A DNA stretch of 50,811 nucleotides from Actinomycetota bacterium (lineage in GTDB: Bacteria; Actinomycetota; Actinomycetes; Actinomycetales; Kineosporiaceae). Position numbers and translations under genes: made by a program. The stretch is from assembly GCA_030837345.1 (NCBI GenBank), contig JAUPKQ010000038.1, positions 1 to 50,811 on the forward strand, read 5' to 3'. Positions 1 to 50,811 of this stretch are shown one piece after another. How positions within the stretch are numbered: the first letter of the stretch is position 1; every line of letters starts with the position of its first letter. Under the pieces are notes generated by a model that worked only from the letters and a program-made list of their open reading frames with translations, was not told the DNA's origin and searched no databases.

Positions 1-514
1 CGCGACCGGAACTCTCCCAGCCGTCCAGGCTGGAGTAGGACAAGGAAGCGTCGCGCAGCGACGACACCGCCGACACCTGCAGGCGGCGGGCCGAGGACAG
101 GCTGCGACCGCTCCAGGCGCCTACGCCTGTCGCCGCCCACCACCGTCGCTGGAGGGCGGGCGCGGACACGATCCCGACCACGACCTCGCCGTCCTCGACG
201 AGGGCGAGAAGGGTCGCCCACACCGGTACCCCCCGGACGAAGTTCTTCGTCCCGTCGATCGGGTCGACGATCCAGCGGCGGGCACTGTGGCCGGTGGCGT
301 CGAACTCCTCGCCGACGACGGCGTCCCGCGGACGGGTGCGTTTCAACTGGGTGCGCACGAGTTCCTCGGCGGCCCGGTCGGCGTCCGAGACTGGGGTGAG
401 ATCAGGTTTGGTCTCGACATGGAGATCGGTCGCCAGGAACCTCGACATGGTCAGCGAATCGACCATGTCGGAGATCACGTGACCGAGTCGAAGGTCGTCC
501 TCGTATCCGGCCAC
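1..514 (-). CDS. hisN: Histidinol-phosphatase, inositol-monophosphatase family (3' end missing)
   Basis: The product belongs to the Mg-dependent inositol monophosphatase superfamily. In actinobacteria this form (HisN) usually removes phosphate from histidinol phosphate in histidine synthesis. Visible motifs are SDADRAAEE near residue 45, GEEFD (metal-binding Glu) near residue 67 and the signature DPIDGTKNF near residue 83. About 171 codons are present; the C-terminal third lies beyond the left edge. The GTG at 514 is chosen because AGGAG lies 8 nt upstream and the protein then begins VAGYEDDLRLGH, as family members do. It is transcribed away from the DUF2087 gene. The family is certain; the choice of histidinol phosphate over inositol phosphate as substrate rests on similarity to actinobacterial HisN. 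Confidence 0.88.
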   Translation of the reverse strand, partial: MAGYEDDLRLGHVISDMVDSLTMSRFLATDLHVETKPDLTPVSDADRAAEELVRTQLKRTRPRDAVVGEEFDATGHSARRWIVDPIDGTKNFVRGVPVWATLLALVEDGEVVVGIVSAPALQRRWWAATGVGAWSGRSLSSARRLQVSAVSSLRDASLSYSSLDGWESSGR

Positions 515-765
515 TGGTGCGGCTCCTCATGACGAGTGGGTGAGCGGCGATCTCGCAGACGGGGTACGGCGGGCGCCACGATCGACGTCCAGGTCGGCAG
601 GCCCGTGTGCGGGTCGAATTTAGCGTCCGCCGGTCCGTCGACCGGCCCGAACCGGAAAGGCTCGCGGCGGATTCGGCCGATCACCGTTCCATGAGGCCGT
701 CCTTCTGGCAGTTTTCGCCTCCTCCTCGGACCGGACGGTCGGCGGAGTGGCGCTAACGTCCTGCT
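515..765. other. Divergent intergenic region hisN / DUF2087 gene
   Basis: This stretch separates the divergent hisN and DUF2087 genes. It holds the hisN ribosome-binding site next to 514 and the -10-like box at 754-759 for the rightward gene. A reading frame on the minus strand (about 475-684) overlaps the hisN start and has no recognisable domain, so I treat the stretch as regulatory. Confidence 0.5.
754..765 (+). promoter_or_regulatory. -10 box of a probable leaderless promoter (DUF2087 gene)
   Basis: TAACGT (754-759) matches the actinobacterial -10 pattern TANNNT and lies exactly 6 nt before the ATG at 766. There is no Shine-Dalgarno sequence. Transcription would start at or next to the A of the start codon, giving a leaderless mRNA. 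No clear -35 is visible. The same geometry recurs upstream of several other genes here. Confidence 0.5.
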
Positions 766-1077
766 ATGTCAGGTTCCGGAGCTGAGGCGCCGTCCGGTGG
801 CTGGATCCCGCCCGACCCGGCGGTTCAGCCGTTCTTCGACCCGGAAGGCCACCTGATCATCGTTCCCGCCAAACGCGCGAAACGTCTCCTGGTCCTGGAC
901 CGGTTGGCCCAGTTGTTCGAGCCCGGTGAGCACTATCCCGAGACGGAGGTGAACCGGCGGCTGCGGGTCGCGCACGAGGACGTCGCGATGTTGCGTCGAT
1001 ACCTCGTCGACGAGGGGTTTCTCGATCGCGCGGCCGGGGTGTACTGGCGGATCGGTGGCAGCGTCGACGGGGTGTGA
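766..1077 (+). CDS. DUF2087 domain-containing protein
   Basis: A 103-residue soluble protein. Residues 35-95 match the DUF2087 pattern: AKRAKRLLVLDRLAQ, FEPG..Y.E.EVN, then LRRYLVDEGFLDR and a terminal YWR. This small helical domain resembles a winged helix and is often found alone or fused to HTH domains, so a DNA-binding or regulatory role is an inference. The start ATG has no ribosome-binding site and is preceded by TAACGT at 6 nt, consistent with leaderless translation. It is monocistronic; the next gene starts 147 bp downstream with its own Shine-Dalgarno sequence. Confidence 0.85.
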   Translation: MSGSGAEAPSGGWIPPDPAVQPFFDPEGHLIIVPAKRAKRLLVLDRLAQLFEPGEHYPETEVNRRLRVAHEDVAMLRRYLVDEGFLDRAAGVYWRIGGSVDGV

Positions 1078-1224
1078 CACCTGCTCTCCCTGAGAGGGAA
1101 CCGTGCGCCGCGTGGGTGTCGCCGGGGCAAAGACGGGACAACACGCCGAAGGTAATGGCAAGGTAAGCGCCCCTTGTCCTCGCCTGTTCGGGTCCGTGTG
1201 CGGACCCTTCCGGAGGTTGTGTCC

Positions 1225-1917
1225 ATGTCCCTCCCGCACACCAGGCACCGGTCGGCCACCCAGGTATCGACCACCCGGTTGAACCGCACGATCGGGATCG
1301 TGCTTCTCCTGCTCGAGGTGTACATCGCCCTGTCGGTGGTGCTGAGACCGGGGGGATCGCGTCCGGAGTTCAACTTCAAGTCGGAGCACGGGTCGATCAC
1401 CTTGTTGTCCTCGGCGATGTTCCTGGTCGGCGCGGGGTTCGCGGTCGCCGCGTTCCGTGCTGTCCGCGGGGCCGGGGGACGGGGGCGCCTGTTGTGGGCC
1501 GGGTTCGCCGCCGTCCTGCTCTACTTCTCGATCGACGAGGTGGTGGGATTTCACGAGGCCGCCGGCGACGTCCTGGACGCCGGAGTGGGGGCTGGTCCCT
1601 TCCGCACCTGGAACGACCTGGTCGTGCTCGCCTACGGGGTGGTGGCCCTCCCGGCCGTGGTGTACTTCCGCCGTGAGCTGTTCCGGTACCACAGGTTCGT
1701 CCCGATGCTTGTGATCTCGGCTTTCTTCTTCGTCGCCACGTCCGCGATCGATTCGCTGTCGACGACGCCGACGACGCTCTCGATCATCCTGGAGGAGGGA
1801 GTGAAGGTCCACTGCTCGGTCCTCCTCATGCTCTCCTCCCTGACGGGTCTGTTCGCCGCGCGCCTCCTCGCCGCCGGGCCCGGCGCTGGTCCGGAGAACG
1901 GTCCGGAGACGGAGTAG
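1225..1917 (+). CDS. Polytopic membrane protein of unknown function
   Basis: A 230-residue protein with about six hydrophobic segments (IGIVLLLLEVYIALSVVL, LLSSAMFLVGAGFAVAAF, LWAGFAAVLLYFSIDEVV, VVLAYGVVALPAVVYF, VISAFFFVATSAI, SVLLMLSSLTGLFAARLL). The third segment ends SIDEVVGFHEAAGD; an acidic/His cluster of the form DE-x4-HE at a membrane edge recurs in uncharacterised bacterial membrane proteins and could bind metal, but this is inference. I choose ATG 1225, which has GGAGG 8 nt upstream; an in-frame TTG at 1174 lacks a site and would add a charged, non-hydrophobic stretch. It converges on rsgA. I do not recognise a named family. Confidence 0.7.
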   Translation: MSLPHTRHRSATQVSTTRLNRTIGIVLLLLEVYIALSVVLRPGGSRPEFNFKSEHGSITLLSSAMFLVGAGFAVAAFRAVRGAGGRGRLLWAGFAAVLLYFSIDEVVGFHEAAGDVLDAGVGAGPFRTWNDLVVLAYGVVALPAVVYFRRELFRYHRFVPMLVISAFFFVATSAIDSLSTTPTTLSIILEEGVKVHCSVLLMLSSLTGLFAARLLAAGPGAGPENGPETE

Positions 1918-1978
1918 GGACCGGAAGAGGTCTGGACGAGCCGGGCGGACCAGCCGGACGAGCCGGGCCGCCCGGAGG

Positions 1979-3028
1979 TCAGATGGTGTCGCCCGAGGAG
2001 TCGGGTTCGGGGGTCCCTGCCCGGGACCGCAGCAGCCGGCGCAGTGACGTGAGGCGTGCTCCGCCGGCGACACCCGCTCCCCCCGTGGTGACGAAGGCGT
2101 CGAGTCCGCACTCGGGCTCGTCGTGGGCGCACCCGCGGGGGCACTCGCCGGTCCCCGCGGACAGGTCGGGGAAGGCCGCGAGGATCCGGTCCGGGTTGAC
2201 GTGGGCCAGGCCGAACGACCGGACGCCGGGGGTGTCGATCACCCAGCCGCCTCCGGGGAGGCGGAGCGCCACCGCGGAGGTCGAGACGTGCCGGCCCCGT
2301 CCCGTGACGTCGTTGACGGAGCCGGTCGCGCGCCCCGCTCCGGGGACGAGGGCGTTCACCAGGGTCGACTTGCCCACTCCGCTGTGCCCCACGAGGACGG
2401 TCACCCGGCGGGAGACCGCGTCGAGCACGGCCTCCAGCCCGTTCCACGCCCCGTCCGCCGTCCGGCTCGTCACGACGAACGGGACGTCGAGGGGTGCGTA
2501 CCTGCCGAGGAAACCGGCCGGGTCGGACAGGTCGGCCTTGGTCAGGACGAGCAGCGGGTCGAGCCCGGAGTCGTAGGCGGCGACCAGGCAGCGGTCGACC
2601 ATCCTCGGACGAGGGACCGGGTCGGCCAGGGCGGTGACGATCGCCAGCTGTCCCGCGTTGGCGACGATCCCCCGCTCGACGGGATCGGTGTCGTCGGCGC
2701 TGCGGCGGAGCATGGAGGTCCGCGGGTCGACGCGGACGATGCGCGCGAGACTGCCGGGAGCCCCGGTGACGTCCCCGACGAGGGCGACCCTGTCGCCCAC
2801 GAGGACGCCGCTGCGCCCGAGTTCCCGGGCCTTCATCGCGAGGACGACGTGCTCGGCGGGGGCTCCCTCGGCCACCAGGCACGTGTACCGGCCACGGTCG
2901 ACCGCCACGACCCAGGCGGCTTCGGCCCCCTCGTGCCGTGGCCTGGACTTGCTGCGAGGACGTGTGCCCCGTGGGTTCGGACGGACTCTGACGTCGGACT
3001 CGTCGAGATCCGTTCGGCGGCGGTTCAC
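1979..3028 (-). CDS. rsgA: Ribosome small subunit-dependent GTPase A (RsgA/YjeQ)
   Basis: A 349-residue circularly permuted GTPase that acts late in 30S subunit assembly. In order: an N-terminal OB-fold region; the G4 motif TKADL near residue 167; the P-loop GHSGVGKST near 213; the G3 motif DTPGVRSFG; and a C-terminal zinc finger with CPRGC and HDEPEC spacing near 295-310. The G4-G1-G3 order is the family hallmark. The GTG at 3028 overlaps the aroA stop codon as GTGA, so the two are translationally coupled; a start further upstream would run into aroA. The aroA-rsgA pair is common in actinobacteria. Confidence 0.95.
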
Positions 3029-4335
3029 TCCCGGGGATCCGCCGCCGTCGCGGGAATGACGCTCTCCCACAGCCGGTCGAATCCGGGGAGCGTCTTGGCG
3101 GTCGTTTCGATGTTCTCGACGAGGACTCCGGGGACCCTCAGTCCCACGACGGCGGCCGCCGTGGCGATGCGGTGGTCGTCATAGGTGGCGAAGAGTCCTC
3201 CGTGCAACGGGCGGGGCCGGATGACGAGCCCGTCGTCCGTCTCGGTGATGTCGCCTCCCAGCTTGCCGAGCTCGCGGGCCAGGGCGGCGAGTCTGTCGGT
3301 CTCGTGCCCGCGGAGGTGGGCGATGCCGTGGAGGTGGGACGGCGAGTCCGCGAGCGCCGCCATGGCGGCCACGACGGGGGTGAGCTCCCCGGCGCTGTGG
3401 AGGTCGGCGTCCAGGCCGTAGAGCTCACCCGTCCCGGAGACGGTGAGACCCTCGCGGTCGAGGGAGACGTCGCAGCCCATCCGGTCGAGAAGGTCGCGCA
3501 GGGTGTCGCCGGCCTGCGTCGTGTACTGCGGCCAGCCGGGAACGGTCACCCGGCCCCCGGTCACCGCGGCGGCGGCCAGGAAGGGAGCGGCGTTCGAGAG
3601 ATCGGGTTCGACCTGGACGTCGAGGGCACCCATCGGGCCCGGTTCGACACGCCACGTGGCCGGGTCCTCGGCGTCGATGACGACCCCGACGTCCCGGAGC
3701 GCCTCGACCGTCATGACGACATGCGGTTCACTCGGGATCGGCGGCCCGACGTGTTCGACGACGAGCCCGTCGGCGCAGCGCGCGCCGACGAGGAGGAGGG
3801 CGGAGACGAACTGGCTGGACGATGAGGCATCGATCCGCACGGTGCCGCCCCGCAGCCTGCCGGCGCCGTGGACGGTGAAGGGAAGTCGCCCCGAGCCGTC
3901 GTCCTCGATCCGCACTCCCATGTCTCGAAGTGCCGTCACCACGGGAGCCATCGGGCGTTGCCGGGCCCGGGGGTCGCCGTCGAACCGGACCTCGCCTGTC
4001 GCGAGGGCCGCGACCGGGGGGAGGAAACGCATCACGGTCCCGGCGAGACCGCAGTCGATCTCCGCCGGTCCGTACAGGGGATGCGGGTGGATCAGCCAGT
4101 CGTCACCGAACGGCGAGGTGCCCGGGACGTCGTCGATGCGGGTTCCGAGCCGGCGCAGTGCTTCGGCCATGAGCAACGTGTCCCGGGAGCGGAGCGGAGC
4201 TCTCAGCCGGGACGGCTCGTCGGCGAGTGAGGCCAGGACGAGGTAGCGGTTCGTCAGGGACTTGGACCCGGGCAGGGTCACGGTCGCCCTGACGGGCCCG
4301 TCTGCGGTAGGGGCGGCCCACGGCTGCTGGCTCAT
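3025..4335 (-). CDS. aroA: 3-phosphoshikimate 1-carboxyvinyltransferase (EPSP synthase)
   Basis: A 436-residue EPSP synthase that joins phosphoenolpyruvate to shikimate-3-phosphate in aromatic amino acid synthesis. The N-terminal [14 protein letters not shown] (residues about 24-37) binds both substrates. [15 protein letters not shown] near 95 corresponds to the PEP-binding LGNAGT region of class I enzymes, with the actinobacterial variant [18 protein letters not shown] near 170, [13 protein letters not shown] near 246 and [15 protein letters not shown] near 388 are the other conserved blocks. The length is normal. The ATG has no Shine-Dalgarno sequence but lies 7 nt after TACCCT. rsgA follows with a 4-bp overlap. 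Confidence 0.96.
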
Positions 4336-4370
4336 GCGCCCGAGGGTAGTCGAGGCTTCGCCGTCGTCAC
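4336..4370 (-). promoter_or_regulatory. Probable leaderless promoter of aroA-rsgA
   Basis: Reading the minus strand, GTGACG (4370-4365, compare TTGACA) is followed by a 16-nt spacer, then TACCCT (4348-4343, TANNNT) and 7 nt before the aroA ATG. No ribosome-binding site precedes the ATG, so transcription probably begins at or next to the start codon. Confidence 0.5.
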
Positions 4371-4394
4371 CGTGGTGTCCTTACCGTGGCGTCC

Positions 4395-4910
4395 TCACCC
4401 GGGGAGATGATCCGCCCTTGCTCGCTTGGCGTTCCGCTTCGTCTCCCGGGCGATCCGCTTCGCGGTCCTCCTCGTCGTGCGGACGGCGCGCCGTCCGCGC
4501 CAGCCGAGTCCTGGCTGTCCGGCGGTGTCGACGGCTCCGAGCAGGGCGCCTCCGAGCAACCCGGCCTCGCGGAGCAGCTGGGTGCGGCGTTCCCGGCGGG
4601 TCTCCGGATCCTGCTCGCGCCAGAAGGCGCCCTCGGCCGCGGCGGAGGGCAGGAGGCTCGCGGCGAGCAGGACCGCGGACAGGCGGGGCATCCGCCCGAG
4701 GGCGAACAGGGCGCCGGCCCCCAGCTGGACGGTTCCCGCCGCCCTGATGAGGAGTTCGGCGTCCGGGGGGAGACCGACGGCCGGCGCGAGGCGTTCGACG
4801 AGCGGTCTGGCCGCGTCGGCCTTCGGCATCGGGTGCAGGACGGCGTCGGCGCCGGCGGCGAGGAACGACGCGGCGAGCAGGGGGCGGGCGACACGGCGAA
4901 CAAGGCTCAT
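4395..4910 (-). CDS. DoxX family membrane protein
   Basis: A 171-residue protein with the DoxX layout: an N-terminal helix (RPLLAASFLAAGADAVLHP), then AELLIRAAGTVQLGAGALFALGRMPRLSAVLLAASLLPS, a WREQDPETRRERRTQLLREAGLLGGALLGAVD block, and a basic C-terminal tail rich in Arg and Lys (residues 135-168). Four membrane helices are expected. In mycobacteria a DoxX protein is linked to membrane thiol-oxidation stress with SodA and SseA; whether this holds here is unknown. The ATG at 4910 has GGGAGG close upstream. It is divergent from the SRAP gene. Confidence 0.82.
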   Translation of the reverse strand: MSLVRRVARPLLAASFLAAGADAVLHPMPKADAARPLVERLAPAVGLPPDAELLIRAAGTVQLGAGALFALGRMPRLSAVLLAASLLPSAAAEGAFWREQDPETRRERRTQLLREAGLLGGALLGAVDTAGQPGLGWRGRRAVRTTRRTAKRIARETKRNAKRARADHLPG

Positions 4911-5064
4911 GCGTCCTCCCTACCGCTTCTGGACCCGGGAAGCGAGGCCACGCTCTCGGGCGGGCGAAAAGTCAGCCCTGGACGAGGGGGAGCCGGGGCG
5001 TCCGCCGGTGACGGTCACCGGTTCGTGGACCGGCGGACCAGCCAGGGAGTGCGACGCTGGGGGG

Positions 5065-5907
5065 ATGTGCGGACGGTATGTGGCGAGCCGGCGTCCGGAG
5101 GATCTCGCCGAGGAGTTCGAGATCGACACCACCGGGGTGACGGGACCGGGTGACGATCCGGCGGGCGCCGTGGCCGACTTCAACGTCGCGCCCACCAAGA
5201 AGGCGCCCGTGGTGCTCGCCTGGCAGCCCCGGGGTGTCCCGGCCGGTGAGGGCGGACCGGTCCGCCTGCTCCGGCTGCTGCGGTGGGGACTCGTTCCGCC
5301 GTGGGCCAAGGACCCGTCGTCGGGGAATCGGATGATCAATGCCCGTGTCGAGACGGTGCTCGACAAGCCCGCGTTCCGCCGGGCTGCCCGGACCCGGCGC
5401 TGTCTGGTCCCCGCCGACGGCTGGTACGAGTGGCGGGCCGGGCGGCCCGCGGACGGTACCGGGGACGGTGCCGGGGACGGACCGCGCAGACAGCCCTTCT
5501 TCCTCCGGCCGGTGTCCGGTGGCACCGTCGCGCTCGCGGGCCTCTTCGAGCTGTGGAGGAATCCGGACGGCCCTCCCGGCGACCCGTCGTCCTGGCTGGC
5601 GACCTACGCCGTGATCACGATGCCCGCGGAGCCCGGCCTGGAGGCGGTCCACGACCGGATGCCTCTCGTGCTGCCACCCGACCGGTGGAGCGCGTGGCTC
5701 GACTCCCGGGAGCAGGACCCGGACACCGTCCGGGTCCTGCTCCGGTCGCCGGACGCGGGCAGGTTCGAGGCGTTCCCCGTGTCACCCGAGGTGAACGCCG
5801 TCGGTAACAACGGCCCTCACCTCGTCGAACCGGTCCGGGACGGTTCCCGGTTCACCGCAGCGACGCCGCGGCGAACCCGATCCGTCCGGCGGGATCCGAG
5901 GACCTGA
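5065..5907 (+). CDS. SRAP family protein (YedK/HMCES-type abasic-site crosslinker)
   Basis: A 280-residue SOS-response-associated peptidase domain protein. The family covalently traps abasic sites in single-stranded DNA through Cys2. Catalytic residues visible are Cys2 (MCGRY; the initiator Met must be removed), Asn40 (FNVAPT), Glu122 (ADGWYEW) and His196 (HDRMP). RWGLVPPW and INARVET are also conserved. ATG 5065 must be the start because Cys must follow Met. Residues 129-142 form a short Gly/Asp insertion coded by a small internal repeat. There is no Shine-Dalgarno sequence; GACGCT lies 6 nt before the ATG, possibly a weak leaderless promoter. The 3' end overlaps the convergent gene by 56 bp. 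Confidence 0.95.
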   Translation: MCGRYVASRRPEDLAEEFEIDTTGVTGPGDDPAGAVADFNVAPTKKAPVVLAWQPRGVPAGEGGPVRLLRLLRWGLVPPWAKDPSSGNRMINARVETVLDKPAFRRAARTRRCLVPADGWYEWRAGRPADGTGDGAGDGPRRQPFFLRPVSGGTVALAGLFELWRNPDGPPGDPSSWLATYAVITMPAEPGLEAVHDRMPLVLPPDRWSAWLDSREQDPDTVRVLLRSPDAGRFEAFPVSPEVNAVGNNGPHLVEPVRDGSRFTAATPRRTRSVRRDPRT

Positions 5908-7105
5908 GGTCGATCAGGATCGTTCCCGACGCGACTCCGGGGGTCGTGCCCGACCCCGTGGACGGCGGGACGGCGGACGGTCCGAGGACGACGGTCACCA
6001 CGGACGGACAGGCGTTCCCGACGCAGGACGGCAGTTCGACGGGCAGCTCCAGGGGCGAGCCCCCGTTCGTCGTCGAGTGCACGGTCACCGTCATCCGTCC
6101 CCTCCCGGCGGAGGTCCCGACGAACAACGTGATCGTCGCCGGGAGCTTCTGGAACCGGACCGGAACCCGGAGCCCGCTCGGAGCTCCGGCGGACATCCCC
6201 GGAGCGGTGATCCAGGAGGTGGAGGTGACCTCCGCGCCGGAGTCGGGGTCGGGGCGGCGGACCGTGAACGGGCCCGCTCCGGTCGTGTACCCGCCGCCGA
6301 GACCCTGGACCGGACCGAGCACACCGCTGCTGCTGCTGCTCAGCCCCTGGGAGGAGGCCGCGTTCTCCGAGGCGACGACCCATTCGTCCGACGGGGTCTT
6401 CACGACGTCGGCCGTGGACCCCGGTGGTACCGGTCGCACGCTGACGGTCAGGTCACGGCCTGCGCCGATCGCCCGGGTGGTCGTGGGCCCCCGGGTCGGC
6501 GTCGCCGCCGGGGAGGATCCGGGCGTGGACGACACCGGCGGTGCCGGGTCCGGGACGAAGGACTGTCCCTCGGTGGGCGAGGACGTCGGCGGGGTCACGG
6601 TGGGTGACGTTGGTGTCGCCGCTGCCGTGTCGGGGCCGGACGAGGCGGACGTGTCCGGCGACGGTGTCTCCGGTGTCCCGGAGCCGGTGGCCGAAGCCAG
6701 GTCCGAGGTCCCGGCGATGCCGATGGTGACGCTGTCGCTGCTCGACACCGTTCCCGTGCCGCTCGTGGTGTCCCCGGCAACCGGCAGCGCACCCCGGGCG
6801 AACACACCCAGGATCACCGCGGCCGCCGCTGCCGATCCCGCCACCGGCCAGAGCAGTTTGCGTCTGCCGCCTCCGGGTCGGTGGGGTTCCACGATCGAAG
6901 GCGTCGTGCGCAGCGGACCGTCGTTCCCGCTGCGGGCGTTGATGATCTGACGGAGGCGTTCGTCGTCGGGCTGGAAGGCCAGGGCGGCCTTCCTGAGCTC
7001 GGCGGCGATGCGCTCTGGGCCGAGAGGGTCGTAGTGCGCGAGGTCGTCGTAGCGGTCGGAGTCTTCTGGGTTGAGGTCGTCGGAGCGGCTGGGCCGGTCG
7101 CTCAC
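5852..7105 (-). CDS. Single-pass membrane protein coupled to a SigE-like sigma factor (possible anti-sigma factor)
   Basis: A 417-residue protein: an acidic cytosolic N-terminus (1-80), one membrane helix (about 84-106), then an extracytoplasmic Ser/Thr/Pro-rich stretch (110-220) and a folded C-terminal part. The GTG at 7105 lies 6 nt after the sigma-factor stop codon, with GAGAGG spanning the junction, so the pair is cotranscribed and probably coupled. The cytosolic segment RIAAELRKAALAFQPDDERLRQIINA is seen at the N-terminus of membrane proteins partnered with SigE-like sigma factors. No zinc-binding HxxxCxxC is present, so an anti-sigma role is inferred from position and topology only. Confidence 0.6.
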   Translation of the reverse strand: MSDRPSRSDDLNPEDSDRYDDLAHYDPLGPERIAAELRKAALAFQPDDERLRQIINARSGNDGPLRTTPSIVEPHRPGGGRRKLLWPVAGSAAAAAVILGVFARGALPVAGDTTSGTGTVSSSDSVTIGIAGTSDLASATGSGTPETPSPDTSASSGPDTAAATPTSPTVTPPTSSPTEGQSFVPDPAPPVSSTPGSSPAATPTRGPTTTRAIGAGRDLTVSVRPVPPGSTADVVKTPSDEWVVASENAASSQGLSSSSSGVLGPVQGLGGGYTTGAGPFTVRRPDPDSGAEVTSTSWITAPGMSAGAPSGLRVPVRFQKLPATITLFVGTSAGRGRMTVTVHSTTNGGSPLELPVELPSCVGNACPSVVTVVLGPSAVPPSTGSGTTPGVASGTILIDLRSSDPAGRIGFAAASLR

Positions 7106-7110
7106 GCCTC

Positions 7111-7683
7111 TCACCCCCCGTTCGTGGGTCCGTCGAGGATCTTCTGTAGCTGAACCATGCCTCGGGCGGTCTGGCTCTTGACCGTACCGACCGAAATACC
7201 GAGCGTTGCGGCCACGTCGGCCTCCGAGAGATCGAACGCGTGCCGGAGCACGACACAGGCGCGTCGCCGCACGGGTAACCGCAACAGCGCGGCCCGTACG
7301 TCGATGGCGACACCAGGGTCGGACTGCCCGGTTGCTTCCCGCCATCCGGCCTGCACGAGTGCGAGACGACGCCGCTCGGCGGTGATCCGCCGGACCCGGC
7401 TCGCAGCCATGTTGACCATGATGCGTCGAACGTAGGCGAACGGCTGGTCAAGCCCCCACACCGTTTCCCAGCGCTGCCAGGCCGCGAGGAACACTTCCGC
7501 GGTGAGATCCTCCGCGCTCTGCCGGTCGCCGGTCAGCAGGAAGGCGAGTCGACCGAGCTCACGGTGGTGCCGACTGAAGAACCGTTCGAACTCGGCGCGT
7601 GCCGAATCACGGCTTGACCTACGCGTCGGGCTCTCGCTCATGGGCTGAATCGACAACCGATCCGCAGAGGAGGTCAGGGGCAC
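7111..7683 (-). CDS. SigE-family ECF RNA polymerase sigma factor
   Basis: A group IV sigma factor of about 190 residues. Region 2 runs from FERFFSRHHRELGRLAF to FAYVRRIMVNMAASRVRR, including AEDLTAEVFLAAWQRW; region 4 is LLRLPVRRRACVVLRHAFD followed by the helix-turn-helix AATLGISVGTVKSQTARG. I choose GTG 7683 because GAGGTG lies 6 nt upstream; GTG 7692 sits directly on that site and ATG 7641 has none. It should direct RNA polymerase to a small regulon, probably controlled by the membrane protein encoded immediately downstream. It is divergent from sigR across about 500 bp of non-coding sequence. Confidence 0.9.
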   Translation of the reverse strand: MPLTSSADRLSIQPMSESPTRRSSRDSARAEFERFFSRHHRELGRLAFLLTGDRQSAEDLTAEVFLAAWQRWETVWGLDQPFAYVRRIMVNMAASRVRRITAERRRLALVQAGWREATGQSDPGVAIDVRAALLRLPVRRRACVVLRHAFDLSEADVAATLGISVGTVKSQTARGMVQLQKILDGPTNGG

Positions 7684-8092
7684 TGGCGTCACCTCATCGT
7701 GACCGTGTCAGGGCCATCCGGCTCAGGCCGAAGGACAGGCTTTACAGTCCTGATGGGGTGGGATGACCCAGGGGTCCGGCCGCGGCTCCCGGGTCCGGTG
7801 GGGTGACCGGGCAGGGTGAGGTCTTGTCGGCATTCCGTCCCTCCGATCCGCACCGGTCCTGGCAGGACGGCGCACATCGGCAGAGTCGTTCGTGGCGCCG
7901 AAAAGGTTGCCCGTATCTGAAAAATCGTTGCGGAGATGCGACGGAACACACCTCGGAGGGGTTGTCCGGTCACCGTGCCGGGGCCGGAGAGGGCGGAATG
8001 CGGGCCGGAGACGGGACGTTGAGGCGGTCGTCGGCACCGCGGTCGAGCGGATCACGACCGCCGGACAGCGGCCGGCGAGGGGAGGAAGGACG
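7684..8092. other. Divergent regulatory region between two sigma-factor genes
   Basis: No convincing gene is seen. Several frames are open but none has family features. The right half contains the SigR-type promoter at 7995-8020 and the purine-rich ribosome-binding site 8078-8090 for the possible long SigR form. I see no clear promoter for the leftward sigma gene; a GGAAT on the minus strand near 7835 lacks GTT at the right distance. Confidence 0.5.
7995..8020 (+). promoter_or_regulatory. SigR-dependent promoter (autoregulation of sigR-rsrA)
   Basis: GGAAT (7995-7999) and GTT (8018-8020) are separated by exactly 18 nt, matching the published SigR/SigH consensus GGAAT-N18-GTT. The base before and after GTT (C and G) also fit the mycobacterial SigH form. 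Its place upstream of sigR implies positive autoregulation under thiol oxidation. The transcript would begin near 8027 and include the upstream in-frame GTG at 8093. Confidence 0.75.
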
Positions 8093-8201
8093 GTGCGTGT
8101 GACACCCATAGTGGGGGACTGCCCGAGGGAGACCATCTCGATCGGGGCCCCGCGGTGCGGGCGGCCCGCGATCCGGACGCGAAGTCAGGGCGCCGGACGG
8201 C

Positions 8202-8212
8202 TAGGCTCCCTC
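8202..8212 (+). promoter_or_regulatory. -10-like box just upstream of the short SigR start
   Basis: TAGGCT (8202-8207) lies 5 nt before an in-frame GTG (8213) and 8 nt before ATG 8216. There is no Shine-Dalgarno sequence. It may give a constitutive leaderless transcript for the short SigR form, separate from the stress promoter 200 bp upstream. Confidence 0.4.
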
Positions 8213-8215
8213 GTG

Positions 8216-8836
8216 ATGAGTGACGATCCCGGGCGAGCCCCGGCAGAAGAGACCGTCGGGGAGCGCACCGAACGATTCGAGCGGGACGCCCTGCGGTACC
8301 TCGACCAGTTGTATTCGGCGGGCCTGCGGATGACCCGCAACCCCGCGGACGCCGAAGATCTCGTCCAGGAGACCTACACCAAGGCCTTCGCCTCGTTCCA
8401 CCAGTACCAGCCCGGCACCAACCTCAAGGCCTGGTTGTACCGCATCCTGACCAACGCCTACATCAACACCTACCGGAAGAAACAGCGCGAACCTCAGCAG
8501 TCGGGCTCGGACGACATCGAGGACTGGCAGCTGGCCCGGGCGGAGTCCCACACGTCCTCCGGCCTTCGCTCCGCCGAGGCGGAGGCTCTCGACAGGCTCC
8601 CCGACTCCGACGTCAAGGCGGCGCTGCAGCGGATCCCGGAGGAGTTCCGGACCGCCGTCTATCTGGCGGACGTCGAGGGTTTCGCCTATCGGGAGATCGC
8701 CGACATCATGGGTACGCCTATCGGTACGGTGATGTCGCGGCTGCACCGCGGCCGACGCCAGCTGCGGTCCCTGCTTGAGGACTACGCGCGCGAGCGAGGT
8801 CTTGTCGGTGTGGCTCAGGAGGGTGGTGCGTCGTGA
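8216..8836 (+). CDS. sigR: Thiol-stress ECF sigma factor SigR (SigH)
   Basis: A 206-residue ECF sigma factor closely resembling SigR of Streptomyces and SigH of mycobacteria. It drives thioredoxin and other redox-repair genes when RsrA is oxidised. Region 2 contains [32 protein letters not shown] and [22 protein letters not shown]. Region 4 contains [25 protein letters not shown] and [22 protein letters not shown] 8216 matches family N-termini but lacks a ribosome-binding site. An in-frame GTG at 8093 with a strong site (8078-8090) would add 41 residues, like the unstable SigR' isoform of Streptomyces. rsrA follows with a GTGA overlap. Confidence 0.93.
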
Positions 8837-9096
8837 GCTGCGGCAACCCTCATGAGACCGACTGCGGCGAGGTACTCGACCACATCTACCAGTACCTCGA
8901 CGGTGAACTGGGCGACGTCGACGTCGACAAGATCCGTCAGCATCTCACCGAATGCGGTCCCTGCCTGACCGAGTACGACCTGGACCTCATGCTCAAGGCT
9001 CTCGTGCGGCGAAGCTGCGGCGGCGACTGCGCCCCCGGGGATCTCCGCGCGAAGATCTTGTTGAGGATCTCCGAGGTCCGCCTCCAGCTCGGTTGA
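8833..9096 (+). CDS. rsrA: Redox-sensing zinc anti-sigma factor RsrA
   Basis: An 87-residue ZAS-family anti-sigma factor that binds and inhibits SigR while its zinc site is reduced; disulfide formation releases SigR. The zinc motif H-x3-C-x2-C is seen as HLTECGPC (residues 37-44). Further Cys residues are at 3, 11, 62 and 66, close to the pattern of Streptomyces RsrA, where Cys11 takes part in the redox switch. The start overlaps the sigR stop as GTGA, giving coupled, roughly equal synthesis. Length and position are typical. Confidence 0.95.
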
Positions 9097-9197
9097 GCCG
9101 AACGGCTGGTCGCGCTCGCTCCCGTCTCAAGCTCGCCCGGCGGCGGGTCGAACGCCTTCTCAGGCGGGGGAGCACCCGCGTCGGAGGGAGGCCGGCC

Positions 9198-9863
9198 GTG
9201 AACGACGCCGTCATGGCGCCCCAGCCGGTGTCCTTCTTCTCCCTCCTCCACGCGGCCACCCAGGAGGAGCACCGCCGCCTGGACCGCCTCATCGGCCTTC
9301 CCACGGGCCTGCGGTCGGAGAAGGACCTCGTCCGGATCCTCACCGCGTGGGACATCGTGTGGGCGGAGGTCCGCGCCGGGGTCCAGCGCGACAGACGGCC
9401 CGCCGGGCACGACGAGCGGGCACGGCTGCTCGTCAGCGCCGTGCGAGCCCTCCAACGCATCCACGCGGATCTCGCCGAGCTGATGGCCGGGACCCGGGCG
9501 GGCAGGTCGAACCATCTCGACATACCTCCGTCGACCACGGACGACGGCCTTCTGTCGGGTCTGCTCGACGCCGAACCGGGGGTGTGGGCCGCGAGCTACG
9601 TGCTCCGGGGATCACGGATCAACGGCGGCACGGTCGCCGTCAAGATCAGCGACGAGCTGGAGCTCCCTCTCGGAGTGGCGACGAGCTACCACTCGGACGA
9701 CGCGATCGGACCGGCCTGGGCTGCGTTCCGCCGTCGTCTCGACGCTTGGGGCCGAATCGCCCGGGACGTGGACCGTGACCAGGCCGTCACCGCGACCAGG
9801 GAGGCCTTCACCGTCGTGGCGGACCGTCTGGAGGCCGCTCTCCCCGCCGTCGGGCGCACCTGA
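9198..9863 (+). CDS. Heme-oxygenase-like protein (BphO/HmuO fold)
   Basis: A 221-residue protein. The N-terminal LLHAATQEEHRRLDRL carries a His (about residue 25) where bacterial heme oxygenases have the proximal heme ligand, and ASYVLRGSRINGG matches the YVLEGSxLGG segment of the BphO group. These enzymes open heme to biliverdin, iron and CO, some to feed bacteriophytochromes. No phytochrome gene is in the window. Overall similarity is diffuse, so activity is uncertain. GTG 9198 has GGAGGGAGG just upstream. A strong hairpin follows at 9930. Confidence 0.7.
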   Translation: MNDAVMAPQPVSFFSLLHAATQEEHRRLDRLIGLPTGLRSEKDLVRILTAWDIVWAEVRAGVQRDRRPAGHDERARLLVSAVRALQRIHADLAELMAGTRAGRSNHLDIPPSTTDDGLLSGLLDAEPGVWAASYVLRGSRINGGTVAVKISDELELPLGVATSYHSDDAIGPAWAAFRRRLDAWGRIARDVDRDQAVTATREAFTVVADRLEAALPAVGRT

Positions 9864-9929
9864 ACTGCCGGGCGCACCCGAGCCGTCCGGGGAACGGGCC
9901 CTCGGACGGGATGCTGGTCCCGGAGACAG

Positions 9930-9966
9930 TGTGAGGGGCCCCGGCCGACGGCCGGGGCCCCTCACA
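9930..9966. terminator. Near-perfect hairpin, bidirectional terminator
   Basis: Two perfectly complementary 18-nt arms (9930-9947 and 9949-9966) flank a single A. It lies between the convergent heme-oxygenase-like and bL37 genes and could stop transcription from both sides. There is no U tract, which is usual for high-GC actinobacteria. Confidence 0.8.
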
Positions 9967-9985
9967 CACCGCTGCGCCGACGGCG

Positions 9986-10060
9986 TCAGCTGTTGGGGCG
10001 GCGTCCGTGGTTGGCGGCGTTGCCCTTGCGGGCGCGGCGGCGCCGGGCGCGTCTGCTCAT
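9986..10060 (-). CDS. 50S ribosomal protein bL37
   Basis: A 24-residue, very basic peptide beginning MSRRARRRR and ending NAANHGRRPNS. The ending A(A)NHGxRPN is characteristic of bL37, the small actinobacterial large-subunit protein seen in mycobacterial ribosome structures. The ATG at 10060 has GAGGAG 7 nt upstream. It is read away from the PilT gene and ends 20 bp from the strong hairpin at 9930-9966. It is easy to miss because of its size. Confidence comes from the invariant C-terminal motif and the ribosome-binding site. Confidence 0.9.
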   Translation of the reverse strand: MSRRARRRRARKGNAANHGRRPNS

Positions 10061-10169
10061 GCTCGTGCTCCTCGCGGCGATCGGGTGGCCCGCGTCGTGC
10101 GGGCGGTCGGCCACGCGGGAGGCGCAGCCACCGTCGTCATCGTCCCACACCGGGGACGGCGGTCGTCCG

Positions 10170-11324
10170 GTGACGGCGGTCGTCCCCGGTGGGCGGGCGT
10201 TCAAGCTCCCGGCCTCCCGTGCCGACGACTCCGGCGTGGATCGCGAGCCGCTCTCCGTCGCTCCCTACCTGCGTGCCCTCGTCGAGCTGTACGGCTCCGA
10301 CCTGCACTGCAAGGTCGGGTCGCCCCCCAGGGTGCGCCTCGATGGGCGCCTGCGGCGTCTCGAAGCCCCCGTCCTCGCCCCGGACGACACGAAGGCGATG
10401 GCGGATGAGGTCCTTCGGGCGGACCTGCGGGAGGAGTTCAACCGCTCCTCGGAGGCGGACTTCGCCTACTCCGTGCCCGGCCTCGGACGTTTCCGGGTGA
10501 ACGCCTTCTGGGCCCGCGGCGCGGTGGGCCTCGTGTTCCGGAGAGTGACGGTCGGGGCGATCCCCATCGAGGAGCTCGGGCTCCCGGAGGTCATTCATCG
10601 GCTGTCGCTGGAACCCCGGGGCCTGGTCCTGGTGACCGGACCGACCGGATCGGGGAAGACGACCACTTTGTCGAGCATGGTCGACCTGATCAACAGGTCT
10701 CGTGAGGTTCACATCGTCACGATCGAGGACCCGATCGAGGTCCTGCACGAGGACAAGCTGGCCATGATCAACCAGCGTGAGGTCCGTGTCGACACCGATG
10801 ACTTCCACTCAGCTCTCCGCGCGGCCCTCCGCCAGGACCCCGACGTGATCCTGGTGGGGGAGATGCGGGACGTCGAGACCGTCAAGGCGGCGATCACGGC
10901 CGCCGAGACCGGTCACCTCGTCCTCTCGACCCTCCACACGACGGACGCGCAGGAGACCGTGAACCGCATCATCGACTTCTTCTCTCCGTCCGATCAGCTC
11001 CAGGTCCGGTTGTCCCTGGCCGCGGCCTTGCGTGGGGTGATCTGCCAGCGGCTGGTCGAACGAGCGGACGGCCAGGGCCGGTGCGCCGTCGTCGAGGTCT
11101 GCGTCAACACCGGCCGGGTCTCCGAGGCGATCGTCGACGGCGACCGGTCGGCGACGATCTCCGAACTGGTCGCGGACGGCGCGTTCTACGGGATGCAGAC
11201 GTTCGACCAGCACCTGGTGACGCTCGTCCGCGACAAGGTGGTGAGGCTGGAGGACGCGCTGGAGGCCGCCACCGTGCCGCACGACCTGACGGTCGAGCTC
11301 CGCCGTCTCGGGATCGTCGCCTGA
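10170..11324 (+). CDS. pilT: PilT/GspE-family ATPase (twitching motility type)
   Basis: About 384 residues. The N-terminal LVELYGSDLHCKVGSPPRVRLDG is the PAS-like region of PilT. It is followed by the Walker A GPTGSGKTTT (about residue 157), IEDPIE (Asp box), LRQDPDVILVGEMRD (Walker B) and HLVLSTLHTTDA (His box). PilT powers pilus retraction. No pilin, PilC or PilB gene is in the window, so it is orphaned here. The start is uncertain: GTG 10170 is used because bL37 lies divergently upstream, but GTG 10236 also fits and neither has a good ribosome-binding site. Confidence 0.9.
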   Translation: MTAVVPGGRAFKLPASRADDSGVDREPLSVAPYLRALVELYGSDLHCKVGSPPRVRLDGRLRRLEAPVLAPDDTKAMADEVLRADLREEFNRSSEADFAYSVPGLGRFRVNAFWARGAVGLVFRRVTVGAIPIEELGLPEVIHRLSLEPRGLVLVTGPTGSGKTTTLSSMVDLINRSREVHIVTIEDPIEVLHEDKLAMINQREVRVDTDDFHSALRAALRQDPDVILVGEMRDVETVKAAITAAETGHLVLSTLHTTDAQETVNRIIDFFSPSDQLQVRLSLAAALRGVICQRLVERADGQGRCAVVEVCVNTGRVSEAIVDGDRSATISELVADGAFYGMQTFDQHLVTLVRDKVVRLEDALEAATVPHDLTVELRRLGIVA

Positions 11325-11354
11325 CCGATCGGTGGGTGGGCCGTGCCGGATCGG

Positions 11355-11366
11355 TAGGGTCGAGGC
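11355..11366 (+). promoter_or_regulatory. -10 box of a probable leaderless promoter (thioesterase)
   Basis: TAGGGT (11355-11360) is followed by 6 nt and then the GTG start at 11367, the same geometry as at 754-766. No Shine-Dalgarno sequence is present, so a leaderless transcript starting at the G of GTG is likely. Confidence 0.5.
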
Positions 11367-11744
11367 GTGGCCAGGATCGACAACACCGTGACGGATGATG
11401 ACACTGCGGTTGTGCTGGGTAGCGGGGATGTTCCGGTCCTCGCGACGCCGCGGGTGGTCGCCTGGCTGGAAGCCGCGACGTGCGAGGCCGCTCGGGAGGC
11501 GGGCCGTCTCGATCCGGGACAGACTTCCGTCGGGACCCGCGTCGACGTCGAGCATCTCCTGGCCACCCCGGTGGGGGGCCGGGTCGAGGCCGTGGCGGAT
11601 CTCACTCATGCCGACGGGCGGTTGTTGAGGTTCGCGGTGTCGGCGACGGACGGCGCGGGCCGCGTGATCGCGACCGGCGAGGTCACCCGCGTCGTCGTCG
11701 ATCGTGAGCGGTTCCTGGCGCGGGTGCCTCGCGACGCCGGCTGA
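11367..11744 (+). CDS. FlK-like hotdog-fold thioesterase
   Basis: A 125-residue single hotdog domain. LATPRVVAWLEAATCEAA, TSVGTRVDVEHLLATPVGGRVEA and a terminal GEVTRVVVDRERF match the fluoroacetyl-CoA thioesterase (FlK)-like family, which hydrolyses short acyl-CoA esters. The family usually has a catalytic Thr, Glu and His; Thr and Glu candidates are visible in the first block and a His in VEHLLAT. The true substrate is not fluoroacetyl-CoA in most members and is unknown here. GTG 11367 is preceded by TAGGGT at 6 nt. Confidence 0.82.
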   Translation: MARIDNTVTDDDTAVVLGSGDVPVLATPRVVAWLEAATCEAAREAGRLDPGQTSVGTRVDVEHLLATPVGGRVEAVADLTHADGRLLRFAVSATDGAGRVIATGEVTRVVVDRERFLARVPRDAG

Positions 11745-11769
11745 GGGCGATCGGCCTCCTTTATCACGG

Positions 11770-11787
11770 CAGGTTAGGAGCAACCTG
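11770..11787. promoter_or_regulatory. Inverted repeat upstream of the DMT transporter gene (iron-box-like)
   Basis: CAGGTT (11770-11775) and AACCTG (11782-11787) form a dyad around AGGAGC. The sequence AGGTTAGG...AACCT resembles the DtxR/IdeR iron box, but the half-sites are one base further apart than the consensus 19-bp box. It may be a regulator site or a small hairpin downstream of the thioesterase gene. Confidence 0.35.
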
Positions 11788-11896
11788 ACCAGAGCTTTGC
11801 CCGCAACGCCGTCCGGTAGGACAGACTTGCTCGGATGCGACCGGCAGCGGGGGACGCCCAGAACGTCCTGTGGATGATGCCCGGAGGCCTGATCTG

Positions 11897-12952
11897 GTGA
11901 GCCTGCCGGTCCTGCTCGCTGCCCTTGCGGCCTTCTTCTTTGCTGCGGGCAACAATCTGCAGCGGCACGTCGCCGCCAGGGTTCCCCGCAAGGGGTACGG
12001 CCCGTTCCGGTTGGTTCTGCGGCTTCTGTGCAGCCCGCGGTGGCTGGTGGGGGGTGCGTGCGCCGTCCTGGGCCTCGTCCTCCAGGTCCACGCCCTTCCT
12101 GCGGGCGGTCTGATCGTCGTCCAGTCCGTGATCGCCTCCACCCTGGTCTTCTCCCTGCTCATCGAGGCCGCGGTCGAACGGCGGCGGCCCTCCCCGATGC
12201 AGCTCGGCGGGGCTCTCCTCGTGGTTCTCGGGATCACTCTGCTGATCCGGGTCGGCAAACCGGTCATGGGGGATTCCCCGGCCTCCCTGTGGCGGCTGGC
12301 CCCGCTCTGGCTGACGGTCGCCGTCGTCGGGGTGGTGGCCCTGCTGCGGGCCCGCCATCGTCCGGGGGGACGTCTCACGGCCATCGTCCTCGGAGCGGCG
12401 GGCGGAGCGTGTTTCGCGATCGACGCCGTCTTTCTCCGCGACTTCGCCGAGGCCGTGCAGGTCCAGGACGGGCACCGGGAACTGGTGAACCTCGCGGGAT
12501 TCGCGCTGACCTCAGCGGTCGGCAATCTCGCGGTGCAACGGGGTTTCCACCTCGCGCCGCTCCGGCACGTTCTTCCGGCGATGTCGGCGACCGAGCCGCT
12601 CGCCGCTTTCGCCTGCGGGTGGCTGGTTTTCGGCGAGCGCCTCCACGCGGGTGTGACGGTGGCGGTGGTGGTCCCGATCGGGCTCGTGATGATGGTCGGG
12701 GGAGTGATCGCCTGCGTCCTGAACCCGCCGATCCGAAACCTCGCTCACCGGCCGGCTCCGGATCCGGGACGAACGCTGGAACCGGACCGTCCGGCGTCCG
12801 GGGAAGGGTCCCCCGTCCCTGTCTGCGTTCCGACGGCGGACGGGCACCGGATCACGACGCTACCTGTCTCCCGGGACGAGTTCCGTCCCGTCCACACCGT
12901 GAGGGAACTGGCGCGGCACCCGGCCGAGGAAGGCCAGGACCTCGCGTCCTGA
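11897..12952 (+). CDS. DMT (EamA-like) family transporter
   Basis: A 351-residue polytopic membrane protein with about nine or ten hydrophobic helices in two repeats, starting directly in helix 1 (VLLAALAAFFFAAGNNLQRHVAA). The pattern LIVVQSVIASTLVFSLLIE and ATEPLAAFACGWLVFGERL is typical of drug/metabolite exporters of the EamA group. The last 75 residues are hydrophilic and probably cytosolic. The cargo is unknown. GTG 11897 is preferred because GGAGG lies 9 nt upstream and the protein then begins at a membrane helix; a GTG at 11870 adds nine charged residues and lacks a site. Confidence 0.85.
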   Translation: MSLPVLLAALAAFFFAAGNNLQRHVAARVPRKGYGPFRLVLRLLCSPRWLVGGACAVLGLVLQVHALPAGGLIVVQSVIASTLVFSLLIEAAVERRRPSPMQLGGALLVVLGITLLIRVGKPVMGDSPASLWRLAPLWLTVAVVGVVALLRARHRPGGRLTAIVLGAAGGACFAIDAVFLRDFAEAVQVQDGHRELVNLAGFALTSAVGNLAVQRGFHLAPLRHVLPAMSATEPLAAFACGWLVFGERLHAGVTVAVVVPIGLVMMVGGVIACVLNPPIRNLAHRPAPDPGRTLEPDRPASGEGSPVPVCVPTADGHRITTLPVSRDEFRPVHTVRELARHPAEEGQDLAS

Positions 12953-12993
12953 CCGCCGGGTGATCGTCCGTCCTGCGGGTCCTGACGCGTGAC

Positions 12994-13040
12994 CGGCCGG
13001 GTGCCGCCGTGTCCGCCACGGGCCCGGCTGCACCCGGCCG
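12994..13040. terminator. Two-tier stem-loop, bidirectional terminator
   Basis: Perfect 11-nt arms (12994-13004 and 13030-13040) enclose a 25-nt loop that itself contains a small CGTG/CACG stem. It sits between the convergent DMT transporter and sodN genes. Confidence 0.65.
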
Positions 13041-13067
13041 ATGGCGCCACGGCGGCGGAGGCGGCGG

Positions 13068-13475
13068 TCAGGCCTTCTTGGTCTCCCAGAAGATCGTGGA
13101 GATCTCCTCGATCCTGGCGAGGAGCTGGTCGGCAACGGCCTCGTCCATGCTGCCCTTCGTGCCGCTCGCCCCGGCGAGCTTGGTGGCCTCGTTGACGAGC
13201 GTGTTCAGCTGGGGGTACTTCTCGAAGTGAGGAGCCTTGAAGTAGTCGGTCCAGAGCACCCACAGGTGGTGCTTGACCAGTTCGCTGCGCTGCTCCTTGA
13301 TCAGGATGGCGCGGGTCTTGAAGGCCTCGTCGTCCGAAGCGTGGTACTTGGCGATGATCGCCTTGACCGACTCGGCCTCGATCCGTGCCTGGGCCGGGTC
13401 GTAGACGCCGCACGGAAGGTCGCAGTGCGCACTGACCTCGGTGCCCCGGACGGCGGCGAAGAGACGGGACAGCAT
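13068..13475 (-). CDS. sodN: Nickel superoxide dismutase
   Basis: A 135-residue NiSOD precursor. The nickel hook HCDLPCGVYDP begins at His17; the 16-residue leader MLSRLFAAVRGTEVSA must be cut off so that His becomes the N-terminus and, with Cys2 and Cys6 of the mature chain, binds nickel. YDPAQARIEAESV, KHHLWVLWTDYFK and the C-terminal IFWETKKA are conserved. The enzyme removes superoxide in the cytosol; in Streptomyces it is induced by nickel. ATG 13475 has GGAAGTGGGAG upstream. The processing protease gene sodX lies immediately upstream on the same strand. Confidence 0.97.
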   Translation of the reverse strand: MLSRLFAAVRGTEVSAHCDLPCGVYDPAQARIEAESVKAIIAKYHASDDEAFKTRAILIKEQRSELVKHHLWVLWTDYFKAPHFEKYPQLNTLVNEATKLAGASGTKGSMDEAVADQLLARIEEISTIFWETKKA

Positions 13476-13623
13476 CTCCCACTTCCTTTCCCTCGATCGT
13501 CTTCTGATCGGTCGTCATGGTGGACCGCGTGATCGTGTGATCGTGGTGCGCCGACGGCCACCCCGTCGTCACCGTACCGGGGCACCCGGTGCGCCGCATG
13601 CCGGCGCGAGCCGATCGCCCCAC

Positions 13624-13962
13624 TCAGTTTCCGGGCCGCCGCGCGGTGGGAAAGAGGCGAGGCCGTGGCCAGATCCTGGCCCGGACGACACCGAGGAGGC
13701 CGTCGTCCGGGACGGCGCCGACGAGCCAGGAATCCACGCCCTCGGCGGGGTTGTCCCGTTCGACCCACCAGCCGTCGGGTTCGCGTCGCAGGAGGCGCTT
13801 GACGGCCTCCGGCCGGTCCCCCGGAAGCCGGACGATGACGAGCGCGCCAGGCCCCGGCGCCCCCCGACGGTCGTCCGCGACGGACCGCACCAGGAGACGG
13901 TCGCCGTCCCGCAGGGTCGGCACCATCGACCGTCCTCGCACGATCCGTAGACTCCAGCCCAT
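13624..13962 (-). CDS. sodX: Nickel-type superoxide dismutase maturation protease (S26 family)
   Basis: A 112-residue S26 (signal-peptidase-like) protease with no membrane helix, as expected for SodX. The catalytic Ser is in GRSMVPTL (Ser12) and the Lys in AVKRLL (about Lys55); RDNPAEGVDSW and a GVVRARIWPRPR tail follow. It is expected to cut the NiSOD leader before His17. ATG 13962 with GGGGCGG upstream gives the canonical MGWSLRIVRGRSM start; a longer reading to 14040 would include the tandem repeat and lacks family similarity. It lies 148 bp upstream of sodN in the same direction. Confidence 0.93.
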   Translation of the reverse strand: MGWSLRIVRGRSMVPTLRDGDRLLVRSVADDRRGAPGPGALVIVRLPGDRPEAVKRLLRREPDGWWVERDNPAEGVDSWLVGAVPDDGLLGVVRARIWPRPRLFPTARRPGN

Positions 13963-13976
13963 ATCCGCCCCGTTCG

Positions 13977-14010
13977 TCGTGTCCGGATGCCCGTCGTGTC
14001 CGGATGCCCG
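13977..14010. repeat. Two perfect 17-bp tandem repeats
   Basis: Two identical 17-bp units (13977-13993 and 13994-14010), then a partial third copy (TCGTGGTAC), in the divergent region between sodX and the dehydrogenase gene. They could be a regulator site (for example nickel control of sodX-sodN) or a slippage product. Confidence 0.75.
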
Positions 14011-14057
14011 TCGTGGTACACCCTGGTGACAACCCATCATCGTGATGCGGAGGCATC

Positions 14058-15029
14058 GTGCTCGCCGTCTACGCCACGCGTGTCAGCCGTGAGGACCCGC
14101 TGTCCGGTCTGGAGGTCGGGGAACGCCCCCGGCCCGACGTCCCCGACGGCTGGACGAGGGTGAGGGTCCGGGCCGCCGGTCTCAACCACCACGACCTGTG
14201 GAGCCTCCGGGGAGTCGGTCTGTCCTCCGACCGGTTGCCGATGATTCTCGGCTGCGACGCCGCGGGCGTGGACGACGACGGGTCCGAGGTCGTCGTCCAC
14301 GCGGTTATCTCGGATCCCGGCTGGCGGGGGGACGAGACCCTCGACCCACGCCGGTCGCTGCTGTCCGAGCGGTACGCCGGGACGCTCGCCGAGGAGGTCG
14401 TCGTCCCCCGGCGCAACGTGGTTCCCAAGCCGGCGGGCCTGAGTTTCGTCGAGGCCGCCTGCCTGCCCACCGCCTGGCTGACGGCGTATCGGATGCTCTT
14501 CACCCGGTCGGGGCTCGCGCCGGGGACGACGGTGCTGGTCCAGGGCGCCGGGGGCGGGGTGGCCACGGCGTTGATCCGGCTGGCGTCGTCCACCGGGTAC
14601 CGGGTCTGGGTGACCAGCAGGGACGAGGAGAAGCGGGCCCGGGCCCTCGAACTCGGCGCGGACGCCGTGTTCGGGCCGGGGGCGCGGCTGCCCGAGCGGG
14701 TCGACGGCGTCATGGACACGGTGGGGGCTGCGACCTGGAGCCATTCCTTGAAGTCGCTCCGCCCCGGAGGGGTCCTGGTCATCGCGGGCGCGACCAGCGG
14801 GTACACCCCTGACTCCGGTGAGCTCAACCGCGTCTTCTTCCTCCAGCTCAAGGTCGTCGGCTCGACGATGGGCACCCGGGACGAACTCGACCGGCTGGTA
14901 CGTCTCTGCGGGACGACGGGGGTCCGTCCGGTCGTCGACTCGGTTCTCCCGCTCGCGTCGGCGCGGGACGGTTTCGCCCGGATGCTCGCGGGTGATCTTG
15001 TCGGAAAGGTGGTCTTCACCTGCCCGTGA
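14058..15029 (+). CDS. Zinc-independent medium-chain dehydrogenase/reductase (quinone-reductase-like)
   Basis: A 323-residue MDR-superfamily oxidoreductase. RVRVRAAGLNHHDLWSLRG and PMILGCDAAGV form the catalytic domain; LVQGAGGGVATALIRLA (about residue 160) is the NAD(P)-binding Rossmann motif; GVMDTVGAATWSHSLKSLRPGG and the terminal GKVVFTCP are typical. The usual catalytic-zinc Cys/His ligands and the structural four-Cys loop are absent, so a zinc-free quinone or enoyl reductase is likely. GTG 14058 has GGAGG 5 nt upstream. The substrate is unknown. Confidence 0.88.
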   Translation: MLAVYATRVSREDPLSGLEVGERPRPDVPDGWTRVRVRAAGLNHHDLWSLRGVGLSSDRLPMILGCDAAGVDDDGSEVVVHAVISDPGWRGDETLDPRRSLLSERYAGTLAEEVVVPRRNVVPKPAGLSFVEAACLPTAWLTAYRMLFTRSGLAPGTTVLVQGAGGGVATALIRLASSTGYRVWVTSRDEEKRARALELGADAVFGPGARLPERVDGVMDTVGAATWSHSLKSLRPGGVLVIAGATSGYTPDSGELNRVFFLQLKVVGSTMGTRDELDRLVRLCGTTGVRPVVDSVLPLASARDGFARMLAGDLVGKVVFTCP

Positions 15030-15071
15030 CCGTCGTTCCCGTCGAGGCCGTGAAGGTGCGAGGCTTGCGTC

Positions 15072-15461
15072 ATGAGTCATCGCGCCGTCGACCTCGCGGA
15101 GAGGTTGAGCCGGGTCAACGAACACTGGTCGCCCGCGGTCGTCGCTCGTATGAACGACTACGAGGTGAAGGTCGTCAAGCTCGCCGGAGAGTTCGCGTGG
15201 CACGCCCACGACGACACCGACGAACTGTTCCTGGTGCTCTCCGGGCGCCTGACCATTCGTCTGCGGGACGGTGAGGTGCATCTGGAGGCAGGCCACCTCT
15301 TCGTCGTCCCCCGGGGGGTCGAGCACTGCCCGGTCGCGGACGGCGAGGTCCACGCCGTCCTGATCGAGCCGACAGGCGTGGTGGGCACGGGCGAGGTCAC
15401 CGGCGAGGTCACCGGCGGCGGGAACGCCTCGACGCCGGTGACGTCTCCAGATGCTCGATGA
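15072..15461 (+). CDS. Single-domain cupin protein
   Basis: A 129-residue protein with one cupin barrel: motif 1 WHAHDDTDELFLVLSGRL supplies two His and one acidic metal ligand, and motif 2 LEAGHLFVVPRGVEHCPVA supplies the third His. Such proteins range from isomerases to storage or sensor proteins; the function cannot be called. The C-terminal 22 residues are a low-complexity GTGEVTGEVTGG tail that overlaps the convergent regulator gene by 53 bp. GAGGCT lies 6 nt before the ATG and no ribosome-binding site is seen, so it may be leaderless. Confidence 0.88.
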   Translation: MSHRAVDLAERLSRVNEHWSPAVVARMNDYEVKVVKLAGEFAWHAHDDTDELFLVLSGRLTIRLRDGEVHLEAGHLFVVPRGVEHCPVADGEVHAVLIEPTGVVGTGEVTGEVTGGGNASTPVTSPDAR

Positions 15462-15849
15462 ACGCGGTGAGGGCGCGAAGACTCGCCGGGGTCAGCTGCG
15501 CGGCCCGGACGGCGATGTCCCGGACCTCCCGGTCCCGCATGACCTGGATCAGTGCCAGATGCGCGTCGATCCGTTCGACCTCCTCGTTCTCTCCGAGGAA
15601 GTAGCCGACGTCGACACGGAAGTACCGGGCCAGGCCCTGCAGCACGGCCCCGGACGGGTTGTCCCTCTGGCCGGTGAGCAGCTGGGAGAGGTAACTCGCC
15701 GACAGGGGGACCCCCGCCTCGGTCACCCCCTTGGCGACGTCGCGGAGACTGCACTTCTTCCCGTCGGGACGGCGATGGAGATCGAAGAGCCGGTCGAGCT
15801 TCTCGGCCAGGCTGTCGGTGCTCGCTGACCGGCGCCGGTCGTCGTTCAT
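15409..15849 (-). CDS. XRE-family transcriptional regulator (EspR-like architecture)
   Basis: A 146-residue regulator. Residues 8-75 form an HTH: SLAEKLDRLFDLHRRPDGKK, SLRDVAKGV, then LSASYLSQLLTGQRDNPSGAVLQGLARYF and VDVGYFLGE, the pattern of the EspR-like XRE group whose C-terminal helix (RALTAFIEHLE) dimerises. EspR in mycobacteria controls the ESX-1 secretion system, which makes it notable that this gene borders a secretion-like locus. ATG 15849 has AAGGGAGG 7-8 nt upstream; an earlier GTG at 15882 is possible. It could bind the inverted repeat at 15876-15915 or the paired sites in the locus; this is inference. Confidence 0.85.
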   Translation of the reverse strand: MNDDRRRSASTDSLAEKLDRLFDLHRRPDGKKCSLRDVAKGVTEAGVPLSASYLSQLLTGQRDNPSGAVLQGLARYFRVDVGYFLGENEEVERIDAHLALIQVMRDREVRDIAVRAAQLTPASLRALTAFIEHLETSPASRRSRRR

Positions 15850-15875
15850 CCCGTACCCTCCCTTCGATTCATGCT

Positions 15876-15915
15876 CTGACACATTTCACCATCGCGGGGC
15901 ACCACTGTCTGTCAG
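15876..15915. promoter_or_regulatory. Inverted repeat upstream of the XRE regulator gene
   Basis: CTGACA (15876-15881) and TGTCAG (15910-15915) form a dyad 28 nt apart immediately upstream of the regulator start. It may be an autoregulatory operator. Confidence 0.35.
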
Positions 15916-15990
15916 GTTCGGGCGGAGCGGTCGGCCGGCGGGCCCCAGCAGGGCCCCACCCGGGCCGCGGCCTCGGTCAGTCTGCTCCCT

Positions 15991-16554
15991 CTACGGTCCC
16001 TGAACTGCGGTGATCTCGTCGACGCGCCAGAACCCACCGGTCAGGGCCAGGCGAAGGAACAGGGTGCGCCGCTGGACCGTCGTCCATCCGCCGTCGCCAC
16101 GGAGGGTGATGATGGCGTGCACCTGGCGATGGACGGCGGACGTCGTGTCGGGCGGGTGCTCGTCGCCGCCCAGCCGGACGTCGACGTCGGCCCGGGCATG
16201 TCGTCGTGTCCACTCGTCCCACTCCGCCCCGGGGGCCGAGTCGCCCGCGAAGGTGGAGGTCTCCCGGCGCAGTCCCGGTGTCAGCCACCCCAGGGCGAGG
16301 CGCCGCACCGTGTCGTTCGGACGGGTGTCGACGCGCGTGTCCCACGACAGGACGGCTCTGACGGTGGTGAGTGCCACGGTGTCGGCCGGTCCCTCGACGG
16401 GGGCTCCCACGGGGACCGGGGCCGTGGAGGGGAGAACGGCGATCGCCGCTTCCTCCGCGCTGTCCGGCGCCGGTGTGCCGCCTCCGCACCCGGCCAGCGT
16501 GACGGCGAGGAGGAGCGCCCCCGCCGGGATCAGGCGTAACGGACGGCGCGCCAC
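15991..16554 (-). CDS. Lipoprotein of VirB8/TcpC size in the T4SS-like locus
   Basis: A 187-residue lipoprotein: the basic start VARRPLRL, hydrophobic core IPAGALLLAVTLAGC with a lipobox (LAGC), then about 160 extracytoplasmic residues. The second half (TTVRAVLSWDTR, WDEWTRRHARADVDVRL, QVHAIITLRGDGGW, RTLFLRLALTGGFWRVDEI) has the helix-then-curved-sheet pattern of NTF2-like domains, as in VirB8/TcpC. That assignment is inferred from pattern only. The GTG at 16554 lies inside the end of the wall-hydrolase gene (25-bp overlap), so the two are one operon. Confidence 0.7.
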   Translation of the reverse strand: MARRPLRLIPAGALLLAVTLAGCGGGTPAPDSAEEAAIAVLPSTAPVPVGAPVEGPADTVALTTVRAVLSWDTRVDTRPNDTVRRLALGWLTPGLRRETSTFAGDSAPGAEWDEWTRRHARADVDVRLGGDEHPPDTTSAVHRQVHAIITLRGDGGWTTVQRRTLFLRLALTGGFWRVDEITAVQGP

Positions 16555-17528
16555 TGCTGACTCCGCCAGTAGGAAGTGGTCAGGTCGGCGGTGCGGACAC
16601 GGGTGCCCGACCGTGGTGCGTGGATCATCGTTCCTCCCCCGAGGTAGATGCCGACATGATGGGCGACCGCCTCTCCGGGGCTGGTGAAGGAGATGACATC
16701 CCCGGGACGCAGCCTGTCGCGGGGTACCGGCGTGCCGGTCCGTGTCTGGGCGTCCGCCGAGTGCGGCAGCTTCACCGAGCCGCCCGACGCGCGGTAGGCC
16801 GCGTAGAGAACGAGGCCGGAGCAGTCGAGGCCGCCTCTGGTCGGTCCCCGGAACGATCCTCCCGACCACACGTACGGAACACCGGTCTGCCCCCTCGCCG
16901 CCTCGACGAACCGGGTCGCGAACCCGCGTGCCACGACCGGGACGTGCTCCACGGCAGCGGTGAGGTCCTCCATCCTTTGGGTGATCTTGTTCACGTAGTC
17001 CCTCGTCTCCTCGAAACGGGGGATCCCCTTCGCCGCGAGCACGGCTCCCGGCCCGGCGTTGTAGGCCGCGAGCATCAGTTCGACGAGATCGCCCGTCACG
17101 GCTCCCCGGGCCTTGGCGGCGGACATCGACGAGGCCAGGTGGCAGTCGTAGGTGGCCTGGGAGAGGATCGCGTCCGCAGGGTCGAACGGGGACGGCGGTC
17201 CGTCGCCGTCGCCGTCGCCGTCGCGCCCCCAGCGACGCCACGTCGCGGGCATGAACTGCGCGAGGCCCTGCGCGCCGGCGCGGGAGACGGCGCGCGGGTT
17301 CCAGCCGGACTCCGCCTCCAGCTGTGCGGCCAGCAGGGCGGGGGTCACGGCCGGGCACAGGGTGCCCGCCGTGTTGACGAGGGCCGCGTAGACCGCGGGG
17401 ACGGTCCCGGGTCGCAGAGGGGGCGCCGTCCGCGCGGGGATCTGCCCGCCCATGGTCACGACGAGCACCACCAGGAGGAGGACGAGTCCCACCGAGAGGG
17501 CGACGAGCCAGCCGATGACGGCTCTCAC
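16530..17528 (-). CDS. Bifunctional wall hydrolase: lytic transglycosylase plus NlpC/P60 endopeptidase (VirB1-like)
   Basis: A 332-residue protein with an N-terminal membrane anchor (residues 4-27), a lytic transglycosylase domain (50-200: catalytic Glu73 in ESGWNP, GAQGLAQFMPATW, AYNAGPGAV) and a C-terminal NlpC/P60 domain (210-330: Cys in DCSGLVLYAAYR, His in HHVGIYLGGGTMIHAP). This two-domain form opens peptidoglycan at Gram-positive conjugation machines (VirB1/TcpG-type). Between the motifs lies GDGDGDGDG, coded by a hexamer repeat near 17206-17226. GTG 17528 has AGGAG 9 nt upstream. It overlaps the lipoprotein gene downstream. An inverted-repeat site lies 77 bp upstream. Confidence 0.92.
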   Translation of the reverse strand: MRAVIGWLVALSVGLVLLLVVLVVTMGGQIPARTAPPLRPGTVPAVYAALVNTAGTLCPAVTPALLAAQLEAESGWNPRAVSRAGAQGLAQFMPATWRRWGRDGDGDGDGPPSPFDPADAILSQATYDCHLASSMSAAKARGAVTGDLVELMLAAYNAGPGAVLAAKGIPRFEETRDYVNKITQRMEDLTAAVEHVPVVARGFATRFVEAARGQTGVPYVWSGGSFRGPTRGGLDCSGLVLYAAYRASGGSVKLPHSADAQTRTGTPVPRDRLRPGDVISFTSPGEAVAHHVGIYLGGGTMIHAPRSGTRVRTADLTTSYWRSQQWRAVRYA

Positions 17529-17604
17529 GACGACGGGCTCCTGCCGGGCGCTGGGATCACCGGTACCTCCCCGGGCGCCGTCGTCGTGCCCGGCCCCACG
17601 AGTT

Positions 17605-17648
17605 GTTCGCTGTAGCGATCAGTGGATGATCTGTGCACTATAGCGAAC
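17605..17648. promoter_or_regulatory. Inverted-repeat site A (GTTYGCT-N30-AGCRAAC)
   Basis: GTTCGCT (17605-17611) and AGCGAAC (17642-17648) form a perfect 7-bp dyad with a 30-nt spacer; four more bases pair imperfectly. It lies upstream of the wall-hydrolase gene. On the minus strand the right arm runs into TATAGT, one base from the -10 consensus. Site B at 19746-19789 has the same spacing. Confidence 0.65.
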
Positions 17649-17697
17649 ATCTGCCGGGCGTCTCGTGACGGACCGGGCCCGAGGGCCCGGACGGTGG

Positions 17698-19662
17698 TCA
17701 CTTCTCGCCGGCCGTCCGGACGGCAGCCAGGTACCACTGCGAGCCGGACGGTGCGATTGTGAGGGCGAGTGGTTTCCTGCCCGGTGTGACCAGGGCGAAC
17801 GGCACCGGGGTGTTCTTTTCGAGAGACAGGACGGAGAACCCGGACGGTCGCTTGGGCACGATGTCGACGATCTCTTGCGGCGCGTTCGCCGGGTCTCGGT
17901 TCATCGCGTAGACATGTCCTTCGACGAGGCTGATCGGCGTGTACTGCGCGAGCAGCGAACTGATTCGCCGGACACCCGGGTCGACCACGACCTGCCCCAC
18001 CGCCGTGATCGATCCGGACACCTGCCGCGTGACTCCCGCCTGGGTGATGTCCGCTCCTGCCGGGACGGCGTCGTTGATGAGGATCTTCGCGGTCTGCGTG
18101 TCGACGAGAGAGATCTTCTGGGGGTCGTTGCCCTTGCGGGCCCAGACCGTGAGCAGGTACCGGCCTGCGATGTCCACCATCCGCGCCGGTGGGCCCAGGG
18201 CCCCGGGCGGCGGCGGTACCGCGTGCGCCTGGAACCCCGTGGCCGTCGCGCGGATCCAGGTCCCGGCGAGGACGGCCACGACGGCGGGACCATCGGCGGC
18301 CAGAGCCCGGGCCTTCGGCGGTATCGGGACCCGGCTCAGGGCGCCCTCGTTGACCAGCCAGACGGCGGCGCCCGCCGTGACGAGCGGCGCGGTGCCGGTC
18401 CAGGTCACCTTCGCCCCGGCGGGGAGGACGATCCTGCGAGGCTCCGGCACCTCGGCCACCTGGCGCCGGGACCGGTCGGGGCCGGACGCCTCCTGGTCCG
18501 GCGCCGGTGAGGCCGGCCAGTAGGCCAGCGCCGAAGCCGAGGCGAGCGCCAGGACCTTGCGGCCGTCGATGTGCGTCAGCCACGGTCCGTCCCATTCCGC
18601 GCCCCACCGTGATCCGCCGCGGTGCGTCACCGTGCCCTTCCCCGGATCGACGTGGATGATCCGTCCCTCGCCGTCGCGGGTCGCGACGACGGTGTCCCGG
18701 ACCGCGACCTTGGTCCACTGCGCGACCTCCGCCGTCCAGGCCGTACGGGTGGAGAACCCCGGCAGCGTCCCGGGGAGGGATGACAGTGGCCCCCGTTCGG
18801 GGGCGCCGGCCGCCTCGTCGCCGGCCGCCTCTCCCTCCGGCGGGCGCATCGTGGCTCCGGCCTGGGATCGCCAGGGCTGGGACATCACCGTCGCGGCGAT
18901 GAGGATCAGCAGAACCACCCCGAGTCCGATGACCGCCGCCACGGGACGACGAACGCGCCGCGGGACGAGGTCGTCGGCCGGGAGGCTCCTTCGAGCCATC
19001 GTCGTGACCGGTGGGGGTGTCATGACCGGTGGGGGTGTCGTGACCGGCGGGGGCGTCGGAGCCGGTGGTGGTCTCATGAACGGTGGGGGTGTGGCCTTGG
19101 CCGCGGGGGTTCCGGCGGCCGTTCCGCTCGGTTCCGTTCCCCGGGCGTCGGTGAGGCCGGGTCCTTCGCGTCGGGCGAGGTAGGGATGGGGCGGCGGGAC
19201 GGCCTTCCGCGGGACCGGCTTGTCCTTCTCGGTGGAGAGATGAATCACTCGGAGAGCGGGATCCGGAGCCTTCGCCTGCGGGAGGGGTGGTGCCACCGGG
19301 GCCGGAGCCGGAGGTGGAGCCGCAGCCGGAGGTGGAGCCGGGGTCTGCGGTGGTGACCAGGGAACATTCCCGGCGTCCACCAGATCGAACGTTCCGTCCG
19401 GATGGGCGATGAGGTGACGTGTCCCCGAAGGGTCTGTCGCGGTGACGCCGACGTCCCGGCCCAGGGTCGCGGCCATGCGCGCCGCCTCTCCCATCAGTTG
19501 CCGTCGTACGTCGTCGCTCTTGGCCGGAGCGAGGGTCCTGCCGTTGAGCGTCGCCCGGCCGTCGAGCGTGAGGACCAGGGAGACGACAGGCCAAGTGGCT
19601 GATGCCTCGTGGTGAGCGTGTGGATTCCCCGCCGGAGGGACGGGCCCGGGCGTCCGGCTCAA
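17698..19662 (-). CDS. Proline-rich single-pass membrane protein with a large extracytoplasmic domain (T4SS-like locus)
   Basis: A 654-residue protein. Residues 1-80 form a small cytosolic domain; 85-215 are very Pro-rich, including hexapeptide repeats PPPVTT/PPPVMT coded by 18-bp tandem repeats; one membrane helix is at about 236-258; the remaining 390 residues are extracytoplasmic, with repeated beta-strand segments (WTKVAVRDTVVATRDGEG, RYLLTVWARKG) suggesting a beta-propeller-like or sandwich fold. Cytosolic domain, Pro-rich spacer, one helix and outer domain recalls VirB10-type scaffolds, but no sequence motif proves this. The start is TTG with GAGAGGGG upstream. Site B lies between it and the divergent operon. 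Confidence 0.7.
   Translation of the reverse strand: MSRTPGPVPPAGNPHAHHEASATWPVVSLVLTLDGRATLNGRTLAPAKSDDVRRQLMGEAARMAATLGRDVGVTATDPSGTRHLIAHPDGTFDLVDAGNVPWSPPQTPAPPPAAAPPPAPAPVAPPLPQAKAPDPALRVIHLSTEKDKPVPRKAVPPPHPYLARREGPGLTDARGTEPSGTAAGTPAAKATPPPFMRPPPAPTPPPVTTPPPVMTPPPVTTMARRSLPADDLVPRRVRRPVAAVIGLGVVLLILIAATVMSQPWRSQAGATMRPPEGEAAGDEAAGAPERGPLSSLPGTLPGFSTRTAWTAEVAQWTKVAVRDTVVATRDGEGRIIHVDPGKGTVTHRGGSRWGAEWDGPWLTHIDGRKVLALASASALAYWPASPAPDQEASGPDRSRRQVAEVPEPRRIVLPAGAKVTWTGTAPLVTAGAAVWLVNEGALSRVPIPPKARALAADGPAVVAVLAGTWIRATATGFQAHAVPPPPGALGPPARMVDIAGRYLLTVWARKGNDPQKISLVDTQTAKILINDAVPAGADITQAGVTRQVSGSITAVGQVVVDPGVRRISSLLAQYTPISLVEGHVYAMNRDPANAPQEIVDIVPKRPSGFSVLSLEKNTPVPFALVTPGRKPLALTIAPSGSQWYLAAVRTAGEK
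19006..19095. repeat. Five 18-bp tandem repeats inside the proline-rich gene
   Basis: Units at 19006, 19024, 19042, 19060 and 19078 share GACCGGTGGGGGTGTC-type sequence. On the coding (minus) strand they encode Pro-Pro-Pro-Val-Thr/Met-Thr hexapeptides. Unit number may vary between strains and would change linker length in frame. Confidence 0.8.
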
Positions 19663-19745
19663 GGTGGCCCCTCTCTTGTTGATCGCCTCGGTGGTACCCC
19701 GTGAGGGAGCCCGTGGGAAGACACGGTGCGGACCTCACCTTGACT

Positions 19746-19789
19746 GTTTGCTGACCTGCACGCTAGCCATAGTGTTCGACATAGCAAAC
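19746..19789. promoter_or_regulatory. Inverted-repeat site B in the divergent T4SS-like promoter region
   Basis: GTTTGCT (19746-19752) and AGCAAAC (19783-19789) form a perfect 7-bp dyad (8 bp with the flanking T/A) with the same 30-nt spacer as site A. It lies between the divergent proline-rich gene and the rightward operon. A promoter-like TTGACT (19740-19745) with TAGCCA (19764-19769) overlaps it on the plus strand, so a bound regulator could block RNA polymerase in both directions. Confidence 0.65.
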
Positions 19790-19797
19790 AAGGGGGC

Positions 19798-20463
19798 ATG
19801 GTGGCAGACGCGGAGGATCCCTGGTTGACCGCGGCACGTACGCTCCGGTCCGAGGAGCCGGAGAAACGCTCGCTCGCCGTCCGCTCCGATCCGGTGCCGG
19901 AGCGGCTGCAGTCGCACGAGGTGGCGCCCGCCGAGGCGCCCGTGCCCGGGCACCGCATCCCGCGGTGGTTCGAGCGGCCTCGTCCGCACCTCGGTGAGGG
20001 CACGGCGAGTGGGGCCGCCCGCTGGTGGTGGCTCGGCGTCCACGGCGGAGCGGGGGTGAGCACGCTCCTCGAACTCGTGCCCGGCGGTGCGGACGCCTTC
20101 CGGTTCTGGCCGTCCCCTTCGGTGCACGGCGGGCCCGACGGCCTGGTCCTGGTCTGCCGGACGCACGCGCACGGTCTGCGCTGCGCCCGCGCGGCGGTGC
20201 ACCAGTGGAACTCGCACGACGTGCCGGATCGCCTCACCCTGCTGGGACTGGTCGCGATCGCCGACGCCCCCGGCAAACTGCCCGTCCCCCAGTCCCAGGC
20301 GTTGCGTCTGCTCGCCGGCGCGGTGGAGAGGCTCTGGACCGTCCCGTTCCTGGAGGACCTGCGGCGGGCGCCCGACATCCACGGCCTCCCGATGCCGCCC
20401 GCCCTGGCGAAGCTCTCCTCCGACCTCGAAGCGCTACGGCCCTTGACCGAGGCGTTGTGGTGA
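19798..20463 (+). CDS. DUF6668-like protein with a degenerate P-loop
   Basis: A 221-residue soluble protein. After an 80-residue variable N-terminus, WWWLGVHGGAGVSTL (residues 76-90) resembles the deviant Walker A of MinD/ParA-type proteins (GGxGKT), but the Lys is replaced by Val, so normal ATP hydrolysis is doubtful. GLVLVCRTHAHGLRCA and LLGLVAIADAPGKLP fit the later strands of a P-loop fold. This resembles the family catalogued as DUF6668, which occurs beside SCO6880-type genes. It is the first gene of the rightward operon; the next gene overlaps its stop as GTGA. ATG 19798 or GTG 19801 may be used (AGGGGG just upstream). Confidence 0.75.
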   Translation: MVADAEDPWLTAARTLRSEEPEKRSLAVRSDPVPERLQSHEVAPAEAPVPGHRIPRWFERPRPHLGEGTASGAARWWWLGVHGGAGVSTLLELVPGGADAFRFWPSPSVHGGPDGLVLVCRTHAHGLRCARAAVHQWNSHDVPDRLTLLGLVAIADAPGKLPVPQSQALRLLAGAVERLWTVPFLEDLRRAPDIHGLPMPPALAKLSSDLEALRPLTEALW

Positions 20464-21617
20464 GCGGCGGCACCTACCTCGCTCGCCGCGTGGTCGCCGG
20501 CCACCGTTGGCGGAAGGCTCGTTCGCTGCGGTCCCGCCTGAGGTCGACCTCGCCGGTCAACCTCGTTCTGACCGGGCGTTTCACCGCTGCCGGGCTCGGT
20601 TCGACCACCGATCTGTACCGGGCCGGGGACGTGTTCGGCAGGTCGTGGGGTTTCCTCCACGTCGCCTCGACCGGGCACGGGTCGATCGTCCTCACCTGTG
20701 AGATCAGCGGCGACGCGCTGGAGGACGCCGAACGCGCCGGGACCTGGGTCGCCCGGCTCGGCCTGTGGCTGGCGATGCTCTCCCACGAGCCTGATCTCGT
20801 GGCGTGCGTCGTCAGCATCGATCGTGGTTCCGGCACGAGCGACGTGGAGGTCCGTCTGCAGCTGACCTACCAGGTCGCGGGTCCGCACGACCTGCGTGAC
20901 CCGGCGGCCCAGGCGACGGAGCTGGCGGCCCGCATCCCGGAGCTCACGAGGTCGCTCGCCGACGTCGGCCGCGTGACGGCGGCGACCAGCGAGAGCGTCC
21001 GGGCGACGGTCCTCGCCGCCTACTCGCCGTCCTCGGGGAGCGGGAACGGGACACCGGCACCGGCCAGGGTCGGGCGGGGGCGCCGGGCGGTGCAGGTGCT
21101 CGACCTCAAGGAGAGCTGGAACCACGTGGGCCACGGCTCGGAACGGGCGGCCGTCTCGACCACCTGGTCCCTCAGCCGCCTCGCCTCCAGCGTCGTCCTG
21201 TCCAGTGCTCTGCCACCGCTGATGACCATCCCGCCCGATCTCGCGCACATCCGTGTCGGCCTGATGGCCCAGCCGTCGAGCGGCGCACCCTCCACGTACG
21301 ACCCCCGCGAGTGGACGGGGCTCAGCGCCGGGGCCCTCGGGCTGCGGACTCCTAAGGGGGCGGAGGAGGACCTCCCGACACCGGCCTTCTCGATGCTGGT
21401 GACGGCGACGGTGGCACGCCAGGAGCTCCTGGCGGACGCCGCCCTCGCGGTGCGTGGCTGCCTCCCACCGGACGTGCAGCCGTGGCTCCGGCCCCTGTAC
21501 GGCGACCAGGCGGCCGGTTTCGCCGCGGGCCTGCCTCTCGGGCTCGCCCCCGACGAGCACACCCTTCCGCCCCGGACCGTCGCGACGGCGCCCGAACCCC
21601 GGCCCGGCCGGACATGA
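20460..21617 (+). CDS. TM-less paralogue of the SCO6880-family protein
   Basis: A 385-residue soluble protein with no membrane helix. It aligns along most of its length with the SCO6880 protein encoded at 23274: LGLWLAMLSHEPDLVACVV against DTWLAVLGREHGIDQVAVV, FSMLVTATV against FSMFVTVTV, and LRPLYGDQAAGFAAGLPLG against LRPVAGAQAAAFAAGLGVG. It lacks the N-terminal two-helix anchor. SCO6880 proteins resemble the N-terminal domain of VirB4/TrbE. A soluble duplicate in the same operon suggests a heteromeric VirB4-like complex, which is inference. GTG 20460 overlaps the upstream stop codon. Confidence 0.78.
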   Translation: MSGGTYLARRVVAGHRWRKARSLRSRLRSTSPVNLVLTGRFTAAGLGSTTDLYRAGDVFGRSWGFLHVASTGHGSIVLTCEISGDALEDAERAGTWVARLGLWLAMLSHEPDLVACVVSIDRGSGTSDVEVRLQLTYQVAGPHDLRDPAAQATELAARIPELTRSLADVGRVTAATSESVRATVLAAYSPSSGSGNGTPAPARVGRGRRAVQVLDLKESWNHVGHGSERAAVSTTWSLSRLASSVVLSSALPPLMTIPPDLAHIRVGLMAQPSSGAPSTYDPREWTGLSAGALGLRTPKGAEEDLPTPAFSMLVTATVARQELLADAALAVRGCLPPDVQPWLRPLYGDQAAGFAAGLPLGLAPDEHTLPPRTVATAPEPRPGRT

Positions 21618-21671
21618 CTGGTGGAGGCGCGGCCCTGGGCATGGTCCGCGAGTCACGAGAAGGAGAGACCG

Positions 21672-21980
21672 ATGACACCGTTCCTCACATCCGTGGTGGC
21701 CGTCGGCGTCCGCGCCGCCACGCCGTCCCCGACCGGAGGCAGGGTCGACGTCAGACCCACGGCTCCGGCCTTCGCGGGCCACTTCAACGAGCTGGTGGGG
21801 TGGGTGCTGTGGGGATGCACCCTCGTCTGCGTCATGGGGATCGCGATCATCGGCGCCATGCTCGCCCTGTCCCTTCGCCGGGGGGAGACCGGCGAGTACG
21901 TCGCGAGGCTCCTGGCGGCCGCCACGGGTGTGATCATCGTCGGCCTGTCGTCGACGATCGTCAACGCGTTGATGAGGTGA
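21672..21980 (+). CDS. Small two-helix membrane protein, VirB2/TrbC-like (possible pilin or channel subunit)
   Basis: A 102-residue protein: residues 1-17 are a weak hydrophobic leader that could be cleaved near ATPS, then a short hydrophilic stretch and two membrane helices (43-68 and 79-100) joined by LRRGETGEYVARL. Size, topology and a place before the VirB6-like gene match VirB2/TrbC pilins and the small membrane proteins of Gram-positive T4SS loci. There is no sequence-level proof. ATG 21672 has AAGGAGAG at good spacing. Confidence 0.7.
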   Translation: MTPFLTSVVAVGVRAATPSPTGGRVDVRPTAPAFAGHFNELVGWVLWGCTLVCVMGIAIIGAMLALSLRRGETGEYVARLLAAATGVIIVGLSSTIVNALMR

Positions 21981-22071
21981 GCGCTCCCTGCGCGGTCACG
22001 CCGGGCACGCGGCACGCGCCGGGTGGGACGGCGGGATCACCTCAGGGATCCGACAGCGGGAGGACGGCACC

Positions 22072-23277
22072 ATGACGATCACCATGACGATCACCATGAT
22101 GGTCGGAATGACGGGGGACCTTCCCGCGCTTCTCCTCCCCGCCGCGCCCTCCCCACCACCGGGCGGAGGCACCGTCCCGGGCGACCAGTTCGCGACGCTG
22201 GTCCGCCAGCTGTCGACAGGCCTCATCAACCTCCTGGAGATGATGACCGGCAGCTGGGTGCTGGTGGGGGCTCCGAGGACGGGTGTCCATGACTCGATCC
22301 TCACGAAGACGCAGGAACTGACGCTCCCCCTGACGGTGGTGGTGGCGACGATCGGCGTCATGGTGGCCGGTACCCGGATGGTCGTCTCCAGCACGCGTCT
22401 CCAGGAGACCGGCCGGGACCTCCTTCGCGGTCTGCTCCTGCTGGCCGTCTTCGGGACCGGATCCGTCTGGATCGTGACCAAGGTGCGGGAGGCCTTCGAC
22501 GCGGCCGTCGCCTCCGTCGTCCTCGACGATCTCTCGGCACCCACCACGAAGAGCCTCACCCAAGTGATCACGGTCGCGGCCGCCGACAAACCCGGAGTGA
22601 TGTTCGTCCTGTCCGTCGTCGGCATGGTCTCCGTGCTCATGCAGTTCGTCATGCTGCTGCTGCGCGAGCCCGCGCTCGCCGTCCTGACCGGGCTGCTGCC
22701 GGTCGCCGCCGGCGCGTCGATGAGCGGGCTCGGCCGGATCTGGTTGATGAGGATCATCAGCTGGATCGCGGCTCTGGTCATCTACAAGTTCGTGGCCGCC
22801 GTGATCTATGCGACGGCCTTCGGCTCGCTCCGGACCGCCAAGGACCTGACGGACATCATCACGTGCATCACCTTGATCATCATCGCGGTCGCGGCGTTGC
22901 CGATCCTCGTGCGCCTCCTGACCCCGACCATCATGGCGATGCAGCCAGGGGGCGGGTCGCTCGCGGCCGCGGGGACGATCGGCTCCGGTGCCGTGCTGCT
23001 CAACGGGCAGAACCGCAAGGGTGGTTTCGGCGACGACCGTCCCTCGGACGCCGGGGCGCCCTCCCGGCCCGGCCTCGCCCTGGGGGCGTTGCCGGCGCAG
23101 ACCGGCACCGTCCCGAGAGCCCTGCCCGCCGGGGCGCGACAGGCGACCGGACCGGACGACGGCTTGGACCTCGATCCTCCCCTCCCCGTCATCCGGAGAG
23201 CAGGCCCCGACGCGGGGGTCGTCCGGCGACCCGGCACCCTCGGCCGGACCGGCGACGAAGCGGAGCCCCTCCGGTGA
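22072..23277 (+). CDS. SCO6881-family polytopic membrane protein (VirB6/TrbL-like)
   Basis: A 401-residue protein with about six membrane helices between residues 85 and 300 (LPLTVVVATIGVMVAGTRMV, LLRGLLLLAVFGTGSVWIV, VMFVLSVVGMVSVLMQFVMLLL, PALAVLTGLLPVAAGASM, IISWIAALVIYKFVAAVIYA, IITCITLIIIAVAALPILV) and a hydrophilic 100-residue tail. EPALAVLTGLLPVAAGASMS and WIAALVIYKFVAAVIYA are typical of the SCO6881/TrbL-like family that forms the inner-membrane channel of T4SSs. ATG 22072 follows GGGAGGACGGCACC. It is followed by a GTGA overlap with the SCO6880 gene, so channel and anchor are made together. Confidence 0.88.
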   Translation: MTITMTITMMVGMTGDLPALLLPAAPSPPPGGGTVPGDQFATLVRQLSTGLINLLEMMTGSWVLVGAPRTGVHDSILTKTQELTLPLTVVVATIGVMVAGTRMVVSSTRLQETGRDLLRGLLLLAVFGTGSVWIVTKVREAFDAAVASVVLDDLSAPTTKSLTQVITVAAADKPGVMFVLSVVGMVSVLMQFVMLLLREPALAVLTGLLPVAAGASMSGLGRIWLMRIISWIAALVIYKFVAAVIYATAFGSLRTAKDLTDIITCITLIIIAVAALPILVRLLTPTIMAMQPGGGSLAAAGTIGSGAVLLNGQNRKGGFGDDRPSDAGAPSRPGLALGALPAQTGTVPRALPAGARQATGPDDGLDLDPPLPVIRRAGPDAGVVRRPGTLGRTGDEAEPLR

Positions 23278-24821
23278 GCGGGTCCGTGCCGACCTCGACG
23301 CGGCCTCCGATCCGGACGTACGGCGGGTGGCGCCGGCCGATGTCCCCGGGGCTGGGCGCCCTCGCCCTCGTGCCGACCTTGGGGATCTTCGTCGGCCTGA
23401 TCGTGACGCTCCTCGTGGCCACGACCACCTCCCTGACGGCGGGGGCGATCTGCGGAGCGGTGTTCCTGCTGCTGACGGCCCCCGCCGTCGTCCAGATCGG
23501 TGACCGGCCGGCCTGGCGTCACCTCACGCTGCGCTGGGCCTGGCGGCGGGCCCGGAGGACGGGTGCCGCGGTCTACCGGTCCGGTCCCCTCGGCCATCTG
23601 CCCGAGGAGGACTGCCGCCTGCCCGGGCTGCTCGCGCGGTCCCGGGTGTGGTCCGCGCGCGACTCGTACTCCCGGCCGTTCGCCCTGATCCAGCATCCGT
23701 TCTCGAACCAGTGGACCGTGGTCCTGGCCGTCAACCCGAACGGTGGCGCGCTCATCTCGCGGGAGGACCGGGACGGCCGTGTCGCGCACTGGGACACCTG
23801 GCTAGCCGTCCTCGGCAGGGAGCACGGGATCGACCAGGTGGCCGTGGTCCTCGACCAGGTGCCGGATCCCGGGCGGATCCTGCGGGCCTGTGTCGACGAG
23901 TCGATCGCGCCGGACGCACCGGAGTTCGCCGCGCGGATGATGCGGGACGCCGCCCGCGTCTACCCGACCGGCAGCGCGGAGCTCACCGCGTTCGTCGCCA
24001 TCACCTTCAGCGGGCGCAAGCTCGCCGTCCCGACCGGTGACCGTGTCGCCGAGGAAGCCGCCGAACTGGCGGCCCGCGAGATCGGTACCCGGCTCCCCGG
24101 GCTCTCCCGGTCGCTCGTGGCGACCGGATCGGGGGAGGGCCGGCCGGTCACGGCCGACGGCCTCGCCACGATGGTGAGGGGATGGTACGACCCCGCGGTC
24201 CAGGTCCCGCTCGCCGAGGCGGCCGCCCGGGGCTGGGAACCGGGCCTCCGCTGGGAGGACGCCGGTCCTGTCGCCGCGCAGGAGACCTGGGACACCTACC
24301 GGCACGACTCGGGGCTCTCCCGGGTCCTGGAGATGACGAGTTCTCCCCGGGGAACCGTCTACGACTCGGTGCTGTCGCCGATGATCGCACCGATGCCCGG
24401 ACGCAAACGGGTCACCCTGCTGTACCGGCCGCTCCCCGCCGCCGATGCCCCCGCGGCCCTCGATCTCCAGGTCCGGGCGGCGCTCAACCGGGCGGGGCGG
24501 CGCAAAGGTCTCGTGCACGCCCACGACAGCGCGGAGGTCCGTGCCGCGGTGCAGGCCGCCCAGGAGGAGGCGACAGGTGCCGGCGTCGTCTCGTTCTCGA
24601 TGTTCGTCACCGTCACGGTGGACGGCGACCGGGACGGCGGCCGGCCCGAGGAGGATCTGCGAGCGGCGACCGAGGCGATCGTCCGGGCCGCGCGGTCCGC
24701 CCAGGTCGTGCTGCGTCCGGTCGCGGGAGCGCAGGCCGCGGCCTTCGCCGCGGGACTCGGGGTCGGCATCGTTCCCGTCAACCACTCGCTGCTGCCGTCC
24801 GGCGTCCGGTCCGGCGTCTGA
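23274..24821 (+). CDS. SCO6880-family membrane protein (VirB4 N-domain-like)
   Basis: A 515-residue protein. Residues 12-20 (TYGGWRRPMSPGL) precede two membrane helices (about 22-70: LGALALVPTLGIFVGLIV, AICGAVFLLLTAPAVVQI); then follows a large cytosolic part with LRWAWRRARRTG, WTVVLAVNPNGGALIS, WDTYRHDSGLSRVLEM and LRPVAGAQAAAFAAGLGVG. This is the SCO6880 family found in actinobacterial conjugation-like loci beside an ATPase; it corresponds to the N-terminal half of VirB4, with the motor domain encoded separately downstream. GTG 23274 overlaps the SCO6881 stop. Confidence 0.88.
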   Translation: MSGSVPTSTRPPIRTYGGWRRPMSPGLGALALVPTLGIFVGLIVTLLVATTTSLTAGAICGAVFLLLTAPAVVQIGDRPAWRHLTLRWAWRRARRTGAAVYRSGPLGHLPEEDCRLPGLLARSRVWSARDSYSRPFALIQHPFSNQWTVVLAVNPNGGALISREDRDGRVAHWDTWLAVLGREHGIDQVAVVLDQVPDPGRILRACVDESIAPDAPEFAARMMRDAARVYPTGSAELTAFVAITFSGRKLAVPTGDRVAEEAAELAAREIGTRLPGLSRSLVATGSGEGRPVTADGLATMVRGWYDPAVQVPLAEAAARGWEPGLRWEDAGPVAAQETWDTYRHDSGLSRVLEMTSSPRGTVYDSVLSPMIAPMPGRKRVTLLYRPLPAADAPAALDLQVRAALNRAGRRKGLVHAHDSAEVRAAVQAAQEEATGAGVVSFSMFVTVTVDGDRDGGRPEEDLRAATEAIVRAARSAQVVLRPVAGAQAAAFAAGLGVGIVPVNHSLLPSGVRSGV

Positions 24822-24868
24822 ACCGTGGACCAGTACCAGCAGGAACCGACGGCGGAAGGAATGGGGAC

Positions 24869-26311
24869 ATGAGAAAGAACCCGTCCCGGCGCGCGGGCCG
24901 TCTCGGCCTGCGTGGGGGAGTCGGCCGCGGAGGCGGCGCGACGACGTTCGTGCCCGTCCCCCTGGAGTGGCAGGGCACGACCCGGCAGGTCGCGGGCCTG
25001 TTCCCGTGGGGGGTGCCGGGGCGGCTCCCCGCCATCGGCGTCCCGACCGGCCGTCACCAGCTGGGGGCCGGAGTGGTGTGCTTCGACCCGGCGAGCTGGT
25101 TCCGCGCGGGGCTGATCGCCAACCCGTCGGTCCTCGTCCTCGGCAAACCGGGCCTCGGCAAGTCGACCCTCGTCGACCACTGGGGAATCGGGCTGGCCGC
25201 CATGGGCTACCGCATCCTCGTCCCCGGCGACACCAAGCCCGACCACGTGGAGATGACCCGCGTTCTCGGCGGGGCGGTGCAGCAGGTGCGGCGCTCCGGC
25301 GGCGCCGCCCTCAACCCCTGCGATCCCGGGGGTATGGGGGCCTCGGCCGCCCGCATCGGAGGCCAGGCGGGGGACACCCTCCTGCACGAGGCGATCGGCC
25401 GCGGGACGACCGCCGTCCACTCCCTGGTCCAGCTGATCCGTGACGGTTCTCCGGTGCTGGACCATGAGCGGGCGGCTCTCGCGATGGCTCTGCGCGTCCT
25501 CTACACGTCAGGCCGGCGCGCCCCCTCGTTGCCGGATGTCCTCGACGTCCTGGGGCAGAGGCCGGACGAGATCCGTTCGGTCGTGCTCGCCCGGGGCGGG
25601 GACGACGACTACGACGTCCTGCTCGACCCGTTGCGCCGTTCCCTGCTCGCCCTGCTCGCGGGTCCCTACGGCAACGTCTTCTCGCGCCCGGTCGACCGCA
25701 GCGACATCGACACCCCCGCCCTGGACATCGACACGTCGGCCATCAAGGCCGGGGATCCGGGGTACCTGGCGGCGGTCCTCATCTGTGCCTGGAGCGAGGC
25801 CTACGGGCGGGTGGAGTCCGCTCAGGCCCTCACGGCGGCCGGGCTGGAGCCACGCCGCCAGCACGTGGTGATCCTCGACGAGCTGTGGCGCGTGCTCCGC
25901 GTCGGCCGTGGGACCGGAATGGCGGACCGGGTGAACGAGCTCACCCGCCTCAACCGGACCGAGGGGGTGTGCCAGATCATGGTCACCCACGGAGTCCGGG
26001 ATCTCTCCACCGGGCGCGACCAGCAGGTGGAGGGCATCGAGCACCGTGCGGGGGCGCTCGTGATCGGCGGGATCCCGAAAGGCGAGGTCCGGGCCCTGCA
26101 GGACGTCGTCACGCTCACCGACGCGGAGGCCGGACAGCTCGTCTCGTGGTCGTCCGCGCCGGACCTCGACCCGCGCACCAGGCCTCCGGGCTCGGGGAAG
26201 TTCCTCATCAAGCACTCCCCGACGGAGCCGGGTATCCCCGTCGACGTCATGCTCACGCCGACCGAACTGGCCTGGGGCGGACAGAACTCGAATCGCGCAT
26301 GGGAGGACTGA
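24869..26311 (+). CDS. VirB4/HerA-like ATPase of the T4SS-like locus
   Basis: A 480-residue P-loop ATPase. Walker A GKPGLGKST (about residues 91-99), then ILVPGDTKPDHVEM, and Walker B HVVILDELW (about residue 331) followed by MVTHGVRDL (sensor-like) and LIKHSP. This is the motor half of VirB4-type proteins, lacking the N-terminal domain that the preceding SCO6880 gene provides. It is expected to energise assembly or transport at the cytosolic face. ATG 24869 is preceded by GGAAGGAATGGGGAC. No second motor of VirD4/TcpB type is in the window. Confidence 0.9.
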   Translation: MRKNPSRRAGRLGLRGGVGRGGGATTFVPVPLEWQGTTRQVAGLFPWGVPGRLPAIGVPTGRHQLGAGVVCFDPASWFRAGLIANPSVLVLGKPGLGKSTLVDHWGIGLAAMGYRILVPGDTKPDHVEMTRVLGGAVQQVRRSGGAALNPCDPGGMGASAARIGGQAGDTLLHEAIGRGTTAVHSLVQLIRDGSPVLDHERAALAMALRVLYTSGRRAPSLPDVLDVLGQRPDEIRSVVLARGGDDDYDVLLDPLRRSLLALLAGPYGNVFSRPVDRSDIDTPALDIDTSAIKAGDPGYLAAVLICAWSEAYGRVESAQALTAAGLEPRRQHVVILDELWRVLRVGRGTGMADRVNELTRLNRTEGVCQIMVTHGVRDLSTGRDQQVEGIEHRAGALVIGGIPKGEVRALQDVVTLTDAEAGQLVSWSSAPDLDPRTRPPGSGKFLIKHSPTEPGIPVDVMLTPTELAWGGQNSNRAWED

Positions 26312-26502
26312 GTCGTCGTACCCGGGAAGAATGGATTCTTCGCCAGGGCTTTCTGGATGCCAAGGCAACTGAATTGATACAACTGATGTGGTGGGCCCGT
26401 ATATCCGGCGGTGCCGTGGCGGCCAATGAAGCCGAAGATCCGTGGATCCGCGGAAAACCGTGGAGGGGAGGAATGGCGCTCCCCTTCACCTGGGAACATT
26501 GA
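26299..26502 (+). CDS. Possible small protein with atypical codon use
   Basis: A 67-codon frame starting with ATG inside the end of the ATPase gene (13-bp overlap). Its sequence contains several Trp residues (EEWILRQGF, LIQLMWWARI, GKPWRGGM) and is clearly richer in A/T-ending codons (ATT, CTT, ATA, CAA, GAA, AAA) than its neighbours. GGAGGAC inside the start is not a usable site. It may be a real accessory protein acquired from elsewhere, or the remnant of one. No family is recognised. Confidence 0.35.
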   Translation: MGGLSRRTREEWILRQGFLDAKATELIQLMWWARISGGAVAANEAEDPWIRGKPWRGGMALPFTWEH

Positions 26503-26568
26503 CAGCGGCTCATCGGCCGGGTTGGCTGTGTCCGGGCTTCGTCCGGTCGTCCTGGGCCGGGGTTTCGG

Positions 26569-27651
26569 ATGTTCTCGGGGGGCAAGACGGTGGATTTGGT
26601 TGACGGCCCCGGGTTCGGACCCTGCGGGATGATGTTCGCCTCGATCGAATCGATGCTCTCCTCCCCGTTCTCGCTAGAGTCTTTGGTCTCCGTCGTTGAG
26701 CGTGAGATCGATTTCCCCATCACGGTCGAGGTGCTCCCGCCGGGGCTCGGGCCGGACATATCGGGGTTGAGCGTCGTCGTCGGCGACGAAATCCGGATCT
26801 ACCATCCTTCCGGCCCGGAATGGATGAGGCTCGTCGTCGTGACCCGTCAGCTCGCGCATCTTCTCCTGCACCGTCCGGGCGGATCCGCCGGAGCGGGAGT
26901 GCCGCGCCGGACCGGGGACGACCCGGACGGCGAACTGCTCGGCATCCTGCTCGCCGACCACGCCGAGCAACTGCTGATCGGGCAGGACACGACCCGCACG
27001 GACGACGGTCAGGCGGTCCGGGCGCAGCTCGATCTGATGATGCCTCTCTGGGCGATGCTCGTCGACGGTACGTCCGCGCCCCTGTCGTGGCCCGAGCCCC
27101 TGCGTCTCGGGGGCGTCCGTCCCGGGGCGGGCCGGGGTCGTGGCTGTCCCGGCCGGCCGCGGGCGGCCGCCCGCCCGGCCGCCCCGGAGAACGCCGCTCA
27201 CCCACGGACGAGTGAGGCATGCCTGCGCTGGCGGCGACAGCGTGTCGTCACCGACCTCTACGACATGCGGCGAGGGCTCCGTGGCCTGGTGCCTCCGGAC
27301 CTGCCCGCCCTGGCCCTGGAACAGGTCCGCGGGGCCGGTCTCTTCGGGCCCGTCGCGACAGCCGCCGCCGACCGCGTCTTTCTGGAGGTCGCCCTCGCGG
27401 CCCGGGCCGGGCATGCCGTCACCAGGGAACCGCTGGGGGACGACGCGGGCGTGTGGCTGCCCGGGAGGACGCCGGCGGAGGCCGCCGCCCACGTCGCCGG
27501 GCAGGAGAGACTGGTCGCCCCCGGCGGCGTCCGGACGGTGATCGGCGCTGTCCGCGACCTCCTGACCGGCGCGGTGGCCGATCAGGTCTCGGGCAGCCCG
27601 AGCCAGGCGTGCCATCCTCCGTGGAGGACGAGCCAAGCCATCAGCCCGTAG
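26569..27651 (+). CDS. ImmA/ParH-like regulator component with a DUF6545-like C-terminal region
   Basis: About 360 residues. The N-terminal half (SLESLVSVVEREIDFPITVE, ISGLSVVVGDEIRIYHP, WMRLVVVTRQLAHLLLHRPGG) follows the pattern of actinobacterial ParH-like or regulator-component proteins, an ImmA/IrrE relative; only a HxxxH-like LAHLLLH remains of the metal site (no HExxH). The C-terminal half (RRQRVVTDLYDMRRGLRGL, ARAGHAVTREPLG) resembles the end of MAB_1171c/DUF6545 proteins, which usually are separate. It ends the T4SS-like block and overlaps the convergent GDSL gene by 70 bp. The start is uncertain: ATG 26569, 26629 and 26632 are all possible. Confidence 0.6.
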   Translation: MFSGGKTVDLVDGPGFGPCGMMFASIESMLSSPFSLESLVSVVEREIDFPITVEVLPPGLGPDISGLSVVVGDEIRIYHPSGPEWMRLVVVTRQLAHLLLHRPGGSAGAGVPRRTGDDPDGELLGILLADHAEQLLIGQDTTRTDDGQAVRAQLDLMMPLWAMLVDGTSAPLSWPEPLRLGGVRPGAGRGRGCPGRPRAAARPAAPENAAHPRTSEACLRWRRQRVVTDLYDMRRGLRGLVPPDLPALALEQVRGAGLFGPVATAAADRVFLEVALAARAGHAVTREPLGDDAGVWLPGRTPAEAAAHVAGQERLVAPGGVRTVIGAVRDLLTGAVADQVSGSPSQACHPPWRTSQAISP

Positions 27652-28196
27652 CCGGCCTGGCCGGGGTGGACGCCGTCCCCGGCGGCGAGGTCGGTCAGCC
27701 AGTCCTCGTGGGCGACGAGCGGGGAGAAGCAGTCGACGTACCGGACCCCCCGGCGCAGACAGACGTCCGCGAAGGCGGCGGAGAGCTCCGAGATCCGGGC
27801 GTTGCCCGACTCCTCGGGGGCCGGGGGCGGCCCGACGACGAAGACGGCGAGTCCGCGGGTGGCGCACTCGTCGAGCACGTTGGCGAGGTTGAGGCGTGAG
27901 CGGGGCAAGGAGAGGCCCCTGCGGAGGTCCTCGTGCCCCAGCCCGATGACCAGGCGGCAGTCCTCCGGGGCAGCTCCGGAGAACCGGCGCCGGGTCTCCT
28001 CGGCCCACCGGCCCACGAGCTCCGCCGTCGTCTCTCCGGGGATCCCGAGCGGATAGATGGTCAGCTGGGTCCCGCTCCGCGTCGTCCGGGCCCCCACCCG
28101 CCCGACCCATCCGAGGGACCGCGCGTCGCCGACCCCGGCCACGAGGTCGTCACCGACGACGCACACGCGGATCTCCCGGAGGCCCGGGCGGCTCAT
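27582..28196 (-). CDS. SGNH/GDSL-fold protein with Ser replaced at the nucleophile
   Basis: A 204-residue SGNH-hydrolase-fold protein. Block I reads VVGDDLVAGVGD where active GDSL esterases have GDS; the nucleophile Ser is replaced by Asp. Block III (IGLGHEDL) lacks the usual Asn, while block V (DGVHPGQAGY) keeps Asp and His. Related actinobacterial proteins carry GDEL here, so this is a family trait rather than a mutation. It may be a non-hydrolytic or altered enzyme. ATG 28196 is chosen (GGGGCAGG upstream, matches relatives); an ATG at 28229 is possible. It lies downstream of the DUF6104 gene. Confidence 0.85.
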   Translation of the reverse strand: MSRPGLREIRVCVVGDDLVAGVGDARSLGWVGRVGARTTRSGTQLTIYPLGIPGETTAELVGRWAEETRRRFSGAAPEDCRLVIGLGHEDLRRGLSLPRSRLNLANVLDECATRGLAVFVVGPPPAPEESGNARISELSAAFADVCLRRGVRYVDCFSPLVAHEDWLTDLAAGDGVHPGQAGYGLMAWLVLHGGWHAWLGLPET

Positions 28197-28236
28197 CGTG
28201 TCGGCCTGCCCCGACGGTGTCATGCCCATGTGCGGC

Positions 28237-28416
28237 TCATTCGTCGTCCAGCCGGGCCAGCCACGTCGCGAGGCGCTCGACCGGTGTCTCGAACCCGGGA
28301 AAGTCGTCGACGAACTCGCGGAGGCGTCCGGCGACCCAGGCGAGGGTCACCTCCTCCTCGCCGCGACGCTTCTCGAGCTCCTCGATGCCTCGGTCGGTGA
28401 AGTACACGGCCCGCAT
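28237..28416 (-). CDS. DUF6104 family protein
   Basis: A 59-residue protein matching DUF6104 end to end: VYFTDRGIEELEKRRGEEEVTL, WVAGRLREFVDDFPGFETPVERLATWLARLDDE. It is acidic and helical, of unknown function, and in actinobacteria is usually encoded next to kgd, as here. ATG 28416 with AGGGG just upstream gives the family start; the longer frame upstream is not conserved. Confidence 0.9.
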   Translation of the reverse strand: MRAVYFTDRGIEELEKRRGEEEVTLAWVAGRLREFVDDFPGFETPVERLATWLARLDDE

Positions 28417-28579
28417 TCTCCCCTGGCCTCGACAGGTCCGGTATCCGGCTCGCCGCCATGGTGGCCTGCCCGGGAGGTATCTGCGGGCGCAACGAGAGGA
28501 AAGTGTGGGGACGACAGGCCTGTCGTGACGCCGAGTGACAAGAAACACGCATCACATCGCAGGAGAGTGACGACGGCGT

Positions 28580-31500
28580 TCAGCGGTCGAACGCCTGCCT
28601 GATCAAGGAGGCCTGTTCGGCCTGGTGTTTCTTCGACGAGCCGGTCGCGGGTGAGGCCGCCGCGGCCCGGGAGACCCGGACGAGCGCCCGGCCCCCGAGG
28701 TGCTCCGGAAGGTTGAGGGCGATGAAAGGCCAGGCTCCCTGGTTCGCGGGCTCGTCCTGTACCCAGACGAGTTGCGCTCCCGGATGCGGTTCGAGGGCGG
28801 CGGCCAGGGCGCGTGGGTCGAGAGGGTACAACTGCTCCAGCCGGATGATCGCTGTCCGGGTGTCGTCGCGCCGGGTGCGTTCCGCGACGAGATCGTAATA
28901 GACCTTTCCCGCGCAGAGGAGGACCCGGTCGACGTCCGCGGGCCGGAGCCGTCCGGGGTCGGGGGCGACCGTCAGGAAGGACCCGGCGGTGAAGTCCTCG
29001 ACGGGGGACGCCGCCGCCCGCAGCCGCAGCATCGACTTGGGGGTGAAGACCACCAGCGGATGCCTGTCGCGTGAGTACGCCTGGCGCCGGAGCAGGTGGA
29101 AGTACGACGCCGGTGTCGACGGGATCGCCACGGTCATGTTGTTCTCGGCGCACAGCTGCAGGTAGCGCTCGATCCGGCCGGACGAGTGGTCGGGTCCCTG
29201 GCCCTCGTACCCGTGCGGCAGGAGCAGGACGACGGAGGAGCGTTGACCCCACTTCTGCTCGGAGCAGGAGATGAACTCGTCGACGATCGTCTGGGCGCCG
29301 TTGCCGAAGTCACCGAACTGGGCTTCCCAGAGAACGAGGGCGTCCGGTCTCTCGACCGAGTACCCGTATTCGAAGCCCATCGCCGCGTACTCCGACAACA
29401 ACGAGTCGTAGATCCAGAGCTTCGCCTGGTCCTCCGAGAGGTTCGCCAGGGGGGTCCACTCGGCGCCGGTCACCTTGTCGGTGAGGACGGCGTGGCGCTG
29501 CACGAAGGTGCCGCGACGGCTGTCCTGGCCGGCCATCCGGATCGGGATGCCCTCAAGGAGGAGCGATCCGAAGGCCAGCAGCTCCCCGTACCCCCAGTCG
29601 ACGGATCCCCCGGCCGACATCGCGGCCCGTCGTTCCAGCAGTTGCTGCAGTTTGGGGTGGACGGTGAACCCCGGCGGGGGCGAGACGTGGGCGTCACCGA
29701 TCCGCTTCAGCACCTCGGGGGAGACGGCGGTCGGCGTGGAGCGGGAGGGGGCGCTGTCGATCTCCCGGGCGAGCCGCTGGGCGAACGGCAGGTCGAGGCC
29801 GGCCGTCGCGTCGCTGGAGACGGGGGGTTTCGCCTCGGACGACGTGTCCCGGGTCTCCGCGAACACGCGCTCCAACTGCCCCTGGTAGTCGCGCAGGGCC
29901 TGCTCGGCGTCCTCGACGGTGATGTCGCCGCGCCCGACGAGACCTTCGGTGTAGAGCTTGCGGACGCTGCGCTTCGCCTCGATGAGGTTGTACATCAGCG
30001 GCTGGGTCATCGAGGGGTCGTCCCCCTCGTTGTGGCCGCGGCGCCGGTAGCAGATCATGTCGATGACGACGTCCTTGTCGAACTCCATCCGGAACTCGAA
30101 CGCCAGCCGCGCGATCCGCACACAGGCCTCGGGATCGTCGCCGTTCACGTGGAAGATCGGCGCCTGGATCATCCGGGCGACGTCCGTGCTGTACACCGAG
30201 GACCGGGAGGAGGCGGGCGCCGTCGTGAAACCGACCTGGTTGTTGATGACGACGTGGATCGTGCCGCCCGTGCGGTAACCGCGCAGCTGGGACAGGTTGA
30301 GGGTCTCGGCGACCACCCCCTGCCCGGCGAACGCCGCGTCACCGTGCACGAGCACGGGAAGGACCGAGAAGAAGGCGCTTCCCCGGTTCAGGCGGTCCTG
30401 CTTGGCCCGGACGATGCCCTCGAGGACGGGGTCGACCGCCTCCAGATGGCTCGGGTTCGCGGCGAGATAGACGTGGGTGGTGTCACCGGACTCGGCGGTG
30501 AAGGTGCCTTCGGTACCGAGGTGGTACTTCACGTCGCCGGAGCCCTGCACGGAACGGGGGTCCTGCGTGCCCTCGAACTCGTGGAAGATCTGCCCGTAGC
30601 TCTTGCCCGCGATGTTCGCCAGGACGTTGAGGCGTCCCCGGTGCGCCATACCGATGCAGACCTCGTCGAGATGAGCTCCGACCGCCGAGGACAAGACGGC
30701 GTCGAGCAGCGGGATGACGGACTCACCGCCTTCGAGGCTGAAGCGTTTCTGGCCGATGAACTTGGTCTGGAGGAACGTCTCGAAGGCTTCCGCCGCGTTG
30801 AGGCGCCGCAGGATACGGAGCTGTTCGTCGGGGGAGGGTTTCGCGTACGGCCGCTCGATGCGGGCCTGGAGCCAGGCCCGTTGCTCCGGGTCCTGGATGT
30901 GCATGTACTCGACGCCGACGGTCCGGCAGTACGAGTCGCGCAGCACCCCGAGGATGTGGCGGAGTTTCATCACCGGTTTACCGCCGAAACCGCCGGTGGG
31001 GAACTCACGGTCGAGATCCCACAGGGTGAGGCCGTGCGTGGTGATGTCGAGGTCGGGGTGACGGCGCTGCTTGTACTCCAGCGGGTCCGTGTCGGCCATC
31101 AGGTGGCCGCGGACCCGGTAGGCGTGGATGAGTTCCTGGACCCGCGACGTCCTGTTGATCTGGTCGTCGTGGGCGACGGAGATGTCACGGATCCACCGGA
31201 TCGGTTCGTACGGCAGCTTCAGCGCGTGGAAGACCCGGTCGTAGAAGCCGTCCTCGCCGAGGAGTTTGTCGTGCACGATCCGCAGGAAGTCGCCCGACTG
31301 GGCTCCCTGGATGACGCGGTGGTCGTAGGTCGAGGTAAGAGTGACGATCTTGCTCACGGCGAGTCGTGCGAGGGTGTCGTCGGAGGCTCCGGCGAACTCG
31401 GCGGGATAGTCCATCGCCCCGACACCGATGATCGCCCCTTGCCCCTGCATCAGACGCGGGACCGAGTGGTCGGTCCCGATCGTTCCCGGGTTCGTCAGGC

Positions 31501-32356
31501 TGATCGTCGTCCCGGCGAAGTCGTCGGCGTCCAGGCGCCCGCTCCGCGCACGGCGCACGACATCCTGGTAGGCCGCCCAGAACCGGGCGAAGTCCATGGT
31601 CTCGCAGTGCTTGATGTTCGGGACGAGAAGGGTGCGGGTGCCGTCGGGCTTGCTGAGGTCGATCGCGATGCCGAGATTGACGTGCGTCCCGCCGACGACG
31701 ACCGGCGCACCGCCCTCCTGCCCGTAGGCGCGGTTCATCTCCGGCATACGGGCCAGGGACTCGACGAGGGCGAAGCCGATGAGATGCGTGAAGGACACCT
31801 TGCCGCCACGGGCGCGCCCCAGATGGTTGTTGATGACGATGCGGTTGTCGATGAGGAGCTTGGCGGGGACGGCGCGCACGCTCGTCGCCGTCGGCACCCG
31901 CAGGCTCGCCTCCATGTTCGTCACGACGCGGGCGGCCGGACCCTTGATCCGGACGACGACGGCCGGCTCCTTCGGCGCCGTGGAGGCGGACGACGTGTCC
32001 CGGGCGGCGGAGGGCCGGGACGACGACGGCCCCGAGGGCCTCCGCGGGGTCTCGGGCGGCACCTGGGTCTCGGACGGCGCCGGGGCGGGGACCACCGGGG
32101 TGGAGGGCGCCGGGGCGGGGACCACGGGGGTGGAGGGCGCCAGGGCGGACGGCGCGGGGGCCTCGAGCGCCGGCCCGGCGCCGTTCACCCCCTGCCGTGG
32201 AGCCGCCGGGTCCGTCGTCGGGTGGTAGTCGGCGAAGAAGTGCCACCAGGCCCGATCCACCGAGTCCCGGTCGGCCAGGTACTGCTGGTAGAGCTCATCG
32301 ACCAGCCACTCGTTGGGACCGAACTCGAGGTGCTCGGGTGGTGGACGGTGGGTCAC
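28580..32356 (-). CDS. kgd: Multifunctional 2-oxoglutarate decarboxylase/dehydrogenase E1-E2 (Kgd)
   Basis: A 1258-residue actinobacterial fusion enzyme of the TCA cycle. N-terminal helix [20 protein letters not shown]; a Pro/Ala linker (residues about 50-125); an E2-type succinyltransferase domain (120-380: [35 protein letters not shown]); then the thiamine-diphosphate E1 part (420-1258: [49 protein letters not shown]). No lipoyl domain is present, as expected, because lipoate is carried by another protein. GarA controls this enzyme in mycobacteria. GTG 32356 has GAAGAAGG 9 nt upstream; an earlier GTG at 32380 lacks one. Confidence 0.97.
32081..32140. repeat. Two 30-bp tandem repeats in the Kgd linker
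   Basis: Units 32081-32110 and 32111-32140 differ at one base and encode two copies of a Pro/Ala/Ser/Thr/Val decapeptide. A third, partial copy follows. Repeat number would change linker length between E2 and the N-terminal helix in frame. Confidence 0.8.
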
Positions 32357-32548
32357 GCGAAGTCGCCTTCTTCCCGTCACGGCGAGACGTCATCAGCTTC
32401 TCGCAACAGTACCTGTGCCATCGGGGCGAGGGCAGGTGCGAAGCGGCAGCCGCGACAGGCCTCCACCCGTTCGCGGCGGGCGGCTCCGGCCGACGTGCCA
32501 TGCTCACCTTCCGGTGGGCACGACGGTTTCCAGCGATGACGAAGGTGA

Positions 32549-34046
<1,498 letters not shown>

Positions 34047-34099
34047 TCCGGTGGCTGACGCGCTGTCGGTGACTGACGGGCGCTCGGCGGTGGTGCGGA

Positions 34100-34113
34100 T
34101 ATCCTGGGGGCCC
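34100..34113 (+). promoter_or_regulatory. -10-like box before a possible leader ORF
   Basis: TATCCT (34100-34105) lies 8 nt before ATG 34114, and no Shine-Dalgarno sequence is present. It may drive the CNNM/CorC pair with a leaderless leader peptide. Confidence 0.4.
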
Positions 34114-34293
34114 ATGCCCTCACAACCCGGGTCGCACCACGGACCGCCTCAGCTCGCCGCCTTCGTGGCCTGCTCCCCGGCAGGCCCTGTGCCGCTGGAC
34201 CCTGCGCCCGTCCTGTCCCCCTCTGGCCCCGATATCCGTTTCCCGGTTGCCCTCCGGCACGGGAGTTCCCTCACCGGGAGCACCCCGTGCTGA
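34114..34293 (+). CDS. Possible proline-rich leader peptide upstream of the CNNM/CorC genes
   Basis: A 59-codon frame with 13 Pro residues (22%), beginning MPSQPG and ending SLTGSTPC. Its TGA (34291-34293) overlaps the GTG start of the CNNM gene at 34287, so it would be translationally coupled. In other bacteria Pro-rich leaders (for example mgtL) sense low magnesium through slow translation, and CNNM/CorC proteins handle Mg2+. No family is recognised and it may be chance in a 280-bp leader region. Confidence 0.4.
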   Translation: MPSQPGSHHGPPQLAAFVACSPAGPVPLDPAPVLSPSGPDIRFPVALRHGSSLTGSTPC

Positions 34294-35648
34294 CCGCCTG
34301 GGGCCTGCTCGCTCTCGGTGTCCTGCTGACCGTCGGTACGGCGGTGTTCGTCGCTGCGGAGTTCTCCCTCGTCAGTCTCGACCGGCCGACGGTCGAGCGG
34401 GCCGTGCAGGCGGGGGACCGCCGGGCCGGAACCGTTCTCGCCGCCGTCCGCACCCTCTCGACCCAGCTGTCGGGCGCCCAGGTGGGCATCACCTTGACGA
34501 CGCTGATCGTCGGATACCTCGTCGAGCCGTCCCTCGCGGTCCTGCTCGAGGGCCCGGTCGGAGGGCTGGGGGTGCCCGAGCACCTGGTCCCCGCGGTCTC
34601 GGTCTCGGTCGGCCTCGTCGTGGCGACGCTCTTCTCGATGATCGTCGGTGAGCTCCTGCCCCAGAATCTCGGGATCAGCGCGCCTCTTCCGACAGCGAGG
34701 GTCGTGGCAGGGCCGCAGCAGGTGTTCACCCGGATCGTCCATCCCCTCATCCGCCTCCTCAACGGCAGTGCCAACCGGGTGCTGCGTGCCCTGTCCGTCG
34801 AGCCGCAGGAGGAACTGTCGAGCGCCAGGAACCCGGAGGAACTGGCGGCCCTGGTCCGGCGCTCGGCCGAGGTCGGCACCCTCGACCGGAACACCGCGGC
34901 GCTGTTGACCCGTTCCCTCGGCTTCGCCTCCCGGACCGCCGCCGACGTCATGACTCCCCGCGTCAGGATGCGCACCCTCACGCGGGACGCGACGGCCGCC
35001 GACGTCGTCCGCCTGACGCGCCGCACCGGCCTGAGCCGTTTCCCCGTCGTGGGTGAGGGGGCGGACGACGTGCTCGGTTTCGTCCACCTCAAGAGCGCCA
35101 TCGCGGTCCCTCATGACCGCCGCGACGGCGTCCCGGTGACGGCGATGATGAGCGAGCCGCAGCGGGTGCCGGAGACGGTGCGGCTCGGGCCCCTCCTTGT
35201 CACCTTGAGGCAACAGGGCCTCCAACTGGCCGTCGTCGAGGACGAGTACGGCGGGACGGCGGGGGTCGTCACCCTGGAGGACGTCGTCGAGGAGATCGTC
35301 GGCGAGGTGTCGGACGAGCACGACCGGAGCCGTCCGGGCATCGTCCGGCGCCGCGACGGGTCCTACTCGTTGCCGGGCATGCTGCGGCCCGACGAGATCC
35401 GTTCCAGGATCGATCTCCCCGTCCCGGACGGACCCGCCTACGAGACCGTCGGAGGCTACGTCATGGCCGTGCTGGGGCGGATCCCCGCCGTGGGCGACGA
35501 AGTGTCGTTACCCGGCGCCCTCCTTAAGGTCGAGCGTATGGACGGACGTCGCGTGGACCGCCTCCGAGCGGTCCCCTCCCCGCAGGTCCCCTCGCCCGGT
35601 GACGGTGCGGCGTCCGGTGACGGTGCGGCGTCCGGGACGTCGCGGTGA
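34287..35648 (+). CDS. CNNM/CorC-family membrane protein with CBS pair and CorC_HlyC domain
   Basis: A 453-residue protein. The DUF21 transmembrane domain (1-180) starts with [24 protein letters not shown] and contains [26 protein letters not shown]; a CBS pair (210-345: [47 protein letters not shown]) follows, then a CorC_HlyC domain (350-440: [28 protein letters not shown]). The family exports or regulates Mg2+ at the membrane. GTG 34287 has GGGAG upstream. Two perfect 18-bp repeats near the 3' end add GDGAAS twice. The next gene overlaps as GTGA. Confidence 0.94.
35597..35632. repeat. Two perfect 18-bp tandem repeats in the CNNM C-terminus
   Basis: Units 35597-35614 and 35615-35632 are identical and encode GDGAAS twice in the disordered tail just before the stop. 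Confidence 0.85.
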
Positions 35649-36781
35649 GCGCGCCCGCGGCCCTGGCCGTCGCCGCCGTCCTGTTGTTGCTCAACGCCTT
35701 CTTCGTCGGTGCCGAGTTCGCCGTGATCTCGGCCCGGCGCAGCCAGATCGAACCGCTCGCCGGAGACGGCCGCAGGGCGGCGCGGACGACGCTCTGGGCG
35801 ATGGAGAACGTCTCCCTCATGCTCGCGACCGCCCAGCTGGGGATCACGGTCTGCTCCCTCGGTCTCGGGGCCGTCGCCGAACCCGCCGTGGCGCGTCTCC
35901 TCGAGGCCCCGCTCGCGCTCCTGCGCGTCCCGGAGGAACTGGTCCACCCCATCTCCTTCACCCTCTCCCTCGGGGTGGTGATGTACCTGCACGTGGTCGT
36001 CGGCGAGATGATCCCCAAGAATCTCGCGATCTCCGGTCCCGAACGTGCGGCGCTGGCGCTGGCGTCCCCGCTGGTGGGTCTGGCCCGGGCGCTCGCCCCT
36101 TTGATCCGCCTGCTGACGGTGGTGACCAACGGCTCGTTGCGGTTGTTGAGGGTCGAGCCCAAGGCCGAACTGGCCTCGGCGTTCACGGTCGAGGAAGTGG
36201 GTTCGATCGTCGCCGAGTCCCACCGCGAAGGTCTCCTGGACGACGAGCACGAACTGTTGACGGGAGCCCTCGAACTCGGCGAACGGCGTGCCGGTGACGT
36301 GATGGTCCCGTTGGGGAACCTGGTGACCGTTGTCGCTGGTAGCACCCCGGCGGAGGTGGAGGGACTGGTGCGGAGGACGGGGTTCAGTCGTTTCCCGGTG
36401 GTCGCGTCCCGTGACGGCCGGGCAGACGACCCGGTGATCGTGGGGCACCGCTGGGAGGACGCTTCGCTCGACCTCGTCGGCTACCTGCACATCAAGGATC
36501 TTCTCTACGCGGACGACGCGCGTCACGCGCAGCCCGTTCCCGAGAAGCGGATCCGGGTGCTCGTCACCGCCGGGGCGTCCGACGAGTTGGAGGATGTGCT
36601 CGTCGCCATGCAAAGATCGGGCGCACACCTCGCACGGGTCGTCGCTGACGACGGTTCGACGAACGTCGGGGTGGTGTTCCTGGAGGACGTCCTGGAGGAG
36701 CTGGTCGGGGAAGTGATGGATGCCACACAGCATCCGGACGTCGGTAAACATCTCTCCGATCGGAGGATCGTTGCTCCGTGA
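35645..36781 (+). CDS. CNNM/CorC-family membrane protein with CBS pair, without CorC_HlyC domain
   Basis: A 378-residue paralogue of the preceding gene product. The DUF21 domain (1-180: LLLNAFFVGAEFAVISARRSQIE, MLATAQLGITVCSLGLGAVAEPAV, VVGEMIPKNLAIS) is followed by a CBS pair (215-360: VMVPLGNLVTVVAGSTPAEVEG, ARVVADDGSTNVGVVFLEDVLEELVGE). It ends there and lacks the C-terminal CorC_HlyC domain. GTG 35645 overlaps the upstream stop (GTGA), so the two proteins are made together and may form a heterodimer. Actinobacteria commonly carry this long/short pair after guaB1. Confidence 0.94.
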   Translation: MSAPAALAVAAVLLLLNAFFVGAEFAVISARRSQIEPLAGDGRRAARTTLWAMENVSLMLATAQLGITVCSLGLGAVAEPAVARLLEAPLALLRVPEELVHPISFTLSLGVVMYLHVVVGEMIPKNLAISGPERAALALASPLVGLARALAPLIRLLTVVTNGSLRLLRVEPKAELASAFTVEEVGSIVAESHREGLLDDEHELLTGALELGERRAGDVMVPLGNLVTVVAGSTPAEVEGLVRRTGFSRFPVVASRDGRADDPVIVGHRWEDASLDLVGYLHIKDLLYADDARHAQPVPEKRIRVLVTAGASDELEDVLVAMQRSGAHLARVVADDGSTNVGVVFLEDVLEELVGEVMDATQHPDVGKHLSDRRIVAP

Positions 36782-36818
36782 TGCCCGCATTGCTGGATAT
36801 TTGTGTGCTTTGCAGGAT

Positions 36819-36848
36819 TTGATTTCACTCGCTGTTACCGGATAGACA
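36819..36848 (+). promoter_or_regulatory. Candidate promoter of the M15 peptidase gene
   Basis: TTGATT (36819-36824) and TAGACA (36843-36848) are 18 nt apart, in a stretch clearly more A/T-rich than its surroundings. This would give a leader of about 150 nt before GTG 37009. I see no known riboswitch in that leader. Confidence 0.4.
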
Positions 36849-37008
36849 CCACTCGTACGGAGCAATGTTTAAGTCGAATTCAACGACACCGTAAGTCCCT
36901 GCTCAGGTGGTTGCTGGCGGGGTGGTTGGGCCGGTTGTATTCGTCCGTCGGCGTAGCCCTGTCCTGGGGTTGCCTGACACCACTGCCGTGACACGGGAGG
37001 AAGCCCAC

Positions 37009-37848
37009 GTGCCGTCGCACCGCGCCGACGCGTTGCCGCCGCTGACGAGAGTCAGGGTTCAGCAGCGTCGAAGGGCTGGGCGTCGATCGGCACAGCGCGC
37101 CACTGGCTCGTCACCCAGCGTTTCGCATGTCGGTATTGCCGGGGCTCTCGGCCTGGCGACCATCGCCGCTCCCATCTCCGGTCTCATGTCGGCCCCGACG
37201 CCCGCCAAAGCCGCGCTCAACGAGATCTCGACCCCTCAGGTCGCGGCCCCGGCGTTCCCGTTCGTCGGACGTACCAAGGTCGAGCGACTGACCCTCGTCC
37301 CCGCGGACAACGCCCGCCCGGCCATTCCGCAGACACTGGCCGCTCCCCGCAACCTGCTGGTCACTCGCCCCTCCCGGGGCAAGGAGCGTGCGGTCCTCCC
37401 CGGCTGCTCCGGGGAGTTCGAGAAGGTCGGCGCGGCCAACGGACGGTTACCGTCCTCGCTCCTCTGCTCCCTCTGGGACCGCAAGTACCAGCTCCGTGCC
37501 GACGCGGCGATCTCCCTCGCGAAACTCAACGTGGCGTACACGCAGGAGTTCGGTCACGCCATCTGCCTCAACGACGCCTACCGGACCCTCAACGAGCAGT
37601 ACGCGGTCCGGGCGACCCGAGGATGGTTCGCGGCCCAGCCCGGGACCAGCACCCACGGGCTCGGGCGCGCGGTGGACCTCTGTGACGATGTGGACCAGGC
37701 CGGTTCCCGCACCCACCGGTGGATGGTCGAGAACGCCCCGCGGTACGGCTGGTCCAATCCGGACTGGGCCCAGCCCGGTGGCAGCGGTCCGACCGAGCCG
37801 TGGCACTGGGAGTTCCCGGACTCGGCCGAGGACGGCGCCACGGACTGA
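37009..37848 (+). CDS. Secreted or membrane-anchored M15 (VanY-like) D-alanyl-D-alanine carboxypeptidase
   Basis: A 279-residue protein. The basic N-terminus (RVRVQQRRRAGRRSAQR) precedes a hydrophobic segment at about 42-62, giving export or anchoring. The C-terminal VanY/M15 domain (about 155-275) contains CLNDAYRTLNEQ, the zinc motif THGLGRAVDLC (His and Asp) and EPWHWEF (Glu/His). It should trim D-Ala or cut peptide stems in peptidoglycan. Four Cys residues outside may form disulfides. GTG 37009 has GGGAGGAA at good spacing, and the upstream frame has no start with a site. Confidence 0.9.
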   Translation: MPSHRADALPPLTRVRVQQRRRAGRRSAQRATGSSPSVSHVGIAGALGLATIAAPISGLMSAPTPAKAALNEISTPQVAAPAFPFVGRTKVERLTLVPADNARPAIPQTLAAPRNLLVTRPSRGKERAVLPGCSGEFEKVGAANGRLPSSLLCSLWDRKYQLRADAAISLAKLNVAYTQEFGHAICLNDAYRTLNEQYAVRATRGWFAAQPGTSTHGLGRAVDLCDDVDQAGSRTHRWMVENAPRYGWSNPDWAQPGGSGPTEPWHWEFPDSAEDGATD

Positions 37849-37943
37849 GGTTCCCCAGCGTGCGGCCCCTCGGGCTGAGCCTCCGGTTGGTTGTGGGGCC
37901 GGATGAGTGATTCAGGTCATCAACGGCGAGTCGACGTGATCGA

Positions 37944-37964
37944 AATGGACGGAGAGCGTCCATT
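37944..37964. terminator. Hairpin downstream of the M15 gene
   Basis: AATGGACG (37944-37951) pairs with CGTCCATT (37957-37964) across a 5-nt GAGAG loop. It is about 100 bp after the M15 stop codon and has no U tract, so it is only a possible terminator. Confidence 0.45.
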
Positions 37965-38209
37965 GAGCCGTTCAGCGCAGTGGTATGTGGCTGTGTGGAC
38001 TCGTTGAGGCGGATTGCGAAGCGTCGGATCGCTGTCCGTGATGGCCCGGACCCGCTGCGCCTGGTCGCTGAGTGCGGTGGTGGCGGTTGTTCGTGCGACA
38101 GATCGCGATATTGGATGATCGATTCCGAGCGCGGCAGCGAGTGCCCGGCCAGGGCCGTGCGGGTCAGGGCTCGCCCAACCAGGACGGCGGGCCGGACACC
38201 CGGTCTGCG

Positions 38210-38275
38210 GATCGCCCAGGACGGAAGGGTTGATCGCCCGGAACGAAGTGATTGATCACCCGGAACGAAATCACC
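38210..38275. repeat. Three 22-bp tandem repeats
   Basis: Units start at 38210, 38232 and 38254, each beginning GATC(G/A)CCC and continuing (A/G)GGACG-like or GGAACGAA. Units 2 and 3 are closest. The exact 22-bp period (two helical turns) would put repeated protein-binding sites on one face of DNA. Confidence 0.8.
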
Positions 38276-38321
38276 GGGAAACCAGGGAAAAGTCCACTGT
38301 CGATCAATCACTTCGTTCCGG
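38238..38321. repeat. Perfect 20-bp inverted repeat with 44-bp spacer
   Basis: The arm 38238-38257 is the exact reverse complement of 38302-38321. The left arm lies in the 22-bp tandem repeats. The structure could be a terminator for the converging operons, an insertion-sequence end, or a binding site cluster. Confidence 0.85.
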
Positions 38322-38427
38322 CTGACCATGGCCGGTGCTCCCACCTCATCGCCGGACCGACAACGACCAGCACCCCACACCCATCTCGCGCCACGCGGAC
38401 ACGCCACTGAAGATCGGAATCACTCGG

Positions 38428-38703
38428 CTACAGGGGAAAGGCCCTGTCCGCGTACTGACGGACCTGCTCCTGCGAGGCCAGAGCGGCTTCCGCGGCCTCC
38501 GCCAGGTGGTGTCGCGCGGCGCCCAACAAGGTTCGTGCCGCGGCGAGGGACGGGTCCGTCGAGAGGCCGAGGGGTCCCTCGGCGGAGAGCTGCTCGTTCA
38601 GCACGTCCACCTGCCGGGCGAGGCCGGCGGCGGCGAGGGCCGTCGTTGAGGCGCTGTCCCCGTACCGGGTGACCGATGCCTGCGCATCCTGCACGAGTCC
38701 CAT
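38428..38703 (-). CDS. Small helical protein 1 of the FtsK-linked operon (ESAT-6-sized)
   Basis: A 91-residue, Ala-rich, all-helical protein with no Trp and no signal peptide: LVQDAQASVTRYGDSASTTALAAAGLARQVDVLNEQLS, then ARTLLGAARHHLAEAAEAALASQEQVRQYADRAFPL. Size and helix-turn-helix hairpin shape are like WXG100 proteins but WXG is absent. ATG 38703 follows GGAAAGGA. It is the last gene of a leftward operon with an FtsK/EccC-like ATPase, suggesting a secreted substrate or component. This is inference. Confidence 0.7.
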   Translation of the reverse strand: MGLVQDAQASVTRYGDSASTTALAAAGLARQVDVLNEQLSAEGPLGLSTDPSLAAARTLLGAARHHLAEAAEAALASQEQVRQYADRAFPL

Positions 38704-38753
38704 CGGGAGTGTCCTTTCCGTGCGGAGGGGGCTTGCGGTTCTGTCTCGGACCG

Positions 38754-39053
38754 TCAGGTGGCGCGGCCGGCGAAGGACCGCAGCCCGTTCGAGGCGTCGT
38801 GGAGCGCTGACGCGGCGCTGGTGAGGGCCTCGGACGCCACCTGGGCGAGGGCCTTGGCCTGGGCGAGTTGAGCGGGTGGGCCACCGCCGAGGGCTGCGAG
38901 CAGGGTGCCTGCCTCGTCCGACAGCTGCCCGGCCAGACCCGACGCCTGCTCCGCGGCACCGGCGGCGGCCGTGGCGACCTGCGCGATGATCGCCGCGGTC
39001 TCGGGGAGGGCGCCTCCCGAGCCGGGTCCCGTGTGGTCCGACGGCCCCGTCAC
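38754..39053 (-). CDS. Small helical protein 2 of the FtsK-linked operon (DUF6244-like)
   Basis: A 99-residue protein, Ala/Gly-rich and helical: ETAAIIAQVATAAAGAAEQASGLAGQLSDEAGTLLAAL, then AQAKALAQVASEALTSAASALHDASNGLRSFAG. It resembles small actinobacterial proteins catalogued as DUF6244. No WXG, signal peptide or membrane helix is present. GTG 39053 overlaps the stop of the upstream gene (GTGA), so the two are made together. The function is unknown; its position suggests a partner or substrate of the ATPase. Confidence 0.7.
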   Translation of the reverse strand: MTGPSDHTGPGSGGALPETAAIIAQVATAAAGAAEQASGLAGQLSDEAGTLLAALGGGPPAQLAQAKALAQVASEALTSAASALHDASNGLRSFAGRAT

Positions 39054-39313
39054 GACAGCGACGCCCGGAACAGATCGGCCGCCTGCCGGGCGGCGTCCAA
39101 GGCCTGGATCGCCTCGGCGATCTTCTGACGGGCGACCGCGCACCGTGCCTCGACCTCGACGACCTGGACGTGGCGTGTGGGCCCCAGTTTTCCGAGGAAG
39201 GCTGCCTGCGCCTGCCCGACGGACTCCCCGGCGGACTGGAGCATCACGATGCCCTGTTCGCTCGCCTGGTGGAACCCGGTGGCCGCGGCCCGGGCCTGAT
39301 CGATGGTTCCCAT
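39050..39313 (-). CDS. Small helical protein 3 of the FtsK-linked operon
   Basis: An 87-residue helical protein: TIDQARAAATGFHQASEQGIVMLQSAGESVGQAQAAFLGKL, a short turn GPTRHV, then VVEVEARCAVARQKIAEAIQALDAARQAADLFRASLS. Two long helices in a hairpin match the ESAT-6/WXG100 size and shape, without WXG. ATG 39313 has GAGAGGA 6 nt upstream. It overlaps the next gene as GTGA. No named family is recognised with confidence. Confidence 0.72.
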   Translation of the reverse strand: MGTIDQARAAATGFHQASEQGIVMLQSAGESVGQAQAAFLGKLGPTRHVQVVEVEARCAVARQKIAEAIQALDAARQAADLFRASLS

Positions 39314-39359
39314 GTGGATCCTCTCGGTCGACGACGACGTGCGGGGCTGTCCGGCGGCG

Positions 39360-40184
39360 TCACCCCGGCAGGAGCGACGCGATCCAGACGAGGGTGCCTG
39401 ACGGGACGAGCCAGGTTGTCCAGGCCACGAGCAGACCCAGCCATCGGTATCGACGCTCACGACGTCCGACAGAGTCAGCGACGGCAGCGGTGTTCTCCGC
39501 GATGTCCGTCCCGGTGTCGTTGGGGTGCCGTCGGAATGACGAATCGTCACCTGATCTGGGTCGGGTGACGATGCGGACGACGATCCCGCCCCCGATGGCC
39601 GTCACGGCAGGCCAGATCACTGCGAAATAGAGCAGTGCGCCGGGGCTGTCCACTTCGGCGAGGGAGAGCAGGACGGACAGCAACAGGTTGGGTATGCCGA
39701 AGCCGGCGTAGACGACGGCCGCCCGGGCGAGAGGGCTGCGCCAGCCGGGAAGGAACTGCGGGAGAGTGGCGACGTGACGGGCTTGCGTGAGGACCGCGTC
39801 GACGTCGTCGACGCGGTCCTGCAGATCCGTCAGGGAGGATCCACCCGGGGAGGGAAGCGCCCGGGGCGCGAGGTCCACGGTGATGGCGGGGGCGCGGAGG
39901 CGGGTGGCGAGTTCTTCGATCGCGGTTCGATGGTCCCGCAGGCGGGTGGTGAGGCGGTCGAGGGCGGCGCGGTGCTCGGCGTCGGCCACCTGCCCGGCTC
40001 GGAAGGTGCGGAAGGCGTCGTCCCTCGCCTGGTGCAGGGCTCCGAGGGACTCGGCGTAGGCCGCCCAGGAGCCGTCCCCGTCGGCCATCAGGTGGTCCGG
40101 TTGCCCGGCCGGGACGTCGTGCGGTTGTCCGGCCGGGACGTCGTCCCGTCCGGGGGATCTCGCGAAACGGTGGTCCTTCGTCAC
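39360..40184 (-). CDS. Coiled-coil membrane protein of the FtsK-linked operon
   Basis: A 274-residue protein: a short repeat (DVPAGQPHDVPAGQPD, 15-30), a long helical or coiled-coil stretch (about 40-140), then membrane helices at about 154-176, 183-206 and 248-271. GTG 40184 overlaps the ATPase stop (GTGA). A cytosolic coil plus membrane anchor beside an FtsK-type motor would fit a docking or channel subunit, an inference. No known family is recognised. Confidence 0.7.
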   Translation of the reverse strand: MTKDHRFARSPGRDDVPAGQPHDVPAGQPDHLMADGDGSWAAYAESLGALHQARDDAFRTFRAGQVADAEHRAALDRLTTRLRDHRTAIEELATRLRAPAITVDLAPRALPSPGGSSLTDLQDRVDDVDAVLTQARHVATLPQFLPGWRSPLARAAVVYAGFGIPNLLLSVLLSLAEVDSPGALLYFAVIWPAVTAIGGGIVVRIVTRPRSGDDSSFRRHPNDTGTDIAENTAAVADSVGRRERRYRWLGLLVAWTTWLVPSGTLVWIASLLPG

Positions 40185-42808
40185 CGGGGCACCTCGGCGG
40201 CGGGCGGGGCGTCGGCGTCCGGTCGCACGAAGGGCACGATCAGACGGGCGCTGTCGTCGTGCCGGTCGAGCAGGAGGCCTCGGTTGGGCCGGGGATCATG
40301 GTGGAGGTCGTACCGGCCGAGGAACCCCTGGAGCTCCGGACCGGGGACGTTGAGCGCGAGCAGGCAGGCGATGTCCTCGCGGGCGGAGGGGCCGAGGTCG
40401 GCGGCGAGTCGTGCCAGCGACCGCCACCATCCGAGGACGTGGACGCCCCGGACCGGTCCGGACTGCACGACGGTCCGCAGGTCGTCGGTCCCCGGCCGGA
40501 ACGTCGTCGGGCTCACGACCGACAGCACGGGTCCGGCGGCTTCGGCGCCGAACATCGCCAGGTAGGTCGGTCTGGTGACGTCGGCGTCCTCGAAACGGGC
40601 GAGGTCGGCGAGGTATTCGGCGAGCTGGGCGAGGACCACCGTCGTCACCTCGTGCCCGGTCTCGGTGAGGAGGCGTGTGACGTCGGAGACCGCGTCGTCT
40701 CCCGCCTGCACCAGTGGTGCGAGAACGAACCGGGCCGTGCCCGGCCGGTGTTGACGGGCCAGCCCGGCGAGGGCCGCGAACAGGACGCCGGCACCGGTCC
40801 CGGAGGGTCCGATGACGGCGAGGTGACGGCCGGGGACGGCGTCGACCGGGACCGCCGCCGTCGGGGAGCCGACGTCGACGAGACGGCCGACGAGCAGGGT
40901 GCGGCGTACGGGGCCGGGAGCGAGTGCCGCATAGGTGGGGTCGTCCTCGACGTGGTGTTCGGCGAATCCGGCGAAGATGGCGGGGGGCGGGGCCTTCGGC
41001 GGCCGGTGCGACCACAGGGTGCGGCGGAGGGCGGACATCGACTCCGGGTCGGCGTAGGGCAGACGGACGACGGTGTCGGCGCCGGGGACTCCGCCCGAGG
41101 CGTTGACGACCGCCGTGCCGACGGGCAGGGCGGCGGCCGCGGTGTTGAGCGGGTCGAGCACGCTGCCGCCTCCGGCCAGCGCCACCCGCAGGGGGAACTG
41201 GCCGAAGATCGCTTCGATCTTCGTCTGGAGGGCCTCGATCCCGGAGGCCGTCTGGCTGGCGAGCACGAGGTGGACGCCGAAGGACCGGCCCTTGCGGGCG
41301 AGGTCCTCCAGGGCCGAACCGGCGTGCCGGGCGGTGTCGTCGTTTCCGGCGAACAGCACCTGGAACTCGTCGATCACCGCCACGATTCGCGGCAGGACGG
41401 CCGCGGGGTCGGCGCGCCGCAGGGCGGTGAGGTCGGTGACGCCCGCCCGTTTGAACGCGGTCGCCCGGCGGGTCATCTCGGTCCGGAGGGCGCGCAGGAC
41501 GGCGAGTCCGTACTCCCGGTCGGACTCGATGCCGACGGCGACCGCGTGCGGGATCCAGGTCGGATCGTGCGGGGTCGGTGTGAACTCGGTGAAGGAGACG
41601 CCCTCCTTGAAGTCGAGGAGGTAGAGGGCGAGCTCCGACGGCGGGTACCGGACGCTCAGCCCGGCGAGGACGTCGAGGAGGAACACGGTCTTGCCCGACC
41701 CCGAGCGTCCTCCGACCAGCCAGTGCGGTGTCGCGTCGTCGAAGCGCAGGACGGCGGGACCGTTCGGGGACCGGCCGACGGGGGTGGCGAGCCCGGTCAG
41801 GGAGGTTTCCGTCCAGAGGGGATCGACGAGCAGTTCGGCGAAGGACCCCTGCGCGGCGGCGGTCACCTCCGCCGCCAGGTCCCGGCAGGTCGCCGTCAGC
41901 AGGTCCGGGGGAGGGGAGGCGTCGAGCTCGACGGGGAGGTCGAGGTCCCGGCCGACGCCCGGGACGGTGGGTGACCACCATGCGCCACGGGCCCGGAGCC
42001 CGGTGGCGCCCTCCAGTTCGTCCGGCGGGGGGTGTCCGGGCAGGCGCGGCGGTGGCCATCCGGCGACGAGCAGGCTGACGCCCGCCGCCGGACCGGCGTG
42101 CGCGAGGGCGGCGAGGCGGGCCTCGACGTCGGACGACGCGCCGGGCGGGAACCCCGCGACGGCGAGCACCAGCGCGGGACGCGAGCCCGCGGCCGTCGTG
42201 TCCCACCCGGTGTGCACCTGGGCGTCCGCCGCGTCGAGAGCGGCGAGCAGGCCTTCCCGGTCGGCTCCGGTCTCCTGGAGGATCCCGGCGGCGACGAGGG
42301 GCCGGAAGGGGGCGAACACCCGTCCCAGCCCGGCCGGGTCGTGGGCGATCACCCGGACCGACCCCGGCTCCGAACCGGCGAGCAGCCGCAGCAGGATCCC
42401 CTGGAACAGTCCTGCCACGCGGGGGTCCCGCACCGGGGCGTCGACGGTGAGGTGGCCGCGACGAAGCAGCGGGACGTGCAGCGGGACGGCGACGCCGGGA
42501 GCCGCGTGGACGGTGCCGATCCTCACGGGGACGCCGGTCGTGCGGCCCCGCGGCGCGGCGGTGCCGGGTGGGGGCAGCCGGGCCCAGGGGTCACCGAGCC
42601 ACCCGCCGGGCAGGTGGGCCGCGGCCTCGGCCGCGCGCGTGCCCGCCCGGCGGGCCTCCGCGTCGTCCGGACCGGTCGGAGACGGTGTTCCCTGCCCCGT
42701 CCGGTCCCGGTCGTCGAGGGCGCGCGCCGTGGCCAGGGCGGTTCCGTACGCGGCGGCGGCACGTCCCAGCGCCTCCTGCCAGGCACCCCAGACCAGCACG
42801 GTGTCCAC
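40181..42808 (-). CDS. FtsK/SpoIIIE-domain ATPase (EccC-like)
   Basis: An 875-residue protein. The first 360 residues are a variable helical region with no clear membrane helix. The main FtsK/SpoIIIE ATPase follows: Walker A GGRSGSGKT (about residue 370), YLLDFKEGVSF, Walker B IVAVIDEFQVLF, and LARKGRSFGVHLVLASQT. A second, degenerate P-loop-like domain (about 660-850: HLAVIGPSGTGAGVLFAAL) resembles the tandem ATPase modules of EccC. Such motors drive type VII secretion or DNA movement. GTG 42808 lacks a good ribosome-binding site. It is followed by four small genes in the same operon. Confidence 0.88.
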   Translation of the reverse strand: MDTVLVWGAWQEALGRAAAAYGTALATARALDDRDRTGQGTPSPTGPDDAEARRAGTRAAEAAAHLPGGWLGDPWARLPPPGTAAPRGRTTGVPVRIGTVHAAPGVAVPLHVPLLRRGHLTVDAPVRDPRVAGLFQGILLRLLAGSEPGSVRVIAHDPAGLGRVFAPFRPLVAAGILQETGADREGLLAALDAADAQVHTGWDTTAAGSRPALVLAVAGFPPGASSDVEARLAALAHAGPAAGVSLLVAGWPPPRLPGHPPPDELEGATGLRARGAWWSPTVPGVGRDLDLPVELDASPPPDLLTATCRDLAAEVTAAAQGSFAELLVDPLWTETSLTGLATPVGRSPNGPAVLRFDDATPHWLVGGRSGSGKTVFLLDVLAGLSVRYPPSELALYLLDFKEGVSFTEFTPTPHDPTWIPHAVAVGIESDREYGLAVLRALRTEMTRRATAFKRAGVTDLTALRRADPAAVLPRIVAVIDEFQVLFAGNDDTARHAGSALEDLARKGRSFGVHLVLASQTASGIEALQTKIEAIFGQFPLRVALAGGGSVLDPLNTAAAALPVGTAVVNASGGVPGADTVVRLPYADPESMSALRRTLWSHRPPKAPPPAIFAGFAEHHVEDDPTYAALAPGPVRRTLLVGRLVDVGSPTAAVPVDAVPGRHLAVIGPSGTGAGVLFAALAGLARQHRPGTARFVLAPLVQAGDDAVSDVTRLLTETGHEVTTVVLAQLAEYLADLARFEDADVTRPTYLAMFGAEAAGPVLSVVSPTTFRPGTDDLRTVVQSGPVRGVHVLGWWRSLARLAADLGPSAREDIACLLALNVPGPELQGFLGRYDLHHDPRPNRGLLLDRHDDSARLIVPFVRPDADAPPAAEVPR

Positions 42809-42921
42809 CCCACACAGCCGTCACGGCCATCGACAGCCCGGCCGCTACCTCAGCATCGCGACCCTTCGCGCGAAAGCCTCCGACCGGATGCCATGAAAGC
42901 TATCGGACACCTCTGCCGACG

Positions 42922-43857
42922 TCAGCCCTGTTCCCCCGTGGCGGGGGAGAACAGCGGGTACGAGGGGGCCGCTCCGAGCGACACCACCGTCGAGGTGGCG
43001 GCGGCGACGGCCGCCCTCGCGGCGTCGGCCAGCGACGCCCCCTGGGCGAGACCGGCCGCGAGCACTCCGACGAGCGCGTCACCCGCCCCCGTCGTGTCGA
43101 CGACGCGCTCCGGCACCGGCGCCGTGAGGTGAAGGCATCGGCCGTCCCGTTCGGCGATCACGGCGCCGCCGGGACCGAGGGTGACCACCGACGCACGGGC
43201 CACACGGGCCAGGGCGGCCGCCGCGGCCCTCGCGTCCCCGACGGCCCGCGGCGGGGGCGCGCCGAGGACCTGTCCCGCCTCGGTCCCGTTGACGACCAGG
43301 ACGTCGACCCGGGCCCAGGCGGAGTTCGGCAGCTCCACGACCGGGGCGAGGTTGACGACCACCTGCGACGGCGCGTCGCGCAGGAGTTCCAGGGCGGCGA
43401 TGACCGAGGACGCCGGGATCTCGCTCTGCAGCACGACGACGGTCGCGGCCGCGAGCTCGGTCGCGGACTCCCCGATCGCCTCCGGGGTGGTCGAGGCGTT
43501 CGCCCCCTGCACGACGATGATGCTGTTCTCCCCGCCGTCCTCGACGATGATGTGCGCGGTACCCGTCGGCAGTTCCGGTGCCGTCCGGAGCAGGGCCAGC
43601 CCGACGCCGTGGTCCCCGAGCATCGTCCGCAGCCTGCCGCCCTCGTCGTCGTCCCCCACCGACCCGAGCAGCCGGACCGGGACGCCGGACCGGGCCACGG
43701 CCACCGCCTGGTTCGCTCCCTTGCCGCCGAGTCCGTAGACCACGCCGTCGCCGATCAGCGTCTCACCGGGGCCGGGCAGACGCCGCGTGAGCACGGTGAT
43801 GTCACGGTGCACCGAACCCACCACGAGAACGTTGCCTGCCAGGTCGTTGTCGGCCAT
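42922..43857 (-). CDS. PfkB-family carbohydrate kinase (ribokinase-like)
   Basis: A 311-residue PfkB kinase: GSVHRDITVLTRRLPGPGETL at the N-terminus, GGKGANQAVAVARSG (residues about 43-57, signature 1), and VVDTTGAGDALVGVLAAGL (about 250-268, signature 2 with catalytic Asp). The sequence is closest in style to ribokinases. It should phosphorylate a sugar taken up by the adjacent ABC transporter. ATG 43857 has the strong GGAGGAGGGG just upstream. A 229-bp gap with a hairpin and repeats separates it from the oxidoreductase gene, so it may have its own promoter. Confidence 0.9.
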   Translation of the reverse strand: MADNDLAGNVLVVGSVHRDITVLTRRLPGPGETLIGDGVVYGLGGKGANQAVAVARSGVPVRLLGSVGDDDEGGRLRTMLGDHGVGLALLRTAPELPTGTAHIIVEDGGENSIIVVQGANASTTPEAIGESATELAAATVVVLQSEIPASSVIAALELLRDAPSQVVVNLAPVVELPNSAWARVDVLVVNGTEAGQVLGAPPPRAVGDARAAAAALARVARASVVTLGPGGAVIAERDGRCLHLTAPVPERVVDTTGAGDALVGVLAAGLAQGASLADAARAAVAAATSTVVSLGAAPSYPLFSPATGEQG

Positions 43858-43955
43858 GCAGCCCCTCCTCCGCTGTCTTTCGTCAGTCTGCCTCGTGGGG
43901 GAGGAGAACAGGCCGTGTGCCTGGGGCGTGTCCGGGGAGACGTCCCGGGGACCTC

Positions 43956-43973
43956 CCGGGGGGATGACCCCGG
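43956..43973. terminator. Weak hairpin in the gap before the kinase gene
   Basis: CCGGGG (43956-43961) can pair with CCCCGG (43968-43973) across a 6-nt loop. Near it are 10-11-bp direct repeats (GCCGGTTNGC, then GGGCACGGACC twice, about 44008-44043). The gap may end transcription from the upstream operon or hold an operator for the kinase. Confidence 0.3.
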
Positions 43974-44086
43974 TCAGGCGGGATCGCCCTGGTCCACGCC
44001 GGTTCGCGCCGGTTAGCGCCGGGCACGGACCGGGCACGGACCGGCTGCGAGATCGGTGTACCGGAGCCGGATCCCTCTCCGGCGGC

Positions 44087-45460
44087 TCAGCGGGCGAGGG
44101 GCAGCCCGAAGGAGCCGACGTCGACAGCCGTCCCGTGCTCGAGCGCCTGGTTCGCGGCGAGCCCGACGACCAGGCTGCGAAGACCGTCCCGGTACCCGGC
44201 GCGGCGGCCGAGGGGATCGGGAGCGCGTCCCGGGCGGAAGACGTCGTCGAGCAGCTGGCTGTCGCCGCCCCCGTGAGCGCCGTCGCCCTTCGGGATCGAC
44301 ACCTCGCGGGCGAGGTCCCAGTGCCGCTGGACCAGCAGCCGTTCCCCGGCGGGGCGCGGGTTGTCACGGCCTCCCACGGCCGGGTCGTCGGGGGAGACGC
44401 CGGGGTCGACCGCGGGCCGTCCGACGACCCCAGCCGCGCTGACCGGCAGCAGGAAGCCCCGCTCGACGACGTCCAGTTCGGCCCGTCCGGCCGTGCCGTT
44501 GACCGACACCCGGTAGCCCTCCCACGGGGAGTGGGCGTTCAGCGAATAGGTGAGGATCGCACCGGACTCGTAGACGACGAGGAGCCCCGCGTTGTCCTCG
44601 ATGGTGATGCCGGGGGAGAAGACATCCTGGTCGCGGACGTAGCCGTCGTGCTTCTCCCCGTCGAGGTAGAGACGGCGCAGGTCCTCGTCCGCGGCGAGGT
44701 CGAGGGCGAAGGGGTCGCCGGCCGTGCCGGGGGCGCCGGTGGACCGCGCCGGCCGACCGGTGATCCCCCGCTCGGCCGCGTTGCGGTCGCCGTAGAAGCG
44801 CAGCGCGCCGGCCGCGTGGACGACGGAGGGAACGTCCGCGAGCCACCAGTTCACGAGGTCGAAGTGGTGGCTCGACTTGTGCACGAGCAGGCCGCCCGAG
44901 ATCGACTTGTCGCGGTGCCAGCGGCGGAAGTAGTCCGCACCGTGCACGGTGTCGAGCGCCCACTCGAAGTGGACGGATGTCACCGTCCCGATCTCACCGG
45001 AGGCGATCACCCGCCTCAGCGCCTCGTTCCGGGGCGAATAGCGGTAGTTGAACGTGACGACGAGGTCTCCCGCCGACCTCCCGGCGGCGTCCGCGATCGC
45101 CCTTGCCTTCTCCAGCGTCGTCGTCAGCGGTTTCTCGACGACGACGTCGCACCCGGCGTCGAGCGCCGCCGTCGCGAACCGGTCGTGGGTGGCGTCGGGG
45201 GAGGTGACGACGACGACGTCCGGGCGCTGTCCGGCGAGCAGGCCGTCGAAGTCCTCGGGGGCGTACCGGGCCGGAACGGGCAGCCCGGCGGCCCGGAGGG
45301 CGTCGTCGTGGTAGTCCATCCGGACCGGGTTCGGCTCGCACCACGCGACGAGCGTGCCGACGTCCGCGTGCGTCGTGGCGAGGGCCTTCACGTACATGCC
45401 GGCCCGGGATCCGGTGCCGACGACGGCGTAGCGACGGCGGGACGGTGCTTCGGCAACCAC
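44087..45460 (-). CDS. Gfo/Idh/MocA-family oxidoreductase
   Basis: A 457-residue NAD(P)-dependent sugar or inositol oxidoreductase. The Rossmann start RYAVVGTGSRAGMYVKAL is followed by DVVVVTSPDATHDRFA, the family motif VVVEKPLTTT (Lys), and the C-terminal domain with SGGLLVHKSSHHFDLVNWWL (His active-site region). Residues about 240-290 and 320-420 include insertions with YGDRNAAERG and GDGAHGGGD, seen in members that act with glycosidases. GTG 45460 has GAGGAG 6 nt upstream. The substrate is unknown, probably a product of the neighbouring glycosidase-like protein. Confidence 0.9.
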   Translation of the reverse strand: MVAEAPSRRRYAVVGTGSRAGMYVKALATTHADVGTLVAWCEPNPVRMDYHDDALRAAGLPVPARYAPEDFDGLLAGQRPDVVVVTSPDATHDRFATAALDAGCDVVVEKPLTTTLEKARAIADAAGRSAGDLVVTFNYRYSPRNEALRRVIASGEIGTVTSVHFEWALDTVHGADYFRRWHRDKSISGGLLVHKSSHHFDLVNWWLADVPSVVHAAGALRFYGDRNAAERGITGRPARSTGAPGTAGDPFALDLAADEDLRRLYLDGEKHDGYVRDQDVFSPGITIEDNAGLLVVYESGAILTYSLNAHSPWEGYRVSVNGTAGRAELDVVERGFLLPVSAAGVVGRPAVDPGVSPDDPAVGGRDNPRPAGERLLVQRHWDLAREVSIPKGDGAHGGGDSQLLDDVFRPGRAPDPLGRRAGYRDGLRSLVVGLAANQALEHGTAVDVGSFGLPLAR

Positions 45461-45517
45461 GGTGTTCTCCTCGGGTCGGGTGTCTGGCAGCGGGTGTCTG
45501 GCAGCGGGGTGTCCGGG

Positions 45518-47692
45518 TCAGGGCGAGGGGATCAGGCCTTCGTGCCGCACGGTCCAGGAGGCGGGGAATCCGGGGGCGGGGCCCGGCGCGGCGTCCCATC
45601 CGGCGGCCAGGAGCGCGACGGCGGCGAGCAGCCCGCCGTTCCCGGGCAGGTACACCGGCAGGGATCCGCTCTGGCGGTTGTGCCCGCTCGCGACGTGACG
45701 GTTCTTCTCCGTCGGCATCGAAAGGACGTCGACGGCGGTGGCGGGGTCGCCGAGTCTCGCCGCGGTCATCGCGAGCGCCGGGTAGTCCCATCCCCAGGTG
45801 CTGTCCCAGTCCCACGAGCCCAGGACGCCGGTGAGGGTGCGCCGCACGGTGCCGGGGTCGGCCGTCCCCGTCGACGGCACCACTCCGAGGCCGTAGACCA
45901 TCGACGGGTGGTCGGCGCGCAGGGTCCAGGGGTGGCCGTCCCCAGGGCCGCCGAGTTCGCAGGCGGCGAGGACGCCGCCGGTTTCCGGCGGGCGGACGAG
46001 CCCGTCGGCGACGGCGTCCCACCGCGGATCGGGGGCGATCCCGAGCAGCTCCCGCCACCGTGCGGCGACCCGGAGACCCCAGCGCCAGTAGGCGAGTTCG
46101 AAGGGAGGGTTGCGGAGCCGGTGCCGTTCGGCGGCGTAGCTCTCCTGGGCGGGGACGAGGGGCGGGCCGAGCTCGAAGCCGCGGGTCGTCCGTGACGCGA
46201 AGGAGGCCATGAAGTCCGCCGTCGCGAGCACGAGCGGGGCGTACCGGCGGACGGCGCGCCCGCCGTCCGGGTCGTCACCGGCCCGGGCGTGCGCCCGCCG
46301 GACCAGTTCGGCCAGGTGGATCGGGTGGGGCTGCTGCCAGATCAGGAAGGGGCCGATCGGGCTGGGGCTCTCCCGTCCGTCGGGGCCGACCTGTTTCGGC
46401 CAGCGGGCGCCGTCGTACCCCTGCCCGCGGGCCGTCGCGCGCGCGACGGGGAGGATCTCGGCGTACCACCGAAGGCTCGGTTCGAGGAGTTCCGGGCGTC
46501 CCCACGTGGCGAAGTGCGCGGCGTGCCACCAGTGCATCTCCAGGTGGAACCGGCCCCTCCAGCTGTTGCAGGTCAGGCCGGTCTCGGCCGGGGGCAGTGA
46601 ACCGGCGCAGTTGACGGCGGTGAGGTACTGCGACAGGACGGTCCTCCGCTCGAGCTCGACGGCCCGGGGGTCGGCGGTGCCGGACAGGTCGACGGCGCCG
46701 CCGCTGTTCCAGAACCGTGCCCAGTGGCGGCGGGACGCCGTCTCGATCGTCGAAGCCCCGGCCGGAGGACCGGCCGTGACGTTCTTGGTGTTCCCCGGGG
46801 CCCGTCCCACGGGAGTGAAGGCGACGCTGAGGGCGAGGCCGCCGGAGTCCGCGCGGAGGACGAGTTCGTGCGGGCCGGTGCGTCGCAGCCGGGTCCCGGG
46901 CCGGGCGCCGAGGCGGACGAGGTACCGGGTGCCGTCGAGGGCGCGCGTGACGAGCCACCCGTCCGCGACCTCCTCGACGTCCGTGCGGTGGGCGTCCGGA
47001 CGGGTCCAGTCGGCGGCGTCCGCCCACCGCACGGACCCGTACGGGAAGCCCACCCGGACGACGAGGCCCTCGGCGAGCGCCGGTGAGCGCACCCGGACGC
47101 CGAGGACGTCCTCCTCCGGGTGGCAGACCGTCCTCACCCGCACCGGCCGGCCCCGGAGGACGAACCGGCTGTCGATCACGCCTCCCCACAGGTCCAGGTG
47201 CTGGTGGGGTCCGGCGACGTCGTCCGGTCGCAGTGGACGCACCTCGCCGTCCGGTCCGGCCGGCTGTACGGCGAATCCGATCCGGGCCAGGTCGAGCCGG
47301 TGCGGGTTCGCCCTGAGCCAGGCCGCCCCTCCGCCGCCCCCTCCGCCGATGCCACCGTCGGCGGAGGCGCCGGCGTCGACCGCCGCGAGGTCGCCGTCGA
47401 GGTCGACGTACCGGACCGGCCCGGTGGGGGCCGGGTAGGTGCGGGCGAAGGCGTCGAGGCCGGCGTCGCCGCCGGGGACGCTGTGCCAGCCCCACGAGGC
47501 CATGGTCCCCAGGAGGGTTCCGGGTGTTCCACCCGCCGGGTCGAGGACGGGGTAGGCCGCGGGGAGCGACTGCAGTCCCGTCACATCGACGGTGACGCAG
47601 AATTCCCCGTTACCGACCGTGAGGGGGGAGGTGGGGTCGATGCCGGACAGGTCGACGTCGTGGCGGGACACGAGGGCCCGGCGATCGATCAC
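45518..47692 (-). CDS. Six-hairpin (alpha/alpha)6-barrel glycosidase-like protein
   Basis: A 724-residue protein. An N-terminal beta-rich part (1-260) precedes a barrel with NSWRGRFHLEMHWWHAAHF, ARWPKQVGPDGRESPSPIGP and WQQPHPIHLAELV, then WDWDSTWGWDYPALAMTAAR. These conserved aromatic and acidic blocks recall six-hairpin glycosidases of the GH65/GH95 clan type; I cannot assign a CAZy family. No signal peptide is seen, so it acts in the cytosol on imported sugar. A Gly-rich run (GGIGGGGGGG) is near residue 115. GTG 47692 overlaps the solute-binding protein stop as GTGA. Confidence 0.75.
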   Translation of the reverse strand: MIDRRALVSRHDVDLSGIDPTSPLTVGNGEFCVTVDVTGLQSLPAAYPVLDPAGGTPGTLLGTMASWGWHSVPGGDAGLDAFARTYPAPTGPVRYVDLDGDLAAVDAGASADGGIGGGGGGGAAWLRANPHRLDLARIGFAVQPAGPDGEVRPLRPDDVAGPHQHLDLWGGVIDSRFVLRGRPVRVRTVCHPEEDVLGVRVRSPALAEGLVVRVGFPYGSVRWADAADWTRPDAHRTDVEEVADGWLVTRALDGTRYLVRLGARPGTRLRRTGPHELVLRADSGGLALSVAFTPVGRAPGNTKNVTAGPPAGASTIETASRRHWARFWNSGGAVDLSGTADPRAVELERRTVLSQYLTAVNCAGSLPPAETGLTCNSWRGRFHLEMHWWHAAHFATWGRPELLEPSLRWYAEILPVARATARGQGYDGARWPKQVGPDGRESPSPIGPFLIWQQPHPIHLAELVRRAHARAGDDPDGGRAVRRYAPLVLATADFMASFASRTTRGFELGPPLVPAQESYAAERHRLRNPPFELAYWRWGLRVAARWRELLGIAPDPRWDAVADGLVRPPETGGVLAACELGGPGDGHPWTLRADHPSMVYGLGVVPSTGTADPGTVRRTLTGVLGSWDWDSTWGWDYPALAMTAARLGDPATAVDVLSMPTEKNRHVASGHNRQSGSLPVYLPGNGGLLAAVALLAAGWDAAPGPAPGFPASWTVRHEGLIPSP

Positions 47693-49008
47693 TTCGAGAT
47701 CGCCGCGGTGACGTGTTCGGTGAACTGCTTCGCCGCGGTCTCCGGGGTCAGGCGGTTGAAGAGGACGTCGGCGTTCAGGCGCTGGAGGATCTTCGACGTG
47801 TCGGTCGATCCCTTCGGCCCGGGTGTCGCGTACCCGGCCTTGCCGCTCAGGGAGGCGACGAACTCCGCCTGGGCGGCGGCGTCCGGGGTGAGGAGCGGCG
47901 TGATCGTGGCCAGGACCTTCTTGTTCGTCGGGACTCCCCGGTCGGTGAGGATCGCCCTGGCGGCCTCGGCGTCGTTGGTGAGGAAGCTGACGAGTCTGGC
48001 GGCCTCCGCGGGGTGCTTGCTCCTGGCGTTGATCGTGTAGAGCTGGGACGCCTGGAGCCACATGCCCGGGTTGGCCGCCGTCCCCTCGCCGGGGAGTCGC
48101 ACGAGCTTCAGGTCTTTCCCGGACGCCTTGCGCAGCGCGCCGAGCTGGTTGCTCCACTCGAGCTGGATGCCGGCGAGTCCCCGGCCGAGGAGGGTCTGCT
48201 CCGGGCCGGTCTGGGTGACGGACTCGGCGGTGACGCTCGCCGGTGGCGTCGCCCCGGCGTCCCGCATCGCCGTGGTCATCTTCCACCAGGTGACGAGGGT
48301 GCTCTCGGTGATGCCGAGCTTTCCGTCCACGGTGTAGAGGCCGACGCCCTTCTCGGCGTTGTGCTGCCGGGAGAAGGCGTCCAGGGCCTCGGGGACGGAG
48401 GGGTCGCGGGTCCCGGAGGAGCCTTTCGGCAGGCCCTTGGCGAGTTTCCCGGAGATCGCGGCGAAGTCGTCCCACGTCCAGGCGTCGCCGTCCGGCACCG
48501 GAACGCCCGCCGTGGCGAACGCGGCGGGGTCGATGATCGCCGCGTAGGTGTTCACTCCGGTCGGGACGCCGTACTGGACGCCGTCGAACCTGCCGTTCTC
48601 CAGGGCGGCGGGCTCGAGGTCGGCGGTGTTGAGGTCCGCGGACACCTTCGACAGGTCGAGGAGGGCGCCACGGGCGCCGTACTCACCGGGCCAGGCGCCG
48701 CCGAGGGTGATGACGTCCGGGGCGTTCCCGGCCGCGACGCTCGTGGCGAGACGGTCGAAGTAGCCGTTGAAGTCCGTGTACTCGGGCTTGACCGTGATGG
48801 TCGGGTTGGCCTTGCGGAAGGCGTCGATCGCCTTCTGGGTCGAGGCCGCCCTCTCGGCGTTGCCCCACCACGAGAACCGGATCTCGACCGGCCCTCCGGC
48901 CTTCGCGTCGTCCCCGGCGGACCCGCCGCAGGCACTCACCGTGAACAGAAGTGCCCCGATCAACGCTCCCGCCGCACTGCGCCGGGTGAGGCGTGTGGTT
49001 CCTGACAT
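47689..49008 (-). CDS. ABC sugar transporter solute-binding lipoprotein
   Basis: A 439-residue family 1 extracellular solute-binding protein. The signal peptide ends in a lipobox (TVSAC, Cys about 27). EIRFSWWGNAERAASTQKAIDAFRKANPTITV, DVITLGGAWPGEYGARGALLDLS and the C-terminal EHVTAAISK are typical of carbohydrate ABC binders. It captures an oligosaccharide or glycoside for the permeases encoded upstream. ATG 49008 has GAGAGGA 6 nt upstream. The glycosidase-like gene starts within its stop codon. No ATP-binding gene is in the window, as is common where one shared MsiK-type ATPase serves many sugar transporters. Confidence 0.93.
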   Translation of the reverse strand: MSGTTRLTRRSAAGALIGALLFTVSACGGSAGDDAKAGGPVEIRFSWWGNAERAASTQKAIDAFRKANPTITVKPEYTDFNGYFDRLATSVAAGNAPDVITLGGAWPGEYGARGALLDLSKVSADLNTADLEPAALENGRFDGVQYGVPTGVNTYAAIIDPAAFATAGVPVPDGDAWTWDDFAAISGKLAKGLPKGSSGTRDPSVPEALDAFSRQHNAEKGVGLYTVDGKLGITESTLVTWWKMTTAMRDAGATPPASVTAESVTQTGPEQTLLGRGLAGIQLEWSNQLGALRKASGKDLKLVRLPGEGTAANPGMWLQASQLYTINARSKHPAEAARLVSFLTNDAEAARAILTDRGVPTNKKVLATITPLLTPDAAAQAEFVASLSGKAGYATPGPKGSTDTSKILQRLNADVLFNRLTPETAAKQFTEHVTAAISK

Positions 49009-49078
49009 GAGGATCCTCTCCTGCCGCGTCGGTGCGGCACGGACTGTTCCTGCCGGACGGGGGAAAGGTGCGGGCCGA

Positions 49079-49960
49079 TCATTTGAACCCGGTCGTGGCG
49101 ATCCCCTGGGTGAGGTATCTCTGACCGGCGAGGAAGACACCGAAGATCGGCGCGAGGGCGACGACGGACATCGCGAACAGGGGACCCCACGCCGTGTGGC
49201 CCTCGCCGTCCATGAAGGCGCGGAGCGCGACCGGCACGGTGTACTGGCCGGGGTCGGTGAGGAAGATGAGCTGGCTGAAGAAGTCGTTCCAGGTCCAGAT
49301 GAACGTGAAGACCGCGGACGTCGCGAGCGCGGGGGAGCAGAGCGGCAGGACGATCCGCCAGTAGATCCGGAAGTGCCCGCAGCCGTCGATCCGTGCGGCC
49401 TCGTCCAGTTCCCGGGGGAGTCCCCGGATGAACTGGACCATCAGGAAGATGAAGAAGGCGTCGTGGGCGAGGAACTTGGGGACGACGAGCGGCAGGCTCG
49501 TGTTGATCCACTCCAGCTGGGTGAACAGGATGTACTGGGGGACGATCAACACGTGGATCGGCAGCATCAGCGTGCCGAGCATCAGCCCGAACATCAGCTT
49601 CTTCAGGGGGAACTCCAGCCGGGCGAAGGCGTACGCCGCCATCGAGCAGGTGAGGAGGTTCCCGATGATCGCGAGCCCGGCGATGACGGCCGAGTTGTAG
49701 AGGTAGTACTGGAACGGTTGTCCGAGGGCCGTCCACCCCCGGGTGTAGTTGGCGAGGTCGACCCGGCTCGGCCAGAGCCCGGGCTCGCGGAAGATCAGCT
49801 CCGTCGGCTTGATCGAGCTGGAGACCATCCAGAGCAGCGGATACAGCATCGCCGTCGCGCCGAGCAGCAGAAGCAGGTGCTTGACCGGTGCGGGGAGACC
49901 GCGGTGCGAGGCCGGCCGCTTCGGGCCCGGTCCCGGGCGGGTCGTCGTCTCGTCATTCAC
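49079..49960 (-). CDS. Carbohydrate ABC transporter permease (MalG-like)
   Basis: A 293-residue inner-membrane permease with six helices, starting at about residue 27 (HLLLLLGATAMLYPLLWMVSS). The EAA loop is DEAARIDGCGHFRIYWRIVLP (about residue 190), which docks the ATP-binding subunit. QRYLTQGIATTGFK at the end is typical of MalG-like subunits. GTG 49960 overlaps the upstream permease stop (8 bp), so both are translated together. Confidence 0.95.
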   Translation of the reverse strand: MNDETTTRPGPGPKRPASHRGLPAPVKHLLLLLGATAMLYPLLWMVSSSIKPTELIFREPGLWPSRVDLANYTRGWTALGQPFQYYLYNSAVIAGLAIIGNLLTCSMAAYAFARLEFPLKKLMFGLMLGTLMLPIHVLIVPQYILFTQLEWINTSLPLVVPKFLAHDAFFIFLMVQFIRGLPRELDEAARIDGCGHFRIYWRIVLPLCSPALATSAVFTFIWTWNDFFSQLIFLTDPGQYTVPVALRAFMDGEGHTAWGPLFAMSVVALAPIFGVFLAGQRYLTQGIATTGFK

Positions 49961-50811
49961 CGTAGAAGACCCATCGCTTGGCGAGCAGGAAGTTGAGCCC
50001 CGTCAGCGCGGCGATGATCAGCAGCAGCAGCCAGGCGAGCGCGGAGGCGTACCCCATCTCGAAGGAGCCGAAGCCGCGTTCGTAGAGGTAGAGCGTGTAC
50101 AGCAAGGTCGCGTCGGAGGGGCCTCCGGTGCCACCGCTGACGATGAACGCCTGGGTGAAGCTTTGAAAGGATCCAATGATCTGGAGGACCAAATTGAAGA
50201 AGATGATCGGCGTGAGCAGGGGCAGCGTGATGTGCCGGAACCTCGTCCAGGTCCCGGCGCCGTCCATCGAGGCCGCCTCGTAGTAGGTGACCGGGATCTG
50301 CCTCAGGCCCGCCAGGAAGATCACCATGGGGGATCCGAACGTCCAGGCGTTCAGCACGATCAAGGTGCCGAGCGCGAAGTCCGGATGCCCGATCCAGCTT
50401 GGTCCCTCGATCCCGGCGAGGGCGAGGAGCTGGTTGACCAGGCCGTCGTTGCCGAAGATCTGCCGCCAGAGGATGGCGATCGAGACGCTGCCGGCCAGCA
50501 GCGACGGCAGGTAGAACACCGATCGGTAGAAGCTGAGTCCCCGTACGCCCCGGTCCAGCACGATCGCGAGGAGCAGGGCGAGCGTCAGCTGGACCGGGAC
50601 GGAGACCAGCACGTAGCGGAACGTCACCCGGAGGGCCGCGTGGAGACGGGTGTCGCTCAGCATGCGGACCCAGTTCTCGGTCCCGGTCCACGTGGGCGGC
50701 TGGAGCAGCGAGTAGTCGGTGAAGGACAGGTAGAGCGAGGCCGCGATCGGGCCGAGGGTGATCCCCAGCATCCCGATGATCCACGGTGTGAGGAAGACGT
50801 AGGCGGCGACG
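49953..50811 (-). CDS. Carbohydrate ABC transporter permease (MalF-like), 5' end missing
   Basis: At least 285 residues of a MalF/UgpA-like permease. The frame stays open to the right edge (the sequence before the internal ATG at 50771 reads VAAYVFLTPWIIG, a normal first helix), so the true start is outside the window. The EAA loop is EAASMDGAGTWTRFRHITLP. Six helices are expected. It forms a heterodimer with the MalG-like protein encoded next to it and imports the ligand held by the solute-binding lipoprotein. Confidence 0.94.
   Translation of the reverse strand, partial: VAAYVFLTPWIIGMLGITLGPIAASLYLSFTDYSLLQPPTWTGTENWVRMLSDTRLHAALRVTFRYVLVSVPVQLTLALLLAIVLDRGVRGLSFYRSVFYLPSLLAGSVSIAILWRQIFGNDGLVNQLLALAGIEGPSWIGHPDFALGTLIVLNAWTFGSPMVIFLAGLRQIPVTYYEAASMDGAGTWTRFRHITLPLLTPIIFFNLVLQIIGSFQSFTQAFIVSGGTGGPSDATLLYTLYLYERGFGSFEMGYASALAWLLLLIIAALTGLNFLLAKRWVFYGE

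Follow-up and report, generated by a model that had tools for sequence, protein, structure and literature searches.

Chromosomal clusters encoding a VirB4-like ATPase together with SCO6880-like and SCO6881-like proteins have been described in Streptomyces coelicolor, where they comprise cmdA-F (SCO4126-4131) and SCO6871-6884; cmdA-F is required for normal Streptomyces sporulation and did not replace the transfer genes of SLP2 (PMC2782261). In Gram-negative bacteria, several type IV secretion systems (T4SSs) that lack VirD4 have roles independent of a coupling protein (T4CP), among them Ptl, Brucella VirB, ComB, and Bartonella Trw, and a recent review calls the nonconjugative roles of T4SSs in Gram-positive bacteria an open question (PMC12857230). 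A matching layout is on a plasmid of Arthrobacter sp. J3.37, pJ337-114 (NC_019338.1), which is typed as conjugative, MOBP, and MPF_T. One of its two diverging arms carries an HTH gene and genes for a ParA-type protein, a lipoprotein, and a CHAP hydrolase; the other carries genes for a DUF6668 protein, a small membrane protein, an SCO6881-type protein, an SCO6880 protein, and an ATP/GTP-binding protein, with a T4CP and a DUF4913 protein following the ATPase. The plasmid also has a 240-amino-acid (aa) bitopic protein.

The locus described here has the same diverging arms. It lies in a window of 50,811 nt, the whole stretch of DNA that was analyzed, which is one entire contig of a 4.35-Mb genome (269 contigs; 97% complete). 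Between positions 15991 and 26311 are nine intact genes, g3, g2, and g1 on the leftward arm and g4 to g9 on the rightward arm, and the gene calls, together with matches to Pfam, to the curated SCO6880 family NF042935, and to profiles built from relatives, bear out the block at this position. The original prediction had counted ten genes on two diverging arms within these limits; the arms are as described, and the count of ten is reached only with an XRE-family regulator just beyond the g1-g9 block (15409 to 15882, minus strand; HTH_3; 33 to 47% identity to the XRE genes of nine relative T4SS loci). Full-length profile matches, GC3 values that are host-like in all nine genes (0.83 to 0.91), start/stop overlaps of 4 bp at g4/g5 and g7/g8, and intact catalytic motifs argue that the block is more than a chance assemblage, and frameshifts and internal stops are absent from all nine genes. 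A pattern search for promoters and terminators gave so few matches that it was uninformative.

On the leftward arm, g1 (15991 to 16554, minus strand) has a GTG start at 16554, read from the sequence, that overlaps the end of g2, and it encodes a lipoprotein (lipobox LAGC) with homologues in Streptomyces T4SS loci. Its AlphaFold model (mean pLDDT, 77) contains an NTF2-like domain whose top PDB matches are CagV, VirB8, TrwG, and PrgL, which lends weight to the earlier guess, made from size, of a VirB8 counterpart. The adjacent g2 (16530 to 17528, minus strand) combines a transmembrane (TM) segment with SLT (2e-16) and NLPC_P60 (4e-23) domains and retains the catalytic motifs AESGWN, DCSGL, and HVGIYL, in agreement with its assignment as a VirB1-like wall hydrolase. 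The third gene, g3 (17698 to 19662, minus strand), had been taken for a VirB10-like scaffold, a reading that we rejected: it has no Pfam match, the VirB10 C-terminal beta-barrel domain included, and it appears instead to encode a bitopic protein in which a small N-terminal domain, also found in ParA-type and FHA-type proteins that relative loci encode (the ParA-type protein of pJ337-114 included), is followed by a proline-rich linker, one TM segment (241 to 259), and an extracytoplasmic domain. A low-confidence structure model of g3 matches BamB-type propellers, so that its C-terminal part is probably a beta-propeller, and clear orthologues are found inside Kribbella T4SS loci. PDB sequence searches with g3 and g9 gave nothing useful.

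The rightward arm begins with g4 (19798 to 20463, plus strand), which encodes a DUF6668-type protein that matched PF20373 at 0.0021, under the cut-off, and scored 265 bits against a profile built from relatives' proteins, as was also done for g6, g7, and g9. Two genes belong to the SCO6880 family by NF042935, for which the curated cut-off is 60 bits: g8 (23274 to 24821, plus strand) is full length and scored 467.7 bits, and g5 (20460 to 21617, plus strand) is a second, shortened member that scored 97.8 bits, is without the N-terminal TM part of SCO6880 proteins, and among 297 genomes has no relative closer than the general SCO6880 members. Between the DUF6668 and full-length SCO6880 genes, in the order seen in relatives, are a small two-helix membrane protein, g6 (21672 to 21980, plus strand; 108 bits), and an SCO6881-type polytopic protein, g7 (22072 to 23277, plus strand; 316 bits), with about six TM-like segments; g7 is putatively VirB6-like by its position and topology, and the VirB2 guess for g6 is weakly upheld by its profile score and by Pfam matches at 0.045 (T4SS_pilin) and 0.097 (TrbC). 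The last gene of the arm, g9 (24869 to 26311, plus strand), is a VirB4-type ATPase (557 bits; TraC-F-type match at 7e-6) with intact Walker A (GKPGLGKS) and Walker B (VVILDE) motifs. These scores substantiate the SCO6880, SCO6881, and VirB4-like motor assignments of the original prediction. At near-invariant columns (those with 95% identity or more among more than 140 relatives), the expected residue is retained at 97% of positions in g9, 93% in g8, and 67% in g5.

The SCO6880 protein above the cut-off, the VirB4-type ATPase, the SCO6881 protein, the two-helix protein, the VirB8-fold protein, and the hydrolase are the components that define an SCO6880/SCO6881-type translocon, and by this gene content g1 to g9 is the translocon of an actinobacterial T4SS of that type. 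What is missing is the machinery for loading DNA. In relatives, a T4CP gene normally comes right after the ATPase gene (identified by TraG-D_C at 9e-30 and T4SS-DNA_transf at 2e-18), a DUF4913 gene comes next, and in some a PF03432-type relaxase is near; T4CP was present in 75 of the 78 named relatives with enough sequence and, within the stretch read, at 85 of 110 loci of a whole-genome sample, and a few relatives are likewise without an adjacent T4CP. In the window, g9 is separated by 257 bp from g10, and neither a T4CP gene nor a DUF4913 gene nor a remnant of either is present. The window also differs from pJ337-114 in having no relaxase and no counterpart of its 240-aa bitopic protein and in having a second SCO6880 gene. 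A 245-aa bitopic protein, C5, which in relatives is encoded between the VirB2-like and SCO6881 proteins, is likewise absent, and its absence could mean that the machine no longer assembles. SCO6880 loci of Kribbella (e.g., L256 and L259) have a direct g3 orthologue positioned as in the window, but they differ in keeping the T4CP and DUF4913 genes and in having two SCO6881 copies.

The genes scanned in the window include no relaxase, T4CP, integrase, or replication gene and none of the features of AICEs (FtsK-like TraB translocase, Rep, and Int), as had been proposed for replication and integration functions. The proposed lack of a relaxase and a coupling protein held in the window and then extended to the whole host genome, in which searches found no T4CP (PF12696 and family profile A1), no MOBP relaxase (PF03432 and family profile A2), and no MOBF relaxase (PF08751); as controls, the three Pfam profiles did match in several relatives or control genomes. 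The chief caveat is the fragmented assembly (269 contigs and 97% completeness), from which a plasmid that carries a T4CP or a relaxase could be missing. Without a T4CP there is no loading of DNA by a known route, and self-transfer would therefore not be possible.

The flanks of the block are core chromosomal genes, as had been stated, and keep the gene order of the family, which in relatives runs sigma gene, cpaF-like gene, sodN, adh, gdsl, and kgd (the last located with a 400-aa piece as the query). In nine family relatives adh and gdsl are adjacent, 26 to 593 bp apart, and in two others gdsl has a different neighbor; a T4SS was found at this site in none of the 11 testable family relatives. 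In the window, adh and gdsl converge, and 12.5 kb separates their 3' ends (inserted block, 15030 to 27581); from the adjacency in nine relatives and the lack of a T4SS there in all 11, the block is, by comparative gene order, an insertion. At its far end is g10 (26569 to 27651, plus strand), an ImmA/IrrE-like protein by sequence motif, with a degenerate zinc motif (RQLAH) and a sole Pfam match, DUF6545, at 6e-4, under the cut-off; we rejected g10 as a core flank gene, since its match in a relative locus (L111) includes antisense gdsl sequence. Neither an integrase nor a tRNA marks the ends of the block, and no flanking repeat was convincing; candidate att repeats proved chance-like and were set aside.

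A contig search with g8 alone recovered no relatives, and one with an alignment (A3) recovered 426, the best at 45% identity; the nearest relatives are about 43 to 45% identical. Relatives of g8 are encoded on 442 actinobacterial plasmids, and in one such T4SS locus, on a Curtobacterium plasmid, a g3-like propeller gene is present together with a T4CP. A mixture-model tree of SCO6880 plus the ATPase places the window, on a long end branch, inside a clade of 13 rows, 10 of them T4CP-bearing (support, 100/100), so that its T4CP-less state appears to have arisen within a mostly T4CP-bearing clade. The T4CP-less label changes at least five times on the tree, a count that includes a Streptomyces group in which the T4CP may lie farther downstream; we withdrew the T4CP-less label for this Streptomyces clade, as in its sister loci (L166 and L174) a T4CP lies 5 to 6 kb farther downstream. 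In another family, f36, all 10 sampled loci of one clade are T4CP-less, and these fall in a different clade from the window, with well-supported branches between. The cmd phenotype concerns sporulation and chromosome segregation. The window sits in a conjugative-type clade, and in the comparison for candidate orthology to cmd (SCO4127-4129), a peptide from published cmdB primers matched nothing in the relative loci compared.

Our preferred reading, to which we give a probability of about 0.72, is that the locus is the envelope (mating-pair) module of a conjugative T4SS, captured between adh and gdsl and either stripped of, or never accompanied by, its T4CP, relaxase, DUF4913, and replication and integration genes. 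The locus would share both descent and mode of working with the translocons that conjugative plasmids of actinobacteria encode, but it is not a conjugative system itself, since two defining components, the coupling protein and a relaxase of the types searched for, are missing. The original suggestion that an orphan machine serves some purpose other than self-transfer is not supported as it stands: relatives are located on plasmids and in T4CP-bearing loci of conjugative type, the insertion is absent from 11 family relatives, and the clade is mostly T4CP-bearing. As the genes and catalytic motifs are intact, the translocon may still assemble: the SLT/NlpC hydrolase g2 would open the wall; the VirB8-fold lipoprotein g1 and the propeller protein g3 would form an outer platform; a membrane channel or stalk would be made up of SCO6881, SCO6880, and the VirB2-like protein; and the VirB4-like g9 would power assembly. 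If active, the product would be a T4CP-independent device for the secretion of already exported proteins, for a surface structure, or for uptake, and it would probably be controlled by the XRE regulator.

Whether such a captured module is now a relic or a repurposed machine we judge to be about an even choice, and each is held only tentatively. Under the first, the block is what remains of an immobilized conjugative element whose cargo and DNA-processing genes are gone; it is functionless, its reading frames not yet broken. The insertion is seen only in this genome among the testable family relatives, the T4CP, relaxase, C5, and DUF4913 proteins are all gone, the second SCO6880 is shortened, divergent, and low in near-invariant residues, and the end branch is long, all of which suit decay; the unbroken frames of nine genes, with catalytic motifs, near-invariant residues, and 4-bp coupled starts retained, speak against it, as does host-like codon usage to the extent that it reflects long residence, although it also fits a donor of similar composition. 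Under the second, selection maintains a T4CP-independent machine that exports Sec-delivered proteins, assembles a structure on the cell surface, or imports DNA. The intact genes are consistent with this, as are the sporulation role of the chromosomal VirB4/SCO6880/SCO6881-like cmdA-F (PMC2782261), the T4CP-less f36 clade, and the precedents of Ptl, Brucella VirB, ComB, and Bartonella Trw (PMC12857230), VirB4-driven channels that, like the one predicted for the window, have no coupling protein; those systems belong to diderm hosts and have outer-membrane core proteins. Against this reading, the block holds no conserved substrate gene, no close relative shares its T4CP-less state, and the f36 locus belongs to another clade. 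A stronger form, which we consider unlikely, is a permanent conversion of the translocon to coupling-protein-independent work, with the shortened SCO6880 duplicate and a surface beta-propeller adaptor, as one of several independent actinobacterial conversions of which the f36 chromosomal locus would be another.

It is improbable that the locus acts in trans as a helper translocon for mobilizable elements that visit the cell and supply the T4CP and relaxase themselves. The pairing of a T4CP with its channel is usually specific, and searches of the host genome found neither a T4CP nor a relaxase of the types covered; in one other genome (G182), a cassette with no adjacent T4CP does adjoin a T4CP-bearing cassette (L112/L113). 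That coupling proteins can work with foreign channels is indicated by R388 TrwB, which is reported to raise VirB/D4-dependent DNA transfer when added to Bartonella (PMC12857230). An assembly or binning artefact, in which a plasmid fragment was joined to a chromosomal contig, is conceivable in an assembly of 269 contigs, but we rejected it as very improbable given the family gene order kept on both flanks (sodN-adh and gdsl-kgd) and the uniform GC and GC3.

A complete-looking translocon in a genome with neither a T4CP nor the relaxases tested for is a clean test case for nonconjugative roles of T4SSs in Gram-positive bacteria, and the comparison has exposed a second T4CP-less locus, family-wide in f36. 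If the block is a true relic, it illustrates how a chromosome comes to hold conjugation modules permanently.

To the left of the type IV secretion system (T4SS) block, window positions 8952 to 11324 hold a gene for a CpaF/T2SSE-type ATPase (PF00437, 5e-51) together with an uncharacterized 303-aa neighbor. The ATPase is conserved at 64 to 72% at the same position in family relatives, and no further tad or pilus genes were recognized near it.

The inserted block itself carries at one end an XRE regulator gene (15409 to 15882, minus strand) and at the opposite end g10 (26569 to 27651, plus strand), the final codons of which overlap gdsl in antisense. The g10 product is ImmA/IrrE-like, with RQLAH where HExxH would be expected; the two genes resemble the ImmR/ImmA pair of ICEs, with the difference that g10 is predicted from its sequence to be catalytically degenerate.

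The N terminus of g3 (window 19350 to 19610) is a small domain of ∼85 aa with the motif HPDG and no Pfam name. This domain also forms the N-terminal part of differing proteins at other T4SS loci (L061, L228, L203, and Kribbella loci), and the proteins that it heads include a ParA-like ATPase, an FHA protein, and a propeller-like protein.

Several family relatives have a second, distant T4SS-like gene set (L034, L037, L043, L045, L046, L048, L049, and L052) comprising a TrbL_4-like protein, weak SCO6880/VirB4 matches, and a HerA/TraG-like ATPase of ∼900 aa. In Actinomadura loci L237 and L242, the coupling protein (T4CP) gene lies upstream of the DUF6668 gene, on the opposite arm. Many Kribbella species have, on large contigs, this type of T4SS with two SCO6881 copies (L196, L199, L231, and other loci), which is perhaps a fixed chromosomal element. 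Three actinobacterial T4SS loci (L202, L245, and L264) lie on contigs filed as Acidobacteria, Croceicoccus, and Deinococci MAGs, a placement that probably reflects binning contamination.

In one clade of another family, f36, SCO6881, SCO6880, and VirB4-like ATPase genes were present in all 10 sampled loci (L132 and L134 to L142), and nearly all had the hydrolase and lipoprotein genes. No T4CP or relaxase was found within ∼7 kb downstream in any of the 10, and in several the next genes are egtA/egtB-like, by appearance for ergothioneine synthesis. In both f36 ATPases inspected, GAVGSRKS replaces the canonical Walker A motif. The f36 locus looks like a T4CP-less T4SS that has been vertically kept.

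What the first reader, a model, noticed from the sequence alone, without database searches (positions are those of the whole stretch)
17605..19789. Two operator-like inverted repeats with identical 44-bp geometry
GTTCGCT-N30-AGCGAAC (17605-17648) and GTTTGCT-N30-AGCAAAC (19746-19789) differ by one transition per arm and keep exactly 30 nt between arms. Both are intergenic: one before the wall-hydrolase gene, the other in the divergent promoter of the two arms, overlapping promoter-like sequence. Identical spacing with unrelated spacer sequence points to a specific protein binding two sites three helical turns apart. I found no third copy when reading the window by eye.
Basis: seen in the sequence. 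Interest (0 to 1): 0.7.

Follow-up and report, generated by a model that had tools for sequence, protein, structure and literature searches.

The report
Paired-palindrome operator beside EspR-like regulator genes
Two matching 46-base DNA sites in the control regions of a bacterial secretion-type gene cluster, plus a third copy near a sister regulator elsewhere in the genome, look like genuine landing pads for a regulator related to the tuberculosis protein EspR; this is a plausible new regulatory circuit of an ordinary kind, not yet proven by experiment.

Summary
The arms are 8 bp (TGTTYGCT ... AGCRAACA; 17604-17649 and 19745-19790), and the spacers are not unrelated. Each site is two tandem 18-bp pseudo-palindromes, TGTTYGCT-N2-AGCRAACA, with consensus outer boxes, degenerate inner boxes and 28 bp between centres (0 of 20,000 spacer shuffles match as well). 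The genome holds one more such site (C11:43868-43914, centres 29 bp apart). It starts 2.8 kb past a second gene of the same regulator type, which is the closest relative of the window's regulator in about 400 order genomes sampled. The XRE protein at 15409-15882 is an EspR homologue (E about 1e-18 to solved EspR). Its recognition helix is nearly that of M. tuberculosis EspR, and all six outer half-sites fit EspR's published consensus TTTGC[TC][GA] with T or C at one position; both of IR2 fit exactly. Best reading: a locus-specific operator bound by two EspR-like dimers, controlling an SCO6880/VirB4-type gene cluster and its wall hydrolase. Scans of about 750 class genomes and 85,000 species genomes (the latter GTTC arms only) found no such site near an EspR gene. 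Binder and direction of control are inferred.

The parts
17604..17649 (.). Site IR1: two tandem 18-bp pseudo-palindromes, TGTTCGCT-GT-AGCGATCA / TGTGCACT-AT-AGCGAACA, centres 28 bp apart
17604..17621 (.). IR1 left palindrome (boxes 17604-17611 and 17614-17621)
   Evidence: one mismatch to TGTTYGCTNNAGCRAACA, the best match in the whole genome
17632..17649 (.). IR1 right palindrome (boxes 17632-17639 and 17642-17649); on the minus strand TATAGT (17642-17637) is a -10-like hexamer reading towards the hydrolase gene
   Evidence: two mismatches; the hexamer is read from the sequence, not confirmed by the promoter scan
19745..19790 (.). Site IR2: TGTTTGCT-GA-CCTGCACG / TGTTCGAC-AT-AGCAAACA, centres 28 bp apart, in the divergent intergenic region
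19773..19790 (.). IR2 right palindrome; its outer box ends 7 bp before the ATG at 19798
   Evidence: two mismatches to the 18-mer; sequence
15409..15882 (-). EspR-like XRE regulator (start GTG 15882 or ATG 15849); proposed binder
   Evidence: phmmer to EspR 3r1f/3qf3/4ndw/3qwg, E 4.5e-18 to 9.5e-18, residues 21-144; alignment
16530..17528 (-). SLT transglycosylase + NlpC/P60 wall hydrolase, first gene downstream of IR1 (start 76 bp away)
   Evidence: Pfam PF00877 4.4e-23, PF01464 2.1e-16
17698..19662 (-). Proline-rich single-span membrane protein, 654 aa; its start is 83 bp from IR2 on the minus side
   Evidence: ORF; no Pfam or NCBIfam match
19798..20463 (+). First gene of the rightward operon, 221 aa, directly downstream of IR2; relatives occur in other loci of this type
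20460..26311 (+). Core of the cluster: SCO6880-family proteins (20460-21617 and 22863-24821) and a VirB4/TraC-like ATPase (ending at 26311)
   Evidence: NF042935 6.3e-28 and 1.1e-139; TIGR02746 2.4e-5, below its cutoff; conserved with EspR-like genes in other genomes
26569..27651 (+). Protein with a DUF6545-like C-terminal part, related to the protein encoded two genes after the second EspR-like gene on contig C11
   Evidence: 33% identity, E 7.5e-8; PF20182 6.3e-4, below cutoff

Best explanation
IR1 and IR2 are operators of the adjacent EspR-like XRE protein. Each operator offers two 18-bp pseudo-palindromes (TGTTYGCT-N2-AGCRAACA) whose centres lie 28 bp apart. One dimer would sit on each palindrome with its two recognition helices one turn apart, and the two dimers would bind cooperatively, which would explain strong outer boxes, tolerated weak inner boxes and fixed spacing. 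IR2 lies across the divergent control region of the 17698-19662 gene and the SCO6880/VirB4 operon; IR1 lies 76 bp upstream of the wall hydrolase gene. Binding there most likely represses all three transcription units together, and the two sites, 2.1 kb apart, could also be bridged. Shown: the sequence architecture, its rarity, the third copy near the paralogue, and the EspR homology. Inferred: that EspR binds, cooperativity, repression and bridging.
For: Architecture: inner boxes fit the 8-2-8 palindrome in 32 of 48 positions, 0 of 20,000 shuffles over 24 geometries; predicting each site's inner boxes from the other two sites gives p 0.001, <5e-5, <5e-5. Rarity: three sites in the genome; no other copy of the TGTTYGCTR box has a good partner. 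Link to EspR: the third site starts 2.8 kb from the end of the EspR-like gene at C11:40635-41045, which also matches only EspR in PDB (E 1e-15) and is the best relative of the window protein in 396 order genomes. Half-site: all six outer boxes read TT[CT]GCT[AG], and both boxes of IR2 match EspR's TTTGC[TC][GA] exactly (consensus from PMC3315491). Recognition region SASYLSQL..G.R.NPSG against SAPYLSQL..G.R.NPSG in M. tuberculosis EspR. Possible autoregulatory sites of the same shape upstream of EspR-like genes in two distant genomes, TGTTCGCCTGGGTGAACA and TGTTTACTGATGTGAACA.
Against: No binding or expression data. No such site at either regulator's own promoter. Relatives with EspR-like + SCO6880/VirB4 loci lack the site. 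The third site lies between two convergent genes, not obviously in a promoter. EspR is described as inserting only one helix of a dimer per site and acting as a nucleoid protein with hundreds of sites, unlike a classical dimer on an 18-bp palindrome with three sites. The relaxed 18-mer seen upstream of EspR in two genomes was derived after seeing them, and 8 of 9 exact matches in 72 EspR-bearing genomes are not upstream of any listed EspR gene.
Confidence: 0.55

Rival explanations
1. The sites are operators, but of a regulator other than the EspR-like protein, encoded elsewhere in the genome.
For: Motif co-location does not prove binding; neither EspR-like gene carries the site at its own promoter; many regulators bind tandem palindromes.
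Against: Among genes examined with Pfam, EspR-like proteins are the only HTH genes common to the two loci; the half-site agrees with EspR's consensus including the final R. Not every gene of both contigs was scanned.
Confidence: 0.25
2. The repeats act as RNA hairpins (5'-UTR, attenuator or 3'-end element) rather than as protein sites on DNA.
For: IR1 in both strands and the C11 site fold much better than shuffles (z -4.2 to -4.8); the C11 site lies after the end of an operon; IR1 could lie inside a transcript of 17698-19662 into the hydrolase gene.
Against: An RNA hairpin needs pairing, not the same sequence in both arms of three loci. In IR1 the boxes keep the consensus where opposite inner positions do not pair. 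IR2 folds weakly, z -2.1 and -0.05. No U-tract or terminator match and no relevant Rfam hit.
Confidence: 0.08
3. A recombination, mobile-element or dispersed-repeat sequence.
For: A dispersed palindromic repeat with GTTCGCTGGTC...GACCAGCGAAC exists in Cellulomonas fimi and G147.
Against: Only three copies here, no shared flanks beyond the box, all within 3 kb or so of two EspR-like loci; boxes and inner register differ from the Cellulomonas repeat.
Confidence: 0.05
4. Chance inverted repeats in a GC-rich genome.
For: Equal-spaced 8-bp inverted repeat pairs are common in this composition (0.78 expected per window, 6 seen).
Against: Box is AT-rich and rare; about 7e-5 inward pairs expected per spacing; none in the genome by the backward control; inner boxes conserved across three sites.
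Confidence: 0.03

Closest known systems
EspR of Mycobacterium tuberculosis and its sites (PMC3315491)
   Same: Homologous regulator over residues 21-144; near-identical recognition region; half-site TTYGCTR against TTTGC[TC][GA]; genes of a secretion system and wall functions nearby; a secretion-type locus as apparent target
   Different: EspR sites are single motifs, hundreds per genome, often far from promoters or inside genes, with an outward pair CAGCAAA-N16-TTTGCTC at its own promoter. Here: inward 18-bp palindromes in pairs at fixed spacing, three per genome, none at the regulator's own promoter
Tandem-palindrome operators of XRE/HTH_3 repressors (phage-type repressors; from general knowledge)
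   Same: Two dimers on neighbouring palindromes, boxes about one turn apart, divergent promoter
   Different: Regulator has EspR-type architecture and is not phage-borne as far as seen; binding untested
SCO6880-family / VirB4-like loci of actinobacteria (NCBIfam NF042935)
   Same: Gene content of the window cluster; EspR-like gene close by in several genomes
   Different: No operator of this kind found in those relatives

Membership tests
EspR family (regulator) | Sequence similarity to EspR over both the HTH and the C-terminal dimerisation region | tested here: met
   E 4.5e-18, residues 21-144 to EspR 4-126; paralogue E 1.1e-15
EspR family (regulator) | EspR-type dimer structure | not tested
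   No structure was predicted; only sequence alignment
EspR family (regulator) | Nucleoid-associated behaviour, hundreds of sites, secretion | not testable with these tools
   Needs ChIP-seq and fractionation; only three strong sites found, weak sites cannot be excluded
EspR binding site | Core TTTGC[TC][GA] | tested here: met
   Exact in both boxes of IR2 (19747 +, 19788 -), one transition away in IR1 and the C11 site
EspR binding site | Outward inverted pair CAGCAAA-N16-TTTGCTC as at the espR promoter | tested here: not met
   Pairs here are inward; no outward AGCRAA/TTYGCT pair found in the window region
Tandem-palindrome operator | Two palindromes with fixed register, repeated at several loci | tested here: met
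   Three sites, centres 28/28/29 bp apart
Tandem-palindrome operator | Conservation in relatives that keep the locus | tested here: not met
   Absent in related EspR + SCO6880/VirB4 loci and in 393 other class genomes apart from one coding-gene-junction match judged chance
Tandem-palindrome operator | Protein occupancy and effect on transcription | not testable with these tools
   No binding or expression data

The most novel reading that the evidence does not exclude
EspR-like proteins outside mycobacteria act as classical locus-specific switches: two dimers bind paired 18-bp palindromes to silence a chromosomal secretion-type cluster and its wall hydrolase together, possibly bridging the two sites, and the mycobacterial nucleoid role is a later expansion of that circuit.
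Probability: 0.2. Interest if true: 0.65.

Novelty: new member of a known kind. Interest (0 to 1): 0.42.

Why it matters
It gives an EspR-like regulator outside mycobacteria a concrete, testable operator. If right, it links EspR-type regulators to control of SCO6880/VirB4-type clusters, and the shape of the site (paired inward palindromes) would show how the same recognition helix is used by a local switch as opposed to a nucleoid protein. It also offers an easy entry to the question of when this little-studied cluster is expressed.

Tried and rejected
Conservation in relatives by exact pattern, by weight matrix and by half-site pairs in 54 fetched regions: no clear operator. Pairwise comparison of inverted repeats between same-genus loci: swamped by conserved coding sequence. 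Class-wide pattern scan of 394 genomes: one extra match in G032, at the junction of two housekeeping-type genes, judged chance. Genome-contig scan: 5 stretches; two from one Cellulomonas fimi genome, which by the look of the sequence are a dispersed palindromic repeat, and three from unrelated phyla, about the number expected by chance; no gene search was completed on these loci because the script failed. That scan required GTTC in the first arm, so a GTTT/GTTT site like IR2 would be missed. Order-wide N30 hits: several are coding-like repeats of one family or the G147 repeat; not followed one by one. RNA element: no relevant Rfam match. A relaxed 18-mer in 72 EspR-bearing genomes: 9 hits, only the one already known lies upstream of an EspR gene, so it adds little. 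Third EspR-like gene (C102): no matching site on its contig.

Full report
Observation. The arms extend to 8 bp, TGTTYGCT/AGCRAACA, giving 17604-17649 (IR1) and 19745-19790 (IR2). IR1 lies between the end of the 17698-19662 gene and the start of the hydrolase gene at 17528; IR2 lies between the divergent starts at 19662 and 19798.

Is it more than chance? A blind test gives a caution: in this 71% GC window, pairs of 8-bp inverted repeats with equal spacing and near-equal arms are expected at 0.78 per simulated window, and six are present, five of them GC-rich. What is unusual is the sequence. Both sites sit in the lowest 0.3% of 46-mers by GC, and TGTTYGCTR occurs only four times in the window, all four in these sites. 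In the genome it occurs 35 times, from which about 7e-5 inward pairs are expected at any one spacing. The genome has two at N30 and, when the spacer is allowed to run from 17 to 45, a third at N31 on contig C11 and one unrelated match at N35. The other copies of TGTTYGCTR have no comparable partner nearby.

The spacers are not unrelated. Aligning the six half-sites of the three sites shows a second conserved block, invariant G and C at positions 13 and 16 of the half-site; predicting the block in each site from the other two gives p = 0.001 or less. Read as boxes, each half is a pseudo-palindrome TGTTYGCT-N2-AGCRAACA: the inner boxes match in 32 of 48 positions at this geometry, against none of 20,000 shuffles at any of 24 geometries. 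A search of the genome for the 18-mer with up to three mismatches has IR1's left half as its best hit, and the right halves of IR1, IR2 and the C11 site among its next six. The sites are therefore two tandem palindromes with centres 28, 28 and 29 bp apart, not one long inverted repeat. Within a palindrome the box centres are 10 bp apart, about one turn; the outer arms alone are 37-38 bp apart, about three and a half turns. The geometry was chosen after looking at the sites; the shuffles allow for 24 geometries, not for every possible motif.

Who binds? The XRE gene at 15409-15882 is a homologue of EspR: the only PDB matches are EspR chains, E 4.5e-18 to 9.5e-18. In alignment the recognition region is SASYLSQLLTGQRDNPSG against SAPYLSQLRSGNRTNPSG in EspR, whereas most relatives in other genomes have W or another residue in place of the second S. 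EspR's consensus from ChIP-seq is TTTGC[TC][GA] (PMC3315491); all six outer boxes read TT[CT]GCT[AG] and both boxes of IR2 match exactly. The third site starts 2.8 kb beyond the end of another EspR-like gene (C11:40635-41045), which is the closest relative of the window protein among 396 sampled order genomes and also matches only EspR in PDB. Downstream of that gene lies a DUF6545 protein related to the window's 26569-27651, so the two loci resemble each other beyond the regulator. Two distant EspR-like genes have a palindrome of the same shape about 180 bp before the aligned region, but the relaxed pattern was fitted to them and a scan of 72 EspR-bearing genomes gave 9 exact matches of which only that known one is upstream of EspR; I count this as weak.

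What it controls. The cluster contains two SCO6880-family proteins and a VirB4/TraC-like ATPase, an SLT + NlpC/P60 hydrolase and an unassigned membrane protein. The flanks carry EPSP synthase, IMP dehydrogenase and other chromosomal-type genes. EspR-like genes lie within about 10 kb of SCO6880/VirB4 genes in several other genomes. By position IR2 would occlude the start region of the rightward operon (its last base is 7 bp before the ATG), and IR1 overlaps a -10-like TATAGT on the minus strand; the promoter scan found nothing at its threshold, so repression is an inference. The C11 site lies between convergent genes, where repression of a promoter is not obvious.

Conservation. The same pattern was not found in the related loci. 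In a class sample of 394 genomes only this genome (three sites) and one chance-like match responded. The scan of 85,000 species genomes gave five stretches, none tied to EspR as far as read; two come from a Cellulomonas fimi genome and look like a dispersed repeat. That scan covered only sites with GTTC in the first arm, and the script meant to search those loci for EspR genes failed. The nearest relatives held share only about 35-48% identity in the regulator and cluster proteins, so absence speaks for lineage-specific sites more than against function.

Rivals. An RNA hairpin is possible on folding grounds for IR1 and the C11 site, but not for IR2 on the minus strand, and hairpins do not need the same arm sequence at three loci. 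A different regulator remains possible at about one in four. Chance and mobile repeats are unlikely.

Verdict. A real, locus-restricted operator-like element with a plausible EspR-like binder: a new example of a known kind, interesting as a test case for EspR-type regulation outside mycobacteria.

Noticed in passing
L041:7600-10914 (G000 C11:40599-43913): EspR-like gene followed by a small protein with an HELGHLLCGH metallopeptidase-like motif (no Pfam family at cutoff), a DUF6545 protein and then the third operator-like site in a convergent intergenic region
   Followed up: partly
26569-27651: The window's DUF6545-like protein has QLAHLLLH where the C11 metallopeptidase-like protein has HELGHLLCGH; possibly a fused, inactive version of the same partner
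   Followed up: partly
17604-17649, 19745-19790, L041:10869-10915: Each of the three sites pairs one TGTTYGCTA half with one TGTTYGCTG half; the A half carries a -10-like hexamer (TATAGT, TATGTC, TAGTAT), reading leftward at both window sites
   Followed up: no
L071, L075 and genome G147: Dispersed palindromic repeat with GTTCGCTGGTC...GACCAGCGAAC in Cellulomonas fimi and a related genome (17 pattern hits in G147)
   Followed up: no
L023 (G000 C102), 88 bp before the aligned region of the third EspR-like gene: Perfect 8-2-8 palindrome CATCCACT-GA-AGTGGATG, same shape as the operator palindromes but another sequence
   Followed up: no
L059:9753-9796 (G011, same family): GTTTGCT-N30-AGCAAAC in a same-family genome, without the inner boxes and with no EspR-like gene found in the 20 kb fetched
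   Followed up: partly
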